Shown: positions 1 through 52,706 of the stretch, one piece after another
Layout of the letters: the number at the start of each line of letters is the position of its first letter
How positions within the stretch are numbered: position 1 is the stretch's first letter
Assembly (NCBI RefSeq): GCF_021729155.1
Contig: NZ_JAJQYA010000036.1
Coordinates: 1-52,706, forward strand
Direction of reading: 5' to 3'
Origin: Membranihabitans marinus
Lineage (GTDB): Bacteria > Bacteroidota > Bacteroidia > Chitinophagales > Saprospiraceae
DNA: 52,706 nucleotides
The notes under the pieces: generated by a model
Told to the model about the DNA's origin: nothing
Seen by the model: only the letters and a program-made list of their open reading frames with translations
Database searches by the model: none
Translations under genes and position numbers: made by a program

Positions 1-390
1 AGAAAAAGAATTAGAAATATTATCAAATAATTCAAATTGCGCTTAATTTAGGGGTATTGTTTTTTATACTTACTCCAACCAACACTTCGACAGAGCTCAG
101 TGCGGCGGCTCAGTGCGCCGCTTTCAGGACTTTTCTCTTGTTATATTAGATTGGTTTGCCGAAAGGAAGTGGCTAAAGATCTATCGAATTATGTTGCAGT
201 CACGCCTCGGCACAGTGGCCTCGGTTCCCTCATCAAATGTCCATTAAGGACATTTGGTTGCCCAAAGGGCAACTTCATTCGGTCATCATAAAAATGTAAT
301 CAAAACTAAATATCTCATCATTTTAAAATTTAATCATTTATTGTACCTTAGGCTGCCAATTGTATTTTAATATAATCAAATAGATCCTTA
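1..390. repeat. Intergenic region with REP-like GC-rich repeat block
   Basis: No convincing gene lies here. Positions 86-273 are conspicuously GC-rich and repetitive against the AT-rich surroundings. A 13-bp unit is tandemly duplicated with one mismatch (95-107 and 108-120, GCTCAGTGCGGCG/GCTCAGTGCGCCG). GCCTCGG is repeated at 204-210 and 218-224. Two short perfect hairpins follow each other: stem 235-242 with 248-255, and stem 257-263 with 267-273. A related block occurs at 41541-41628. A 63-codon open frame crosses the block but looks like chance. The last 100 bases before the gene at 391 are AT-rich leader. A weak TACCTTAG at about 341 resembles a Bacteroidota -7 box but is not convincing. 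Confidence 0.6.
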
Positions 391-2043
391 ATGAAGTATA
401 TTTTATTGTTTGCTTTACTTACCTCCAATATTGTATTGGCCTTTGGCCAAAAAAATACCAGCGAACCATCAATAATAATAAAAACCAAACAAAAGAAAAC
501 AGCGGTGTCCATCGATGATTCGGGTCAACTAATTCTGGAAATTACTCGAAAAGATGCTAGAAAAATTAAAAACAAAAAATTTGTTCAATACAGTGACTTT
601 GGTGCCAAAGGCGATGGTAAAACAGATGACATTTTGGCTATTTCAGCTACACATGCATGGGCAAACCAAGAAAAACTACCCGTAAAAGCAGATCCTGGAT
701 TCACCTATTACATCGGCAAAAAAGCCCATCCCATAAACATTAAAACCAATACCGATTTTTCAGATGCCCAATTCATTATCGACGATAGAGAGGTTGAGGA
801 TAGAAGAAAATCTATATTTATTGTCAGCTCCAATCACCAATCCTACAAGGTGAGTAGTATCAAGACATTGCGTAAAAACCAAAAATCGATTGATCTCCAA
901 TTACAAGGCCCCAGCTTAATCACGGTAACCAATAGAAAAGTAAAACACTATATTCGCTATGGCCTCAACCAAGACAATGGATCGGCACAAACCGATATTT
1001 TTGTAGTCGACAAAGATGGTCAAATCGACATGAATGCTCCGATTATATGGGACTTTGACCATATTTCTGAAATGAAGGTATTACCGATGGACGAAGAGAT
1101 ATTAACACTGAAGGGTGGACACTTTACAACCATCGCCAATCAAGCAGAATCGAAATACACATACTACAGTCGCAACATAGCCATCAGACGATCAAATGTT
1201 GTAGTAGATGGTTTGGAACACCACATCACAGGAGAAGGCGATACTGGGGCACCCTATGGTGGATTCCTGAATATCAGCGACTGCTCCTATATCACCGTAA
1301 AAAACACCATCCTTACAGGGCATAAAACCTATAAAACCATTGGCTCGGCGGGCAAACCTGTATCTATGGGAAGTTATGATATATCAGCCAGTAGAGCCTT
1401 GAATATTTCATTTATCAATTGTCGCCAGACCAACGATGTGGATGATGGTAGATATTGGGGGATAATTGGTTCCAATTATTGCAAAAACATCCTCTACGAC
1501 GGTTGTACCTTTTCAAGATTCGATGCACACAAAGGAGTGGCCAATGCCTCTATTCGCAATTCGACTTTAGGCCATATGGGCATCAATGCCATCGGCAGCG
1601 GGACCTTTCTTGTGGAAAATTCTACCATTAGAGGAAGAACATTGATTAACCTACGATCAGATTACGGCAGTACATGGCAAGGAGAATTTATAATTCGAGA
1701 CTGTAAATTTATACCAGGTGGAGGTCACCGCCCTATGAATCCCACTCTATTTGGAGGATCAAATAGCGGAAAACACGATTTCGGATATACCTGTTATATG
1801 CCAGAAAACATTACCATAGAAAACCTTTATATCGAGGATACCAATACCCCGGAAAATTATAAAGGTCCGGTAATTTTCTCCAATTTTAACAAGGAACGCA
1901 TAGACGACAGCTATAGTGAATCTTTTCCCTATATCATTACAAAAAAAGTAACGGTAAAAAATGTTAGTACCGCCAGTGGAAATAAGTTGAGAAAAAGTGA
2001 CAATCCATATATGTTCAATGGGGTGGAGATTGTACAGGAATAA
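391..2043 (+). CDS. Secreted right-handed beta-helix protein (pectate-lyase-3-like)
   Basis: This is a 550-residue protein with a signal peptide at residues 1-20 (hydrophobic stretch ending AFG-Q). Residues 67-80 read YSDFGAKGDGKTDD, the start of the Pectate_lyase_3 / GH28-like beta-helix family, where it forms the N-terminal cap of the helix. Residues of about 250-540 show the irregular short beta-strand repeats rich in N, S, T, G and I that such helices have (for example YITVKNTILTG). Family members cleave or bind polyuronides and other polysaccharides at the cell surface. No catalytic residues can be assigned by eye, so the substrate is unknown. The next + strand gene is 420 bases downstream, and whether they share a transcript is unclear. 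The call is firm for the fold and weak for the enzyme activity. Confidence 0.8.
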   Translation: MKYILLFALLTSNIVLAFGQKNTSEPSIIIKTKQKKTAVSIDDSGQLILEITRKDARKIKNKKFVQYSDFGAKGDGKTDDILAISATHAWANQEKLPVKADPGFTYYIGKKAHPINIKTNTDFSDAQFIIDDREVEDRRKSIFIVSSNHQSYKVSSIKTLRKNQKSIDLQLQGPSLITVTNRKVKHYIRYGLNQDNGSAQTDIFVVDKDGQIDMNAPIIWDFDHISEMKVLPMDEEILTLKGGHFTTIANQAESKYTYYSRNIAIRRSNVVVDGLEHHITGEGDTGAPYGGFLNISDCSYITVKNTILTGHKTYKTIGSAGKPVSMGSYDISASRALNISFINCRQTNDVDDGRYWGIIGSNYCKNILYDGCTFSRFDAHKGVANASIRNSTLGHMGINAIGSGTFLVENSTIRGRTLINLRSDYGSTWQGEFIIRDCKFIPGGGHRPMNPTLFGGSNSGKHDFGYTCYMPENITIENLYIEDTNTPENYKGPVIFSNFNKERIDDSYSESFPYIITKKVTVKNVSTASGNKLRKSDNPYMFNGVEIVQE

Positions 2044-2463
2044 TCAAATCATTGTATTTATCCAAACCATCACTTCATATTCAATGATTGAAGGATAACT
2101 ATACACTGAAATCACTTGAGTTTCATGTAAAAAGTCGTGTCATGTCGAATGCATTTTAAAACAATAAAGATTAAGGTTAATACTCCTCAAAATTTTAAGA
2201 TGAATTCTGTTTTTTGAATTCCTCTAGGAGTCATTTAATATTTCACACGCACAGTGATCATTTCATAATATGAATATCTTATACGAAATGTAATTGTCAT
2301 GGTGAAGAAAAACCAACCTCATTGATTCAATACCCAGATTAAAACTAGTATTGTTTTCTATTTTATTTGAAAAAATACTTACTATTGTGTGTAAATCAAT
2401 AATTTTTTATTTATTGATATAAAACATATCAATAGTTAGAAATACAGTAAACCAAATAATATT
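2044..2463. other. Intergenic region upstream of the DUF6807 gene
   Basis: This is a 420-base AT-rich gap between two co-directional genes. The only ordered element I see is the inverted repeat at 2395-2418, listed separately. No RNA gene, no rho-independent terminator with a U-tract, and no ORF of interest were found. Confidence 0.5.
2395..2418. promoter_or_regulatory. 8-bp perfect inverted repeat, candidate operator
   Basis: ATCAATAA at 2395-2402 and TTATTGAT at 2411-2418 are perfect reverse complements separated by 8 bases. A further half-site-like ATCAATAG follows at about 2427. It lies 45-70 bases before the ATG at 2464, where a dimeric regulator could act. The bases are AT-rich, so chance symmetry is possible, and no regulator can be named. 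Confidence 0.3.
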
Positions 2464-3702
2464 ATGAAAAATAGCCTTTTTATATTAATGGGATGGTTAA
2501 TTGCCATGGGACTAACCAATTGTTCCGATCCCAATTCGACCACTATTATTTTAAACGAATTAGCAGCCGATTATGCAGGTCAGCAAGTTCCCGTACACTC
2601 GACCATCGATTTGCCCCCAAAATTTCAGGCGGTAGCCAGTAAGGATCTATCGGTTACCTTGGAGACAAGAAATGGAACTTTTAAGGACATCCCTGGACAA
2701 ATCACTCAATCAGAAGAGGGACAATATGAATTGTGGTGGATGATTCCAGAGATTAAAAAGGAAGAGTCTTTGCAATGGTCAGCCACTATCAAAATTGATA
2801 GTACAGGCAATCATTCTCACTTTACATGGAAAGACACACCGGGACAATTTATGGATTTATTATACCATGACCGTCCCCTGTTTAGATACCAATATATTTT
2901 AGACAAGGAATTAGATAAAGAGAAAACCCTAACCCAAAACAACAAACCTTTCTACCACATATTTGATTTGGAGGGACAAACCAAGATTACCAATGGACCA
3001 GAGGAAGGTATTTGGTCCCATCACCGCGGAATAATGTTTGGATGGAGAGATGTGAAATTTGAAGACCAAGAACTTTCTTTTTGGGGGATGGAAGATCTCA
3101 CGGTTCAAAAACACATTGAATTTACGAAGACCATTGCTGGACCTGTATTTGCCCAAACGGAAGCTTTAATTCACTGGAATGACAGCACTGGAAGGACATT
3201 AATTGAGGAGCGTCGTCAAGCGACCATATTCAAACAACCAGATCCCAACATCGTCTTACTTGACTTTAAATCGACTATCAATTCTACAGGGCCAAGCATT
3301 ACCTTAAATGGCGATGCTGAACACGGAGGTGTTCAATTCCGAGCCAGTAATGATGTAGGAGCAGAATTACCTGGATCTAAAAAACCTACCTACTATTTCC
3401 ATGAAGACAATATTGATCCGAAAAAAGATCACAACCTTCCATGGGTAGGCATGAGCTACGGTCTAAACAACAAAACCTATAGTGTATTACATATCAACCA
3501 TCCTCAAAATCCCAAACCAGCTGTCTGGTCGGCCTATAGAGATTACGGTCGTTTTGGGGCATATTTCCCACATCAGTTGGAGCCGGGTAAGCCCCTTACC
3601 GTTCAATGTAGATATTGGATTGGGGAGGAAGAAATGCTAGATAGATCGAGTCTATCCGACATGTACAAAGCCTATATCAACCCTGTAAAAATTAGCAAAT
3701 AA
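2464..3702 (+). CDS. DUF6807 (PmoA-like) family lipoprotein
   Basis: This is a 412-residue protein with a lipoprotein signal: hydrophobic residues 5-17 followed by the lipobox LTNC with Cys20 as the lipidation site. From about residue 130 it matches the DUF6807 family (annotated in databases as PmoA family): YHDRPLFRYQY, then EGIWSHHRGIMFGW at about 181-194 with the characteristic HHRG, then a later GDAEHGGVQFR segment. The family is common in planctomycetes and Bacteroidota beside Gfo/Idh/MocA oxidoreductases and sugar-utilisation genes. Despite the name it has no shown role in methane oxidation, and its function is unknown. A Gfo/Idh/MocA gene lies convergently downstream, which fits this context. 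The gene is followed at once by the 12-mer repeat (starting in its stop codon) and a 27-bp hairpin. Confidence 0.82.
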   Translation: MKNSLFILMGWLIAMGLTNCSDPNSTTIILNELAADYAGQQVPVHSTIDLPPKFQAVASKDLSVTLETRNGTFKDIPGQITQSEEGQYELWWMIPEIKKEESLQWSATIKIDSTGNHSHFTWKDTPGQFMDLLYHDRPLFRYQYILDKELDKEKTLTQNNKPFYHIFDLEGQTKITNGPEEGIWSHHRGIMFGWRDVKFEDQELSFWGMEDLTVQKHIEFTKTIAGPVFAQTEALIHWNDSTGRTLIEERRQATIFKQPDPNIVLLDFKSTINSTGPSITLNGDAEHGGVQFRASNDVGAELPGSKKPTYYFHEDNIDPKKDHNLPWVGMSYGLNNKTYSVLHINHPQNPKPAVWSAYRDYGRFGAYFPHQLEPGKPLTVQCRYWIGEEEMLDRSSLSDMYKAYINPVKISK

Positions 3703-3711
3703 TACCAAATG
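3700..3711 (+). repeat. Dispersed 12-mer TAATACCAAATG, copy A
   Basis: An exact copy of a 12-base word that recurs between genes at 4038-4049, 32514-32525 and 41711-41722. Here its first three bases are the stop codon of the DUF6807 gene, and it reads in the direction of that gene. Confidence 0.6.
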
Positions 3712-3727
3712 CGATAAAAGGACTGTA

Positions 3728-3785
3728 GTCTCAAAATCACAAAGCTCGTCAGAAGAATTTCTGACGAGCTTTGTGATTTTGAGAC
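3728..3785 (+). terminator. 27-bp perfect hairpin, putative terminator or repeat element
   Basis: Left arm 3728-3754 and right arm 3759-3785 are exact reverse complements over 27 bases, with a four-base loop (GAAT, 3755-3758). The arms begin GTCTCAAAATCACAAAGC. The hairpin lies 26 bases after the stop codon of the DUF6807 gene, in a convergent gap. It has no U-tract, so it is not a textbook rho-independent terminator. It could block transcription from both sides, protect mRNA 3' ends, or be a mobile repeat. Confidence 0.55.
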
Positions 3786-3980
3786 CTTATCAATCTAAAA
3801 TTTACTATTATTTATTTACGTCTTAACCATTTCAAAATTCTATCTCAGACGTCTGCCACAAAAAAGGAACCATAATATTTCTAAAACATATTTCCGCTCT
3901 TAACTATATCATCTTTAAATGTTAATCCTAACAAACTAGAAAATTCCACATACCTCCTACTTCCTCCATGATTCTAAAGC

Positions 3981-4013
3981 AAAAAAAAGACCGCCTTATT
4001 TAAAGACGGTCCC
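3981..4013 (-). terminator. Rho-independent terminator of the minus-strand Gfo/Idh/MocA gene
   Basis: Read on the minus strand, GACCGTCTT pairs with AAGGCGGTC around a five-base loop and is followed by a run of eight T. The single apparent mismatch on the plus strand (C with A) becomes a G-U wobble pair in minus-strand RNA, so the stem is continuous only for that strand. It lies 40 bases past the stop codon at 4054. A near-identical design recurs at 41812-41846. Confidence 0.85.
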
Positions 4014-4037
4014 AATTATTTCATTATAAGATAAATT

Positions 4038-4049
4038 CATTTGGTATTA
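4038..4049 (-). repeat. Dispersed 12-mer TAATACCAAATG, copy B
   Basis: Exact copy on the minus strand, starting four bases after the stop codon of the gene at 4054-5370 and upstream of its terminator. It has the same orientation relative to transcription as copy A. Confidence 0.6.
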
Positions 4050-4053
4050 TACC

Positions 4054-5370
4054 CTAAATTACCTTTGTCACACCAGGAACAGGTATCTTACCCGCATCCC
4101 ATTTCAAATCCATAGAATAGTCATCGTATTTTGGTCCAATTTCTATTTCCGAATTCATGGCTTCTTCCCATGTTATTTCGCGACCACTGTAGCCTACCAT
4201 TCTGCCGATGATACCTAGCATGGTACTATTGGCCATCCAAACTCCATCATTGATCGGTTCGTTTTTGCGGATAGCTGCAAAAAGGGCATCTTGTTCCGCT
4301 TGATGCATCACATTCATTTCTCCCTCATATGACCAAGGGTTTTTCCCCGTAATGCGCCACTCCTTATACATCTGTAAATAGGCGTACCCATCAGAACCAA
4401 AAACTTCAACGGTATTGCGACTGGGACATCCCGTATGCTGTCTGGTAAAGTGATAGCCTTTTACATCGTCTTCGTATTCATACTCAATGGCAAAATGATC
4501 GTAGATATTTCCAAAAATGGGATCGACCCTCTTTTGTCTTCCTCCTATACCAATAGCCTTCACTGGAACACGATCTCCCAATGCCCATGCCATCATATCC
4601 AAACTATGCACGGCTACCTCTACGATAAAGTCACCTGACATCCAATCGTAATAGTACCAATTGCGCAACATATATTCCATATCAGTCCATTCTGGCTTTC
4701 TAGGGAATGACCACAATTCACCTCCATATCGATAGGTGCTCACAGAACGAATATCTCCACACTGACCATCTAAAATTCTTCCAAAGGCAGCTTGATTAGG
4801 AGTGTTATGCCTAAAACAAAATCCACTAACCAATGACAAATTTTTCTCTTTAGCGATCTTAGCTGAATCGATAATACTTCGAACGCCAGGGGCATCTACT
4901 GCTACTGGTTTCTCCGCAAATACGTGTTTGCCCGCCTTAACCGCAGCCGCCAAATGATGGGGGCGCGCATAGGGTGGTGCTGCCAACAATACAACATCTA
5001 CTCCTGAATCAATAACCTTTTGATACGAATCAAAGCCCAAAAATTGTCGACTGGAATCAACTTTTACCCGCTCTGGATATTCTTCGATCAGAGCATTATA
5101 AGATTTCAACAGTCGATCTTCAAAAATATCTCCCATCGCCGTAATCTCGACGTCTGGATCGGCATTTAATGCCTGAACAGCGGCACCAGTTCCTCTACCT
5201 CCGCATCCGATAAGGCCGACTTTTAGGATGGAATTTTTCGAAGTCATATTTGGAACCATAGAATAAGCCGTCCCTAATCCCACCGAAGTAGTAGCCAAAG
5301 TAGCGGCCGTTGTTTTAAGGAAGGATCGACGGGATTGTCCCTTCCACAAATTTTCATCAAATTTTTCCAT
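4054..5370 (-). CDS. Tat-exported Gfo/Idh/MocA family oxidoreductase
   Basis: This 438-residue NAD(P)-dependent sugar-type oxidoreductase starts at the ATG at 5370 (MEKFDENLWKG), which places a Tat signal near the N-terminus: RRSFLK at residues 14-19, then an Ala/Thr/Leu-rich stretch. An upstream in-frame start at 5430 would add 20 unlikely residues. The Rossmann motif GLIGCGGRGTGA sits at about 52-63. The EKPVAVDAPG motif holds the lysine that this family uses in catalysis or cofactor contact. A C-terminal GFO_IDH_MocA-type alpha/beta domain follows. The protein is of normal length for the exported subgroup, whose members keep a tightly bound nicotinamide cofactor. Substrate unknown. It ends at a clear terminator and is separated by 705 bases from the next upstream gene, so it is probably transcribed alone. 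Confidence 0.88.
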   Translation of the reverse strand: MEKFDENLWKGQSRRSFLKTTAATLATTSVGLGTAYSMVPNMTSKNSILKVGLIGCGGRGTGAAVQALNADPDVEITAMGDIFEDRLLKSYNALIEEYPERVKVDSSRQFLGFDSYQKVIDSGVDVVLLAAPPYARPHHLAAAVKAGKHVFAEKPVAVDAPGVRSIIDSAKIAKEKNLSLVSGFCFRHNTPNQAAFGRILDGQCGDIRSVSTYRYGGELWSFPRKPEWTDMEYMLRNWYYYDWMSGDFIVEVAVHSLDMMAWALGDRVPVKAIGIGGRQKRVDPIFGNIYDHFAIEYEYEDDVKGYHFTRQHTGCPSRNTVEVFGSDGYAYLQMYKEWRITGKNPWSYEGEMNVMHQAEQDALFAAIRKNEPINDGVWMANSTMLGIIGRMVGYSGREITWEEAMNSEIEIGPKYDDYSMDLKWDAGKIPVPGVTKVI

Positions 5371-6075
5371 TGTCATGATTTTTTTTAGAAATAAAACTAT
5401 TGTTGCACGAAATCCCACTCCTACAAGCAAATTGGCTATTTTTTCTCAAACATCCAAACATTAGCTTACCACCATCCTCCATCACCACTTTATATTGAGG
5501 CTAATCCTTGGCTATAGGATATTTACAGACAATACTATTCGTGGACAAGGCTGCTAAAAAAATATTTTAATGTTTCTACACAAGAATACAATCATCATTA
5601 ACTAAATTGATCCACAATCCAACAATTTTAGACAAAATAAATACATAATCATTTGATATTCGACCTCTTAACATCACTCACCATTCTTTCCTATAACTAT
5701 TAGACCTTGACTTATTTATTTCATCCCTCTTGAGATTAACCCATTTTTATGAATTTCCAAATAACCTATTCTACCCAATACACCGTATCCTAAATCATTT
5801 TAATACAATTATTAAAGCCAATATTAAAGAGTTGTTAATGTTAATTTAATTGCAGGATATAACAGTACCTCAACCCAAACTTTACTCTCTTTATAACTAT
5901 ATGATTTTAATTAATATCTTTCATCCCATCCATACCTCTGAAAAAACAATTTCATTGAATAATCATATATCCATAAATAATCTACCTACCTCAATGGTGA
6001 TTAAACAAGCGGTTGATTCTACACAACTTCATTTCTGTTTTTTTTCTACTTAATTATTGTAATATGAATCTATTA
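5371..6075. other. Long AT-rich intergenic region
   Basis: About 700 bases between two minus-strand Gfo/Idh/MocA genes. It must contain the promoter of the gene at 4054-5370, but I cannot point to a convincing -33/-7 pair. A 67-codon frame on the plus strand (5850-6053) has no family resemblance, no leader and runs into the neighbouring 3' region, so I do not call it. Confidence 0.45.
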
Positions 6076-6978
6076 TTATGTATCTATATATTTGGATAAT
6101 AATATCGGCTGGCCACCCCGTTGTTTACTCTCTTCAGCAGCTTGCATAAATGCATAAATCTCTATTGTTTCCCGATCTTCAACCGGAGACGATCCTCGTT
6201 CAAAAAAACCCACGATCTCTTTCACCAATGGAGTATAGTCTTCAAATGGAGGTATAGATTGAATAGAATTTTGGCCGTAAATCCGTCCCCCAAAACGTAT
6301 TTTCCCCAATCTAATACCTCGAAAAACTCCGATCCTTCCGTCATTCCATATTCCGGTCACCACATCTACATCTTCGGTATAAGCTCTAGACACAGATTTA
6401 CATCCTGATCCCAATATGGCATATAACCATTCAATTCCGTGGATGCCATCCCAAAACAAATCGATATGACTAGGTTGGATCGGGGCTGGTCCATAGGTCT
6501 CTGCACCATTTACCTTTCCTATTCTAGGATCTTTTAACAACTCTGTAAGCTGATCACCATACCGCAATGCCGAAGATGAAAATATGGGACAGTTGTATTC
6601 TTTAGCCATAGAAAAAATGGTCTTCACTTTTTCCAAATTCTCGGCTACAGGTTTATCGACATATACCGGCAACCCAGCCTTTAATACCGGCCTAATCTCT
6701 TCTAAATGGGGTCGGCCATCATTGGTCAACAGCATTACAGCATCCACCCTTCGAACAACATACTTAATTGATCTACCTTTTTTTACCCCTACCGATTCCA
6801 TGGTTGTTTGATAAGCTGTTAATCGCTCCACCGAAAACTCTACATCTGGATTACCAGGGGGATGATAATAATAGGTAACCTTACACCGTCCTGCCATACT
6901 TCCCACAAGATCTTGATTAATAATCTTGGAGAAAGACGCACTGTGTTCTGAAAGGCCAATGACACCAATCTCTATCAT
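6076..6978 (-). CDS. Gfo/Idh/MocA family oxidoreductase, cytoplasmic paralogue
   Basis: This 300-residue protein has no export signal. The nucleotide-binding strand-turn-helix reads GVIGLSEHSASF at residues 4-15, where the usual GxGxxG is replaced by GLSEHSA. The VDKPVAENLEK segment corresponds to the family EKP motif with Glu changed to Asp. It is a close paralogue of the product of 10300-11301: both have HPPGNPDVEF followed by similar spacing, then NDGRPHL and VDKPVA. It follows the SGNH/propeller/cytochrome gene by 59 bases and is probably its operon partner. The shared unusual nucleotide loop suggests a distinct subfamily. Substrate unknown. Confidence 0.82.
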   Translation of the reverse strand: MIEIGVIGLSEHSASFSKIINQDLVGSMAGRCKVTYYYHPPGNPDVEFSVERLTAYQTTMESVGVKKGRSIKYVVRRVDAVMLLTNDGRPHLEEIRPVLKAGLPVYVDKPVAENLEKVKTIFSMAKEYNCPIFSSSALRYGDQLTELLKDPRIGKVNGAETYGPAPIQPSHIDLFWDGIHGIEWLYAILGSGCKSVSRAYTEDVDVVTGIWNDGRIGVFRGIRLGKIRFGGRIYGQNSIQSIPPFEDYTPLVKEIVGFFERGSSPVEDRETIEIYAFMQAAEESKQRGGQPILLSKYIDT

Positions 6979-7037
6979 GTTTCTACTTTATTTTTAAGCG
7001 ATGACCAACAACAACACTGTTTAGGCCATTTATCCTT

Positions 7038-10016
7038 TTATTCTAAGGTTCTAAAATATTCTAACATCGCTCTTGCTTCTTCCTCCGTCATTCCCTCATC
7101 GATCATTGGTGTACCTTTAAATTCCACTAGCAACTCTTTGGCCAATGGATCTTTTTCCAACATTTCAGCAGGATTTAATATCATATTCATAATCCATTCT
7201 GGGCTCCTTCTTTTCAAAATGCCTTTTGGTGCTGGTCCAATAACATTTTTATCCGCCAAATGACAAGTTATACATTTTGTATCGAAGAGGTTTTTGCCTT
7301 TTAACACCATGGACTGATCTATTTCAGTGGGCAATTCCAAGTTTTTAATAGGCCCTACCCCTTTATTATCCAAAACAATACGCTTGCTAGGTAAATCTTC
7401 AACTTCGCTAGATTCTGGTACATCTTTGGTCGACGACTGTGAAGCCGACGGTTCTGATTTGGTTTTTTCCAAATGGTTTTCAGTCCAATATTTCTCGTAA
7501 AAAGTTCTGAATTGCATACCAGAAACCGTAGAATCTGCGGAACCTCTTTTATGTGTCGGTCGATCACTCCAAAACCACGCAACGGTTTGAGCAGCTATCC
7601 GAACACGTTGCTCAGGAGACTTTAACAAATCTACCAATAAATTCCTATTGACTACATTGTGTTGCTGGTGCAACCACAAAACCTCCAATAGAGGAAGGGC
7701 ATCTTCTCTACTAGATGGATCTAGTGTATTCGCCCATGCTTGAGCCTTGCTAATTACTTCATCGGTATCCCTACCACTTAATTCTATTCTTACTTGATGT
7801 TTAACCGCATCGATAGGATTTTTAAATAATTCTAACAAATCTTCTACGGGTTGATCATAAATCGGAATCGGTGTGGCCAATGGTCGGTTTTTTGCCGTAA
7901 TTCTATAAATTCGACCATGTTTCTTGTCGCGACTAATATCTCTTAAATTATAAGGAGAATGCGTGATCACAGGATTTTGCCAGTCGCCAAAATAAAGGGC
8001 CCCATCTTGACCTATCACTCCATCGGTCGGTCGAAAATTAGGATCACCTGTATATCCAGGAGGCAATACTCTAGGTTTGGCTTCAGAATTGGGACGAAAG
8101 GTAGGATCATTCCCCGTATACAATAAGTCACCCACTTCAACTCCTTCCACTACACCGTCTTCTTTGTAATCCAATCGATATCGTTTAATCCCCTGAAATC
8201 CAATAACATTGTATACTAAAAAATTATTTTGGTACTTATCAGGAAAATGCGCACTGGTCAAAATTTGATTTGATGTTACTGGTCGTACAGTCTGCTTAAA
8301 CAATGGCCTTTTGTCAAATTCACTAAGATCTGAGTTAGCGGTAACAGTTCGCTTGTGATACACTTGAAAGGCTCGACCACTGGTACCATCAGTAATAAAA
8401 ATATTACCCCATTGATCAAAACTAATTCCGTGAGAATTAGGGGTATTTTCCACTACGAATGAAAAATCATAGGTTCTAGGATTGAATCGATACAAGCCTG
8501 GCGATCCCGATTCTTCACTATCCCGATAAGGTGTTTCTATATTTTCTAGTATAAATATTCCTCGCTGATAATAAATATTTCCATCTGGCCCAAAGATCAA
8601 ATTATTAGCGGTATGGTGGGTATCATCAGAACCTATACCACCAAATATTCGTTCTCTGTAGTCAGCTTTCCCATCGCCATCAGTATCTTTTAAAAAGAGC
8701 ACATCAGGAGCTGAAATAACAATTACTCCTCCATTCCAAAACTCAAAACCGGTTGGATTACTCACATAAGCAAAGGTTTCTACTTCATCGGCCTTACCAT
8801 CACCATCGGTATCAGTTAAATAAACCAAACGATCGTTCATCGGCGTTCCGGGTTGCCATTTGGGATAAGTCCCCCACGATGCCACCCATATGCGGCCTCT
8901 AGTATCCACCTGAAGAGCTACCGGATTGATAATTTCGGGAAATTCCTTTTCTGATGCAAACAAATTAACTTGAAGATCAGATGGCACCGTCATGCGATCG
9001 ATAGCGTCTTCTGGATCAACAAATTCAACGTCTCGAACGATATGGGTGCCCACGATAAGAGGTTCAGGCATATTGTCATCGGTTACTGTAAGATCTTCCC
9101 CATTGGCTCTGGCCCATATTTTTTTATCGCGATTGGATGCCATCACCCGCATCATCTCTAATTCTCGGTTCAACGTCTTGAAATTGCCATCTTGAATGGA
9201 CCGTGTTCCCCAAACATCATTACCACTAGTTGCTCGATAATTTTTAAACCATAAATGATTCTTATCTTTTACTGTCGCCCGTACCGAATCAATAAGGGGC
9301 GGATGCTCCTCTATGGTTTGCCCAGATAGTGTCTCGGCTATATAATGTCCGATTTGTCGATTGCCTTCTTCATTTAAATGAACACCATTTATCGTCAACG
9401 GCATGTCACTCTCTGCATACAATTGTTGTGAACCATGGAATAAATCGACATAGGTTATATTTTTGGCCATTGCCACTTCTGACATGACCTGACTATAAGC
9501 CGCCAATCTAACATTGTTTTCCTTCCCATCGGGTAGATTATTACTTTTTAAATCCTCATGAGCAATTGGAGAGAATAATACAATGCGCGGAGGTTGCAAT
9601 GAATCGTATTGCTGAGCTAAAGTATAATCAACCCAACCTTCCAATTTCTCTTTAAATAGATCTGGTGTATTATTATACGATTCATTGTATCCAAAAAACG
9701 CGAAAATAACATTGGCCTTCACTCTGGTCAAATGGCTATCACTATCGCCAAACCCCTCATGAGAACGAGGTCGATAATTGATTTGATCACCAGAATAGCC
9801 CAAATTCCTAAAGACTAGGCTATCATTGGGATATTGGAGTTGCATATAGGACTCCATCCATCCATCGTGCTGCATCCTTTCTGCCAGTGAATTTCCAATA
9901 ATCGCAATATGGTCCCCCCTCTTCAACTCAAAGGAGGAGTTATCTGAGCAACTGACAAAAATTCCCAATAATAGAATGACTAAGCTTGTTTTTAAAACAT
10001 CTGTGGTTGACACCAT
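7038..10016 (-). CDS. SGNH domain - PVC-type propeller dehydrogenase - cytochrome c lipoprotein
   Basis: This 992-residue lipoprotein has signal residues 8-22 and lipobox FVSC with Cys23. Residues of about 31-235 form an SGNH/GDSL-like domain: GNSLAE at 41-46 carries the candidate Ser43, GYNES carries the block III Asn, and NGVHLN carries the catalytic His. The usual Asp three residues before that His is Asn here. Residues of about 340-720 match the putative membrane-bound dehydrogenase propeller of PVC-group proteins (TIGR02604 type), with several Ca-binding-like DTDGDGKAD loops and [21 protein letters not shown]-like linker follows. The C-terminus is a class I cytochrome c: CITCH at 915-919 and a distal Met in GTPMID at about 971. 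The protein probably oxidises or deacylates a sugar derivative in the periplasm and passes electrons through haem. It is bracketed by two paralogous Gfo/Idh/MocA genes on the same strand. Confidence 0.85.
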
Positions 10017-10299
10017 CGTTTGTATTTTTTTGCTATTATTTTTTACGCTGGGTTAAATTAATGCATTTCTACAAAAGAACTAAGCAATCCCCACTTTAAA
10101 ATTTAAATCGCGTAATTAACCTGTTACAAGGGACAGAGATCTGCACAGATTATAATATCTAATTCTATAATAATTATTTAAATTATCAATCCTTATCCGA
10201 ATGAATTATTGCGCATTGCCACATGGCAAATAATGATCATTTCTGTTTCCTAAGTTTCTGTATTATCGAAAACGATCCCTAATCAACAGGCCTTAGCAT

Positions 10300-11301
10300 T
10301 TAATACATACTTTCAAGACTGACCCGTTGACCTCCATTTTTTCGACTCATCTGAGCGGCCTCCATAAAAGCATAAATCTCCAAAGTTTCTGCCACTGACA
10401 CTGGTGATTCATTGGTGTTAAAAAATTCAACGATCCTTACAACCAAAGGGCGATAACCTTCAAATCCACCGAGGTCGACTATACTGTCTTTGGTAAATGC
10501 TGTACCACCAAAGCCTCGTTTTCCTTCTCGAATTCCTCGAAAAGTACCTACCCGGCCATCTTCCCAATACCCAATGACTACATCTCCTATGGCTGAATGA
10601 TATTGGTGTGCTACGGACTTACATCCTCTACCCATTACAGTAAACAACATCTCTACTCCGTGAATTCCATACCAAAACAGATCGGTATGAGCAGCCTGTA
10701 AAGGAGCAGAACTAAATGTTTGAGCCCCCAATACATTCTGATTGGGGGAATTGCTATTGAGCAATTGTGGTTGTTTCCCGTATCGCAAAGAGGAAGAAGA
10801 AAAAATGGGCACTTTGAATTTTTCAGCGGCCTCATACACTTCCAATACTCCAGCCATTGAAGCAGCGACTGGTTTATCTACAAAAACCGGAAGTCCAGCT
10901 TTCATAGCAGGCAGTGCTTCGGCCAAATGGGGCCTACCATCATTGGTTTCTATTAAAATACCATCGGATTCCCTCAACAAAGCCTCCATAGAATCCACTA
11001 TTTTCACACCAGCACTTAAAATCGACTTTTTGTAATCTGCCAATTGTTCAGCAGTAAACTCTACATCTGGATTACCCGGGGGATGATAAAGAGCAGAGAT
11101 TCTGCACCCTTTTAAGTCATCTGATTTTTGCACATCATTTAAAAAACCTGAAAATGCAGCACTATGAGGGGAAAGCCCAACTATTCCCAACTTTATTTCT
11201 TGTGGATTAAAGTAGGGTATCTTCATCAGGGAATGACTGGCATGGACACTCGCCATTGAACCACCCATAGCCAAAGCAGTTACAAAATTTCTGCGCTTCA
11301 T
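10300..11301 (-). CDS. Gfo/Idh/MocA family oxidoreductase with Tat-like signal
   Basis: This 333-residue protein begins MKRRNFVTALAMGGSMASVHA, an RR-containing Tat-like signal. The nucleotide-binding turn reads GIVGLSPHSAAF, and VDKPVAASM replaces the standard EKP motif. It is the exported counterpart of the cytoplasmic-looking protein at 6076-6978, sharing HPPGNPDVEF, NDGRPHL, KAGLPV and a similar C-terminal EIYAFMEAAQ segment. It lies upstream of the SGNH/propeller/cytochrome gene with a 283-base gap. An exported and a non-exported copy around one exported dehydrogenase suggest sequential handling of one substrate. Function is inferred from the fold only. Confidence 0.83.
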   Translation of the reverse strand: MKRRNFVTALAMGGSMASVHASHSLMKIPYFNPQEIKLGIVGLSPHSAAFSGFLNDVQKSDDLKGCRISALYHPPGNPDVEFTAEQLADYKKSILSAGVKIVDSMEALLRESDGILIETNDGRPHLAEALPAMKAGLPVFVDKPVAASMAGVLEVYEAAEKFKVPIFSSSSLRYGKQPQLLNSNSPNQNVLGAQTFSSAPLQAAHTDLFWYGIHGVEMLFTVMGRGCKSVAHQYHSAIGDVVIGYWEDGRVGTFRGIREGKRGFGGTAFTKDSIVDLGGFEGYRPLVVRIVEFFNTNESPVSVAETLEIYAFMEAAQMSRKNGGQRVSLESMY

Positions 11302-11631
11302 AAAACACTTTTTAGAATTAAAAACTTAACCAAGCCCTAAATAAAGCGATATTTATCAAATAGACCATGGCTTTATCCACATTTTAATAAATATCCATTG
11401 AAAATAATCATGGTTTTAATACTATTCAAATTTTATCCTGATACTTAAGATTACATAGCCATTAGATGTTTGAAAGGACTATAATTCAATCACACCTTTA
11501 GCTAAAGTAAACATAATAAACGATGTATAAATTCAATTAAATCGAAACACAACCGACAATTAGAAATTCATTTGGTAGTATCCCAACATACTCATCGCGA
11601 GAGTCTTTACAAATTATTTGTTTATTTTTAC
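11302..11631. other. Intergenic region between the oxidoreductase block and the PUL-like operon
   Basis: 330 AT-rich bases hold one near-copy (11 of 12) of the dispersed 12-mer at 11569-11580 on the minus strand, 51 bases past the stop codon of the gene at 11632. Its surroundings also match copy B beyond the 12-mer (AAATTCATTTGGTA). No clear terminator for the long operon to the right could be found. Confidence 0.45.
11569..11580 (-). repeat. Near-copy of the dispersed 12-mer (TACTACCAAATG)
   Basis: One mismatch to TAATACCAAATG. It is in sense orientation 3' of the gene at 11632-13875, and the match to copy B extends several bases further on one side. Confidence 0.45.
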
Positions 11632-13875
11632 TTAAAAGGCATTATCCATTAGATATTCGCAATTGATTACTTTTTCAATTAAATCTTGTGGCAAATAGTA
11701 ATACTGATTGGTGGCTTCAAATCCTATCCTAGAATCCTTAGAACTTACCTCATACAATTCTTTTGCCAATTGGATTTCCGATTGTAAAATAGCTAATATT
11801 TTATGATCTCCTTCACTATTCCCGCCATCTGCCATCTGATCTCTGAGTTCAACATATTTTATTTGATTAACCACCGATGCAAAATGCAAATAACAAGCTT
11901 TGGCAATACCAAAATCCTTTAAAGCCGTTTCGCGCTTCGATGGATCGATGTTGTTTAATAATGCTTCAAACGAAACCAAACCCTTGGCCCACTCCTTGGC
12001 CAATTTATTAAATTGATCGTAAAACACCTCTCTTGGATAAGGACCACGCCAACCATCCAAATCATCATATGGAAAGCAAACCATAGTAGAATTATATCCT
12101 GTAGGTTTCGAATACAATAAATTAGCAGGACCATATTGTTGAGGCGCTCTGTACATCACACTCCCATTGTAAGGAAACTCCTTAAATGCATTGCTAAAAT
12201 GCGACCATGCCGTCCGAGCATATTCAACATTTTCACTACCATATCGTTCTGCAGCGATATCGTTTAATACCTTTTCTACCGAAGAATTAGGATTCTTCGA
12301 ATAGTGATTGGCTATCTCTAAATTCGGTGAGGGATAACCACCCAAAGACCAACTCAACATATAACCATCCACCCCTGATGTAGCCAAATTTGACGCGTGT
12401 TCAGCAACCAAATCCAAGACCGGCAACCAAGGAACTGAGGACAATTCCCAGGTATTATTAAACTGCACCTTGGCCACTGTCTTCAACCCATTTTTTTGGG
12501 CTTCTGCCCAATGCATCTTGGCTCTGGGACCAGGCCCAACGGCTGAAATAGAATATTCGCCAACATTACTTTTTACATTGCCTCTATTTAGTGGCAAAGC
12601 CCATTCACTTACCGACATAAACCAAACATCTTCTGGTAATTTTTTTATAATTTCTCGCCCATCCCCATGACCATTCCAGCCCCAATCCCAGGCTATCACC
12701 TTGGCATCTGGATTACCAGCATGCACTCCTTCAGCAATGGTTTTATTCACACCAGCAATCACACTTGAATACCCTATTTTACTGCATCTCACACATTGAT
12801 TATGCAAGTTATGAGAAGCACAATTTGTTATATTTTCAGAAGCCGTTATTGTGAATACCCCTCCCAATCCTTTTACTTCTGTAAACACATGTTTTAAGGA
12901 CGATCTTAACCACTGTTTCACTTCTTCTGTACTAGTACACATGGTGGCTACATCACCTCTAATGGCGCCTTGAATATCTTTTCTATTTTCAAAAAAGGCC
13001 AATGGCATAGCACGGGGCTCATTCATATAGAGATATACTTTAATGCCGTATTTCTTTGCTCGCTCTACTATTTTAGCGAGTTCTTGCAATCGCTTTTCGC
13101 TGCCTTTTCCAAATTCAGGAAAATTGGGATTAGGCGGACTCAGTTGACTCAACACCACATGCAACCAAACTCCATTGACACCTTGCTCCGCTAATTGAGA
13201 CAACAATCCTTCTGGATAGGGATTAACCTCAGGGTGTAATAATGGATCTCCAAATGCTCCGAAATAAGAATAAACATATCGAAGTCCTGCATCATTACTT
13301 GTCGATTGATAGGGCTTGACTACTTCTAAATCATTTATAAACCCGTATCGCACTTCTTCTATCTCTTTGGTATTTGAAAAGTGTTCTTTCACCCATTTTT
13401 TGATTTGTCTCGCTTTTTTCTTTTCCATCTTATTAGGGCTATGGTATTCCAATGGACTACAGCTAGGCTTTAACGATCCCAATTTAATATATAAAAAATC
13501 ATCCTCCTTTAGCGCAAATGCCAACTCTTCGGCATTCATTTCCAACAATACCATCAACTGTTCATATGGCAATAAATGCCAATTTCGTCTAATAATAGAT
13601 ATATACAATTGTTTACTATCTAAATGAGCCCATTGAGTACTTGGCTCCAACCCCATAGATCTGGCGACAGAGATTATCTCTTGGGCAGAACAACCAATGA
13701 CTTCCCCTAGCTTTTCTGGGCTAACCAGATTCCAATTGCGCCAAACAAAAGTGTGCATTCTACTCGGGAAGTGCTCAATGGATATAGGCTCAGGAGCACT
13801 TCCTACCGGTAGTATTTCTTGAGAATAACTTATGTTGAATATTAAAAAAAGAAAAGGGATGATGATGCCTTTCAT
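11632..13875 (-). CDS. Secreted predicted TIM-barrel glycosidase with tandem N-terminal helical repeats
   Basis: This 747-residue protein has a signal peptide at residues 1-18 or 19. Residues of about 44-76 and 96-128 are two copies of a roughly 33-residue helical unit (RNWNLVSPEKLGEVIG / RNWHLLPYEQLMVLLE). From about 190 there is a long domain with a TIM-barrel look: RYVYSYFGAFGDPLLHP, a beta-strand GVNGVWLHV, YGIKVYLYMNEPRAMP, GGVFTITASEN with Glu347 as a candidate catalytic acid, and AKVIAWDWGWNGHG. A Cys cluster (352, 361, 364; NCASHNLHNQCVRC) follows Glu347 and could bind metal or form disulphides. I cannot assign a CAZy family; GH20-like or an unclassified clan member is possible. It follows rhaT by 31 bases and is the last gene of the PUL-like operon, though its sampled GC content is somewhat higher than that of its upstream neighbours. 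Confidence 0.68.
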   Translation of the reverse strand: MKGIIIPFLFLIFNISYSQEILPVGSAPEPISIEHFPSRMHTFVWRNWNLVSPEKLGEVIGCSAQEIISVARSMGLEPSTQWAHLDSKQLYISIIRRNWHLLPYEQLMVLLEMNAEELAFALKEDDFLYIKLGSLKPSCSPLEYHSPNKMEKKKARQIKKWVKEHFSNTKEIEEVRYGFINDLEVVKPYQSTSNDAGLRYVYSYFGAFGDPLLHPEVNPYPEGLLSQLAEQGVNGVWLHVVLSQLSPPNPNFPEFGKGSEKRLQELAKIVERAKKYGIKVYLYMNEPRAMPLAFFENRKDIQGAIRGDVATMCTSTEEVKQWLRSSLKHVFTEVKGLGGVFTITASENITNCASHNLHNQCVRCSKIGYSSVIAGVNKTIAEGVHAGNPDAKVIAWDWGWNGHGDGREIIKKLPEDVWFMSVSEWALPLNRGNVKSNVGEYSISAVGPGPRAKMHWAEAQKNGLKTVAKVQFNNTWELSSVPWLPVLDLVAEHASNLATSGVDGYMLSWSLGGYPSPNLEIANHYSKNPNSSVEKVLNDIAAERYGSENVEYARTAWSHFSNAFKEFPYNGSVMYRAPQQYGPANLLYSKPTGYNSTMVCFPYDDLDGWRGPYPREVFYDQFNKLAKEWAKGLVSFEALLNNIDPSKRETALKDFGIAKACYLHFASVVNQIKYVELRDQMADGGNSEGDHKILAILQSEIQLAKELYEVSSKDSRIGFEATNQYYYLPQDLIEKVINCEYLMDNAF

Positions 13876-13906
13876 GAAATTAATTTTTATTATTTAAAAC
13901 TTAAGG

Positions 13907-14947
13907 TTAAAGACCAGCTCGATGATTTCCTAATCCAATAAGTAATAGAGATACTATCAATAAAAGAATTCCTATCCATAAATACCTTTTGGTAAGCCTA
14001 TCTACATCAGCCCACTCTTTTAACCAAATACCCCATACATTACTAAATATTACAATAGACGACATATGAATACTCCAACTGGCAAAATCATATTCCCCCA
14101 TTTTGGTAGCTCCCATTCCATAAAAAAAGAATTGCAAATACCACATAATGCCACTGAACATAGCCAATATATAATTCCGTCTTAAGAGTTTATTATCCTT
14201 AAGTACATAATCAGAAAATGATTTATTCCTAAATCCTTTCACTATACTATAAATGAAATTAGTTACAAAACCACCTGCAAATGCGATTACGAAAATCGGA
14301 ATATTCTTATAAATTAAAGCCGTTCCACTATTCAAAGCAGATTCTGCTATTTCATCACCATACATAATTGCCAAAGCCATACTCGCACTGAGAATACCCC
14401 CCAGAACAGCCATCAGAACTCCTTTATAAATTGCAAATTCTGAGGTAGTTTTAATTGACTTTTTATTTAATTGAACATCTTTACGCTTACCTGCAAATCC
14501 GCATAAAACAATGCCACCTATACTAAATAAAAAACCTAATAAAATTATATTTCCGGAGGAAGTAGTAAATATCATTACCAGTTTATCATTGATTATCGCA
14601 GGTACTATAGTACCAACAATTGAGGAAACACCCAATGAAATAGATTGTCCCAAGGACAAGCCCAGAAATCGTAGTCCCAAACCTGAGAAAAGGCCTCCAA
14701 ATCCCCACAATAATCCAAAAAAGAATGTAAGTAAAATACTATTATTAGAGGTCGAACTAAAAATTTGAAATACGTTATCAGTAACTAACCAACAACCTAC
14801 AATAGGCATGACAATCCATGCGACAAAGCCTAATACTATCCAATAAGTCTCCCATGCCCACTTTTTAATTTTATAAGTAGGAACATAAAAACTAGCAGAA
14901 GAAAAGCCCCCTATTGAATGGAGCAATATCCCAATTAATTGTTCCAT
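13907..14947 (-). CDS. rhaT: L-rhamnose-proton symporter RhaT family permease
   Basis: This 346-residue inner-membrane protein has about ten hydrophobic segments. It resembles E. coli RhaT along its length: an N-terminal HSIGGFSSASFYVPTYKIKKWAWET block, GLLWGFGGLFSGLGLRFLGLSLGQSI, and the C-terminal GIMWYLQFFFYGMGATKMGEYDFASWSIHMS with KEW after it. RhaT imports L-rhamnose (and L-lyxose) with a proton. Its ATG directly follows the TAG of the upstream gene with no spacer, so the two are probably translationally coupled. Together with rhaM one gene further upstream it marks the operon as handling L-rhamnose or a related 6-deoxyhexose. The catabolic enzymes RhaA, RhaB and RhaD are not in the window. 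Confidence 0.92.
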   Translation of the reverse strand: MEQLIGILLHSIGGFSSASFYVPTYKIKKWAWETYWIVLGFVAWIVMPIVGCWLVTDNVFQIFSSTSNNSILLTFFFGLLWGFGGLFSGLGLRFLGLSLGQSISLGVSSIVGTIVPAIINDKLVMIFTTSSGNIILLGFLFSIGGIVLCGFAGKRKDVQLNKKSIKTTSEFAIYKGVLMAVLGGILSASMALAIMYGDEIAESALNSGTALIYKNIPIFVIAFAGGFVTNFIYSIVKGFRNKSFSDYVLKDNKLLRRNYILAMFSGIMWYLQFFFYGMGATKMGEYDFASWSIHMSSIVIFSNVWGIWLKEWADVDRLTKRYLWIGILLLIVSLLLIGLGNHRAGL

Positions 14948-15901
14948 CTAATCTTTTTTAATTTTTTCAAACTCGGTGATAACCGTTACTCCAATTTCGA
15001 TATTTGAATCAATATTTTTTGGACACCCACCTACAGCTTCCAATTCCATAAATCCTGTGCTATCATTATATATACTATATCTGACTCCTTTGCTATTTGG
15101 CTTAATTTTAGGTGACACATCACTTATATCAATATAATCTTGGTCTTTAGCTATTGGATCAGCTATCCGCCTAATACGCATATTATTTGAATAGTCTAAA
15201 AATTGAATCCAAGCAATTTCTCCCCCAAGTCCAATTTGGAATCGATTTAATCCATCCGTATCTATATGATATAATCCATCTTTAAACTTTATCTCTTTCA
15301 ATCCAGATTCTGCATACATATCCCAAATCAATTCTCTATTCTTTCCAGGGAAAACTACTTTATTCCCCACATCGGAATTAAATTGACTTAATGTCCATGG
15401 TGCTATCAAACAATTATCGTGAGAATGACTAGAAACGCCTACATACGTTATACTTTCTTCTACTTTAACTATATGAATATTTCCATTTTTGTTAATTGAT
15501 ATATTCCTTTTAAATATAGTGGGTAGGCCAAGGCCTTGATTATTTACTAAATCTAATTCCGCAATAATATTTGCACTATATTTAGAATGGTGTTTAACGA
15601 CATATCTAGCATTTCTAACAGATACTGGCACCGACCATTCTCCTGTATTATAGTGATATCCTAAACTTGTACCTTCAGGAGCTGGCCACAATCCATCTCC
15701 CCCTGGATTAATATATTTCTCACGAGTACTTTTTCCAAAAATGGCTTCTTCATTTACTCTATTGATTACAACTCCATCTATAATTGTATAAAGTCTACCT
15801 TCAAGATCCAAAGCTACTAAAACACCAAAGTTTAGATCACCAATTAAATGAATACTTCTACCTGCCTTTTCAAAAGCTTTAATAACCAACTCTGCTTTCA
15901 T
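14948..15901 (-). CDS. Uncharacterised protein, DUF4380/aldose-epimerase-like
   Basis: This 317-residue protein has no signal peptide. It is rich in beta-strands, with PGGDGLWPAPEGTSLGYHY at about residues 67-85, a GGDxxWPAP-type motif that I associate with DUF4380 and other galactose-mutarotase-fold proteins. Later come ITYVGVSSHSHDN and an NSKGVRYSIYNDSTGFMELEA segment typical of the same fold. It sits between rhaM and rhaT with gaps of 11 and 0 bases. A cytosolic mutarotase-like or sugar-binding role on the imported deoxysugar is a reasonable inference. Family assignment is from memory of motifs and is tentative. Confidence 0.5.
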   Translation of the reverse strand: MKAELVIKAFEKAGRSIHLIGDLNFGVLVALDLEGRLYTIIDGVVINRVNEEAIFGKSTREKYINPGGDGLWPAPEGTSLGYHYNTGEWSVPVSVRNARYVVKHHSKYSANIIAELDLVNNQGLGLPTIFKRNISINKNGNIHIVKVEESITYVGVSSHSHDNCLIAPWTLSQFNSDVGNKVVFPGKNRELIWDMYAESGLKEIKFKDGLYHIDTDGLNRFQIGLGGEIAWIQFLDYSNNMRIRRIADPIAKDQDYIDISDVSPKIKPNSKGVRYSIYNDSTGFMELEAVGGCPKNIDSNIEIGVTVITEFEKIKKD

Positions 15902-15912
15902 AATTTATCTAC

Positions 15913-16230
15913 TTAATCTAAATGAAATATTTCAATCAATGGTATTTCCTTGGCCTTAATACTGTTCTCATCTTCACTTACTAAGACTTCTTTCATATAC
16001 TTCCACCAATTTTGTAAAATCTGACTATCTTCTATTGTTTCAAAAAGCTTTTCATTTTCTATCTCAAAATACCCAAAAAGCAAATTTGAATCAGTCTGAC
16101 AAAAAATAGAATAATTAGTTATTCCATAATTTTTCAGCTCTATTTTTAATTCATCCCAAATCGGATTATGCCTCTTAATATACTCCTCTTTTTGCCCTGC
16201 TTTAGCTTTTATGACAAATGCCTTTCTCAT
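15913..16230 (-). CDS. rhaM: L-rhamnose mutarotase
   Basis: This 105-residue protein has the usual RhaM length. It carries RHNPIW at residues 20-25 with His21, the position of the proposed catalytic histidine, then YSIF and LLFGYFEIE. The WWKYM motif near residues 75-79 and the C-terminal EIFHLD complete the family pattern. RhaM interconverts alpha- and beta-L-rhamnose anomers in the cytoplasm, which helps the next enzyme use the imported sugar. It is 16 bases from the deacetylase gene upstream and 11 from the DUF4380-like gene downstream. This is the clearest substrate clue in the operon. Confidence 0.93.
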   Translation of the reverse strand: MRKAFVIKAKAGQKEEYIKRHNPIWDELKIELKNYGITNYSIFCQTDSNLLFGYFEIENEKLFETIEDSQILQNWWKYMKEVLVSEDENSIKAKEIPLIEIFHLD

Positions 16231-16246
16231 TATATATTCATCTTAC

Positions 16247-17137
16247 TCAATTATCAAACTTCTCAGCTAATGCATCAGCTCGTATAAACTTGCCCCCAGC
16301 TTTAATTAATAGATCACATAAAATGTCAAACTCTTCAATAGCTTTTTGGCCACAATTCTCAACAATAAAATCCAATGGTTTAACTGAACATTCCCCAAAA
16401 TCCATAGCTCCTTGAGGCATTTGATAAAACTCCCACGGATGGAAATAAAAACACAAAACTGGTCTTTCTCCTTTTCCGTTTACAAAATCAATAAAACCAG
16501 ATACCTTTTCCATTAAGACGGTAGCAGATTGAGTTCTAAACAAAGGCCATTGATCACGATCCCGTTGGTATGGATCGCTACTATTCATAGTTAGATCGCA
16601 AAAGTTAGGTATTTCCAAAATTTTCATATTTCCCTTTTTTGTCCAATCTTCTGAAGATGGATGATAGGGAGTAAAAGGTTTTCCATAAAAATAAAGCGGT
16701 AATGAAGCATCAGAAGTATATCCTAATTTTTCTAGCACATTTACAACCTTTGTACTGCCCCATAATCGTGGACATCTAAAGCCAATTGGTCTATGTCCAA
16801 CTATTTTTTCAATTATATCGGTCGCAATGGTTAATCTACCTTCAACTTCAGATTCCAAGATTGGCCAATTATTAGGAAGTGGAAAAATCGGATCTCCTAA
16901 AGTTTCGTGAAAGAGACCATGACAACCGGTCTCATGACCCGCATGATGAACTTCTAGTACTTTTTCTGGATTCTTTTCTGCAGCATGTCCTGTCCAATAG
17001 AATGTTGCTAATATATTGTGCTTTTCTAGTACGTTCAATATTTCTTGCGTACCATATTCTACCCCTGAATAATATGGTGTATATGATCCTACATCTGTTT
17101 CCATATCAAAACCAAGAACGACATCAAAATCTTTCAT
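16247..17137 (-). CDS. Polysaccharide deacetylase (NodB homology) family protein
   Basis: This protein has 296 residues from the ATG at 17137 (MKDFDVVLGFDMETD). ATGs at 17155 and 17173 would add 6 or 12 residues and overlap the upstream stop codon; 17155 is also possible, since an 8-base overlap suits coupling. NodB motifs are visible: FDMETD (motif 1 acids, with the second Asp replaced by Glu-Thr-Asp spacing as in the PuuE-like group), HGLFH (metal His pair), GFRCPRLWG (motif 3) and FYFHPWEF (motif 5 His). There is no signal peptide, so it should act in the cytoplasm. A deacetylase or cyclic-amide hydrolase acting on an imported sugar or amino-sugar fragment is possible. The next gene encodes RhaM. 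Confidence 0.85.
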   Translation of the reverse strand: MKDFDVVLGFDMETDVGSYTPYYSGVEYGTQEILNVLEKHNILATFYWTGHAAEKNPEKVLEVHHAGHETGCHGLFHETLGDPIFPLPNNWPILESEVEGRLTIATDIIEKIVGHRPIGFRCPRLWGSTKVVNVLEKLGYTSDASLPLYFYGKPFTPYHPSSEDWTKKGNMKILEIPNFCDLTMNSSDPYQRDRDQWPLFRTQSATVLMEKVSGFIDFVNGKGERPVLCFYFHPWEFYQMPQGAMDFGECSVKPLDFIVENCGQKAIEEFDILCDLLIKAGGKFIRADALAEKFDN

Positions 17138-17147
17138 TTCTATTTTA

Positions 17148-18320
17148 TTATTCATATTCACAAAACAATTCATCCATGTGTGGACTTAAAGGAATTGCAC
17201 CATTTTTTGTAATTTCATAACCAGACTCTATCCTTACACCATGCCACTCTGGATGTCCAAAAAAACTAATGTCAATGCATATCATCATTCCTTCTTTTAA
17301 TTCATCCTCACTATTGGGTCCAAAAAATGGTGATTCCGCTTCATGTAAACCAATGGTATGAATAAATGGGCATACTAAATATTTCGACAAACCTTGTTCC
17401 TCAAAATAAGCACGAACCGGAGCATCCATTTCTTTGCCTATTTTACCTGGGATAAGTTGATCTTTTGCTATTCTGAAAGCTTTTTTAAGAATTTCTATAC
17501 ATTTTTTCTGGCTTTTTGAATATTCTCCATTGACAGGTAATGTATCACCAACTACACCAGCATATCCATTTACTTTAGGTGAAATACCTATCATTACCAT
17601 TTCTCCTTCTTCCAATTCCTTGTTACTTGCCGTTGGAACTACTGCATTCGATCGAATTCCACTCCCAACAATAGTTGAAAAACCAAATCCATTGGCACCA
17701 TTAAAACGGACTGCATATTCTCCAGCTGCAGCCACTTTTATCTCTGTTGTATTAAGACCGATACTAGTCTTCATTGCTAAATAAGCCTTATCTGCCAACT
17801 TAAAAGCTTTGCGTATATTTTGTTTTTCCCATTCAGATTTTATGAATCTTAATTCAACAAAATCCTGAGTAATGTCTACCAAAGCAACACCTTCAAAGCC
17901 CTCTAAAATTTGATGATAACAATCTGCAGGCATTCGGCCTCCTCCTACCAATCCAATATTCTTTAATTCAATATTTATAGATTTTAACTCTAAAAATAAT
18001 TGAGGAAAATCAATAATAGTTGCATTCGGATATTCTTCATCAGGAACCATAAAGACTGGAAAATTTCTTGTTTCCTTTATGGCACTCTCCAATTTCGCAA
18101 AAGGTTCACTTTCTGGGCCCCCTAATATAAATGGATTCCCATCACGCGGAACTAAAACAGCACCACTTTCAAATTGTGGACAATAACCGGTCAAATACCA
18201 GCCATTTCCTATATTAAATTCATCAAAATATACTATTGCTGCATCTAGATTTTTCGATTTTAAAATATCTTTCACTTTAGCAACTCGAATTGCACTTTCT
18301 TCCTTACTTAAATATGACAT
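17148..18320 (-). CDS. M24-fold (creatinase/aminopeptidase P-like) protein with degenerate metal site
   Basis: This 390-residue protein has an N-terminal creatinase-type domain (about 10-150, with YLTGYCPQFESGAVLVPRDG) and a C-terminal pita-bread domain (about 165-380, FGFSTIVGSGIRSN to GVRIESGYEITKNG). True M24 metallopeptidases need Asp, Asp, His, Glu, Glu. By alignment of conserved neighbours I read these as Gly245, Val256, His321, Asp350 and Glu365, so both aspartates are missing. Creatinase itself uses this fold without metal, so a metal-free hydrolase of a small C-N or similar bond is more likely than a peptidase. There is no signal peptide. It is 6 bases from the large lipoprotein gene upstream and close to the deacetylase downstream. 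M24-like genes are unusual in a rhamnose PUL. Confidence 0.78.
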   Translation of the reverse strand: MSYLSKEESAIRVAKVKDILKSKNLDAAIVYFDEFNIGNGWYLTGYCPQFESGAVLVPRDGNPFILGGPESEPFAKLESAIKETRNFPVFMVPDEEYPNATIIDFPQLFLELKSINIELKNIGLVGGGRMPADCYHQILEGFEGVALVDITQDFVELRFIKSEWEKQNIRKAFKLADKAYLAMKTSIGLNTTEIKVAAAGEYAVRFNGANGFGFSTIVGSGIRSNAVVPTASNKELEEGEMVMIGISPKVNGYAGVVGDTLPVNGEYSKSQKKCIEILKKAFRIAKDQLIPGKIGKEMDAPVRAYFEEQGLSKYLVCPFIHTIGLHEAESPFFGPNSEDELKEGMMICIDISFFGHPEWHGVRIESGYEITKNGAIPLSPHMDELFCEYE

Positions 18321-18326
18321 ATTTAT

Positions 18327-21260
18327 TTATTTATAATTAATAATTGGATCATCTTGACTAATAATTGTCACTTGAGACCTAGGGTTGATACCAGAATTAT
18401 TCTCTACTAAAAAATTTATTTTATTTGATCCGAACATTAAATTAGGAATAGATCCAATAGGTTTCACTTGACTTATTAATCTTCCTGTTTTGTCAAATAA
18501 TTTACAATCATCTTCCGCATAAAATTCTAGGTACATACCTGATTCCATTTCAACAGGAAAAATTATTTTAGATCCATTCACCTCTATTGAAGGATTGTTT
18601 ATCGTATTTTCTACGAGTGGGATGGCTTTTATAGGGCCTATTAGATTTTTAATATTCTTTCCGCTTGGCAAATTATTATACCAAAATTGAAGTTTATTTA
18701 CATTACTAAAACTAATTCGATGCCGATAGGAATCATAGACGTAGAATCTTGAATCATCTGGCCACATATAATCACTTATTCTTGAAGATTCTATCTCTAC
18801 TAATTCAAAATATTTCCAACCCTTAAAATCAATTTTAATAAAATGATCTCCATGTGCTCCATGTGAAATATGAATTGGACTTCTAAGACTTATATTTAGA
18901 ATTTCACCATTGCCATCTCCATTTATCCATACTCCTAATCCCTTATTATCAATAATATTCAAAATAGGATCAAATTCCTTCTCCATGTTTATATAAGAAC
19001 CATCCACCGGTGCACTACCATCACTATAAGCCGAATAAATAATTGCATCCTCTTCATTGAGTGTTTTTTCAGAATTTACTTCTATTGACGCAGAGACTCC
19101 TGATGCATAATCGCCTAATAGAAATTCAGTTGATTTAGAATAATCTGTTAATACCACATTTGATGGAGAATCATATGAATCAACTGACATTAAAACTTCA
19201 ATTCTTAATTTTATGGGTTGTGTAGGCATAGAATTCATTACTTCCCAACTTGAGGAAGGATGATTATCACCCTCCACCTTATGCTTTAGATATTTAGTAG
19301 GTTTAAAATTCCATTCTCCACGATCACTTTTAAACAAACTATACTCTTTACCTGGTTGGCGAAGTAAAGTTTTTACTTCATCACTAAAATAATCTTGATG
19401 CCTTAATGCCTCGTATTGTTTCATTATATCGGCACTTTGTTTAAAAAGAGGAAACTGAGCTAAAGTAATACTATCAACACCTCCTAATTGAGAGAAACCA
19501 GCATTATTACCAATCATTTTACATCCTAAATATTCAATATCATCTGAAAATGTTGGTTCTATTTGAGGCGGACTCCAAACTTGGTTCCCCCACCAACCAA
19601 GGTGCAATGGAAGTTGAATCTGCCCATTTAGTATCCCTGCATATTTATCAATTTCCGGACTATGTCCTTTCCAACGTCCATGTTCCCACTCATTAGAAAT
19701 TATATCCTCTGGAAGAAACAAAGCGGATGCTTTTATTGAAGCCAGATGAATATCAATAAATCTTTTATAACCCCGAACTGGGCGATCCCAAGCTTGCCAT
19801 CGAGATCGATAATGCCACCAATGATGTGACATTGAACTCATTTCCATTCCAACTGGTCTATCTAATTTATTAGCTACTTCAAAAAGAAACTTTGTTCCAT
19901 AGTACCAAAAATTTTCATCTCCACCTAAAACGGCACTTCCATCAATCGCATCAAAATAAATACCTTCAAAATTACATTCATTAACAATTTTAGCGTGTTT
20001 TTCAGCAACGGTAGTAAACAGTTTGGTATCTGGACCCGGCACGAATAAATTAAACCTTTCACTTAAGTGATAAGCATTTTTATTCAAATCATGCGAAGAA
20101 ATTTCCGTGCCACATGCACCTCTTTTTAATCCTGTAAATTTATAAGGTGGATTTTTTGAAACTCCACTAAATTCTACTAATTCCTTTCCAATTCTTAGTG
20201 TAACACTATTCTCCGTATGAAAACCTGTGATTGTAGAAATATCTTTTGTCGATTCATTGACAAACAATTCTTTATCATCTTTCTCCAATGGTTTACTTAA
20301 AGTAAAAATTTGTTCAAATCCTAAATCCTCACTCGGCACAGGAGTCACATATTCGGATCCTTTATCAATAAAAAAAGCATATGTATGAAAAATATGCGAT
20401 ATTCCAGCTTTCTTCAATTTTTCATTAATGCGTTTAAAGGAAGCCCATCCATCGGGCCATTTATCCTTATTTAATTCTAAAGTACCAAATTCAAAAAAAG
20501 AGCCACCTCCATGACTATCAATTTGATTAAAACCTAGTGAATGACATTTTTCTATCCATTCGTCAACAGTATCTTCTGTTAAGGAACCAAAATTCATAAG
20601 ATATGAACCATATCCTTCATCATTCAACAATGCCCATGCACCTCCAGCATTAGAAAATGGAATATCTTTGGCGTTTTCAATGATATCTCGTATGGTTCCT
20701 AAAATTTTTATTTGTGGTAATCCAATTAAAGTCACTTCAGCACCTTTTATCCCAAACTTATTATAGCATTTAGCACTTAATTCTGTTTGAGTGGGAGGTA
20801 ATTGTCTTACATGTGTGTATAAATTCATTGACAACGCACATGCCCCAAATGGTTCATATGGTTGCCCCTGTACTGTTAGAGGAATATTTAAAAAGGTTAA
20901 ATTATCAATATTCCCCTCTACGGTATCCACACTAAATATAATCCGATCGAAATGGTTAATTACTTTAATCCTAGCATTGATATTTACATTTTCAAATTTC
21001 ATAACAATGAAATCATTCTTATATGTAACAGAAGTCACTTCATGAGAAACGCCGTCAACCTCTACAATACCACATTTAGAATTTTCTAATAAATCCAAGT
21101 AGTTAATGCCTGTTGATTTTTCAATAAAATGAACATTTTCACCATTTGAACTAATTTTATAGCTGAAAAAATCATTTTCAAGAACAACATAAGGATTCAT
21201 AGATACACAACCTATCGTCAGAAATAACAATACAATACTTCCAATTGAAAAATGATTCAT
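18327..21260 (-). CDS. Large surface lipoprotein with predicted TIM-barrel glycosidase domain
   Basis: This 977-residue protein has signal residues 5-17 and lipobox TIGC with Cys18. Residues of about 22-190 form a beta-rich N-terminal domain (like the super-sandwich of GH27/31/36-type enzymes). From about 200 to 550 a TIM barrel is suggested by GAWALLNDEGYGSYLMNFG, KWPDGWASFKRINEKLKKAG, and FEGIYFDAIDGSAVLGG, with Asp437 as candidate nucleophile or metal ligand, followed by GMEMSS with Glu473. A beta-rich insertion (about 315-400, RIGKELVEFSGV and LKRGACGTE) interrupts the barrel. The remaining 400 residues look like beta-sandwich modules. No CAZy family could be assigned. It directly follows susD (42 bases), the usual place for the surface endo-acting enzyme of a PUL. 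Confidence 0.7.
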   Translation of the reverse strand: MNHFSIGSIVLLFLTIGCVSMNPYVVLENDFFSYKISSNGENVHFIEKSTGINYLDLLENSKCGIVEVDGVSHEVTSVTYKNDFIVMKFENVNINARIKVINHFDRIIFSVDTVEGNIDNLTFLNIPLTVQGQPYEPFGACALSMNLYTHVRQLPPTQTELSAKCYNKFGIKGAEVTLIGLPQIKILGTIRDIIENAKDIPFSNAGGAWALLNDEGYGSYLMNFGSLTEDTVDEWIEKCHSLGFNQIDSHGGGSFFEFGTLELNKDKWPDGWASFKRINEKLKKAGISHIFHTYAFFIDKGSEYVTPVPSEDLGFEQIFTLSKPLEKDDKELFVNESTKDISTITGFHTENSVTLRIGKELVEFSGVSKNPPYKFTGLKRGACGTEISSHDLNKNAYHLSERFNLFVPGPDTKLFTTVAEKHAKIVNECNFEGIYFDAIDGSAVLGGDENFWYYGTKFLFEVANKLDRPVGMEMSSMSHHWWHYRSRWQAWDRPVRGYKRFIDIHLASIKASALFLPEDIISNEWEHGRWKGHSPEIDKYAGILNGQIQLPLHLGWWGNQVWSPPQIEPTFSDDIEYLGCKMIGNNAGFSQLGGVDSITLAQFPLFKQSADIMKQYEALRHQDYFSDEVKTLLRQPGKEYSLFKSDRGEWNFKPTKYLKHKVEGDNHPSSSWEVMNSMPTQPIKLRIEVLMSVDSYDSPSNVVLTDYSKSTEFLLGDYASGVSASIEVNSEKTLNEEDAIIYSAYSDGSAPVDGSYINMEKEFDPILNIIDNKGLGVWINGDGNGEILNISLRSPIHISHGAHGDHFIKIDFKGWKYFELVEIESSRISDYMWPDDSRFYVYDSYRHRISFSNVNKLQFWYNNLPSGKNIKNLIGPIKAIPLVENTINNPSIEVNGSKIIFPVEMESGMYLEFYAEDDCKLFDKTGRLISQVKPIGSIPNLMFGSNKINFLVENNSGINPRSQVTIISQDDPIINYK

Positions 21261-21302
21261 TGAACTAAAAATTAAATAATCTGATTAATAAAATACGTAG
21301 TA

Positions 21303-22841
21303 TTAATAACCCGGATTTTGAATAATGTCTACATTAATTTGAGTCTCTCGAAAAGGGATCGGATAAACTAACCGATACTCTTTAATGTCAAATGCATTTT
21401 GTGGTAAAAAACTATTTTCTTCTTTCATCCGATTTCCATAAGCTGTCATAACTTCAATTGCCTTACCTGTTCTAATTAAATCAGTCATTCTGTGATTTTC
21501 AAAAGCCAATTCATGACGCCTTTCTTTTAAAACATCTCCTAAACTTACAGATGTTAAATTTGACAATCCTGCTCGATCTCGTACTTTATTTATATACTGG
21601 AGAGATTCATTATTTTTTCCCTGCTCAACTAAACATTCAGATAACAATAACAATACATCAGAATATCTAAAAACTGGCCAATTCTCACCTGTATTATTCG
21701 GTAAACTATATGGACCGTGAACAAATTTTGCTACAAACGGGAAATATACTTTATCCGGATCTTCGTCATATTCCCCGATCTCTAATATATTCAAATAGAT
21801 AACTGGATCAGAATAAGGATCTCCTCCATTTAAAGTACCTTCTATTATTTTAACAGAACTTTTTAATCTTAAATCCCCATCTTCATAAGACTCAATTAAT
21901 CCCAAATTAGGGACATTCCAACCACCAGCTGTTACATTATTTGCACTAACCCCAGTCAATAGTTTAGTATCTGAGGTTTTTGGTAACATTGAATATATAA
22001 AGTTACTCTGCTGACCATCATTTCCTTCTTTATACTGTATTTCAAAAATAGATTCCGAGTTGTTTTTATTTTGCGGATCAAAACAATCTGCATAATTGTC
22101 TAACAACGAATAGTTCATATTCACTATATCAAGTAATTGCTTTTCCGCCTTATCGTATTCTCTATTTGGTTTAGACATAAAAGTTTTACCCAATAGCATT
22201 TTTGCTGCACCTTTTGTTGCACGCCCAGACTGAGGAAATACAGTAACCGTTGGTAGTAAAGGAATTGCCTTCTCTAAATCAACAATAATCTGATTATAAA
22301 CAGCTGATTCATCTGACCTAGTAATATAAGCACCAGCTTCATCCAAAACATCTTCAAGATATAGAGGAACGCCTCCATAATGAGTAACTAAATCAAAATA
22401 GTAAAAAGCTCTTAAAAATAGAGCTTCGCCAAGTACCCTATCTTTAGCTTCATTTGAAATATCAGCATCATTTACTTTTGCAATAATTGTATTTACCCTT
22501 GAAATCCCACTATAATTATTATAGTATCTAGTATTCACTATTGTCGTCTGAGATTGATCTATCCATTCTATGATATCCTCAACCCAATTAGCGGGTCCTC
22601 TATCAGGTGCATAATATCTAAAAAATGTATTATCAGAACGCATTTCATCCATATAGAGCCCCGGCACCACGATACCTCGTAATTGCTGATAAGCACCTAC
22701 TAATGCTAAGTCAAAGTGAGATTCAGTTTTAAAAAAATTGGGTGTGGTCAAATTTGTTTCTGGAGATAATTTTAAAAAATCCTCACTACATGATGTAAAA
22801 AAGAAAATTCCAAAGATTATATATAAGATTAATTGTTTCAT
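21303..22841 (-). CDS. SusD/RagB-family glycan-binding lipoprotein
   Basis: This 512-residue surface lipoprotein has lipobox FTSC with Cys18 and the family signature SEDFLKLSPETNLTTPNFFKTESHFDLALVGAYQQLR at the N-terminus (residues 19 onward). A TPR-like alpha-helical core follows. Near the C-terminus comes the VRDRAGLSNLTSVSLGDVLKERRHELAFENHRMTDLIRTG block, typical of RagB/SusD. It caps the SusC porin and delivers oligosaccharides. It lies 11 bases after susC, the invariant order in polysaccharide utilisation loci. The bound glycan cannot be read from the sequence, but the operon suggests a rhamnose-containing one. Confidence 0.95.
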   Translation of the reverse strand: MKQLILYIIFGIFFFTSCSEDFLKLSPETNLTTPNFFKTESHFDLALVGAYQQLRGIVVPGLYMDEMRSDNTFFRYYAPDRGPANWVEDIIEWIDQSQTTIVNTRYYNNYSGISRVNTIIAKVNDADISNEAKDRVLGEALFLRAFYYFDLVTHYGGVPLYLEDVLDEAGAYITRSDESAVYNQIIVDLEKAIPLLPTVTVFPQSGRATKGAAKMLLGKTFMSKPNREYDKAEKQLLDIVNMNYSLLDNYADCFDPQNKNNSESIFEIQYKEGNDGQQSNFIYSMLPKTSDTKLLTGVSANNVTAGGWNVPNLGLIESYEDGDLRLKSSVKIIEGTLNGGDPYSDPVIYLNILEIGEYDEDPDKVYFPFVAKFVHGPYSLPNNTGENWPVFRYSDVLLLLSECLVEQGKNNESLQYINKVRDRAGLSNLTSVSLGDVLKERRHELAFENHRMTDLIRTGKAIEVMTAYGNRMKEENSFLPQNAFDIKEYRLVYPIPFRETQINVDIIQNPGY

Positions 22842-22852
22842 GTTTAATAATT

Positions 22853-25800
22853 TTAAAAATTAAAATCTGCTCCAACAGTAAATACTCTTGGAACTGGATA
22901 ATGTGCGAAATCACGTCCTTCATTTAAACCATTTAATCCACTTTCTCCAGCTTCGGGGTTCATACCAGGATAATTGGTTAACATAAATGTGTTTTGTGAA
23001 CTTATATAAACTCGTCCCCCTTTAACAACTTTCCCTGAAGAGATAGGAAGTTTGTAACTTAAAGTAATATTTCGAGCAGCTAAATACGATCCATCGAAAA
23101 TTAAACGACTATTATTAAATCTATGAAGAGGATTAGAATTTGTTCTTGGAATATTCCCAGCACCTGGATTGTCAACCGATCGCCATCGATCTACTACTTC
23201 AGGACTAACATTAAATACTCCATCAATATTCTCCGTCCATAGCAATTCACCCATAAATAGATCACCTCCAACTCTTCCAACCAAATGAATATCTAAATCA
23301 AAGTTTCTGTATGTAAAATGATTAGTTAAACCAAATATAAAATCGGGATTTGGATCACCAATAAATGTTTTGTCATCTACTGGATCAATAAAACCATCTG
23401 GGATATTGTCAGGTCCACTTAAATCTTTAATTCTTACTGAACCAACATCAGACCCTCCATAAGCTTTAATATGTGGACCTTGATCTAATTCTGCTTGATT
23501 CATAAAAACACCATCGTAAACATAGCCATAAAATTGTCCAATAGGATGTCCAACTTCGGTTCTAACAAAATCAACATTTTCACGATATCCACCAATTGGT
23601 GTATTTTCTGTACCTAGCTTATTAACTATATTTCGATCAAGAGAAAAAGTTATATTGGAACTCCAACTAAACTTACCGACTAAATTCTTAGTTTCTAAGC
23701 TGACTTCATGTCCCCAAAATTCAAATTCACCAATGTTTGATTGAATATTTCCAAAACCCGATGCAAGTGGGATATCTACACCATACAACAATCCATTTGT
23801 TCTCTTCCAGTAATAATCATATAATATAAAAACTCTATCATCAAATAAACCAATATCCAACCCTATATCTGTTTGAACGGTAGTTTCCCAAGTTAAATCA
23901 GCATTTCCTAAATTTGTCTTAGTTTTACCTGCAACTAAAGAATTGTTAAAAACATAATTTGCATTCCCAATGGAACTAAGATGTGAATAATTTCCTATAT
24001 TATAATTTCCTACCTCTCCATAACTTGCTCTTACTTTTAAAAAGCTTAGAACATTGCTATATTTATTTAAGAAATTCTCCTTTGACACCACCCAACCAAC
24101 TGACAATGAAGGAAATATGCCATATTTCTTATTTTCACCAAATCTAGAAGAACCATCTCTTCGAACAGCCATTGATAAAAAATATTTCTCGCTATAATTA
24201 TAATTTAGTCTTCCAAAATTTGACAAAATAGAATATTCTGATGTAGAGACATTTCCTCTAATCACTGAGGCTCCGGTTACCCAAGATATTTCATCATCAG
24301 GAAAGTCAGAACCAGTAAGTGAACTCGACTCATTTCTAACTTTTTGGGCAGCATATCCAAGTAATGCCTGAAAATTATGATCTTCATTAATCGAGAGATT
24401 ATAATTCAATGTATTTTCAATTTGCCAATTCTTGTAATTTGAAGAATTATAACTACCTGCAGGAGGATTAGGAGGTGCAACAAACATACTACCCTGAGCA
24501 GTTGAAGGACTCCAATACCTATTTTCAGAATTACCTATATCTGCATCAGCTTTTAATTTATAACTAAGCCCTTTTAAAATTTCATATTCTCCAAAAGCAT
24601 TTACCAATATATTCTTTCTTGCTAAAGGATTTTCCCTTTCTGTTAACACTCTATACCAGTTAGGATTAGGAAACATACCTGGTGATGAAAAAGAAATTGG
24701 ATATGTGCCGTCTTCATTTTTGTACTCAAGTGTTGGATCCATAATATATCCAGCTGACAAAATACTCCAGGTCCCATCGGTATTTAAATTTTGAGAATTT
24801 CGAAGATTGGCAGATAAATTCAAACCAAAAACCAACTTATCAGAAACCTTAAATAAATTATTAGCTCTTGCAGTTATCCTCTCAGAAAATGTATTTAACA
24901 TGACTCCATCTTGCTTATTATAACTTGCATTGATAGAAGACTGAATACTCTCTGTACCCGTCGATAGGGAAAAATTATAATTTTGCAATAGAGCATTGGG
25001 ATTTAAAAAAATATCAAACCAATCAGTACCATCGTTTGGACCATATTGACTTGGGTTTTTATACCTTTCAGGCACTTCCATTCCTTGATCAGAATACCAC
25101 TCATTTTTAAACTGAGCAAACTGTTGTGCATTCATAACATTTGGCCTACCTCTTTGCGGTACGTTTTGCAAACCACTATAAACACTAAATCTAATATCCG
25201 TTTTACCTACTTTTGCCTGTTTAGTTGTTACCAAAATAACACCATTTGCCGCTCTTGAACCATATAGAGAAGAAGCCGAAGCATCTTTTAATACTGAAAT
25301 TGACTCAATTTCATCTGGATTAATTGCCTCTAGACCAATACTTGAGGGGAATCCATCAATTACAATTAATGGTGAATTCCCTGCATTAATTGAAGCTTGT
25401 CCTCTTATTCTGACTGAAAACCCTTCTCCAGGTGTACCTGTTGATTGATTGATTCTAATTCCTGATAATTTACCTTGTAATTTTTGACCGAGCTGAGTCA
25501 TTGGCATATTTTCTAAATCCTGAGCATCTACAGAACTTATAGCCCCTGTAATACTACTCTTTCTCTGTGTGCCATACCCCACTACTACAACTTGATCTAA
25601 TGTCTGCGAATCCTCTTGTAAGATTATTGTTATATTAGACTTACCTGCAATTGAAGTTTCCTTCGATTGATATCCAATATAAGAAAAAACCAATACCGCA
25701 TTTTCATTGACATTTTGTAAGCTAAAATTTCCATTGAAATCAGTAGCTGTTCCATTATTAGTCCCCTTGACCAGGACATTGACTCCAATAAGGGGCTCTC

Positions 25801-26287
25801 CTGATTGATCAACTACTTGCCCCTCTACAATAAGTTCCATTCTTTTCAAGGTAAGGGGGATAGATTTATCAGACAATTTTTCAATTAACTTTACTCTTCT
25901 AGTTATCTTGGCATTTTCACCATCGCTGATTAAATCATCAATATGATGGGCCATTTTCTTTAGGGACTCTAATCCTTCGGCATCGTTTTTATAAATGATC
26001 ACAAAACGCTGATCATAAAACTTATACGCCAACTCTGTTCCCTTTAATATCCTAGAAATGGCTTCATCTGCTGAATTATGCCCATCCTTTGTGTAATTAA
26101 CTTTAATGTCAGAGACCAAGGTCATATCAAAAGTAAAATAGACATCATACTTCTTGCTAATCTCCTCAATGGCTTCTAATAATGTAATTTCCTGACTGAA
26201 AGCCTTAGGTGCATGTGCCCGAACAGGAACATAGATGACCATGGCTAATATGACCCACAGGCCATTTAGTGTTAGAATTCTTTTCAT
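22853..26287 (-). CDS. SusC/RagA TonB-linked outer-membrane transporter with STN domain
   Basis: This 1144-residue protein has a signal peptide at about 1-25. A secretin/TonB short N-terminal (STN) domain spans about 35-92 (ITLLEAIEEISKKYDVYF). A carboxypeptidase-D regulatory beta-domain spans about 148-225 (VEGQVVDQSGEPLIGVNV). The plug follows (VVVVGYGTQRKSSITGAISS, then LSGIRI and SISVLKDASASSLYGSRAANGVI), and the barrel ends in the aromatic RVFTVGADFNF. The STN domain is the part that contacts a FecR-type anti-sigma factor, so substrate transport can be signalled to the divergent ECF sigma gene. It lies 25 bases after fecR and 11 before susD. Length and architecture are normal for signalling SusC proteins. 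Confidence 0.95.
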   Translation of the reverse strand: MKRILTLNGLWVILAMVIYVPVRAHAPKAFSQEITLLEAIEEISKKYDVYFTFDMTLVSDIKVNYTKDGHNSADEAISRILKGTELAYKFYDQRFVIIYKNDAEGLESLKKMAHHIDDLISDGENAKITRRVKLIEKLSDKSIPLTLKRMELIVEGQVVDQSGEPLIGVNVLVKGTNNGTATDFNGNFSLQNVNENAVLVFSYIGYQSKETSIAGKSNITIILQEDSQTLDQVVVVGYGTQRKSSITGAISSVDAQDLENMPMTQLGQKLQGKLSGIRINQSTGTPGEGFSVRIRGQASINAGNSPLIVIDGFPSSIGLEAINPDEIESISVLKDASASSLYGSRAANGVILVTTKQAKVGKTDIRFSVYSGLQNVPQRGRPNVMNAQQFAQFKNEWYSDQGMEVPERYKNPSQYGPNDGTDWFDIFLNPNALLQNYNFSLSTGTESIQSSINASYNKQDGVMLNTFSERITARANNLFKVSDKLVFGLNLSANLRNSQNLNTDGTWSILSAGYIMDPTLEYKNEDGTYPISFSSPGMFPNPNWYRVLTERENPLARKNILVNAFGEYEILKGLSYKLKADADIGNSENRYWSPSTAQGSMFVAPPNPPAGSYNSSNYKNWQIENTLNYNLSINEDHNFQALLGYAAQKVRNESSSLTGSDFPDDEISWVTGASVIRGNVSTSEYSILSNFGRLNYNYSEKYFLSMAVRRDGSSRFGENKKYGIFPSLSVGWVVSKENFLNKYSNVLSFLKVRASYGEVGNYNIGNYSHLSSIGNANYVFNNSLVAGKTKTNLGNADLTWETTVQTDIGLDIGLFDDRVFILYDYYWKRTNGLLYGVDIPLASGFGNIQSNIGEFEFWGHEVSLETKNLVGKFSWSSNITFSLDRNIVNKLGTENTPIGGYRENVDFVRTEVGHPIGQFYGYVYDGVFMNQAELDQGPHIKAYGGSDVGSVRIKDLSGPDNIPDGFIDPVDDKTFIGDPNPDFIFGLTNHFTYRNFDLDIHLVGRVGGDLFMGELLWTENIDGVFNVSPEVVDRWRSVDNPGAGNIPRTNSNPLHRFNNSRLIFDGSYLAARNITLSYKLPISSGKVVKGGRVYISSQNTFMLTNYPGMNPEAGESGLNGLNEGRDFAHYPVPRVFTVGADFNF

Positions 26288-26312
26288 TTTAAAATTTTTT
26301 TTTGAACTTATT

Positions 26313-27251
26313 CTATTCGCTTTTTACACTGTACTTCCCTTCTGATTCAACAAATTGTACATTTAAGGACATTTCCAATGCTTGTTTCACGGCATCCCAA
26401 TCGGCATAGGGAACTCCTAAATACATTGGCGTATCCAATAGTTTTGTATCCTCACAAACCAATGTCTTTCCATAAATTTCTTCCAGTTTAATCAGAACCT
26501 CACGGAAGGTCATTGCTTTGAAGTTTAACACTCCATTCTTCCACGATGCCGCAGAAGTCATGGTTTCATTTAAGGTTTTTTTCACTGCCTTTTCTTCTGC
26601 CTTATAGATAATTTTTTCTCCAGGCGCCATGGAGTAAATCGTATCTTTTTCTGCTGCTAATTGCAATTGAACTTTCCCCTCTTCTAAATATACTTCAGTT
26701 GATAATACGCGGCTGTCTACATTAAATGACGTACCCAATACCTGAATGGATAGATCTTTGGTTTGAACAAAAAAGGATTGATCTTCATCCAAATGCTGAA
26801 CATCAAAAAAGGCTTCCCCCTCCAATTGAATATTCCTTACCCCTTTGCCTTTCCAAAGGTTGTCCCATTCTATTTTGGAATTGGCATTGAGACTCACTGA
26901 ACTACCATCAGGCAATGCAATATCTAATGTCTCTCCGAATCCAGTTTGATAACTCAAAGTATCCGGATCTGTATTCTTAAACATAAATATCACAGACAAA
27001 AATCCTACAACTATCAAAACACCGGCGGCCAAAGACCACTTCTCAACCCTACCCAAAGCTAGCTTGCGAGATAAACCACTATTCTGTTTTTCGAAGTGCA
27101 TAGGATCAGGCCAATAATGATTTAATTCATTGGCCAAAGATTGTAATTCTTTATCCTTATTTAACAATTCCAATAATTCATCATACTCTGATCGTGTAAG
27201 ACGATTGGATTGATATTTATCTAATAATTCTCTATTTCGCTTTTGACTCAC
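26313..27251 (-). CDS. FecR-family anti-sigma factor
   Basis: This 312-residue protein has a cytoplasmic N-terminal sigma-binding segment (1-70, with YQSNRLTRSEYDELLELL). One membrane helix lies at about 72-91, followed by a periplasmic FecR domain (GFGETLDIALPDGSSVSLNANSKIEW at about 104-129). A C-terminal DUF4974 region comes at about 240-312 (LNFKAMTFREVLIKLEEIYGK), which binds the STN domain of the partner transporter. It is divergent from the ECF sigma gene and immediately precedes susC, the standard order for trans-envelope-regulated PULs. It should hold the sigma factor inactive until the SusC complex binds its glycan. Confidence 0.94.
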   Translation of the reverse strand: MSQKRNRELLDKYQSNRLTRSEYDELLELLNKDKELQSLANELNHYWPDPMHFEKQNSGLSRKLALGRVEKWSLAAGVLIVVGFLSVIFMFKNTDPDTLSYQTGFGETLDIALPDGSSVSLNANSKIEWDNLWKGKGVRNIQLEGEAFFDVQHLDEDQSFFVQTKDLSIQVLGTSFNVDSRVLSTEVYLEEGKVQLQLAAEKDTIYSMAPGEKIIYKAEEKAVKKTLNETMTSAASWKNGVLNFKAMTFREVLIKLEEIYGKTLVCEDTKLLDTPMYLGVPYADWDAVKQALEMSLNVQFVESEGKYSVKSE

Positions 27252-27626
27252 TTAATTTCTTTTTATAAACAAACAAATCTATCATTATTCATTCCTTCTA
27301 AATTTCATTTTAAACAATCATTGTACTATCAAATCTATCTACTTAACTCTGAATTTTGATTATTAGACCAGTCGAAATACAATTTTTTTAAAAAAATCTT
27401 CCAAACCATGTTAAAATCAATAAACACATCTTATATACAACATTATATTCTAATGCAAGCACTCAAATAATTAAGATCCTTGAACATTTTCACTAATTAA
27501 CAGACTATTTGAATTGTTATTTCTTTATTAAATATTTTTTATATAGTTTTAAAGCGCTATTAATCATTCAAACTTTCATTGTGTGAATTATCAAATCTAA
27601 ATATTAAATGAACCAGTTAATGTTTG
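27252..27626. promoter_or_regulatory. Divergent control region between fecR and the ECF sigma gene
   Basis: 375 AT-rich bases must carry promoters in both directions. CAAATCTA occurs three times (27274-27281, 27330-27337, 27592-27599). On the minus strand this reads TAGATTTG, matching the Bacteroidota -7 consensus TAnnTTTG. The first two are suitably placed 23 and 79 bases upstream of fecR. I did not find a TTTG -33 element at the right distance for any of them, so the promoter call is weak. No plus-strand promoter for the sigma gene is obvious. Confidence 0.35.
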
Positions 27627-28148
27627 ATGATGAATAAGAATATAGCTTCCTTTAGAATAAAAATTTACCAGTTTATTCTAAAATTTGTCAAAAACCCTGC
27701 CCTAGCAGATGATTTGACCCAAGATGTGATGCTTAAAATTTGGCTTAGACGTGAAAAATTATCCCACTTAGAAGAAATCGAAGCCTATGTCATGCGTATG
27801 TCTAAAAACCACGTCATGGATCACTTTAAGAAATTGGCCAAAGAAAAACAATACCAAGAGGAAATCTGGGGCCGCATGCAAAAATCCGAAAACCTAGTCA
27901 TTACTCCCCTCTTTACCAAAGAAATGGAATCACAACTAGATGCTATTCTCAAAGAACTCCCCCCCCGACAACAAGAGATCTACAATCTCAATAAAAAGGA
28001 AGGTCTCAGCCTACAAGAAATAGCGGATCGACTCGACATCGCACCCAATACGGCAAAAAATCATCTTACTCGTGCTCTAAAAGTGATTCGCAATCAGATG
28101 AACCCTGAGTCTATTTACCTTATCTTAGCAGTCCTATTACAACTGTAA
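27627..28148 (+). CDS. ECF RNA polymerase sigma factor (FecI-type), short N-terminus
   Basis: This protein has 173 residues from the ATG at 27627. A TTG at 27624 is in frame but unlikely, and a TAA at 27618-27620 blocks any further extension. Sigma region 2 is clear: FRIKIYQFILKFVKNPALADDLTQDVMLKIW, with the usual DLTQDV core. Region 4 is a helix-turn-helix (LPPRQQEIYNLNKKEGLSLQEIADRL to KNHLTRALKVIR). The roughly 15-20 residues that normally precede FRIKIY in ECF factors are absent, so the first part of region 2 is shortened. It is divergent from fecR and presumably activates the fecR-susC-susD operon when released. Confidence 0.9.
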   Translation: MMNKNIASFRIKIYQFILKFVKNPALADDLTQDVMLKIWLRREKLSHLEEIEAYVMRMSKNHVMDHFKKLAKEKQYQEEIWGRMQKSENLVITPLFTKEMESQLDAILKELPPRQQEIYNLNKKEGLSLQEIADRLDIAPNTAKNHLTRALKVIRNQMNPESIYLILAVLLQL

Positions 28149-28235
28149 ATACAATATTTTCGTCAACCTAAAATTGTATTTCGAATAAATATAATTTAGG
28201 GTGTTTTGTGTATATTGAGATTTAAAATTTGAATA

Positions 28236-28814
28236 ATGACCCAATTACAGAAAGCCATCGCAGCCATCGACCAACTCAATAGTCAAGATCCCAACCAAAC
28301 CGTGGTCAATGGAGAAATCATGGCCAAGGAATTGTTGTACTCTATTCGGATGACAGAAGAATTACTAGCCTATAAACCCAATGCTTCTGAACAACTTCAA
28401 ATTGCAGCTCGAGCTCAACACATTGCCAGATGGCGGATACCTAGAGACCAATATCCTATGGATAGAAAAGGATACCTCCAGTGGCGAACAGAACTCAAAA
28501 ACATGCACGCCAACTTAACCGCGGAGATCTTGACCGCCTTGAACTACTCCGATGATTTTATTGAAGAAGTTAGCCAATCCATTAAAAAAATAAAATTTAA
28601 AACTAAAGCAGAAGGTCAAACTTTAGAGGACGTAGTTTGCTTTGTTTTTCTCCGATACTACTTCGATGATTTTGCTCAAAAACACGAAGAAGAGAAAGTC
28701 ATAAAAATTATTCAAAAAACATGGGCTAAAATGTCAGACGAAGGGAAAGAAAGAGCACTTCAATTGCCCTTGTCCAATCATACTGTAGATATGGTAGAAC
28801 GGGCTTTGTCTTAG
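28236..28814 (+). CDS. DUF4202 family protein
   Basis: This 192-residue cytoplasmic protein is mainly alpha-helical and matches DUF4202 along its length: AIAAIDQLNSQDPN at the start, AARAQHIARWRIPRDQYPMDRKGYLQWR at about 66-93, VVCFVFLRYYFDDFAQKHEEEK near 131-152 and KALQL-like SDEGKERALQLPL at the end. Conserved His and Arg residues (AQHIARW) suggest an HD-domain-like fold, but the biochemical role is unknown. It lies 87 bases after the sigma gene on the same strand and is convergent with the methyltransferase. It looks like a housekeeping gene and not part of the PUL. Confidence 0.88.
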   Translation: MTQLQKAIAAIDQLNSQDPNQTVVNGEIMAKELLYSIRMTEELLAYKPNASEQLQIAARAQHIARWRIPRDQYPMDRKGYLQWRTELKNMHANLTAEILTALNYSDDFIEEVSQSIKKIKFKTKAEGQTLEDVVCFVFLRYYFDDFAQKHEEEKVIKIIQKTWAKMSDEGKERALQLPLSNHTVDMVERALS

Positions 28815-28917
28815 TATCTTTTGTTTTGAAAAGCGGGTGATTTTCAGGATTAGGTATCAATCCTATAACAATAGTGAATTATAAAACCAACAGTTATTTA
28901 TAAAAAAGTATCGCACA

Positions 28918-29556
28918 TCAAGGTTTTCTACAAACCACATACCAAAACTTTTGTGTAGTCCCACTTTTACTAGCCGTTGCTATTTCATCGACTTCTTTTG
29001 ATTCAATTATTTCATAGTCCCCAAATTCTCGAATTATCGCAGCCTTATCATAAAAATAAAGTTTAACTCCATGGGGGCTTTGAAAGTAATTTTCACTCAG
29101 CTTCTCTCCCTTGCCATAGGAAGGATCATTGGTAGAAATAGTCACAAAGACCATATATCCTCCCGGTCTAAGTTGAGCATAACAATTTTCAATTAATTTG
29201 CCTCGCTCTTCAGCATTGAGTAAATGAATCAAGGCATAACAATACACACCGTCATACACAGCATCGCTATATGGCATATCATTTACTGATCCGTGGAAAA
29301 CGGTAATATCACTACCACAGTAACTTTGACCCAATTCGATGGCGGTTTTTGATATTTCGATACCTGTCACCTCTTGTCCTTCTTTTATAAAAGGTATGGC
29401 ATTTCTTCCATATCCAAAACCGGGGATTAGAATCTTCCGCAGTCCTTTTTCTTTGAACCATTCTGCAGTAGCTTGACTGGATGCAGCAGGAGTCAACCCC
29501 CACATAGCAAGTTTCTCTTTAAAATTAGCCTCCCAAAATTCAACTATCGGTTTCAT
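28918..29556 (-). CDS. Class I SAM-dependent methyltransferase
   Basis: This 212-residue protein has a SAM-binding motif I at ILIPGFGYGRNAIPF (GFGYGRN, residues 46-52), the acidic end of strand 2 at VTGIEIS, and a motif IV-like YDGVYCYALIHLL. It belongs to the broad thiopurine/Methyltransf_25-type group. There is no signal peptide or extra domain. The substrate is a small molecule or unknown. It is the only minus-strand gene here with a tandem repeat array in its upstream region (29604-29657). It is convergent with the DUF4202 gene, and a weak six-base stem (28846-28851 with 28859-28864) lies between them. Confidence 0.85.
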   Translation of the reverse strand: MKPIVEFWEANFKEKLAMWGLTPAASSQATAEWFKEKGLRKILIPGFGYGRNAIPFIKEGQEVTGIEISKTAIELGQSYCGSDITVFHGSVNDMPYSDAVYDGVYCYALIHLLNAEERGKLIENCYAQLRPGGYMVFVTISTNDPSYGKGEKLSENYFQSPHGVKLYFYDKAAIIREFGDYEIIESKEVDEIATASKSGTTQKFWYVVCRKP

Positions 29557-29603
29557 GGTTTCTGTTTATTCATTAATATTTATCGATGGACAAATTGATT
29601 TTG

Positions 29604-29657
29604 TACCAAATCCATTTATAATACTAAATACGTTTATAATACCAAATACGTTTATAA
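29604..29657. repeat. Three tandem 18-bp repeats upstream of the methyltransferase gene
   Basis: Units run 29604-29621, 29622-29639 and 29640-29657. The second and third differ at one base (TACTAAATACGTTTATAA, TACCAAATACGTTTATAA) and the first is slightly more diverged. The junction of units 2 and 3 contains TAATACCAAATA, a near-copy of the dispersed 12-mer. The array lies 48-101 bases before the methyltransferase start, so it could hold operators or promoter elements. Confidence 0.7.
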
Positions 29658-29700
29658 TTGTCGGTCATATTTAAACGAAATACAACCCGCCACTATTTAA

Positions 29701-30408
29701 TCATTTATTATCATGGTTAGAAAATGTAATCTTCCTCTGTTCATTGGACAAAAGATCGTAAATCAGCAATTGACCACTTAAAACTTCTCCAATTCCCAAG
29801 ATAATTTTAAAAATCTCATTGGCTTGATACATGGCAAACAGTGCCACCGTCGATCCCATAATGCCGGAATCAAAACAACTTAAATTCTTGCCTTCAGTCT
29901 CGGGAAACAAACATCGATAACTGGGTCCGTTCTTATAATTAAAAACCGATACTTGACCTTCAAATTGATACACCGCAGCAAAAACCATTGGAATATTGTA
30001 CATAGCCGTTAAATCGTTAACTAAATACCGACTGCGAAAATTATCTGTGCAATCCACCACTATGTCATATTGCCCAATGATGTCTCTCCCCCAATCTAAA
30101 TCTAAAAATTTTGGAAAAATGTCAACCTGAATCTCGGGATTCATACGATTCATATACTCTTGAGCAACCTCGACCTTCAATCGACCAACATCTTGTAATC
30201 TATATATTACTTGACGAGATAAATTACTTTCTGAAACCACGTCCCCGTCAACCAAAGTCAAATGACCAATTCCTGCACTTGCCAGATAAGGTAAGATGGC
30301 CGATCCCAAACCACCTATCCCGACGACCATAACTCTCGCCGCTTTAATCTTTTCCTGACCAGAACTGCCAATATGAGGTAATTGAATTTGAGCTTTATAT
30401 CTATTCAT
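29701..30408 (-). CDS. MoeB/ThiF/HesA-family E1-like adenylyltransferase
   Basis: This protein has 235 residues from the ATG at 30408; a start at 30426 would overlap moaD. It carries the nucleotide-binding loop VVGIGGLGS (GIGGLG at 30-35), DGDVVSESNLSRQ with the conserved Asp and Arg, VDCTDNF, and a candidate catalytic Cys in LSCFDSGIMG. MoeB and ThiF adenylate the C-terminal Gly-Gly of MoaD or ThiS for sulphur transfer. The zinc-binding CxxC pairs common in MoeB are reduced: the first site reads SYRC and the C-terminal pair is absent. It follows moaD by four bases. The Gly-Gly codons GGAGGA of moaD sit where a Shine-Dalgarno would be. MoeB is the better fit because of its partner. Confidence 0.82.
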   Translation of the reverse strand: MNRYKAQIQLPHIGSSGQEKIKAARVMVVGIGGLGSAILPYLASAGIGHLTLVDGDVVSESNLSRQVIYRLQDVGRLKVEVAQEYMNRMNPEIQVDIFPKFLDLDWGRDIIGQYDIVVDCTDNFRSRYLVNDLTAMYNIPMVFAAVYQFEGQVSVFNYKNGPSYRCLFPETEGKNLSCFDSGIMGSTVALFAMYQANEIFKIILGIGEVLSGQLLIYDLLSNEQRKITFSNHDNK

Positions 30409-30412
30409 AATA

Positions 30413-30649
30413 TTATCCTCCAGCATAAGGTGGAAGTACAGCTATTTCATCATTTTCTTGAAGAGCTACATCACTGGTCACAGGCACAATTTCATTATTT
30501 ACCGCTATCGAGAAAGGAATGGACTCCAATTTATAAGTCTCCATCAACCAATCGTATAATTCTAGCACATTGAGCATTAATAGGGAAATCGTTTCTTCAT
30601 CTCTAGCCGTCAAATCAGCCATGGGGCCAAAATATTTAATCGTAATCAT
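30413..30649 (-). CDS. moaD: MoaD/ThiS-family sulphur carrier
   Basis: This 78-residue ubiquitin-like protein begins MITIKYFGPMADLT and ends LPPYAGG, the exposed Gly-Gly tail typical of MoaD (molybdopterin synthase small subunit). Its length is normal. It should be adenylated by the E1-like protein encoded just downstream and then carry the thiocarboxylate sulphur. ThiS tails are similar, but FGPMADLT and LPPYAGG favour MoaD. No moaE, moaA or moaC is in the window, so the other cofactor genes are elsewhere or this pair serves another sulphur pathway. Confidence 0.85.
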   Translation of the reverse strand: MITIKYFGPMADLTARDEETISLLMLNVLELYDWLMETYKLESIPFSIAVNNEIVPVTSDVALQENDEIAVLPPYAGG

Positions 30650-31147
30650 AGTCCTTCGTTTTTCAACTTCTTTAGTTCATTGGGGTTAAAAAATTACAAC
30701 AAAGTCTTGTTGATTATGTATAACGCAAAAAAATTAAAATAGATGCGAAAACTTAGCAATTATTTAACATTATTTTTAAAATTCACTATTCCGCCCCTTA
30801 TTACACCTATTTAATTCATCTATCAAGGATAAATTAACATGCCATAATCCATAAGTTAATCCTTATATTACCACTCCATATATTATTTAAAAAGACTACA
30901 ATAGTATATTGTTATTTAAATACAATATATGGCACAATAAAAACCATATTCACCTATAATTAATTATGAAGAATAAAATCTCATTTTAAATTACGCCTTC
31001 ACCACTTTAAAGCCAACACATAATTTAAACAAAATTGCTACACAGCATGGTATAGGGATGAGACAATATCCCTAGACATTCCTCATTCTTATAGCTCATA
31101 GTCTTGATGACTATATAATTCTTACTAGTAAAATGTCAGTTTTGATA
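30650..31147. other. Intergenic region between moaD and the oxidative block
   Basis: About 500 AT-rich bases. Two short stems are visible: TAGGGAT 31053-31059 with ATCCCTA 31068-31074, and ATAGTC 31098-31103 with GACTAT 31109-31114. Both lie shortly after the stop codon of the gene at 31148. Neither has a U-tract, so termination there is only possible. Nothing else was seen. Confidence 0.4.
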
Positions 31148-32413
31148 TCAATCAAACTGTTTTAAATCTAATCCTGTTGATATCTTTTCATTTGAATTAC
31201 ACATTTCATCCCAAGTCATTACATCGTTGGCTTCCGCAGCGTTCCGTCCCAATATAGCCGTCAATGTCGATATAGCCCCGTGATTGGCTTCATTGAGATA
31301 ATTACCTGTCTCTATACTGGATACAAATGCTCTGTGTTTATTGGCATCGGCGTCGTGCAATGAAGATAAAAACACTCCGGCAGCTCGCTGTTCTGCCGTT
31401 AACTCCACTCCATTTCTCGCCATACCAGAATCCCATTCGTTCTCACCTGTGATAAATACACCTCCGCTGTAGTGCGCTTCTGCCATCCCCTTGCTCCCAA
31501 TAAAACGAGCACATACATCACCAAACTTCGGCCCTAATTGAGTAGAATGATAACTGACCTTCACGGCATTGGGATATTCATAGTTCACTTGATAATGGTT
31601 CCATGCATTGCCAAAGGGCAATCCGTGATTTAACCCTCCACTTCCATAGGCCCGTATCGGATGACTATCCAATGCACGATTGCAGATATCCAACATATGA
31701 ATGCCCTGATCTAGCAAAGTGCCTCCAGAAAGTTCTCGAAAATGAAAGTGGTTTCTAATTCGAGCTTCGTCATAGGACAATCCTTTATACGGCTTCAATG
31801 GAATTTCTGAAGCCAAATAATACAATTGAACATTTACAACATCACCGATGGCTCCATTGCGAATCCGATTGATCATCTCAGCATAGGGGCTTGCATGAGG
31901 CACTTGAAATCCAATAGCCAAACTCACCTTCCCATCTATTTTCTCCCCCAAGCGCTGAATCTGTTGACAACCCGCCACATCGATCGCAGCCGGTTTTTCA
32001 CAATAAGCATGTTTGCCCGCCATGACGGCAGCTTCTAAAAAATTGGGATGGGTATAACAAGGTGACGACACCAAGACCGCATCCACATCTTCATTGTTCA
32101 ACAGTTCTAAATACGCCTGAGATCCTTTATAGATGTTACCATCTTTTAGACCTGCAAAGCCCTTGGCTGCATTTAAACTATTCATCTTCTTTTTAGCCAC
32201 AGCAAGCTGATCTTCAAACAAATCCGCTAAAGCGACAATATTCACATTGGTATTTCTGGACATCGATGAAATATCGGTAGTCCCGCGATTACCACATCCT
32301 ATAAAACCCAATTGCACTGCAGAATTGGCCCTTGAACCAAACACCACACTGGGTTTCAATATCGTAAGTGTAGACAGCGAAGCTGCACCTTTTATAAAAT
32401 TTCTTCTTTCCAT
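31148..32413 (-). CDS. Tat-exported Gfo/Idh/MocA family oxidoreductase
   Basis: This 421-residue protein begins MERRNFIKGAASLSTLTILK, a Tat signal. The nucleotide-binding loop is GFIGCGNRGTTD at about 35-46, the catalytic motif CEKPAAIDVAG is typical, and GGTLLDQGIHMLDICNRAL holds the family His. It belongs to the same exported group as the product of 4054-5370 but is not a close paralogue. It lies 283 bases after the dimethylformamidase-like gene and may be the last gene of the 31-41 kb block. A substrate cannot be inferred beyond a polyol or sugar. Confidence 0.88.
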   Translation of the reverse strand: MERRNFIKGAASLSTLTILKPSVVFGSRANSAVQLGFIGCGNRGTTDISSMSRNTNVNIVALADLFEDQLAVAKKKMNSLNAAKGFAGLKDGNIYKGSQAYLELLNNEDVDAVLVSSPCYTHPNFLEAAVMAGKHAYCEKPAAIDVAGCQQIQRLGEKIDGKVSLAIGFQVPHASPYAEMINRIRNGAIGDVVNVQLYYLASEIPLKPYKGLSYDEARIRNHFHFRELSGGTLLDQGIHMLDICNRALDSHPIRAYGSGGLNHGLPFGNAWNHYQVNYEYPNAVKVSYHSTQLGPKFGDVCARFIGSKGMAEAHYSGGVFITGENEWDSGMARNGVELTAEQRAAGVFLSSLHDADANKHRAFVSSIETGNYLNEANHGAISTLTAILGRNAAEANDVMTWDEMCNSNEKISTGLDLKQFD

Positions 32414-32513
32414 TTGACTAATTTTTTTTATTAATTATTGTTTCTCTCAAACTATAAGAATGATTGGCCTTTATAAAAACGACCATCATTCCCCAAACCA
32501 TTGATACCAATTA

Positions 32514-32525
32514 CATTTGGTATTA
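32514..32525 (-). repeat. Dispersed 12-mer TAATACCAAATG, copy C, within a palindrome
   Basis: Exact copy on the minus strand, 172 bases past the stop codon of the gene at 32697. Seven of its bases form the right arm of an inverted repeat (ATACCAA 32504-32510 with TTGGTAT 32517-32523, six-base loop). The copies at 3700 and 41711 do not show this arm. Confidence 0.55.
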
Positions 32526-32696
32526 CTATCTTAACTTTCCACTTTTTTACAACCATTTGCATAAAAATGGAAAAGACTTTTTCTATACAATTCCACACTT
32601 CACAAACCACCCTAAACCCTTGTTTTTCAGCCATAAAACCACATCCAAACTTCAATCAAATAACAGTTTCTATTATTATAGAAACCACTTTGCATT

Positions 32697-34229
32697 TTAC
32701 TGTGATTGTATCGCCTTATTCAATAAATTATGGGTGATCTGCTGAACTCTTCGATCTGGTCCATGGGGTCGGCTAAAATGCGACCAAGGCAGGGTATGTC
32801 CTGGAGGATGACTCAAACCCTGTGCCCAGAAAATCGTAGATGCATTAAAAACAAAATTGTCCTTGGGACCGGGATAAATCACCGCTGACCAAAATTGATC
32901 TTGTTTACCCCCCACCCAGGCATATCCCTCAGCCACGACCTCCAATCCTGGAATATCGGGCGGATTGCCATGATACTCCCAACCGACCAAACCGGGGATA
33001 TAGTCTCCTTTAACCACACCAGTCCCCTCAAATATCCAATGATCGGGATTGACTATGGTCCAATCTCCACCGCCATTTATCGGCCTAATATTGCGTACGC
33101 CCATCAACATTCCCTCATCTGGTCCTCGCTCGGGAAATGGACCATGATCGGCTTCCCTTGTCACGGCATGACTTTGATCCCCGCCATAAGGTCCAGCTCT
33201 AAAAATAATCCGATTGGGTTGATGACTGCTACTTTCGCTAAATGGACATACCCAACAAATAGAATTGCCTGAAAAAAACAATAGATTAACCCCAGATTCT
33301 TTTAATTTTTCCACACTGCGAAACTGACGAATATCCCAATACTCATCATGGCCTTGACTCAAAAACGACTTACATTTCAAAGCCCGGTCTGGTGTCAACA
33401 AATCACTATTGGAACAATAAGTCACATCATATCCATGCTCTTCTAAAAAATAAGAAAACGGTTGCTCAAAAGACAAATACTCGCCTGACCCAAAAGACAA
33501 TGGATCATTGACAATATCCATAAACTGAGACTGCCGCCCATAAGGACGATCAAAACTCACCTTGGCCCAAGGGCCTTGCACCCCTTTGGGATGGGTGTAT
33601 ATAGAATAATTGCTCGGCCATTTATTATAGGCCTGCCAAGTATTATCTGAACACTGAAACAAGATATCTGCTGGTCTTTCATCTTTGACAATAAATATGA
33701 TATAACTCTGCCAATAGGGTTGGTCGGGGGCAGGAGGTAAAGTAGTTAATCTCCCGAGGTAAACACCACTCACCCAGTCATCCGGAATAGTAATCTGGGT
33801 TGTGGGTTGCCACTGGCACTCGTGTACATTTTTGTCACCAGGTTCCGGCGTCACTTGAGTTTTCCCTTCAAAAGGACCCAATTCCTGAACCAATCGCGCA
33901 CCCTTGCCACCGTAATATCCCGTCCTAAAAATTTCAATCTTAAATTTGCTAACTGGATTCGTGGACACCATAATATCTATGGTTTCACCAGCTGCCACAC
34001 TCTGTTTCGAACAATAGCCTTCTATCATCGGTATACGATAACCATTGGCATCTGGCTTAACTCTAGTTAATTGCCAATCATCTGATCCCGGTTTCTGATT
34101 CTCCTTGACAATAATCTCACTTTGAGCATAGGCCTTATTCCCAAAACTTGAATTTGGGATGAGACTACCGGTAAGACCCAACATCGCGGTATGTTTAAGA
34201 GCATCTCTACGGTTAATTTCTTCTGGCAT
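32697..34229 (-). CDS. N,N-dimethylformamidase beta-subunit-like exported protein
   Basis: This 510-residue protein begins with NRRDALKH, a Tat-like signal at residues 6-13. From about residue 40 it matches the N,N-dimethylformamidase beta-subunit family: EIFRTGYYGGKGARLVQELGP, SDNTWQAYNKWPSNYSIY, GHDEYWDIRQ and FFSGNSICW. In the characterised enzyme the active iron is held by two Tyr and one Glu. Tyr in NTWQAYN and Glu in GHDEYW are candidates here but I have not aligned them. Proteins of this family in Bacteroidota and planctomycetes are often exported and of unknown substrate, so amide hydrolysis is inferred only. It follows the PVC dehydrogenase gene by 94 bases. Confidence 0.8.
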   Translation of the reverse strand: MPEEINRRDALKHTAMLGLTGSLIPNSSFGNKAYAQSEIIVKENQKPGSDDWQLTRVKPDANGYRIPMIEGYCSKQSVAAGETIDIMVSTNPVSKFKIEIFRTGYYGGKGARLVQELGPFEGKTQVTPEPGDKNVHECQWQPTTQITIPDDWVSGVYLGRLTTLPPAPDQPYWQSYIIFIVKDERPADILFQCSDNTWQAYNKWPSNYSIYTHPKGVQGPWAKVSFDRPYGRQSQFMDIVNDPLSFGSGEYLSFEQPFSYFLEEHGYDVTYCSNSDLLTPDRALKCKSFLSQGHDEYWDIRQFRSVEKLKESGVNLLFFSGNSICWVCPFSESSSHQPNRIIFRAGPYGGDQSHAVTREADHGPFPERGPDEGMLMGVRNIRPINGGGDWTIVNPDHWIFEGTGVVKGDYIPGLVGWEYHGNPPDIPGLEVVAEGYAWVGGKQDQFWSAVIYPGPKDNFVFNASTIFWAQGLSHPPGHTLPWSHFSRPHGPDRRVQQITHNLLNKAIQSQ

Positions 34230-34323
34230 AGGTTTTTTTTATTTATTAAAAAATTCATTCTATTTTCATCTAACCTACAGACTTAATAAATATATAATCA
34301 AATTCTAACAATACTATTCCAAA

Positions 34324-37300
34324 TTATTGTTGCTGTATGTAAGCAAATAAATCTCTAATTTCCGTCTCACTCAACCCATCTAATAGGCGTTCTGGCATTA
34401 GGGAAGTCTTCAATGGAGTCAAGACCTCTATTTGACTCGAAGCTAAGGTTTCTTCCTCACCAGACAAGGTCTGAATTTGAACCAATTCATCACTTCTAGA
34501 CATTATCCTCCCCATTAAATGTCTGCCCGATTTCGTGGAAATAGTATAGGTCACATATCCTTCCCTAATATCGGCATTCGGATCAATGGTATTGGCTATA
34601 AAATAACTGGCATCCCGCCGATCATACCCCGTCAAATCAGGACCAATTAAACCGCCCTCACCAAAAAGTTGATGACAGGTTCCACAAGTCGACTGAAAAA
34701 CCAACCGTCCACGATTCTTATCCCCTTTTGCTGAAGCCAATATAGCCTGCACTTCTGCCATGCGCTTGTTTTTTTCATTAGCTGCCACCTCTTTGGATTC
34801 TGGCCAAATCGCATTAATGGCAGTGACCAAATCCTCATCACCCAGCAATTTCATCTTTTTCACCATCTCTATAGGGATGTCTTCTTTATGAATTATTTTA
34901 ATACCTTGAATTTCTTTTATCAGCATATTAGCCCATTCGGCACGAGATACAAGTAAATCAATAGCAGCTAGCCTAACATTGACATCGGCTCGCAAATTGT
35001 TGGGATATTGGGCAACCACTTTCTCTCCTATCTCTCCGTTGGGAAAATCACGCAATGCTTGCAGACTAGCGCGCTGAATGGCCTTGCTTGGATCAGTCAA
35101 TAATTTCAATAAATAGGGAACTGAATTGGGAATATCCAACTCTCCCAAGAGTCCAATATAAGTTAATCGCTCACCCATCGGCCTTTGACCATCTCCTATC
35201 TCAACTAATACCGACTCAATGGATTCTTTATTTTTTTGCCTCAACCCCATCACCAACTTGGGTTCTCCGGCAGTAGTTCGATAATTTGACAAAATTTGAA
35301 TCAACTTCTCTGGCAATAGTGAATAATCCTTCCCCAGTAAACCCTGTTCCAATCCAGACATTAATTTGGGTAAATATTTTTTTGAAGGAGAAGATTCAAT
35401 TATCTCTAAACAACTTTTATAATCGGCTTCACTGCCCGACATCGAAAACCGCTGAATAATTCTTTCCAATAACACTTCCTCCACTACCGGCCTCCTCCAT
35501 ACCGAAGCTTCCTTAAACAAATCTTCTATGGCAGTAGGATCATTTTCAGCTTTCGACTCCAATGCCCAATAAATCATTAGAGGGATATCGGAATCTTGAC
35601 TATCGTCGTGATACAAGACCAATGATCGAATCATGGGCAGGGCAACACTTGCGGGCAATCGTTTTGCCGATGCAGCCAACTGACTTCTCACCGACAATTC
35701 TTCTTCATTCCTAGCCAAGTCCTCCAAAGCTTTGGCCTCATGTATCGATGCTTTTCTACGATCTCCAATCAGTCTAACCGTCCACTCCCGCACATATTTA
35801 TCTGTATGCTGTAATCCAACCATGGCAACGTCTTCCGTCAATCCTTCCAATAAATTGATGGCCCAAAGACTCTCTAAATATATGGTACTGGTATCGGCAT
35901 TTAAAATGGTTTTTAATCTCGGCAATACCGATAGGTCACCGCGATCGGCTAAACCTTGCAATGCCTGAAATCGATACCACTTATTTCTGTGATACAGAAG
36001 ATCAATCAAGTCGTCGGAACTGGCATTGTTCAGATTAAAATGCACAGAAGACAAGGAATCCTCATTACTCCGTATTCTATATATTCGCCCCGTACTTTTA
36101 CTCCAAGTATCCCGTATATCTACATGGGACAATCGACTGTCATACCAATCCGTAAAATACACATTGCCGTCGGGTCCAGTCTTGATATCTATCGGTCTAA
36201 ACCAATGATCGTCCGTATTCACAATCTTACCGAGATCTTTGTTTTTCAACGTAGATCCCTGATCTTCCACTCCGGTCAAGACAATTTCACTTTGCAATGC
36301 ATTGAGAGCAAAAAACTGATTGTGATAATGCTGAGGAAGTGTCCCCCCTTCATATCGAATCAAAGCATGGGTAAATCTTACATTTTCGCCATCCAATTCC
36401 ATATCGGGCAAATAACCAAAGGCATAGGGATTGGTCAAAGGACCATGCTTCCCCCAACTCTTCTTGTAATAACAACCTTGTTTGTAATAAGGTCCACGAC
36501 CATAGCCATTTTGACCGCTAAATACCCTTCCTTTACCATCAATTTCTACATTAAAGGTATTGCCACCTCCCTCTGCATATACTTCAAATATTCGCGTATG
36601 GGGATGATATCTCCAAATGGCTTGCCCACTAAAAAACACATCCTTGGATACAGCCGAACTAATATTAGCCGTCGTCGTGCTTCCTTGAGCCCCATATATC
36701 CATCCATCAGGCCCCCATCTCAAACTATTGGCCACAGCGTGGGTATCTTCTAATCCAAAGCCATCCAAATGCACTTCCGGTTCACCTTCGGGCAATCCAT
36801 CCCCATTGGCATCGCTATAGACCAAAAGATAGGGAGGACTTAAAACCCATATTTTACCTCGCCCAAATAGTACACTTGTAGTTATATTGAGCCCAGTGAT
36901 GGCATCTGTGGATCGGTCAAAGAGACCATCGCCATCACTATCTTCAAAAAAAGTTATCTTATCTGCACCTCTTATACCAGCTGGCGGAGGTTGAATTTTT
37001 TTGTCAAATTTCAACCGCATATGGTTATCGATATCGGTAATTTTCACACCTTCCGGAAAAGGATACTGATTGTATTGAACCACCCACAATCGACCTTGCG
37101 GATCAAACTTCATTTCTACTGGCTGATGGATCTCAGGCTCAGACAAAACCAAATCGATGGCAAGATCCTCTGGCAATTTAAAATTTTTTAAGGCTTCTTG
37201 AGCATTAGTCGGTTTGCTTTCATCCGTCAATGCCCCTCGACCTTCGAAACCACGTAAATACTCTGCCACTTTTTCATTAGCTGCCAATAATCCTACATCG

Positions 37301-37374
37301 GTATTTTCTTGACGATCTTCATTACAAGCTAAAAAAAGAACCATTGCCAACCAAAAAATTATCCGAGTCGTCAT
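34324..37374 (-). CDS. PVC-type propeller dehydrogenase - HEAT - cytochrome c lipoprotein
   Basis: This 1016-residue protein starts at the ATG at 37374 (MTTRIIFWLAMVLFLACNE), which gives a proper lipobox LFLAC; the longer start at 37407 overlaps the previous gene. Residues of about 65-450 form the dehydrogenase propeller (FKLPEDLAIDLVLSEPEIHQ, DSDGDG loops, HAVANSLRWGPDGWIYGAQG). About 460-850 contains HEAT-like helical repeats (for example VPYLLKLLTDPSKAIQRASLQAL). The C-terminus is a TIGR02603-type haem domain with CGTCH at about 897-901, GLIGPDLTGYDRR and a distal Met in SLMPERLLDG. The fusion should oxidise a substrate and reduce its own haem. It lies five bases after the second propeller gene and near a cupredoxin gene that could accept electrons. 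Confidence 0.88.
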   Translation of the reverse strand: MTTRIIFWLAMVLFLACNEDRQENTDVGLLAANEKVAEYLRGFEGRGALTDESKPTNAQEALKNFKLPEDLAIDLVLSEPEIHQPVEMKFDPQGRLWVVQYNQYPFPEGVKITDIDNHMRLKFDKKIQPPPAGIRGADKITFFEDSDGDGLFDRSTDAITGLNITTSVLFGRGKIWVLSPPYLLVYSDANGDGLPEGEPEVHLDGFGLEDTHAVANSLRWGPDGWIYGAQGSTTTANISSAVSKDVFFSGQAIWRYHPHTRIFEVYAEGGGNTFNVEIDGKGRVFSGQNGYGRGPYYKQGCYYKKSWGKHGPLTNPYAFGYLPDMELDGENVRFTHALIRYEGGTLPQHYHNQFFALNALQSEIVLTGVEDQGSTLKNKDLGKIVNTDDHWFRPIDIKTGPDGNVYFTDWYDSRLSHVDIRDTWSKSTGRIYRIRSNEDSLSSVHFNLNNASSDDLIDLLYHRNKWYRFQALQGLADRGDLSVLPRLKTILNADTSTIYLESLWAINLLEGLTEDVAMVGLQHTDKYVREWTVRLIGDRRKASIHEAKALEDLARNEEELSVRSQLAASAKRLPASVALPMIRSLVLYHDDSQDSDIPLMIYWALESKAENDPTAIEDLFKEASVWRRPVVEEVLLERIIQRFSMSGSEADYKSCLEIIESSPSKKYLPKLMSGLEQGLLGKDYSLLPEKLIQILSNYRTTAGEPKLVMGLRQKNKESIESVLVEIGDGQRPMGERLTYIGLLGELDIPNSVPYLLKLLTDPSKAIQRASLQALRDFPNGEIGEKVVAQYPNNLRADVNVRLAAIDLLVSRAEWANMLIKEIQGIKIIHKEDIPIEMVKKMKLLGDEDLVTAINAIWPESKEVAANEKNKRMAEVQAILASAKGDKNRGRLVFQSTCGTCHQLFGEGGLIGPDLTGYDRRDASYFIANTIDPNADIREGYVTYTISTKSGRHLMGRIMSRSDELVQIQTLSGEEETLASSQIEVLTPLKTSLMPERLLDGLSETEIRDLFAYIQQQ

Positions 37375-37379
37375 AGCTG

Positions 37380-38873
37380 TTATTTTAAATGATTGACGGT
37401 ATAGCAAATTAGATTATTCTCCAATGTATCTTGATCTTGTGAGACCACGTCCTGTAATTGCATTTCATAAATACGATCTTTTTCCATCGTATCTAATAGC
37501 AACCGAACTTTTTTGCCCTTATCCAATACCTCTATAGATTGAATACCAATGTCTTTTTTATCCATTTGGTCCGATCCGTATTTTTCGTGATAATTGTAAT
37601 AATAACTACTCACTAGATAGTGATTGAGATCGGAAAGGATATCTTCCGAGATCTCTTTGGTAAAAGTCAATTCAAATCCCCCTTCTATTATCTTCATCGT
37701 TAGAATATCAAATGGCATTTTTCCCGTATAGCTGATACATTGAATACCGGACGACCCCGCCCAGCCACTGGCATTTTGTCCAACCCATAATCGACCTTCC
37801 TCATCAAAAGCCAAGCGATTATTGCCCTTTCTCAAGCCTTGTTCGTCTAGAAAAGGAACACAAGCGCCTTGTAGGGCACCACCCACTTCTTCGAGCATAA
37901 CACGCACAATCCGCTCTTGATTCATTTCACCTACCAATATTTGGCCGGCAAAAGGACCAAACTTTCCACCTGTGTCGTCACACAAGGGTTGTGTGGGAGA
38001 ATTGGCGATAATATTATGTGGAAAAAGTACAGCGGGTCGTTGTCTCATCGAATCCAAAACCTCAATAGGCAAATCAGAGGGACGACCGCGATTCCAACCT
38101 TCCTCCCAGACCAAACTAGCGGGATGACCATAAAACTTACCTTCTTCTACATGAAACAATGGACTCGTACCCACCCAGTCACCTTGATTATCGGTCACCA
38201 ATAAATGACCATCCAAATCAAAGCCCAAACCATTGGGCGATCGAAATCCACTAGCAAATGGCTGCAACTGTCCATCCACCGTCCACTTCATCAACCAACC
38301 TCTATAGGGCACTGCAGCATACATCCCTTTCTCTCTAAACCCAATCTCCTTTTTCTCTCCTCGCAATTCATCCATCATAACCCCTCCACTCGAAGTAGAA
38401 TTTAACCCTATAAAGTGATTACCCGATTCATCTTTTACCGGACCATAAGTAAATTCATGGTAATTTCCACTGATACCAAAATCGTCGGTTTCTACTAAAT
38501 ATTGATCTGCCTGACCATCACCATCGACATCTTTTATCCGAGTAAGCTCAGCATATTGCATAACCAATATCTCATTTTCTGACAATACTTCTATGCCCAA
38601 TGGCAAATGTAGGCCCTGAGCAAAAACAGACCATTCTCTTTTTTCGATATCGTAAGTCATCACCTCTCCTCGACGAAAAGCTGCGATCAATTTACCACTG
38701 GGTAAAAAGGCCATTGCGCCCACCTCTCCGCTAAGGCCATCTGCCATATCAATGGAATCCACTACATAAGTAGTTTCTGGCATGATATGGTTATCGCCCT
38801 GGCTATTGCAAGACCAAATGAAAAAAATAGTAATTAAATAGAACCATGATTTTATAATATTATACCAAACCAT
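37380..38873 (-). CDS. PQQ/NHL-type beta-propeller lipoprotein
   Basis: This 497-residue protein has a lipobox IWSC with Cys22. The body is a beta-propeller: MADGLSGEVGAMAFLPSGKLIAAFRRGEV, TRIKDVDGDGQADQYLVETD, FASGFRSPNGLGFDLDGHLLVTDNQGDW, and FGPFAGQILVGEMNQERIVRV. The repeated DG-containing blades and the DxDGDG loop resemble PQQ-dependent sugar dehydrogenases and the PVC dehydrogenase propeller, but there is no haem motif. It lies between the cupredoxin (7 bases) and the haem fusion (5 bases), so all three are probably made together. A sugar dehydrogenase or sensor role is inferred. Confidence 0.8.
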   Translation of the reverse strand: MVWYNIIKSWFYLITIFFIWSCNSQGDNHIMPETTYVVDSIDMADGLSGEVGAMAFLPSGKLIAAFRRGEVMTYDIEKREWSVFAQGLHLPLGIEVLSENEILVMQYAELTRIKDVDGDGQADQYLVETDDFGISGNYHEFTYGPVKDESGNHFIGLNSTSSGGVMMDELRGEKKEIGFREKGMYAAVPYRGWLMKWTVDGQLQPFASGFRSPNGLGFDLDGHLLVTDNQGDWVGTSPLFHVEEGKFYGHPASLVWEEGWNRGRPSDLPIEVLDSMRQRPAVLFPHNIIANSPTQPLCDDTGGKFGPFAGQILVGEMNQERIVRVMLEEVGGALQGACVPFLDEQGLRKGNNRLAFDEEGRLWVGQNASGWAGSSGIQCISYTGKMPFDILTMKIIEGGFELTFTKEISEDILSDLNHYLVSSYYYNYHEKYGSDQMDKKDIGIQSIEVLDKGKKVRLLLDTMEKDRIYEMQLQDVVSQDQDTLENNLICYTVNHLK

Positions 38874-38880
38874 ATTTTCA

Positions 38881-39963
38881 TTATTTTAAACGGTCAATAG
38901 ACAACTCAAAGGACTTCCCTTCCCCTGCCGACAATTCATAACCTGACCTAGTTTTTGAGCCTTTACTAACACTGACCTTACTCATCTTTTGTGGGCTGGA
39001 TTCTACCACCAAATCTCGATCGAGATCGGGAATCCGAAATTTTCTAAGTATGCCATTGTTATCTCTCATAGGCAATAGTAATTCATGCACCAAATATCCA
39101 TTGACAGTATATAAAAATTCCGGAAAACCATCGTTATTTAATCGATAGCCTCGATACTCTACCTCAGAAGGACTATTGCCAATGTGAAGTGGGAAGTTTT
39201 CATTTTCTATATAAAATTTCTCCCCCAAGACCTTTGCCATTGCATCCCCTTTGATAGACCATGGCTCGGATGGATCCACAAATTCACCAGACCAAGCATA
39301 TCTCAATTGACACCGTACCGCATCCCAACAATAAGACAAATCTTCACTTAATCGCACAGCGATAGAAGCCGGTCCAGAATCTGGCATAAAAATCCTATAC
39401 ATATATGGAGGGGTAGTTTCATAGGGATGGAATTTTTTTTGAGTATGATGATCATGAGACGAAGCTGCCATTTGACCACTTCTTCTCGATTCTGGCACAT
39501 GAAGATCTTCTGACAATTCCGGCATTTCATCATTGGTCACATACATTGCCCCAAACATAAAACTACCATGACCGGGATAAGTACATACATAGGGATAAAC
39601 GCCTTCTTTACTGGGGGCCGTAAAAGTCAACGTTTTTTCTTCACCTGGCGATATCACACCAATACTGTACAATACTTCTGATATATCGGGAATAAATTCC
39701 ATTTTTGGCCCCTTCTCCGCCAATTGAAAAGCTGCTTTGACCACCTTTTCTCTGGCCCCTATTTCTGTAATGACTAGATTGTGGTCCATATCATCGGTAT
39801 TTTTCAATACCAACTTCACCTTACCACCAGGCTTGACTTTAAATCGTACCACATCGTACTGCAATCCTCCCACCGCTTTTAGCTCAACAGTCTGTGAAAT
39901 AGACCCTGAAGTAGTAATTAAAAGGGTTATTATAGATAGCCATATATTTTTCAGACTCTTCAT
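38881..39963 (-). CDS. Exported azurin-like cupredoxin with extra C-terminal domain
   Basis: This 360-residue protein has a signal peptide at about 1-24. Residues of about 25-145 form a type 1 copper domain: His61 (MDHNLV), Cys127, His132 and Met136 in YVCTYPGHGSFMFG, with the azurin spacing C-x4-H-x3-M. A roughly 215-residue C-terminal domain follows (FHPYETTPPYMYRIFMPDSGPASIAVRLSEDLSYCWDAVRCQLRYAWSG), which I do not recognise but which recurs with PVC-type proteins in my recollection. A blue copper site next to a haem dehydrogenase suggests electron transfer. The gene starts 3 bases after the stop codon of the enolase-superfamily gene. Confidence 0.85.
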   Translation of the reverse strand: MKSLKNIWLSIITLLITTSGSISQTVELKAVGGLQYDVVRFKVKPGGKVKLVLKNTDDMDHNLVITEIGAREKVVKAAFQLAEKGPKMEFIPDISEVLYSIGVISPGEEKTLTFTAPSKEGVYPYVCTYPGHGSFMFGAMYVTNDEMPELSEDLHVPESRRSGQMAASSHDHHTQKKFHPYETTPPYMYRIFMPDSGPASIAVRLSEDLSYCWDAVRCQLRYAWSGEFVDPSEPWSIKGDAMAKVLGEKFYIENENFPLHIGNSPSEVEYRGYRLNNDGFPEFLYTVNGYLVHELLLPMRDNNGILRKFRIPDLDRDLVVESSPQKMSKVSVSKGSKTRSGYELSAGEGKSFELSIDRLK

Positions 39964-39966
39964 TAT

Positions 39967-41250
39967 TTAAACTTTAGCATCATAATAATCTGATGATTCA
40001 AAGATTCCTCCTCCTGTGGCGTAAAAAGATTGATCTAACTCAAAGACCCCTGCATTGGCTTTTGTCCATGGTCCATATCCCCCGGGATGATATGATCTCA
40101 TGGTTTCCCAATTGGCATAATTCATATCACCATTGGTTTCCATTATTCCCATATTTAGCTTGGGAAAGGGCGTTAATCTAGCGGCCAAATTTTTATGCCA
40201 ATCCACCAACAGTGGATTTACCGTCAAATCAGAACACACGCAAGGCAATCCATTGTCATAGGCCAATTTTGCCATCTTCATTGACAAACTTAAGGTTTTG
40301 GCGATGCCTTTCAACACCAATACCCCGTATCCCAATTCTATCCGTTGGATTACATCTGCTTCAGTGTGAACACTGTCATCGGCTGCAATTGGAAGGGGAA
40401 GATCGGCGACGTTTTCTGTATTGTCTTCACATAGCGGTTCTTCGATAAACAATATTTGGTCTAGTGCGGCTATGTCTTGACAATGATGGACAAATCGTTC
40501 CAATGTAGATTTTTTGTGATAACGACCATTGGCATCAATAGTATAAATAATCTTTCCATCATGAGTCTGCGGAGTATGACTATTTTTAAGGGCTTCGTGG
40601 ATTTCTGTCATTCGCGCCATATCCTTTTGCAACATTTCCTCTTGGCTACCCGACTGTCCTGTTTTTATTTTTATAATAAAATAACCATTATTCACAGCTT
40701 CCACAATATCAGAAACCGGCATATTGTAAGACACTTGAAACATTATACCTATTTTTTCATTATGATGGGATAGCGCTGATCGATAAGGCATTGGTATCAT
40801 TTCATCGAAACTGAGATAATTATTTTCTCTGGCATAGAGTAACCACGCGGCGTTGTCGATTCCGATAAGGGCATTTAAAATAAAATTTTCGTTTATATCT
40901 GGTTTACCGGTTATAGCCAAGGCATCGTTTTTGACCTGTGGCAATATTCGCTCGAACAACTCTATGGGGTGATGAAAACACTGTTGTCGAAGTCGAGATA
41001 AGGCACGTTCAGTCAGGGTATACATCATGGCATTTCCTCCAGCTTCTGAGGTATTGCCGAATAAATCTGCGTCTCCGTACAATACACTTTGAGTCCCCAA
41101 GCCTATGGTAGAGGTATTGGCTTTACTGGTCAATCTCACCATCACTTGCCACAGTTCGGACAAATATCCCCCCTTAAACCCAAATGGAATTCTCAATTTT
41201 TCACGTTCAAAATTTGATCTTGTCGAATCGATGCAAATGGTTTTATTCAT
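39967..41250 (-). CDS. Enolase-superfamily (mandelate racemase/muconate lactonizing-type) enzyme
   Basis: This 427-residue cytoplasmic enzyme has the superfamily residues in order: KIK with Lys194 and Lys196, metal ligands Asp239 (TIDANG), Glu270/Glu271 (FIEEPL) and Asp291 (IAADDS), then Lys314 (LVLKG). A Lys on both sides of the site resembles the muconate lactonizing/OSBS/dipeptide epimerase subgroup more than the His-Asp dyad group. Typical reactions are dehydration of acid sugars, racemisation or cycloisomerisation. It heads the 31-41 kb block. Dehydration of a sugar acid made by the exported dehydrogenases is an attractive but unproven link. Confidence 0.88.
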   Translation of the reverse strand: MNKTICIDSTRSNFEREKLRIPFGFKGGYLSELWQVMVRLTSKANTSTIGLGTQSVLYGDADLFGNTSEAGGNAMMYTLTERALSRLRQQCFHHPIELFERILPQVKNDALAITGKPDINENFILNALIGIDNAAWLLYARENNYLSFDEMIPMPYRSALSHHNEKIGIMFQVSYNMPVSDIVEAVNNGYFIIKIKTGQSGSQEEMLQKDMARMTEIHEALKNSHTPQTHDGKIIYTIDANGRYHKKSTLERFVHHCQDIAALDQILFIEEPLCEDNTENVADLPLPIAADDSVHTEADVIQRIELGYGVLVLKGIAKTLSLSMKMAKLAYDNGLPCVCSDLTVNPLLVDWHKNLAARLTPFPKLNMGIMETNGDMNYANWETMRSYHPGGYGPWTKANAGVFELDQSFYATGGGIFESSDYYDAKV

Positions 41251-41540
41251 ATTATATAAGAGTGTATTTTAATTATTAAGATTAATCGAGGTATTCCGAG
41301 ATACAATTACAATATTAACTTCCACATTAATGACTACTATAATTACTACCATTCTTTTCTATTCAAGTGGAAGTTAAATAAAATAGGGACAATTCTTGAA
41401 TTGACCCAAATTATAAACCAATGGTGTACGTTACCGTAAGATATTTAATTAATCACAATATTTCAAAGAATCGATAATCATTCGCCGAAAAAGTAATTCT
41501 CAATCCACAATATTCAATCCACAATGCCAACCCACCCGAA

Positions 41541-41628
41541 ACACGGAGGAAGCGGTGACTGAGCTTTGTCGAAGCCCGGCTCCTTCATCAAATGCCCTCA
41601 ATGGGCAATAGGTAGTCTTTCAGACTAC
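41541..41628. repeat. REP-like GC-rich block with hairpins, second copy
   Basis: On the minus strand 41555-41574 contains CTTCGACAAAGCTCAGTCAC, close to CTTCGACAGAGCTCAGTGCG at 85-104. On the plus strand CTTCATCAAATGCCC (41583-41597) resembles CCTCATCAAATGTCC at 228-242. Two hairpins follow: TGCCC 41593-41597 with GGGCA 41603-41607, and GTAGTCT 41612-41618 with AGACTAC 41622-41628. The two blocks share pieces in different arrangement, so this is a mosaic repeat family and not a simple duplication. Confidence 0.6.
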
Positions 41629-41710
41629 TCAGTCGTGTCGTTACAAAAAATCCGGACTGATGTCTTCTCTATCATTACCCAACCTTTGAATTTAGAGCGA
41701 TTCGAGGTAA

Positions 41711-41722
41711 TAATACCAAATG
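41711..41722 (+). repeat. Dispersed 12-mer TAATACCAAATG, copy D
   Basis: Exact copy on the plus strand. It shares one further base (C) with copy A, then both run into ATAAA-containing sequence. No gene ends just before it on this strand. Confidence 0.55.
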
Positions 41723-41811
41723 CATTTAATAAAGCAAGTCTCCTGGGACAAAGTACTTCCATCAAAACATAAACCCCAGAATATATCCCTAATACAATTA
41801 GATATATATTA

Positions 41812-41846
41812 TAAAAAAAGAGACTGCCTTTCTCAAGACAGTCTCT
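41812..41846 (-). terminator. Rho-independent terminator of the iron-uptake operon
   Basis: Read on the minus strand, AGAGACTGTCTT pairs with AAGGCAGTCTCT around a GAGA loop and is followed by a run of about five more T. As at 3981-4013, one plus-strand C-A mismatch becomes a G-U pair in minus-strand RNA. It lies 27 bases past the stop codon of the DUF4374 gene, the last gene of the operon. Confidence 0.87.
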
Positions 41847-41873
41847 CAACACTAATGATTAGATGAAGGTCAA

Positions 41874-43124
41874 TTATTCTGTATAAGACAATTCATGAAT
41901 GGCGGTAATCTTTCCCCCTTGAACTTCCAGTCCTTGTGTCGCCGTAGCTGTTGCTATGTCAATATTGTAAACATAACTAGAAGTCTGAGTCGTAATTCCT
42001 ACAGCTACAGTTTTGCCATCGGCAGAAGCAAAATTATTTCGCGAGGTAACCAATACTATATCATCGGCATCGGGAAGACCGGTCACCCAGGTAAAGGTTT
42101 TGTTATACACATCGGCAATAGCATATTTCTTTCCTGTAGAATAGGTGCCACGATCTGCTACAGCTTCCATATTGAGTACAAATTTTCCCTGACCAGCATA
42201 TACGTGAAAGGTCGGGTAATATCCACCAGAAGCTTGCTCTAAATCAAAGAAATAATTGGGATCAAATTCGTCTTCTCCACTGTTGATCCGAACAATTGCT
42301 CCTGGATTTGAGGCAGTCAGTTCGCCATTGTTGCTAGAAACAGCTGAAGATACTGCATAGACATCACCTTTTTCGTCCACGCTGAGACCATTGGTAAAAT
42401 ATCGTCCAATTCCACTAATTCGATCGTCGGTGATAACCTTTTCAAACTCCATACTTGGATAGTCAAATACCGCTATCCAACCGCTATCGGGATAGCTGGT
42501 TCCAAATCGATCATTACAACAAGCCTTTACACTCATATAAGGCATATAGGCCTTGCCATCAACCTCAGTAATCCAAGTGAAAAAAGCCACTTCTCCATTG
42601 TTGGCCAATACTTCGGTATTAATCTGCCCTTCCCCTACAAACTGATTACTCTCTGTACTCAAGCGATACCACGATGCAAAAGGCTCATCGATATTTCTAG
42701 AAATTTTAGCCAATAATATCTCATCACCAATAGGGGCAAAAGCTTGAACCGTTTCCGATTGAAAATCAGATATTTTCTCCAATTCACCATCGGCATCGAG
42801 AATATATGTTGTCACGGCTCCGGGATTACCCTGACCATACAACAAACTGTAAAACTTGTTATTACTAGTCACATAGTATCGATAAGTACCGTCCTGCTCT
42901 ACACCATTGCCCTGTGTACTTATTACCCCACCGGTCAAATCATCGACTGTCAATAGATAATCGGCCACCCCCTCCGATGCCGTCGGTGTAGCAGCAATGA
43001 CGTATTTTGTAACATCACCAGAAGGAATTTCTGGATCCCCCGTATCACCATTATCGTCGTTATCACAACTGATGAAAAATAATGACAAAAAAATGGCTAC
43101 CAATAAAAAATATGGTTTATTCAT
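41874..43124 (-). CDS. DUF4374 family lipoprotein
   Basis: This 416-residue lipoprotein has lipobox FISC with Cys20 and a following acidic DNDDNGDTGD linker. Its body matches DUF4374: YVIAATPTASEGVADYLLTVDDLTGGVIS, then a seven-bladed-propeller-like series of short beta-strands, and KACCNDRFGTSYPDSGWIAVFDYP. The family is found almost only in Bacteroidota next to TonB receptors for siderophores and haem and is thought to act at the cell surface with the receptor. Here it follows the receptor gene by 18 bases and precedes the operon terminator. Its ligand is unknown. Iron-chelate binding or release is an inference from context. Confidence 0.87.
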   Translation of the reverse strand: MNKPYFLLVAIFLSLFFISCDNDDNGDTGDPEIPSGDVTKYVIAATPTASEGVADYLLTVDDLTGGVISTQGNGVEQDGTYRYYVTSNNKFYSLLYGQGNPGAVTTYILDADGELEKISDFQSETVQAFAPIGDEILLAKISRNIDEPFASWYRLSTESNQFVGEGQINTEVLANNGEVAFFTWITEVDGKAYMPYMSVKACCNDRFGTSYPDSGWIAVFDYPSMEFEKVITDDRISGIGRYFTNGLSVDEKGDVYAVSSAVSSNNGELTASNPGAIVRINSGEDEFDPNYFFDLEQASGGYYPTFHVYAGQGKFVLNMEAVADRGTYSTGKKYAIADVYNKTFTWVTGLPDADDIVLVTSRNNFASADGKTVAVGITTQTSSYVYNIDIATATATQGLEVQGGKITAIHELSYTE

Positions 43125-43142
43125 TTTGTTATATGATTTAAA

Positions 43143-45506
43143 TTATAAAAATGTATACTTTATCTTCCCCGTAAGACTGCGACCAGGTTTTTGCAAACTG
43201 AAATTATCGTACAACTTACTGTCCATTAAATTTCTTGTCTCAACAACAAACTGCATTTTACGACCTAAGCTATAGGTCAGAGTTACATCATGAGATATCT
43301 GATCTGGAATATCCAATTTGTCGTTGCCCAAACTCGGCCAATACAGGTAAAACCCATGAACATAAAGTCCATTGTAGCCCAAAGTCAATTTATGCCCCTT
43401 ATTCCAAAGATTGTCGAAAGTATAGCTGGCATCGGCATTGCCATATAAAAATGGCATATTGGGAATTCGGTCCCTATAGACCACACTTTCCACCGTTTGG
43501 CCTTCCTCGTACTGAACATTGTTTCTCAAATCTTGATAGGTAAGATTCCCGCCAATGTTAAATGACTTGTTGAGGTGGTAACGCACTTCGGTTTCAATCC
43601 CCATATTGATGACTTTGCCCAAGTTGTCCATGATTTGCATGGTCTGATTGTTATCTAATCGCGGTCGAATAAAATCCTTGGCATTGCGATAAAACAGATT
43701 GGAACTAATGTGAAGTTTTTCAGCATCCTTTATATTCCACCAAAAATCAGCTCCAAGATTAATGTTGTGACTGTGTTCTGGCCGAAGGCTAAGATTCCCT
43801 CTTAAGTTGATCAAATCCCCAAATAACTCCTCGGTTTCTGGCATTCGATAACTTTTTTCATAAGAAGTCTTTATTTGAAAATTGGAATTGAAAAAATGAC
43901 TGACGGCCAGACCATAACCCAGTAAATTGGTACTGTTATGAGCATTTACATAGGCCACATCTCCATATATACCAGTGGGATTATAACTCTGAGAAAAATA
44001 ATTTTGTTGGTTGTAGTTCTTCATAAAAATTGAACCATCCCACTCCTCAAATTTTAAATTATAACCTAAACCACTTATATTTTTGAGATTTTTCTTTGGT
44101 CTATCATATGCATCGTTATCTGGAAATAGGGCATCGCTTCCCTGTCGGTTGAAGGAATTAAAAGTATTGCTCAAAACCAAACTACTGCCATCGTTCAGTC
44201 GATAAGTAAGATTGGCCATGGCCAACCCATTGTTGTTTCGGTATTTATAGGTAGAATAAGACCGTTCCCCACCATCGTTCTCATACTCCTTATACTGTCC
44301 CAACCAATTATACCTTCGATTGAGAGTATCGATATTTTGTTCAGAACCAAAATTGTAATGTGCATTTAGGGTTAGATCTAAATTTTCAATACCTAAGTCT
44401 TTTTTCTGATACTTCAGAGCGGGTTTTATGATGGTTCCCCTTCTATGCCATGCTCCAAAAACAGTTACGATCCGTGCCCCAGTCTGAATCTCTTTGTAAC
44501 TGCTACCCACCGTCATTTCTGCGGACAAATGATCTGCATAAGATACATCTCTCACCCCAATAGAGGCAATAAGGGTTTGATTGTGATATTGATCGTGAAA
44601 TCTCCTTAAATTTTGCTTTGGGAAATATGCCCCGGTATTGATATCGGCCGCATCCACAGCTACCTTATAGTCGTTGTCAGAATAATTGGCAAAGGCATTG
44701 ACTTTGGCAATCAATCCATTCTCACCTGTGAACACACCGTAAATATTGAATCGATGGGTATTAAATGATCCGAATGAATAGGATGCTTCCAGCTCGTTGC
44801 GCTTTTGGGCACGAGTGATAATATTTATAGCGCCACCCAAAGCATCGGCTCCCAGTCCAATAGGTACAACCCCTTTGTAAACTTCAATGCGTTCTGCCAA
44901 ATGAATGGGAATATTATTCATTTGAAATGCTGAACCAAAATTGTCCATAGGAATACCGTCGATTAAAAAGCGAACTTGTTTACCCCTAAATCCATTTAGG
45001 GAAATATTCATCTGAGAACCTACTCCTCCACTTTCTCGAACCCGTATCCCTGATATTCGATCGAGGGCATGGCCGACATCCAATGTAGTATTGTGCAGTT
45101 GCAGGGCATCAATAACCGTAACATTGTAAGCTTTTTCACGCACTTCACGCAATTCGGTCTTACCAGACACCGTGATTCCGTCAATGGTAATGGCTGCGGA
45201 CTCTAATTTAATCGCAAACTTATATTTGTCTCCGACATTTACTTTTATTCCTTGTCGATAGGTAGTATAACCGAGATATGAGGCTACTAAAGTGTATTCC
45301 CCTTCGATTTTTTCTCGAATGACAAATCGCCCATTTTCATCTGAAATACCACCATACGGACTGCCTTCTAGGGCAATACTAGCCCCAATTATTGGTTGGT
45401 TTTCTGCATTGGTTACCCTACCAGACAACTCTGTTTCTTGTCCCCAAGCCATCTGAATTAAGCCCATACACCATACCAATAAAGTATATAATATATTGTA
45501 TTTCAT
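43143..45506 (-). CDS. TonB-dependent outer-membrane receptor, siderophore type
   Basis: This 787-residue protein has a signal peptide at about 1-22 (ending AWGQ). A carboxypeptidase-D regulatory domain spans about 26-110 (LSGRVTNAENQPIIGASIALEG), followed by the plug (TLDVGHALDRISGIRVRESGGVGSQMNISLNGFRGKQVRFLIDGIPMDNFGSAF, IEVYKGVVPIGLGADALGGAINIIT). The beta-barrel ends GKIKYTFL. Length and plug motifs fit ferric-chelate or metallophore receptors of Bacteroidota. It lies 18 bases before the DUF4374 gene and 86 after the PepSY gene. The neighbouring PepSY, DUF3649 and DUF3325 genes support iron-siderophore uptake. The specific chelate cannot be told. Confidence 0.92.
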   Translation of the reverse strand: MKYNILYTLLVWCMGLIQMAWGQETELSGRVTNAENQPIIGASIALEGSPYGGISDENGRFVIREKIEGEYTLVASYLGYTTYRQGIKVNVGDKYKFAIKLESAAITIDGITVSGKTELREVREKAYNVTVIDALQLHNTTLDVGHALDRISGIRVRESGGVGSQMNISLNGFRGKQVRFLIDGIPMDNFGSAFQMNNIPIHLAERIEVYKGVVPIGLGADALGGAINIITRAQKRNELEASYSFGSFNTHRFNIYGVFTGENGLIAKVNAFANYSDNDYKVAVDAADINTGAYFPKQNLRRFHDQYHNQTLIASIGVRDVSYADHLSAEMTVGSSYKEIQTGARIVTVFGAWHRRGTIIKPALKYQKKDLGIENLDLTLNAHYNFGSEQNIDTLNRRYNWLGQYKEYENDGGERSYSTYKYRNNNGLAMANLTYRLNDGSSLVLSNTFNSFNRQGSDALFPDNDAYDRPKKNLKNISGLGYNLKFEEWDGSIFMKNYNQQNYFSQSYNPTGIYGDVAYVNAHNSTNLLGYGLAVSHFFNSNFQIKTSYEKSYRMPETEELFGDLINLRGNLSLRPEHSHNINLGADFWWNIKDAEKLHISSNLFYRNAKDFIRPRLDNNQTMQIMDNLGKVINMGIETEVRYHLNKSFNIGGNLTYQDLRNNVQYEEGQTVESVVYRDRIPNMPFLYGNADASYTFDNLWNKGHKLTLGYNGLYVHGFYLYWPSLGNDKLDIPDQISHDVTLTYSLGRKMQFVVETRNLMDSKLYDNFSLQKPGRSLTGKIKYTFL

Positions 45507-45592
45507 GATTTTAAATTTGTTAGAAATAAGTAATATTTAGACTGTATACATTCAATGCAAAACTAAGTCAATCGCCTGCCACCCTATTTACG

Positions 45593-47233
45593 CTATACGG
45601 AAGTCTTTATACTCCATTCGGAATTTTTCACCTTTTCCGAAACCTTTACCTTTGATTGGATAATTGGATTTTCTTTTTTCTTCATCTTCAACAAAACCAA
45701 AAACGAAGTAATGGAGAGCAGGAGCCAAAAAACATCGACTACAAAGATTTGATCATAGCCTTTGACAAAGGAAACCCAAGGCCAATTTCCAGTCATCCAA
45801 CCGTTGGCCAATGGAACAATAGCTCCTAACACTGCGCCCAATAGCAAGGTCATATATTGGGTAAAATAATTATTGCGTTTAATGATAAAGAACAATGACA
45901 AAACCAACCATGGCCAAAAAAACACTTCGTTAATAAATGCCTTTCGTCCCTCGCCCAAATCGTAGCCCCAAACTTTGACCGCTATAAATGCTATCGCAGT
46001 AGCAGGATACAAACTGAGACAACTCGACAGATATATATAGCCTAACCAGGTATTAAATTTTCGCTTGCGAGGATGAATATTTTTCTTATCTCTTGCCACC
46101 AACCATATCAATACACCTGAGATGATCACAAAACAAGAAATGATACCCAAACAAAAATAGATCAACTTCATACCATAGCCCCCATAATCACCAAAATGCA
46201 ATCGCTGTATCAAATTCGTAGCTCCTTCTATATAGGATGTCGATAAAAAGGGATCATTTTCATTGATGACTTCACCGGAAATGCCATCGTAGAGGACGAA
46301 TCCTGAACCCATTAATGAGGATTGATATTTAGGTCGGACTGACACCTTGACCCTCATACTCTCATCGCCGTAATTCAAGATCTGTAATTGTTGAATTTCT
46401 GCCTCAGGCCATTTTTCTGCTGTGGCGACAACATAGGGCTGAATAGATGGCAGATCCTTTAATACATTATAGGTCAAAGCCAATTCCTCGTCTTCATCGG
46501 GATCGAGAACCTCGGCCATTTTCTCCTTGTCGTCACCAAATAAAATAGTTTTTACCGGAGGCAACATAAAAGTATAGCCTATAATAAGGTATGTTCCGGT
46601 GACGGCGAATATAAATTGATAGGGCAGGCCCAATATACCCAATGCTACATGGGCATCGGTCCAAATGGTCTTCCATTTGGCTTTTGGTCTAAAGACAAAG
46701 AAACTGCTCGATATTTTCTTCCAATGAACGATGACTCCTGTTACTATGGCAAAAAGAAAAAAGAAAGCCACCAATCCGGCCAACATATATCCAGATCGAC
46801 CGAAATAATTGAGTTGGGCGAAAAAATGTAGTCTATAAAAAAACTCCCCTAATGAATAGTTGGCTCCATACTTTCTGTTTTCCCCACTTTCCAAATCCAT
46901 ATAAAAGAAGGCCCTGCGATTATCTGCTTTTGCTATCGAGGTATCCTTGGAAGACGTCATCGATGCCGCCAACCGACGCTCGTGATAGCGCTGAGAAAAA
47001 GAAATATCTCTTCCGTATAGCTGATATTCACTTTCGAGATGGTCAACCGCTGCATCAAAATCCAAATTTTGAAAATAATCTTCTTCGATGGCTTCATCCC
47101 GCTCCCAAGCATTGATTTCATCCCGGAGAAAGGATATGGATCCCGTAAAAAAGATTACGTACAATAAAGCACTAATAATAATACCACTTATGGTATGACT
47201 GTGAAACATTATATTGTATACTCTATTTGACAT
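45593..47233 (-). CDS. PepSY-associated TM-helix (PepSY_TM) protein, putative ferric-siderophore reductase
   Basis: This 546-residue inner-membrane protein has several membrane helices: HSHTISGIIISALLYVIFFTG near the N-terminus, GYMLAGLVAFFFLFAIVTGVIVHWKK at about 143-168, IYFCLGIISCFVIISGVLIWLVARD, and a C-terminal group of four. Periplasmic PepSY-like segments lie between them (RLHFFAQLNYFGRSG, IQRLHFGDYGG with the conserved RLHxG/D pattern). Family members such as FpvG reduce ferric siderophores in the periplasm and release Fe(II). Its neighbours, two small membrane proteins of DUF3649 and DUF3325 type, are the normal companions. Their genes end 3 bases before this one begins. Confidence 0.9.
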   Translation of the reverse strand: MSNRVYNIMFHSHTISGIIISALLYVIFFTGSISFLRDEINAWERDEAIEEDYFQNLDFDAAVDHLESEYQLYGRDISFSQRYHERRLAASMTSSKDTSIAKADNRRAFFYMDLESGENRKYGANYSLGEFFYRLHFFAQLNYFGRSGYMLAGLVAFFFLFAIVTGVIVHWKKISSSFFVFRPKAKWKTIWTDAHVALGILGLPYQFIFAVTGTYLIIGYTFMLPPVKTILFGDDKEKMAEVLDPDEDEELALTYNVLKDLPSIQPYVVATAEKWPEAEIQQLQILNYGDESMRVKVSVRPKYQSSLMGSGFVLYDGISGEVINENDPFLSTSYIEGATNLIQRLHFGDYGGYGMKLIYFCLGIISCFVIISGVLIWLVARDKKNIHPRKRKFNTWLGYIYLSSCLSLYPATAIAFIAVKVWGYDLGEGRKAFINEVFFWPWLVLSLFFIIKRNNYFTQYMTLLLGAVLGAIVPLANGWMTGNWPWVSFVKGYDQIFVVDVFWLLLSITSFLVLLKMKKKENPIIQSKVKVSEKVKNSEWSIKTSV

Positions 47234-47236
47234 AAC

Positions 47237-47536
47237 TTAAGTGATTGGATATAAAATTTTACCATAAGAAATAAGGCCGTAAAAAATCAAGGAAATAATG
47301 AGATACAAAAGCCAGGCTTTCCATCCATTTTTAAATAACAATGCAACAATCATCAAGCCCACCCACATCACAAAGCCCAAGTAGCGCAATGTCATCACAG
47401 CATTGGCTAGATCAAAGAATACGGCCATTGTTAGATGAAGACCTTCAGTCACCATATAACCGCCAACAAATCCGGCTGATATTTTAGCAAAGGCCTGAAG
47501 AGGTGTATTGGTTAAATATTTTTTATTTGCAGGCAT
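47237..47536 (-). CDS. Small inner-membrane protein, DUF3649-like
   Basis: This 99-residue protein has three hydrophobic segments (about 16-38, 48-68 and 72-90), with GGYMVTEG and LLFKNGWKAWLLYL resembling the GGYxxx...ARSAWRAW pattern of DUF3649. That family is found beside PepSY_TM ferric reductases and TonB receptors, mostly in Proteobacteria, and its role in iron uptake is not defined. Its ATG overlaps the TAA of the upstream gene by one base, and the PepSY gene begins 3 bases after it. The family call comes from recall of the pattern and should be treated as probable. Confidence 0.68.
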   Translation of the reverse strand: MPANKKYLTNTPLQAFAKISAGFVGGYMVTEGLHLTMAVFFDLANAVMTLRYLGFVMWVGLMIVALLFKNGWKAWLLYLIISLIFYGLISYGKILYPIT

Positions 47537-47865
47537 TATATGAGAATTTCTAAGGTGAATAGAATCGCAAATACTGCCATAATAATTTGCGGTTTGAACA
47601 ACTCCAAGGGATAGAGCAAGAGTACGAGGCTAGCCACCGTCATTACGACAATGAAATACGCAAATATCCCACTCATTATTCCCCATTCAAGAGATGACAA
47701 ATAAAATCCGAGGCCCCATATCATTCCTGCAGCTATTTTGCTCCGTCTTGTGTGGGCTTGCGCCCACCGCAATAAGACATTATCCCCAAGAAAAACTACT
47801 CGCTTCGAACAATAGTAAATCAAGAAATAACCTAAAACAGCACTGAGAATTATAATAGATATCAT
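47536..47865 (-). CDS. Small inner-membrane protein, DUF3325-like
   Basis: This 109-residue protein has three to four hydrophobic segments (1-18, 46-60, 62-86 and 93-108), with YYCSKRVVFLGDN in the first loop and FIVVMTVASLVLLLYPLELFKP near the end. The layout and the LxxWFxxLTxxALxLxLLxPY-like C-terminus resemble DUF3325, a usual companion of PepSY_TM and DUF3649 proteins in siderophore uptake clusters. It lies 52 bases after the DUF4198-like gene and overlaps the next gene by one base. The function is unknown. The family call is probable. Confidence 0.65.
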   Translation of the reverse strand: MISIIILSAVLGYFLIYYCSKRVVFLGDNVLLRWAQAHTRRSKIAAGMIWGLGFYLSSLEWGIMSGIFAYFIVVMTVASLVLLLYPLELFKPQIIMAVFAILFTLEILI

Positions 47866-47917
47866 AGTATATTAGATAAAACAAATAGAAAAGGAATGGA
47901 TCCGTTGACGATAAATA

Positions 47918-48607
47918 TTAAATGGACAGTGTAGTCGTATAAATTTTAACTACCTGTTTGTGCGAGGCCTCGTCTACTTTAATTTTCTCAAAAGTCTCTA
48001 TCATATAATCTCCCTTCCATTCGGGAATAAAATGATAAAAACCAAGATCGGTAACGGCGAGACTGCGTTGCCATCCACTGGGAGAGAACACAGTTATATT
48101 CACTTTTTTGCCAGAAGTTTTTTCCGATGAAAACTGCAAAGACAGAGGTTTATTTTTCTTTCTTATGCTGGCAAAAGTTATCCCTGAAATTGGCTGACTA
48201 GCAGTTGTTGCGTTTTTTCCCACGACAACAGAAAATTGACTATTGAATTCGTACTGAGTTTCTCCGACGATTTTATCTACTGTATGGGATATCCAAAAGG
48301 TATATTGACCGTCAAGATTAGGGGTGAAATCAGCTATCATTACATCGTCCATAGCAGTGAGTTCTAGACTTTCTTCTTCCCCATTGGGCAAAGTAACCAT
48401 GAGTACACAATCGGCGACATTGGCCCACCAGTCTTCTATTTTCTCTTTTTTACCTTCTTCTGCCTCTGCATAAAACACCTGTATTTCCAAGAGTTTACCC
48501 TTCTTAGCCTCAGATTGACTTTGGATGAAAAGAGCATGAGCATTTATGTTTGAAATGGTCAAAAAGCAAATGGATAAGGATAGAATTGATTGTAAAATTG
48601 TTTTCAT
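47918..48607 (-). CDS. Exported DUF4198-like protein
   Basis: This 229-residue protein has a signal peptide at about 1-23 ending NINAHA, so the mature protein would begin near LFIQSQSEAKKGK. The all-beta layout, the AHA start and the late GxYxFxPEWKGDYMIE-type strand resemble DUF4198, periplasmic proteins placed next to cobalt, nickel or iron uptake genes. No metal-ligand motif is evident beyond His in the cleavage region. It is the first gene of the iron operon, divergent from the AraC regulator. The gap between them is 160 bases from the chosen AraC start, so both promoters lie there. Its function in metal handling is inferred. Confidence 0.62.
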   Translation of the reverse strand: MKTILQSILSLSICFLTISNINAHALFIQSQSEAKKGKLLEIQVFYAEAEEGKKEKIEDWWANVADCVLMVTLPNGEEESLELTAMDDVMIADFTPNLDGQYTFWISHTVDKIVGETQYEFNSQFSVVVGKNATTASQPISGITFASIRKKNKPLSLQFSSEKTSGKKVNITVFSPSGWQRSLAVTDLGFYHFIPEWKGDYMIETFEKIKVDEASHKQVVKIYTTTLSI

Positions 48608-48691
48608 GATATGGCTTGGTTTTAATTGAATTGTATTTCCATTATTAAATAAGATATCGTTGTTATTTTTATTTAGATTAAATTAAAATAA

Positions 48692-48699
48692 TATCTTTG
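48692..48699 (+). promoter_or_regulatory. Bacteroidota -7 promoter element for the AraC-type gene
   Basis: TATCTTTG matches the -7 consensus TAnnTTTG exactly and is followed by GACGC. With a start of transcription about seven bases downstream it would give a leader of about 60 bases to the ATG at 48768. A TTTG or TTG -33 element at the standard distance is not evident. Confidence 0.5.
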
Positions 48700-48767
48700 A
48701 CGCAAAATTAAGCCTTATTTTGAACACTAGAACTACGACATACGGAAAGAAAAATACTTCAAACGGA

Positions 48768-49742
48768 ATGAATTCTACTTCAAATCAAGGGCGAACCGAT
48801 TTAGTAATAAGTTTGGCCAAAGACAACATTGAAATACCCTTTACAACAGTAGAAGAAGAAAGGAGTAATATCGGATCAATGGAGGGTTTGTATGAGATAA
48901 ACACCGCTTCTGTAAAAGCCGATTTGACTATTAGTGATTTTAAAGAATTTCAAATCTATGACCTTAAAATAGCACTCCATGATGCTATATCCATACATAT
49001 AAATAAGAAGCAGGCACCTCTTCAGTTTATTTTTGCATTCGAGGGAAGAGGCTATATTCAGCCCAATAAATCCAATATTATTCCCCCTCATTCATTCAAT
49101 ATACATAAACACGATTCTCTATTTATCAACTATAAAGACAAAAACATCCATTGTATTCTGATTCAATTACAATCAGATTTTTTGAAGGATTCTCTGGTGC
49201 AATTAGAAGAATTTAATGGCATCAACAAACTATTGGAGAAGATAGATCAACCAGTGCTTTGGTCAAAATTCAAACCCATTACCACGGGAATCACACAGTT
49301 ATTAAATGACATAATTTTGTCTCCCCAATCAGATACATATCGTAAAATACTTATAAAATTGCGCTTAATTGAATTACTCCTCACGACGACAACCCTTCCA
49401 AATCAGACGACAGAAAACAAACTACCTGCCAGAGATCAAGAGAAGATTATCCTTGCCCGAGACATTGTTACAAAAAATTACATTCATCCATTGTCCTTAA
49501 AAGACTTGGCAAAAAAAGTAGGCACGAATGAATTTATACTTAAAAAGGGGTTTAAAACCCTGTACGGACAAACCGTTTTTGGCTTTGTCCAAGATCTCAA
49601 AATGGAAGAGGCTTTGAGACTGCTAAAACAAAAAGAGATTAAAATTCAAGAAGTCGCAGAGAGGGTCGGATATAAACACAGTCAACACTTTTCTACTGCA
49701 TTTAAAAAGAAATTTGGTCGATCGCCTCGAGAGTATGTATAA
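48768..49742 (+). CDS. AraC-family transcriptional regulator, PchR-like
   Basis: This protein has 324 residues from the ATG at 48768. A TTG at 48720 is in frame and would add 16 residues, but ATG is preferred. The N-terminal half is a cupin-like effector domain (DLTISDFKEFQIYDLKIAL, FAFEGRGYIQP). The C-terminal double helix-turn-helix is typical of the PchR/YbtA group: IHPLSLKDLAKKVGTNEFILKKGFKTLYGQTVFGFVQDLKMEEALRLL, then IQEVAERVGYKHSQHFSTAFKKKFGRSPREYV. PchR-type regulators sense ferric siderophores and activate cognate receptor genes. The two flanking TonB systems, divergent to the left and co-directional to the right, are the likely targets. Confidence 0.92.
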   Translation: MNSTSNQGRTDLVISLAKDNIEIPFTTVEEERSNIGSMEGLYEINTASVKADLTISDFKEFQIYDLKIALHDAISIHINKKQAPLQFIFAFEGRGYIQPNKSNIIPPHSFNIHKHDSLFINYKDKNIHCILIQLQSDFLKDSLVQLEEFNGINKLLEKIDQPVLWSKFKPITTGITQLLNDIILSPQSDTYRKILIKLRLIELLLTTTTLPNQTTENKLPARDQEKIILARDIVTKNYIHPLSLKDLAKKVGTNEFILKKGFKTLYGQTVFGFVQDLKMEEALRLLKQKEIKIQEVAERVGYKHSQHFSTAFKKKFGRSPREYV

Positions 49743-50048
49743 CATTATCAAAATGTCCAATTTATCCACCTAGATTCACTGAGAAGATCTAAGATTTACA
49801 TAATCGTAGGAAAAATAATAAAGTTCTCGAATTGAAAGCTAAGGCAATTTCAATTTTTGTGAGTATTCCTTGGCCAACATACTTTATATTCCTTAAAAAT
49901 GTAATACCATTAAGGAATAAGATTGAGTCACATAAAGTACCTCTCACATGAATTGACAAAATACTATTTAGATTTATTATAAATAATTTGAATAATTATT
50001 TACATTTGACCCGAAGTCGTTATCTATATTAAATCTAAATAAAAATAA
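49743..50048. other. Intergenic region upstream of the second TonB receptor
   Basis: 306 AT-rich bases. The only recognisable element is the -7 box at 50001-50008. A TAATACCATTAA word at about 49903 is only loosely like the dispersed 12-mer. No terminator for the AraC gene was seen. Confidence 0.4.
50001..50008 (+). promoter_or_regulatory. Bacteroidota -7 promoter element for the second TonB receptor
   Basis: TACATTTG matches TAnnTTTG and is followed by AC, as at 48692. It lies 40 bases before the ATG at 50049. The upstream TTTG at 49987-49990 is too close to be the normal -33 element, so only the -7 part is supported. Confidence 0.45.
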
Positions 50049-52700
50049 ATGAAACATATTTTTACTGTATTAATAATATTAGTGATCTCAACCATGGGAT
50101 TTTCACAAAATTCTACTGTTGAAGGCAACATCGCCGACAAAAACAACAATCCCTTAATAGGTGTCAACCTTTATCTAAAGAAAACTACTCAAGGAAGTCA
50201 ATCTGATGAAAATGGATATTTCAAAATTGACAACTTAGCAAAAGGGGATTACGTAATAGTAATTTCATATTTGGGATATAAAACAAAAGAAGTTGCCATC
50301 AATGTCCCATCCAATCAAGTCGTTGACATGGGTAAAATCACCCTTTTGGAAGGGAATGAATTACTTCAACAAATAGTAGTAACCAGTTCTAGAAGGAATA
50401 AATTTTCAAGAAAAAACACGGCATATGTTTCTAAACTTCCACTGCAAGACATGGAAAATTCTCAAACTTACAGCACAATAACCACTGAGCTTCTCGAATC
50501 GCAAATTGTCACCAATTTTGACGATGCCATCAACAATGCTACTGGGATTAGTAAATTATGGGAATCTACAGGAAGAGCACCTGGGGAGGGAACAGGATAC
50601 TTTTCAACCAGGGGTTATGCTACCCAACCCGCATTGGTTGATGGCCTCCCTGGATTTACATTTAGCGCCATCGATCCCTCTTATATTGAGCGCATCGAAG
50701 TGATTAAAGGACCGTCTGCTACATTGTTTGGGAGTACTGTCACCTCATTAGGGGGGCTCATAAACGTGGTCACAAAAAAACCTTACGAAGGATTTGGAGG
50801 TAGTGTTTCTTATACCGCAGGATCGTTTGGGTTACACCGTGTGTCAGCAGACCTCAACACCCCGCTGAATAGAAAAGACAATTTATTCTTTAGAATGAAT
50901 GCCTCTTACCTCACTCAAGGTAGCTTTCAAGATGCGGGCTCTAGAGAAACATATTTCATTGCACCATCTTTAACCTACAGAGTAAACAATCGCCTCAATC
51001 TGTCTCTGGGAATTGAATATTCTTCAACAGAACAAACCAATCCCTCCATGTTATTTGTGAGAAGGGGAATTCCCATGGTCTCCAATAATATTGAAGAGCT
51101 AGGAATTGACCCTGAGAAATCCTTCACCTCAAATGATGTGACCCTTTCCAGTCCAATACTGAATACCAGAGCCATTGCCGATTTTAAAATATCAGACCAA
51201 TGGAATTCTCAGACTATTCTGGCAAGTACCCATTCCGAAACAAAAGGTTATTATCAATATATGATTGAAGGTGCCGGTGCAGCATTTGGAGTATTGGCTC
51301 CCTTGGCGGCTACTCCTTATCCTCCGTTACAAGAACAAGTCAATGAAGTTTTATTTGAAGCAAATCAATTGCTATCACAAGACGTGTTTACTAGGATATA
51401 CGATAAGCGGGATGCCGATGGGACAAAAGCCAATTTTCAACAAAACCTTATTGGAGATTTTAATCTGGGCAAAGTGCGCAATAGAATGGTTATCGGCCTA
51501 GACTATGTCTATAGAGAACAATCCTCTAGAAACAGAAATGGCAATCCCTTATTAGCTCAAAATTCCAATTTCCCTTTCATAATAGAAACCTTAAACACAT
51601 TGAACGAAGGTTATGGTGATGTAATTGCTGCTCAATTGAGTGGTTTGCCGTATTTCGATGGCTTTTTCTCTGCAAATGGTGATATTGTACCTACTTCATT
51701 TACCCCTAATACGACTTACACAGTTTCCAAGGCAAACTTAGACGCAATTTTTAGTGAAGTTCCCATCAGGGATATTAATACTGGTTCCCAAACATATGCA
51801 GCTTATATTTCCGATGTCGTTAGCCTTACTAAAAATCTTACGATAAATCTGGGTTTGAGACTTGACCATTTTGATCAAGATGGTGAAAAATCAGATCCTT
51901 TAGATGATTATACCAAAACCACTTTGTCTCCCAATGCAGGGATATTATACCAGGCTATTGCGCAAAAGCTCAGTTTATTCGCCAACTATCAGACCGGATT
52001 TATCAACAACGATCCAGTGGTGAATAACGATGGCACTGTTGACACTTTCGATCCGACTGAAGCCAAACAATTTGAGGGAGGTATCAAGACCAACTTATTT
52101 CGAGGAAAGCTAAATGCCGGTATTAGTTATTATTTAATAACCGTAAATAATTCCATTAATTCAGATCCCAATGGAGTACTTTTTCCACTGAGAATCAATC
52201 TTGCTGAAACAGTGAACAAAGGTTTTGAATTCGAGGTAAATGCCAATCCATTTGAAGGATTGAACATTCGAGCTTCATATTCTCTCAACAATAGCGAAAT
52301 AACTGATGCTTATAGTTCAAAAACAGATATTGTCTACGATGCCTTACAGGGAAGAAGACCTGAAGAAGCTGGGCCGGAAAATATTTATAACTTATGGGCC
52401 GATTTCAAATTTGGAGATAAAAGTTTTTTTAAAAATTTTGGTATAGGAGCTGGATTGAATGGAGCTTCTGAACACTTAATGATGAACAATGCCGTATCTG
52501 GTGTATTTACTTTGCCCGGGTACACCATTTACAATGCAACGATTTATTACAATGCGGATAAATACCGAATAGGATTGAAAGTAAATAATATGTCGGATGA
52601 AATCTATTACAAAGGTTGGAGCACAGTCAACGGGATAGTTCATTTAACTGTGTCTTTGTTTAAAAATAATATTATTCTACTTCCCTCTTTTGGGAAGTAA
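50049..52700 (+). CDS. TonB-dependent siderophore receptor
   Basis: This 883-residue protein has a signal peptide at about 1-20 (ending GFSQ). A carboxypeptidase-D regulatory domain spans about 23-100 (VEGNIADKNNNPLIGVNLYLKK). The plug is of the FhuA/FpvA siderophore type: TELLESQIVTNFDDAINNATGISKLWES, GYFSTRGYATQPALVDGLP and IEVIKGPSATLFGSTVTSLGGLINVVTKKP. A 22-strand-like barrel follows, with YISDVVSLTKNLTINLGLRLDHF and FEGGIKTNLF. The C-terminus is odd: after YYKGWSTVNGIVHLTVSLF it continues with KNNIILLPSFGK instead of stopping at the terminal aromatic residue of the last strand, which could reflect a late frameshift. It follows the AraC-type regulator and was probably acquired or kept with it. 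Confidence 0.92.
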   Translation: MKHIFTVLIILVISTMGFSQNSTVEGNIADKNNNPLIGVNLYLKKTTQGSQSDENGYFKIDNLAKGDYVIVISYLGYKTKEVAINVPSNQVVDMGKITLLEGNELLQQIVVTSSRRNKFSRKNTAYVSKLPLQDMENSQTYSTITTELLESQIVTNFDDAINNATGISKLWESTGRAPGEGTGYFSTRGYATQPALVDGLPGFTFSAIDPSYIERIEVIKGPSATLFGSTVTSLGGLINVVTKKPYEGFGGSVSYTAGSFGLHRVSADLNTPLNRKDNLFFRMNASYLTQGSFQDAGSRETYFIAPSLTYRVNNRLNLSLGIEYSSTEQTNPSMLFVRRGIPMVSNNIEELGIDPEKSFTSNDVTLSSPILNTRAIADFKISDQWNSQTILASTHSETKGYYQYMIEGAGAAFGVLAPLAATPYPPLQEQVNEVLFEANQLLSQDVFTRIYDKRDADGTKANFQQNLIGDFNLGKVRNRMVIGLDYVYREQSSRNRNGNPLLAQNSNFPFIIETLNTLNEGYGDVIAAQLSGLPYFDGFFSANGDIVPTSFTPNTTYTVSKANLDAIFSEVPIRDINTGSQTYAAYISDVVSLTKNLTINLGLRLDHFDQDGEKSDPLDDYTKTTLSPNAGILYQAIAQKLSLFANYQTGFINNDPVVNNDGTVDTFDPTEAKQFEGGIKTNLFRGKLNAGISYYLITVNNSINSDPNGVLFPLRINLAETVNKGFEFEVNANPFEGLNIRASYSLNNSEITDAYSSKTDIVYDALQGRRPEEAGPENIYNLWADFKFGDKSFFKNFGIGAGLNGASEHLMMNNAVSGVFTLPGYTIYNATIYYNADKYRIGLKVNNMSDEIYYKGWSTVNGIVHLTVSLFKNNIILLPSFGK

Positions 52701-52706
52701 GATTAG

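Follow-up and report, generated by a model that had tools for sequence, protein, structure and literature searches.

A PUL-like operon of Membranihabitans marinus joins rhamnose-type transport to a putative glycosidase outside Pfam-A and NCBIfam

Results

A conserved operon around a putative glycosidase

Ten genes of M. marinus make up an operon of the polysaccharide utilization locus (PUL) type, in which a 977-aa protein with a predicted glycosidase fold (hereafter P977) is encoded together with a RhaT-type symporter and a RhaM-type mutarotase. The operon lies in a stretch of 52,706 nucleotides (the window, contig G000:C29) belonging to a 5.4 Mb genome of 78 contigs, given as 100% complete. 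The reading that we prefer, and to which we give an even chance, is that of a PUL for a glycan or glycoside containing L-rhamnose or a rhamnose-like sugar: P977 would free the terminal sugar, RhaT would import it, and cytosolic processing would be followed by catabolism encoded on a second contig (G000:C33).

All ten open reading frames are on the minus strand, where the earlier note had placed them, in the order FecR, SusC, SusD, P977, M24-fold, NodB-type, RhaM, DUF6786, RhaT and P747 (a 747-aa protein). With the neighbouring regulator, the features are as follows.

27624..28148, plus strand: ECF sigma factor, divergent from FecR (Pfam Sigma70_r2 and r4_2)
26313..27251, minus strand: FecR anti-sigma factor (PF04773, 67.9 bits)
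22853..26287, minus strand: SusC-type TonB-dependent transporter (TIGR04056, 861 bits)
21303..22841, minus strand: SusD-type surface glycan-binding protein (PF07980, 134 bits)
18327..21260, minus strand: P977, putative lipoprotein alpha-glycosidase (fold model and Foldseek; nothing above cut-off in Pfam or NCBIfam)
17148..18320, minus strand: M24 (pita-bread) fold protein with an apparently degraded metal site (PF00557, 120.8 bits; alignment to 1pv9)
16247..17173, minus strand: NodB/CE4-type deacylase (PF01522, 64.1 bits; HxxxH and RxP retained)
15913..16230, minus strand: RhaM-type mutarotase (TIGR02625, above cut-off; Tyr, His and Trp-Trp retained)
14948..15901, minus strand: DUF6786 protein, likely sugar-active (PF20583, 38.5 bits)
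13907..14947, minus strand: RhaT-type sugar/proton symporter (PF06379, 209 bits)
11632..13875, minus strand: P747, secreted (signal peptide by eye), 31 bp after RhaT (GH67M at E 0.038 only)

The FecR-SusC-SusD head read in the earlier note was borne out by these matches (PF04773, TIGR04056, PF07980), as were its M24-fold and NodB-type genes; its "DUF4380-like" protein is to be corrected to DUF6786 (38.5 bits for a cut-off of 27). From the coordinates, the genes are separated by 25 bp (FecR-SusC), 11 bp (SusC-SusD), 42 bp (SusD-P977, the largest gap inside the operon), 6 bp (P977-M24), 16 bp (NodB-RhaM), 11 bp (RhaM-DUF6786), 0 bp (DUF6786-RhaT) and 31 bp (RhaT-P747), the M24 and NodB frames overlap by 26 bp, and 330 bp separate P747 from the next gene. 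The operon is real, and because of these short gaps and this overlap the genes from FecR to P747 look like a single transcription unit. A SusC/SusD pair, linked sugar-related genes and a regulator are thus all present, as expected of a PUL. The ECF gene, divergent here, precedes FecR in the same orientation in three related loci (L002, L004 and L006).

P977 has the predicted fold of alpha-glycosidases

P977 starts with a lipobox-like signal (LTIGC, by eye). It matched no Pfam or NCBIfam family above cut-off, a weak CBM_11 signal being seen in Pfam (E 0.0048). Neither P977 nor P747 matched the GH78 and GH106 profiles, which rules out P977 as a member of these two Pfam families, and the GH101 family of Pfam was found neither in P977 nor in the 18 proteins scanned. 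The predicted model consists of an N-terminal beta-sandwich, a TIM barrel and a CBM11-like C-terminal region. At full length the model is poor (pLDDT 70, pTM 0.45); in Foldseek the first rank went to GH101 (E about 1e-12), at TM-scores of 0.13-0.17, and CBM11 was matched with a TMt of 0.66. A model trimmed to residues 24-640, built from 18 rows, reached a pTM of 0.76 and contains the beta-sandwich and the barrel, the second half of the barrel being of low confidence (pLDDT <50 for residues 487-596). Among its 1423 PDB matches at E ≤10, 48 of the best 50 are, by title, enzymes of GH36/GH101/GH129/GH31 type; these best 50 have E values from 1e-11 to 4e-8 and TM-scores of 0.27-0.39 by query length, and the other two (8a1a and 8a19) are host-lattice constructs with no glycosidase in their titles. 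Several of the GH family numbers behind these titles are what we take them to be. P977 therefore shares the beta-sandwich and TIM barrel of this structural superfamily, with modest TM-scores and a barrel that is partly poorly modelled. The earlier note had called the product at 18327 a large glycosidase-like protein; the structure search of the 977-residue protein upholds this for the fold, which resembles GH36/GH101/GH129/GH31 alpha-glycosidases at these modest scores, and its sequence falls outside Pfam-A and NCBIfam. At the sequence level, a profile search against the PDB gave a faint signal to galactosaminidases (E 0.007, about 50 columns), and a PDB sequence search with P977, P747 and the DUF6786 protein returned nothing strong.

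In the alignment, D437, E473 and E576 are invariant in 16/16 rows. In the wider family, D437 and E576 are kept in 18/18 and E473 in 6/18, the other 12 having D, G or T. D437 and E473 are 36 residues apart, to be compared with 32 for D764 and E796 of GH101 (positions from the titles of 5a58 and 5a59), which we take to be its catalytic Asp and Glu. P977 is likely a glycosidase of the GH36/GH101/GH129/GH31 superfamily with D437 as nucleophile; we are less sure of E473 as acid/base. From the model we infer an exo-alpha-glycosidase, and a good candidate for the founder of a glycosidase family outside Pfam-A and NCBIfam. The known enzymes of this superfamily mostly take D-sugars as substrates, and we know of none that acts on rhamnose. 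Were P977 to free rhamnose by a retaining mechanism, it would differ from GH78, an inverting family according to the portion of PMC12921842 consulted; if it does not, the operon would lead to an unrecognised rhamnose-like sugar and to its catabolism.

P747 is accessory to the conserved genes

The best Pfam signal of P747 is GH67M (E 0.038; 13.5 bits for a cut-off of 23.5), and no useful match was found among PDB sequences. It occurs in 2 of 395 genomes of the phylum, its own and one other, where its relative sits beside AcrB and OEP efflux genes, and none of the four complete related operons described below (L002, L003, L006, L011) encodes it. On these grounds P747 was rejected as a core enzyme; judged by its distribution, it is accessory, outside the conserved block. 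The earlier note had proposed a rhamnose-linked PUL with two novel degrading enzymes, the 747-aa protein being one. The PUL and the glycosidase fold of P977 stand; for the 747-aa protein, the glycosidase nature is not established by such matches, and a part in degradation is weakened by its rarity.

The block is conserved in distant Bacteroidota

With P977 as sole query in the genome collection, 16 other loci were found. Four of them have, by tblastn, all genes of the block P977-M24-NodB-RhaM-DUF6786-RhaT in unchanged order, each time downstream of SusC-SusD: L002 (Tannerella), L003 (Mariniphaga), L006 (Chitinophagaceae) and L011 (Dyadobacter). More than chance is at work in an order shared by 4/16 loci found through P977 only. 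Two P977 copies are present in both L003 and L006. L004 has SusC-SusD-P977 and meets the contig end inside the M24 gene; a second locus of its genome, L063, contains RhaM-RhaT with no DUF6786 gene between them, so that the block is apparently split over two contigs there. L014 has P977-M24 without NodB, RhaM, DUF6786 and RhaT. In seven of the 16 loci (L001, L005, L008, L009, L010, L013 and L015), several of them on short stretches, BLAST found no RhaT, RhaM, M24 or GH78. A search for P977 relatives on viral contigs gave 43 pattern matches, none of which was confirmed.

In an even draw of 395 genomes of the phylum, the P977 profile gave 14 matches at E ≤0.001; the best one other than itself scored 161 bits (1716 bits for the window's own protein). 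For 11 of the 14 loci examined, the member of this wider family has a length of 768-846 aa.

A GH78 gene is found just upstream of P977 in three of the 16 loci: directly adjoining it in L007 and L016, and with one BD-FAE-type esterase gene intervening in L012. The GH78 assignment is by Pfam in L007 and L012, and by BLAST in L016 (69% identity to the GH78 of L012). An 890-aa family without annotation was also seen near GH78 in these three loci, and an alignment of it was made. In the P977 tree, RhaT-linked and GH78-linked members are separated by a branch of weak support (82/87), and members from other loci fall among the RhaT-linked ones.

This proximity of GH78 suggests a division of labour, rather than replacement, and hence an alternative in which P977 cuts a neighbouring sugar other than rhamnose, for instance of the alpha-galactose type, so as to uncover rhamnose or to act after it, rhamnose being freed by P747 or by an enzyme encoded elsewhere. 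The structural kin of P977, mainly alpha-galactosidases and alpha-N-acetylgalactosaminidases, point the same way. We consider this alternative somewhat unlikely: the window's genome has neither GH78 nor GH106, P747 is missing from the related operons, and in L002, L003, L006 and L011 the shared block encodes no glycosidase of another type.

Rhamnose catabolism is probably encoded on another contig

The whole genome gave 0 matches to the GH78 catalytic domain (PF17389) and 0 to GH106 (PF17132), so that the absence of both reported for the window holds genome-wide by these profiles. Two GH88-family proteins are encoded elsewhere in the genome. PF06379 has a single match, the window's RhaT, which is the sole member of its family that could import rhamnose in this genome. 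The earlier note had also recognised no RhaA/B/D; this is correct for the window and fails for the genome. At about 78-83 kb of G000:C33 we found a RhaD aldolase/dehydrogenase (TIGR02632, 948.5 bits for a cut-off of 567.75), a RhaI-type isomerase (476.8 bits with TIGR02629, under the cut-off of 646.75, and above that of PF06134) and an FGGY kinase that is weakly rhamnulokinase-like (54 bits), followed by arabinose genes. Because of these three genes rhamnose is probably metabolisable, ordinary L-rhamnose catabolism being probably encoded at this locus, and a system without rhamnose catabolism was rejected.

Among the 16 genomes with P977, 14 have RhaT, 14 have GH78, and six have a bifunctional RhaD above cut-off. 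For the six genomes with the operon, a GH78 match is absent from the window's genome and from G398. The other operon genomes have GH78 elsewhere in four cases out of five, and P977 is therefore no simple replacement of GH78 there.

RhaT and RhaM of the operon form separate clades

RhaM scores 109.5 bits with TIGR02625, above the equivalog cut-off of 99.6, and retains in the alignment the Tyr/His/Trp-Trp pattern that we take to be its active site; this call of the earlier note is confirmed. That of RhaT holds at the family level (PF06379), and not at the level of the NCBIfam RhaT models, whose best score, 375 bits, is under the equivalog cut-off of 468.

In a tree of 29 RhaT proteins, of which 14 fall in no group and three have flagged long branches, the six operon proteins (window, L002, L003, L006, L011 and L063) form one clade with 100/100 support. 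This clade is apart from nine RhaTs, themselves in two clades, encoded beside RhaI/RhaD, RhaM with GH78, or a RhaI-like gene; several of these neighbours were assigned from BLAST identities of 23-29%. The RhaM tree (13 proteins, one in no group) shows the same split between operon and rhamnose-gene copies on a 100/100 branch. Moreover, a second RhaT, adjoining rhamnose genes, occurs in two operon genomes: next to RhaM and GH78 in L053 (G397, the genome of L003), and next to RhaD and RhaI in L065 (G400, the genome of L006).

As the operon copies are set apart from those beside rhamnose genes, RhaT may import a modified form of rhamnose, a possibility to which we give a fair chance. In a further alternative, the operon would be wrongly labelled as one for rhamnose, and its divergent RhaT and RhaM would serve another L-sugar or deoxysugar. 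The available text of PMC5849685 proposes a RhaT-like importer for anhydro-L-galactose in an agarose PUL, and the RhaT family alone thus does not fix the sugar; an anhydrogalactosidase, the GH129-like DagB, is also among the fold matches of P977. This proposal and the separate clade weaken the use of RhaT as a strict L-rhamnose marker made earlier. We nevertheless find another sugar unlikely, since RhaM is above its cut-off with active-site residues in place, and since P977 lies near GH78 in other loci.

Two hydrolase-fold proteins may point to a substituted sugar

Aligned to the prolidase of P. furiosus (1pv9), the M24-fold protein has G, V, H, D and E at the positions that we take to be those of the metal ligands D, D, H, E and E. 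Three of the five ligands of an M24 metallopeptidase are missing, and the metal site is apparently degraded. No Asp occupies the first two ligand places in any of six aligned rows, and an Asp replaces the first Glu in all six; a 35% relative in L082 has the same changes. The NodB protein has H85/H89 and R133/P135 in 4/4 rows aligned (L011 left out), that is, the HxxxH and RxP motifs that we take to be the metal motif and the second signature of NodB/CE4 enzymes, and its first motif is atypical (D-M-E). No signal peptide is visible by eye in either protein. A full-length DUF6786 protein also adjoins another RhaT, in L066, and a literature search found no mention of DUF6786.

Other amide- or ester-hydrolase families were seen in the neighbourhood of P977 or of genes resembling RhaT: M81/MlrC in L014, PTE in L082 and an M19 dipeptidase in L009. 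These recurring neighbours are a lead and not a result.

Discussion

The steps of the preferred rhamnose-type PUL would be the following. By homology, SusD and SusC would bind and import oligomers. The lipoprotein P977, as a divergent alpha-glycosidase either periplasmic or attached to the membrane, would remove the terminal sugar with Asp437 as likely nucleophile and Glu473 as candidate acid/base; the dedicated RhaT would import the freed sugar and RhaM interconvert its anomers. Given the lack of visible signal peptides, the sugar would next be processed in the cytosol by the NodB-type, M24-fold and DUF6786 proteins, and the L-rhamnose so formed would be passed to the isomerase, kinase and aldolase encoded at G000:C33. 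In favour of this scheme are the block order common to the window and L002, L003, L006 and L011, the GH78 genes near P977 in L007, L012 and L016, the glycosidase-like model of P977 in a genome devoid of GH78 and GH106 matches, the RhaM active-site pattern, and the presence of RhaT in the operon only, the rha catabolic genes being at C33. Against it stand the low TM-scores, the low-confidence half of the barrel, the replacement of E473 in 12/18 rows, the 7/16 P977 loci without RhaT, RhaM, M24 or GH78 (some of them short stretches), and GH78 in 4/5 of the other operon genomes.

Cytosolic processing by the NodB, M24 and DUF6786 proteins is suggestive of an acyl or amide substituent on the sugar that is imported. 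In a more specific proposal, the operon would be a PUL for an amide-bearing rhamnose-type sugar (an N-acyl or aminoacyl 6-deoxyhexose) of a bacterial or glycoprotein glycan: P977, a new family of the GH36/GH101 superfamily, would free the sugar, RhaT would import it acylated, and the NodB and metal-less M24 proteins would deacylate it in the cytosol, ahead of metabolism of the ordinary rhamnose type. We regard this as quite unlikely in all its parts; if true, it would reveal how deoxysugars not open to phosphorylation at carbon 6 are deacylated in the cytosol. What the six-gene block brings together in distant Bacteroidota is an unassigned family with a glycosidase fold, transport of the rhamnose type and two unexplained proteins of hydrolase fold.

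Comparison with known systems

Two families give the best fold matches of P977: the GH101 endo-alpha-N-acetylgalactosaminidases for the full-length model (E about 1e-12), and the GH36 alpha-galactosidases/galactosaminidases for the trimmed one (galactosaminidase 9awt, E about 1e-11). P977 differs from both in having no sequence-family match, the PDB profile match being limited to E 0.007 over about 50 columns. Zobellia DagB, the GH129-like enzyme of a carrageenan PUL, resembles P977 by its N-terminal beta-sandwich, its TIM barrel and a conserved catalytic Asp, as far as described in the consulted part of PMC5698469; there, its authors propose a new family for the DagB group, in which only the Asp of the two GH129 catalytic residues is retained. 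DagB and P977 share 11% identity in a structural alignment, DagB acts on a different substrate, and the CBM11-like C-terminal region is proper to P977.

Like the operon, the agarose PUL of Bacteroides uniformis NP1 has SusC/SusD clustered with a RhaT-like importer of its own, a mutarotase and sugar enzymes of the cytosol, in the passages seen of PMC5849685. It differs by its GH16, GH86, GH117 and GH2 enzymes and its anhydro-L-galactose pathway, and M24, NodB, RhaM and a P977-like protein are not mentioned for it in those passages. The bacterial L-rhamnose utilization regulons also combine RhaT and RhaM, and RhaT occurs in the rhamnose loci of Bacteroidales, according to the extract consulted of PMC3870299. 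In these regulons, as the same extract describes them, RhaT accompanies the rha catabolic genes, whereas in the operon it accompanies SusC/SusD, P977, M24, NodB and DUF6786, and the catabolic genes lie on another contig.

P977-related proteins and their neighbours

A wider, unannotated family (loci L026-L039, mostly 768-846 aa) has the barrel and the invariant Asp in common with P977, the putative alpha-glycosidase of the window operon, and a Pfam scan of 12 members (E 0.05) placed none in a glycoside hydrolase family. The clusters combining GH78 and P977 also hold an unannotated 890-aa family (L007, L012 and L016; 5 members) and a 609-aa family (L012 and L016); one member of each was scanned against Pfam, with no match. 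In a Sphingobacterium MAG (L009:4810-7005), M19 dipeptidase and D-serine dehydratase-like genes adjoin P977. Genes elsewhere close to P977 possibly indicate a tie to methylated sugars:

URO-D/MtaA-type methyltransferase-like genes: L003:17507-22136; L012:12946-13962; L016:17530-18546

RhaT-linked clusters and flanking genes

Pairing of DUF6786 with RhaT may be of wider occurrence, since another RhaT adjoins a full-length DUF6786 protein (530 bits) at L066:2869-5193. A second kind of cluster with a RhaT-like transporter was found at L082 (G398:C18):

L082: ECF, FecR, M24-like protein, phosphotriesterase-family protein, RhaT-like transporter, SusC

The M24-fold proteins of these RhaT-linked PULs (window:17148-18320; L082:3520-4695) have lost most of the M24 metal ligands, hinting at a function other than peptidase.

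Two genes for large proteins lie on either side of the window operon, in the company of Gfo/Idh/MocA oxidoreductases:

7038-10016: DUF7133 protein with cytochrome c domain
34324-37407: DUF7133 protein with cytochrome c domain

One of the two carries a GDSL domain, and L082 also encodes a protein 31% identical to the 7038-10016 product.
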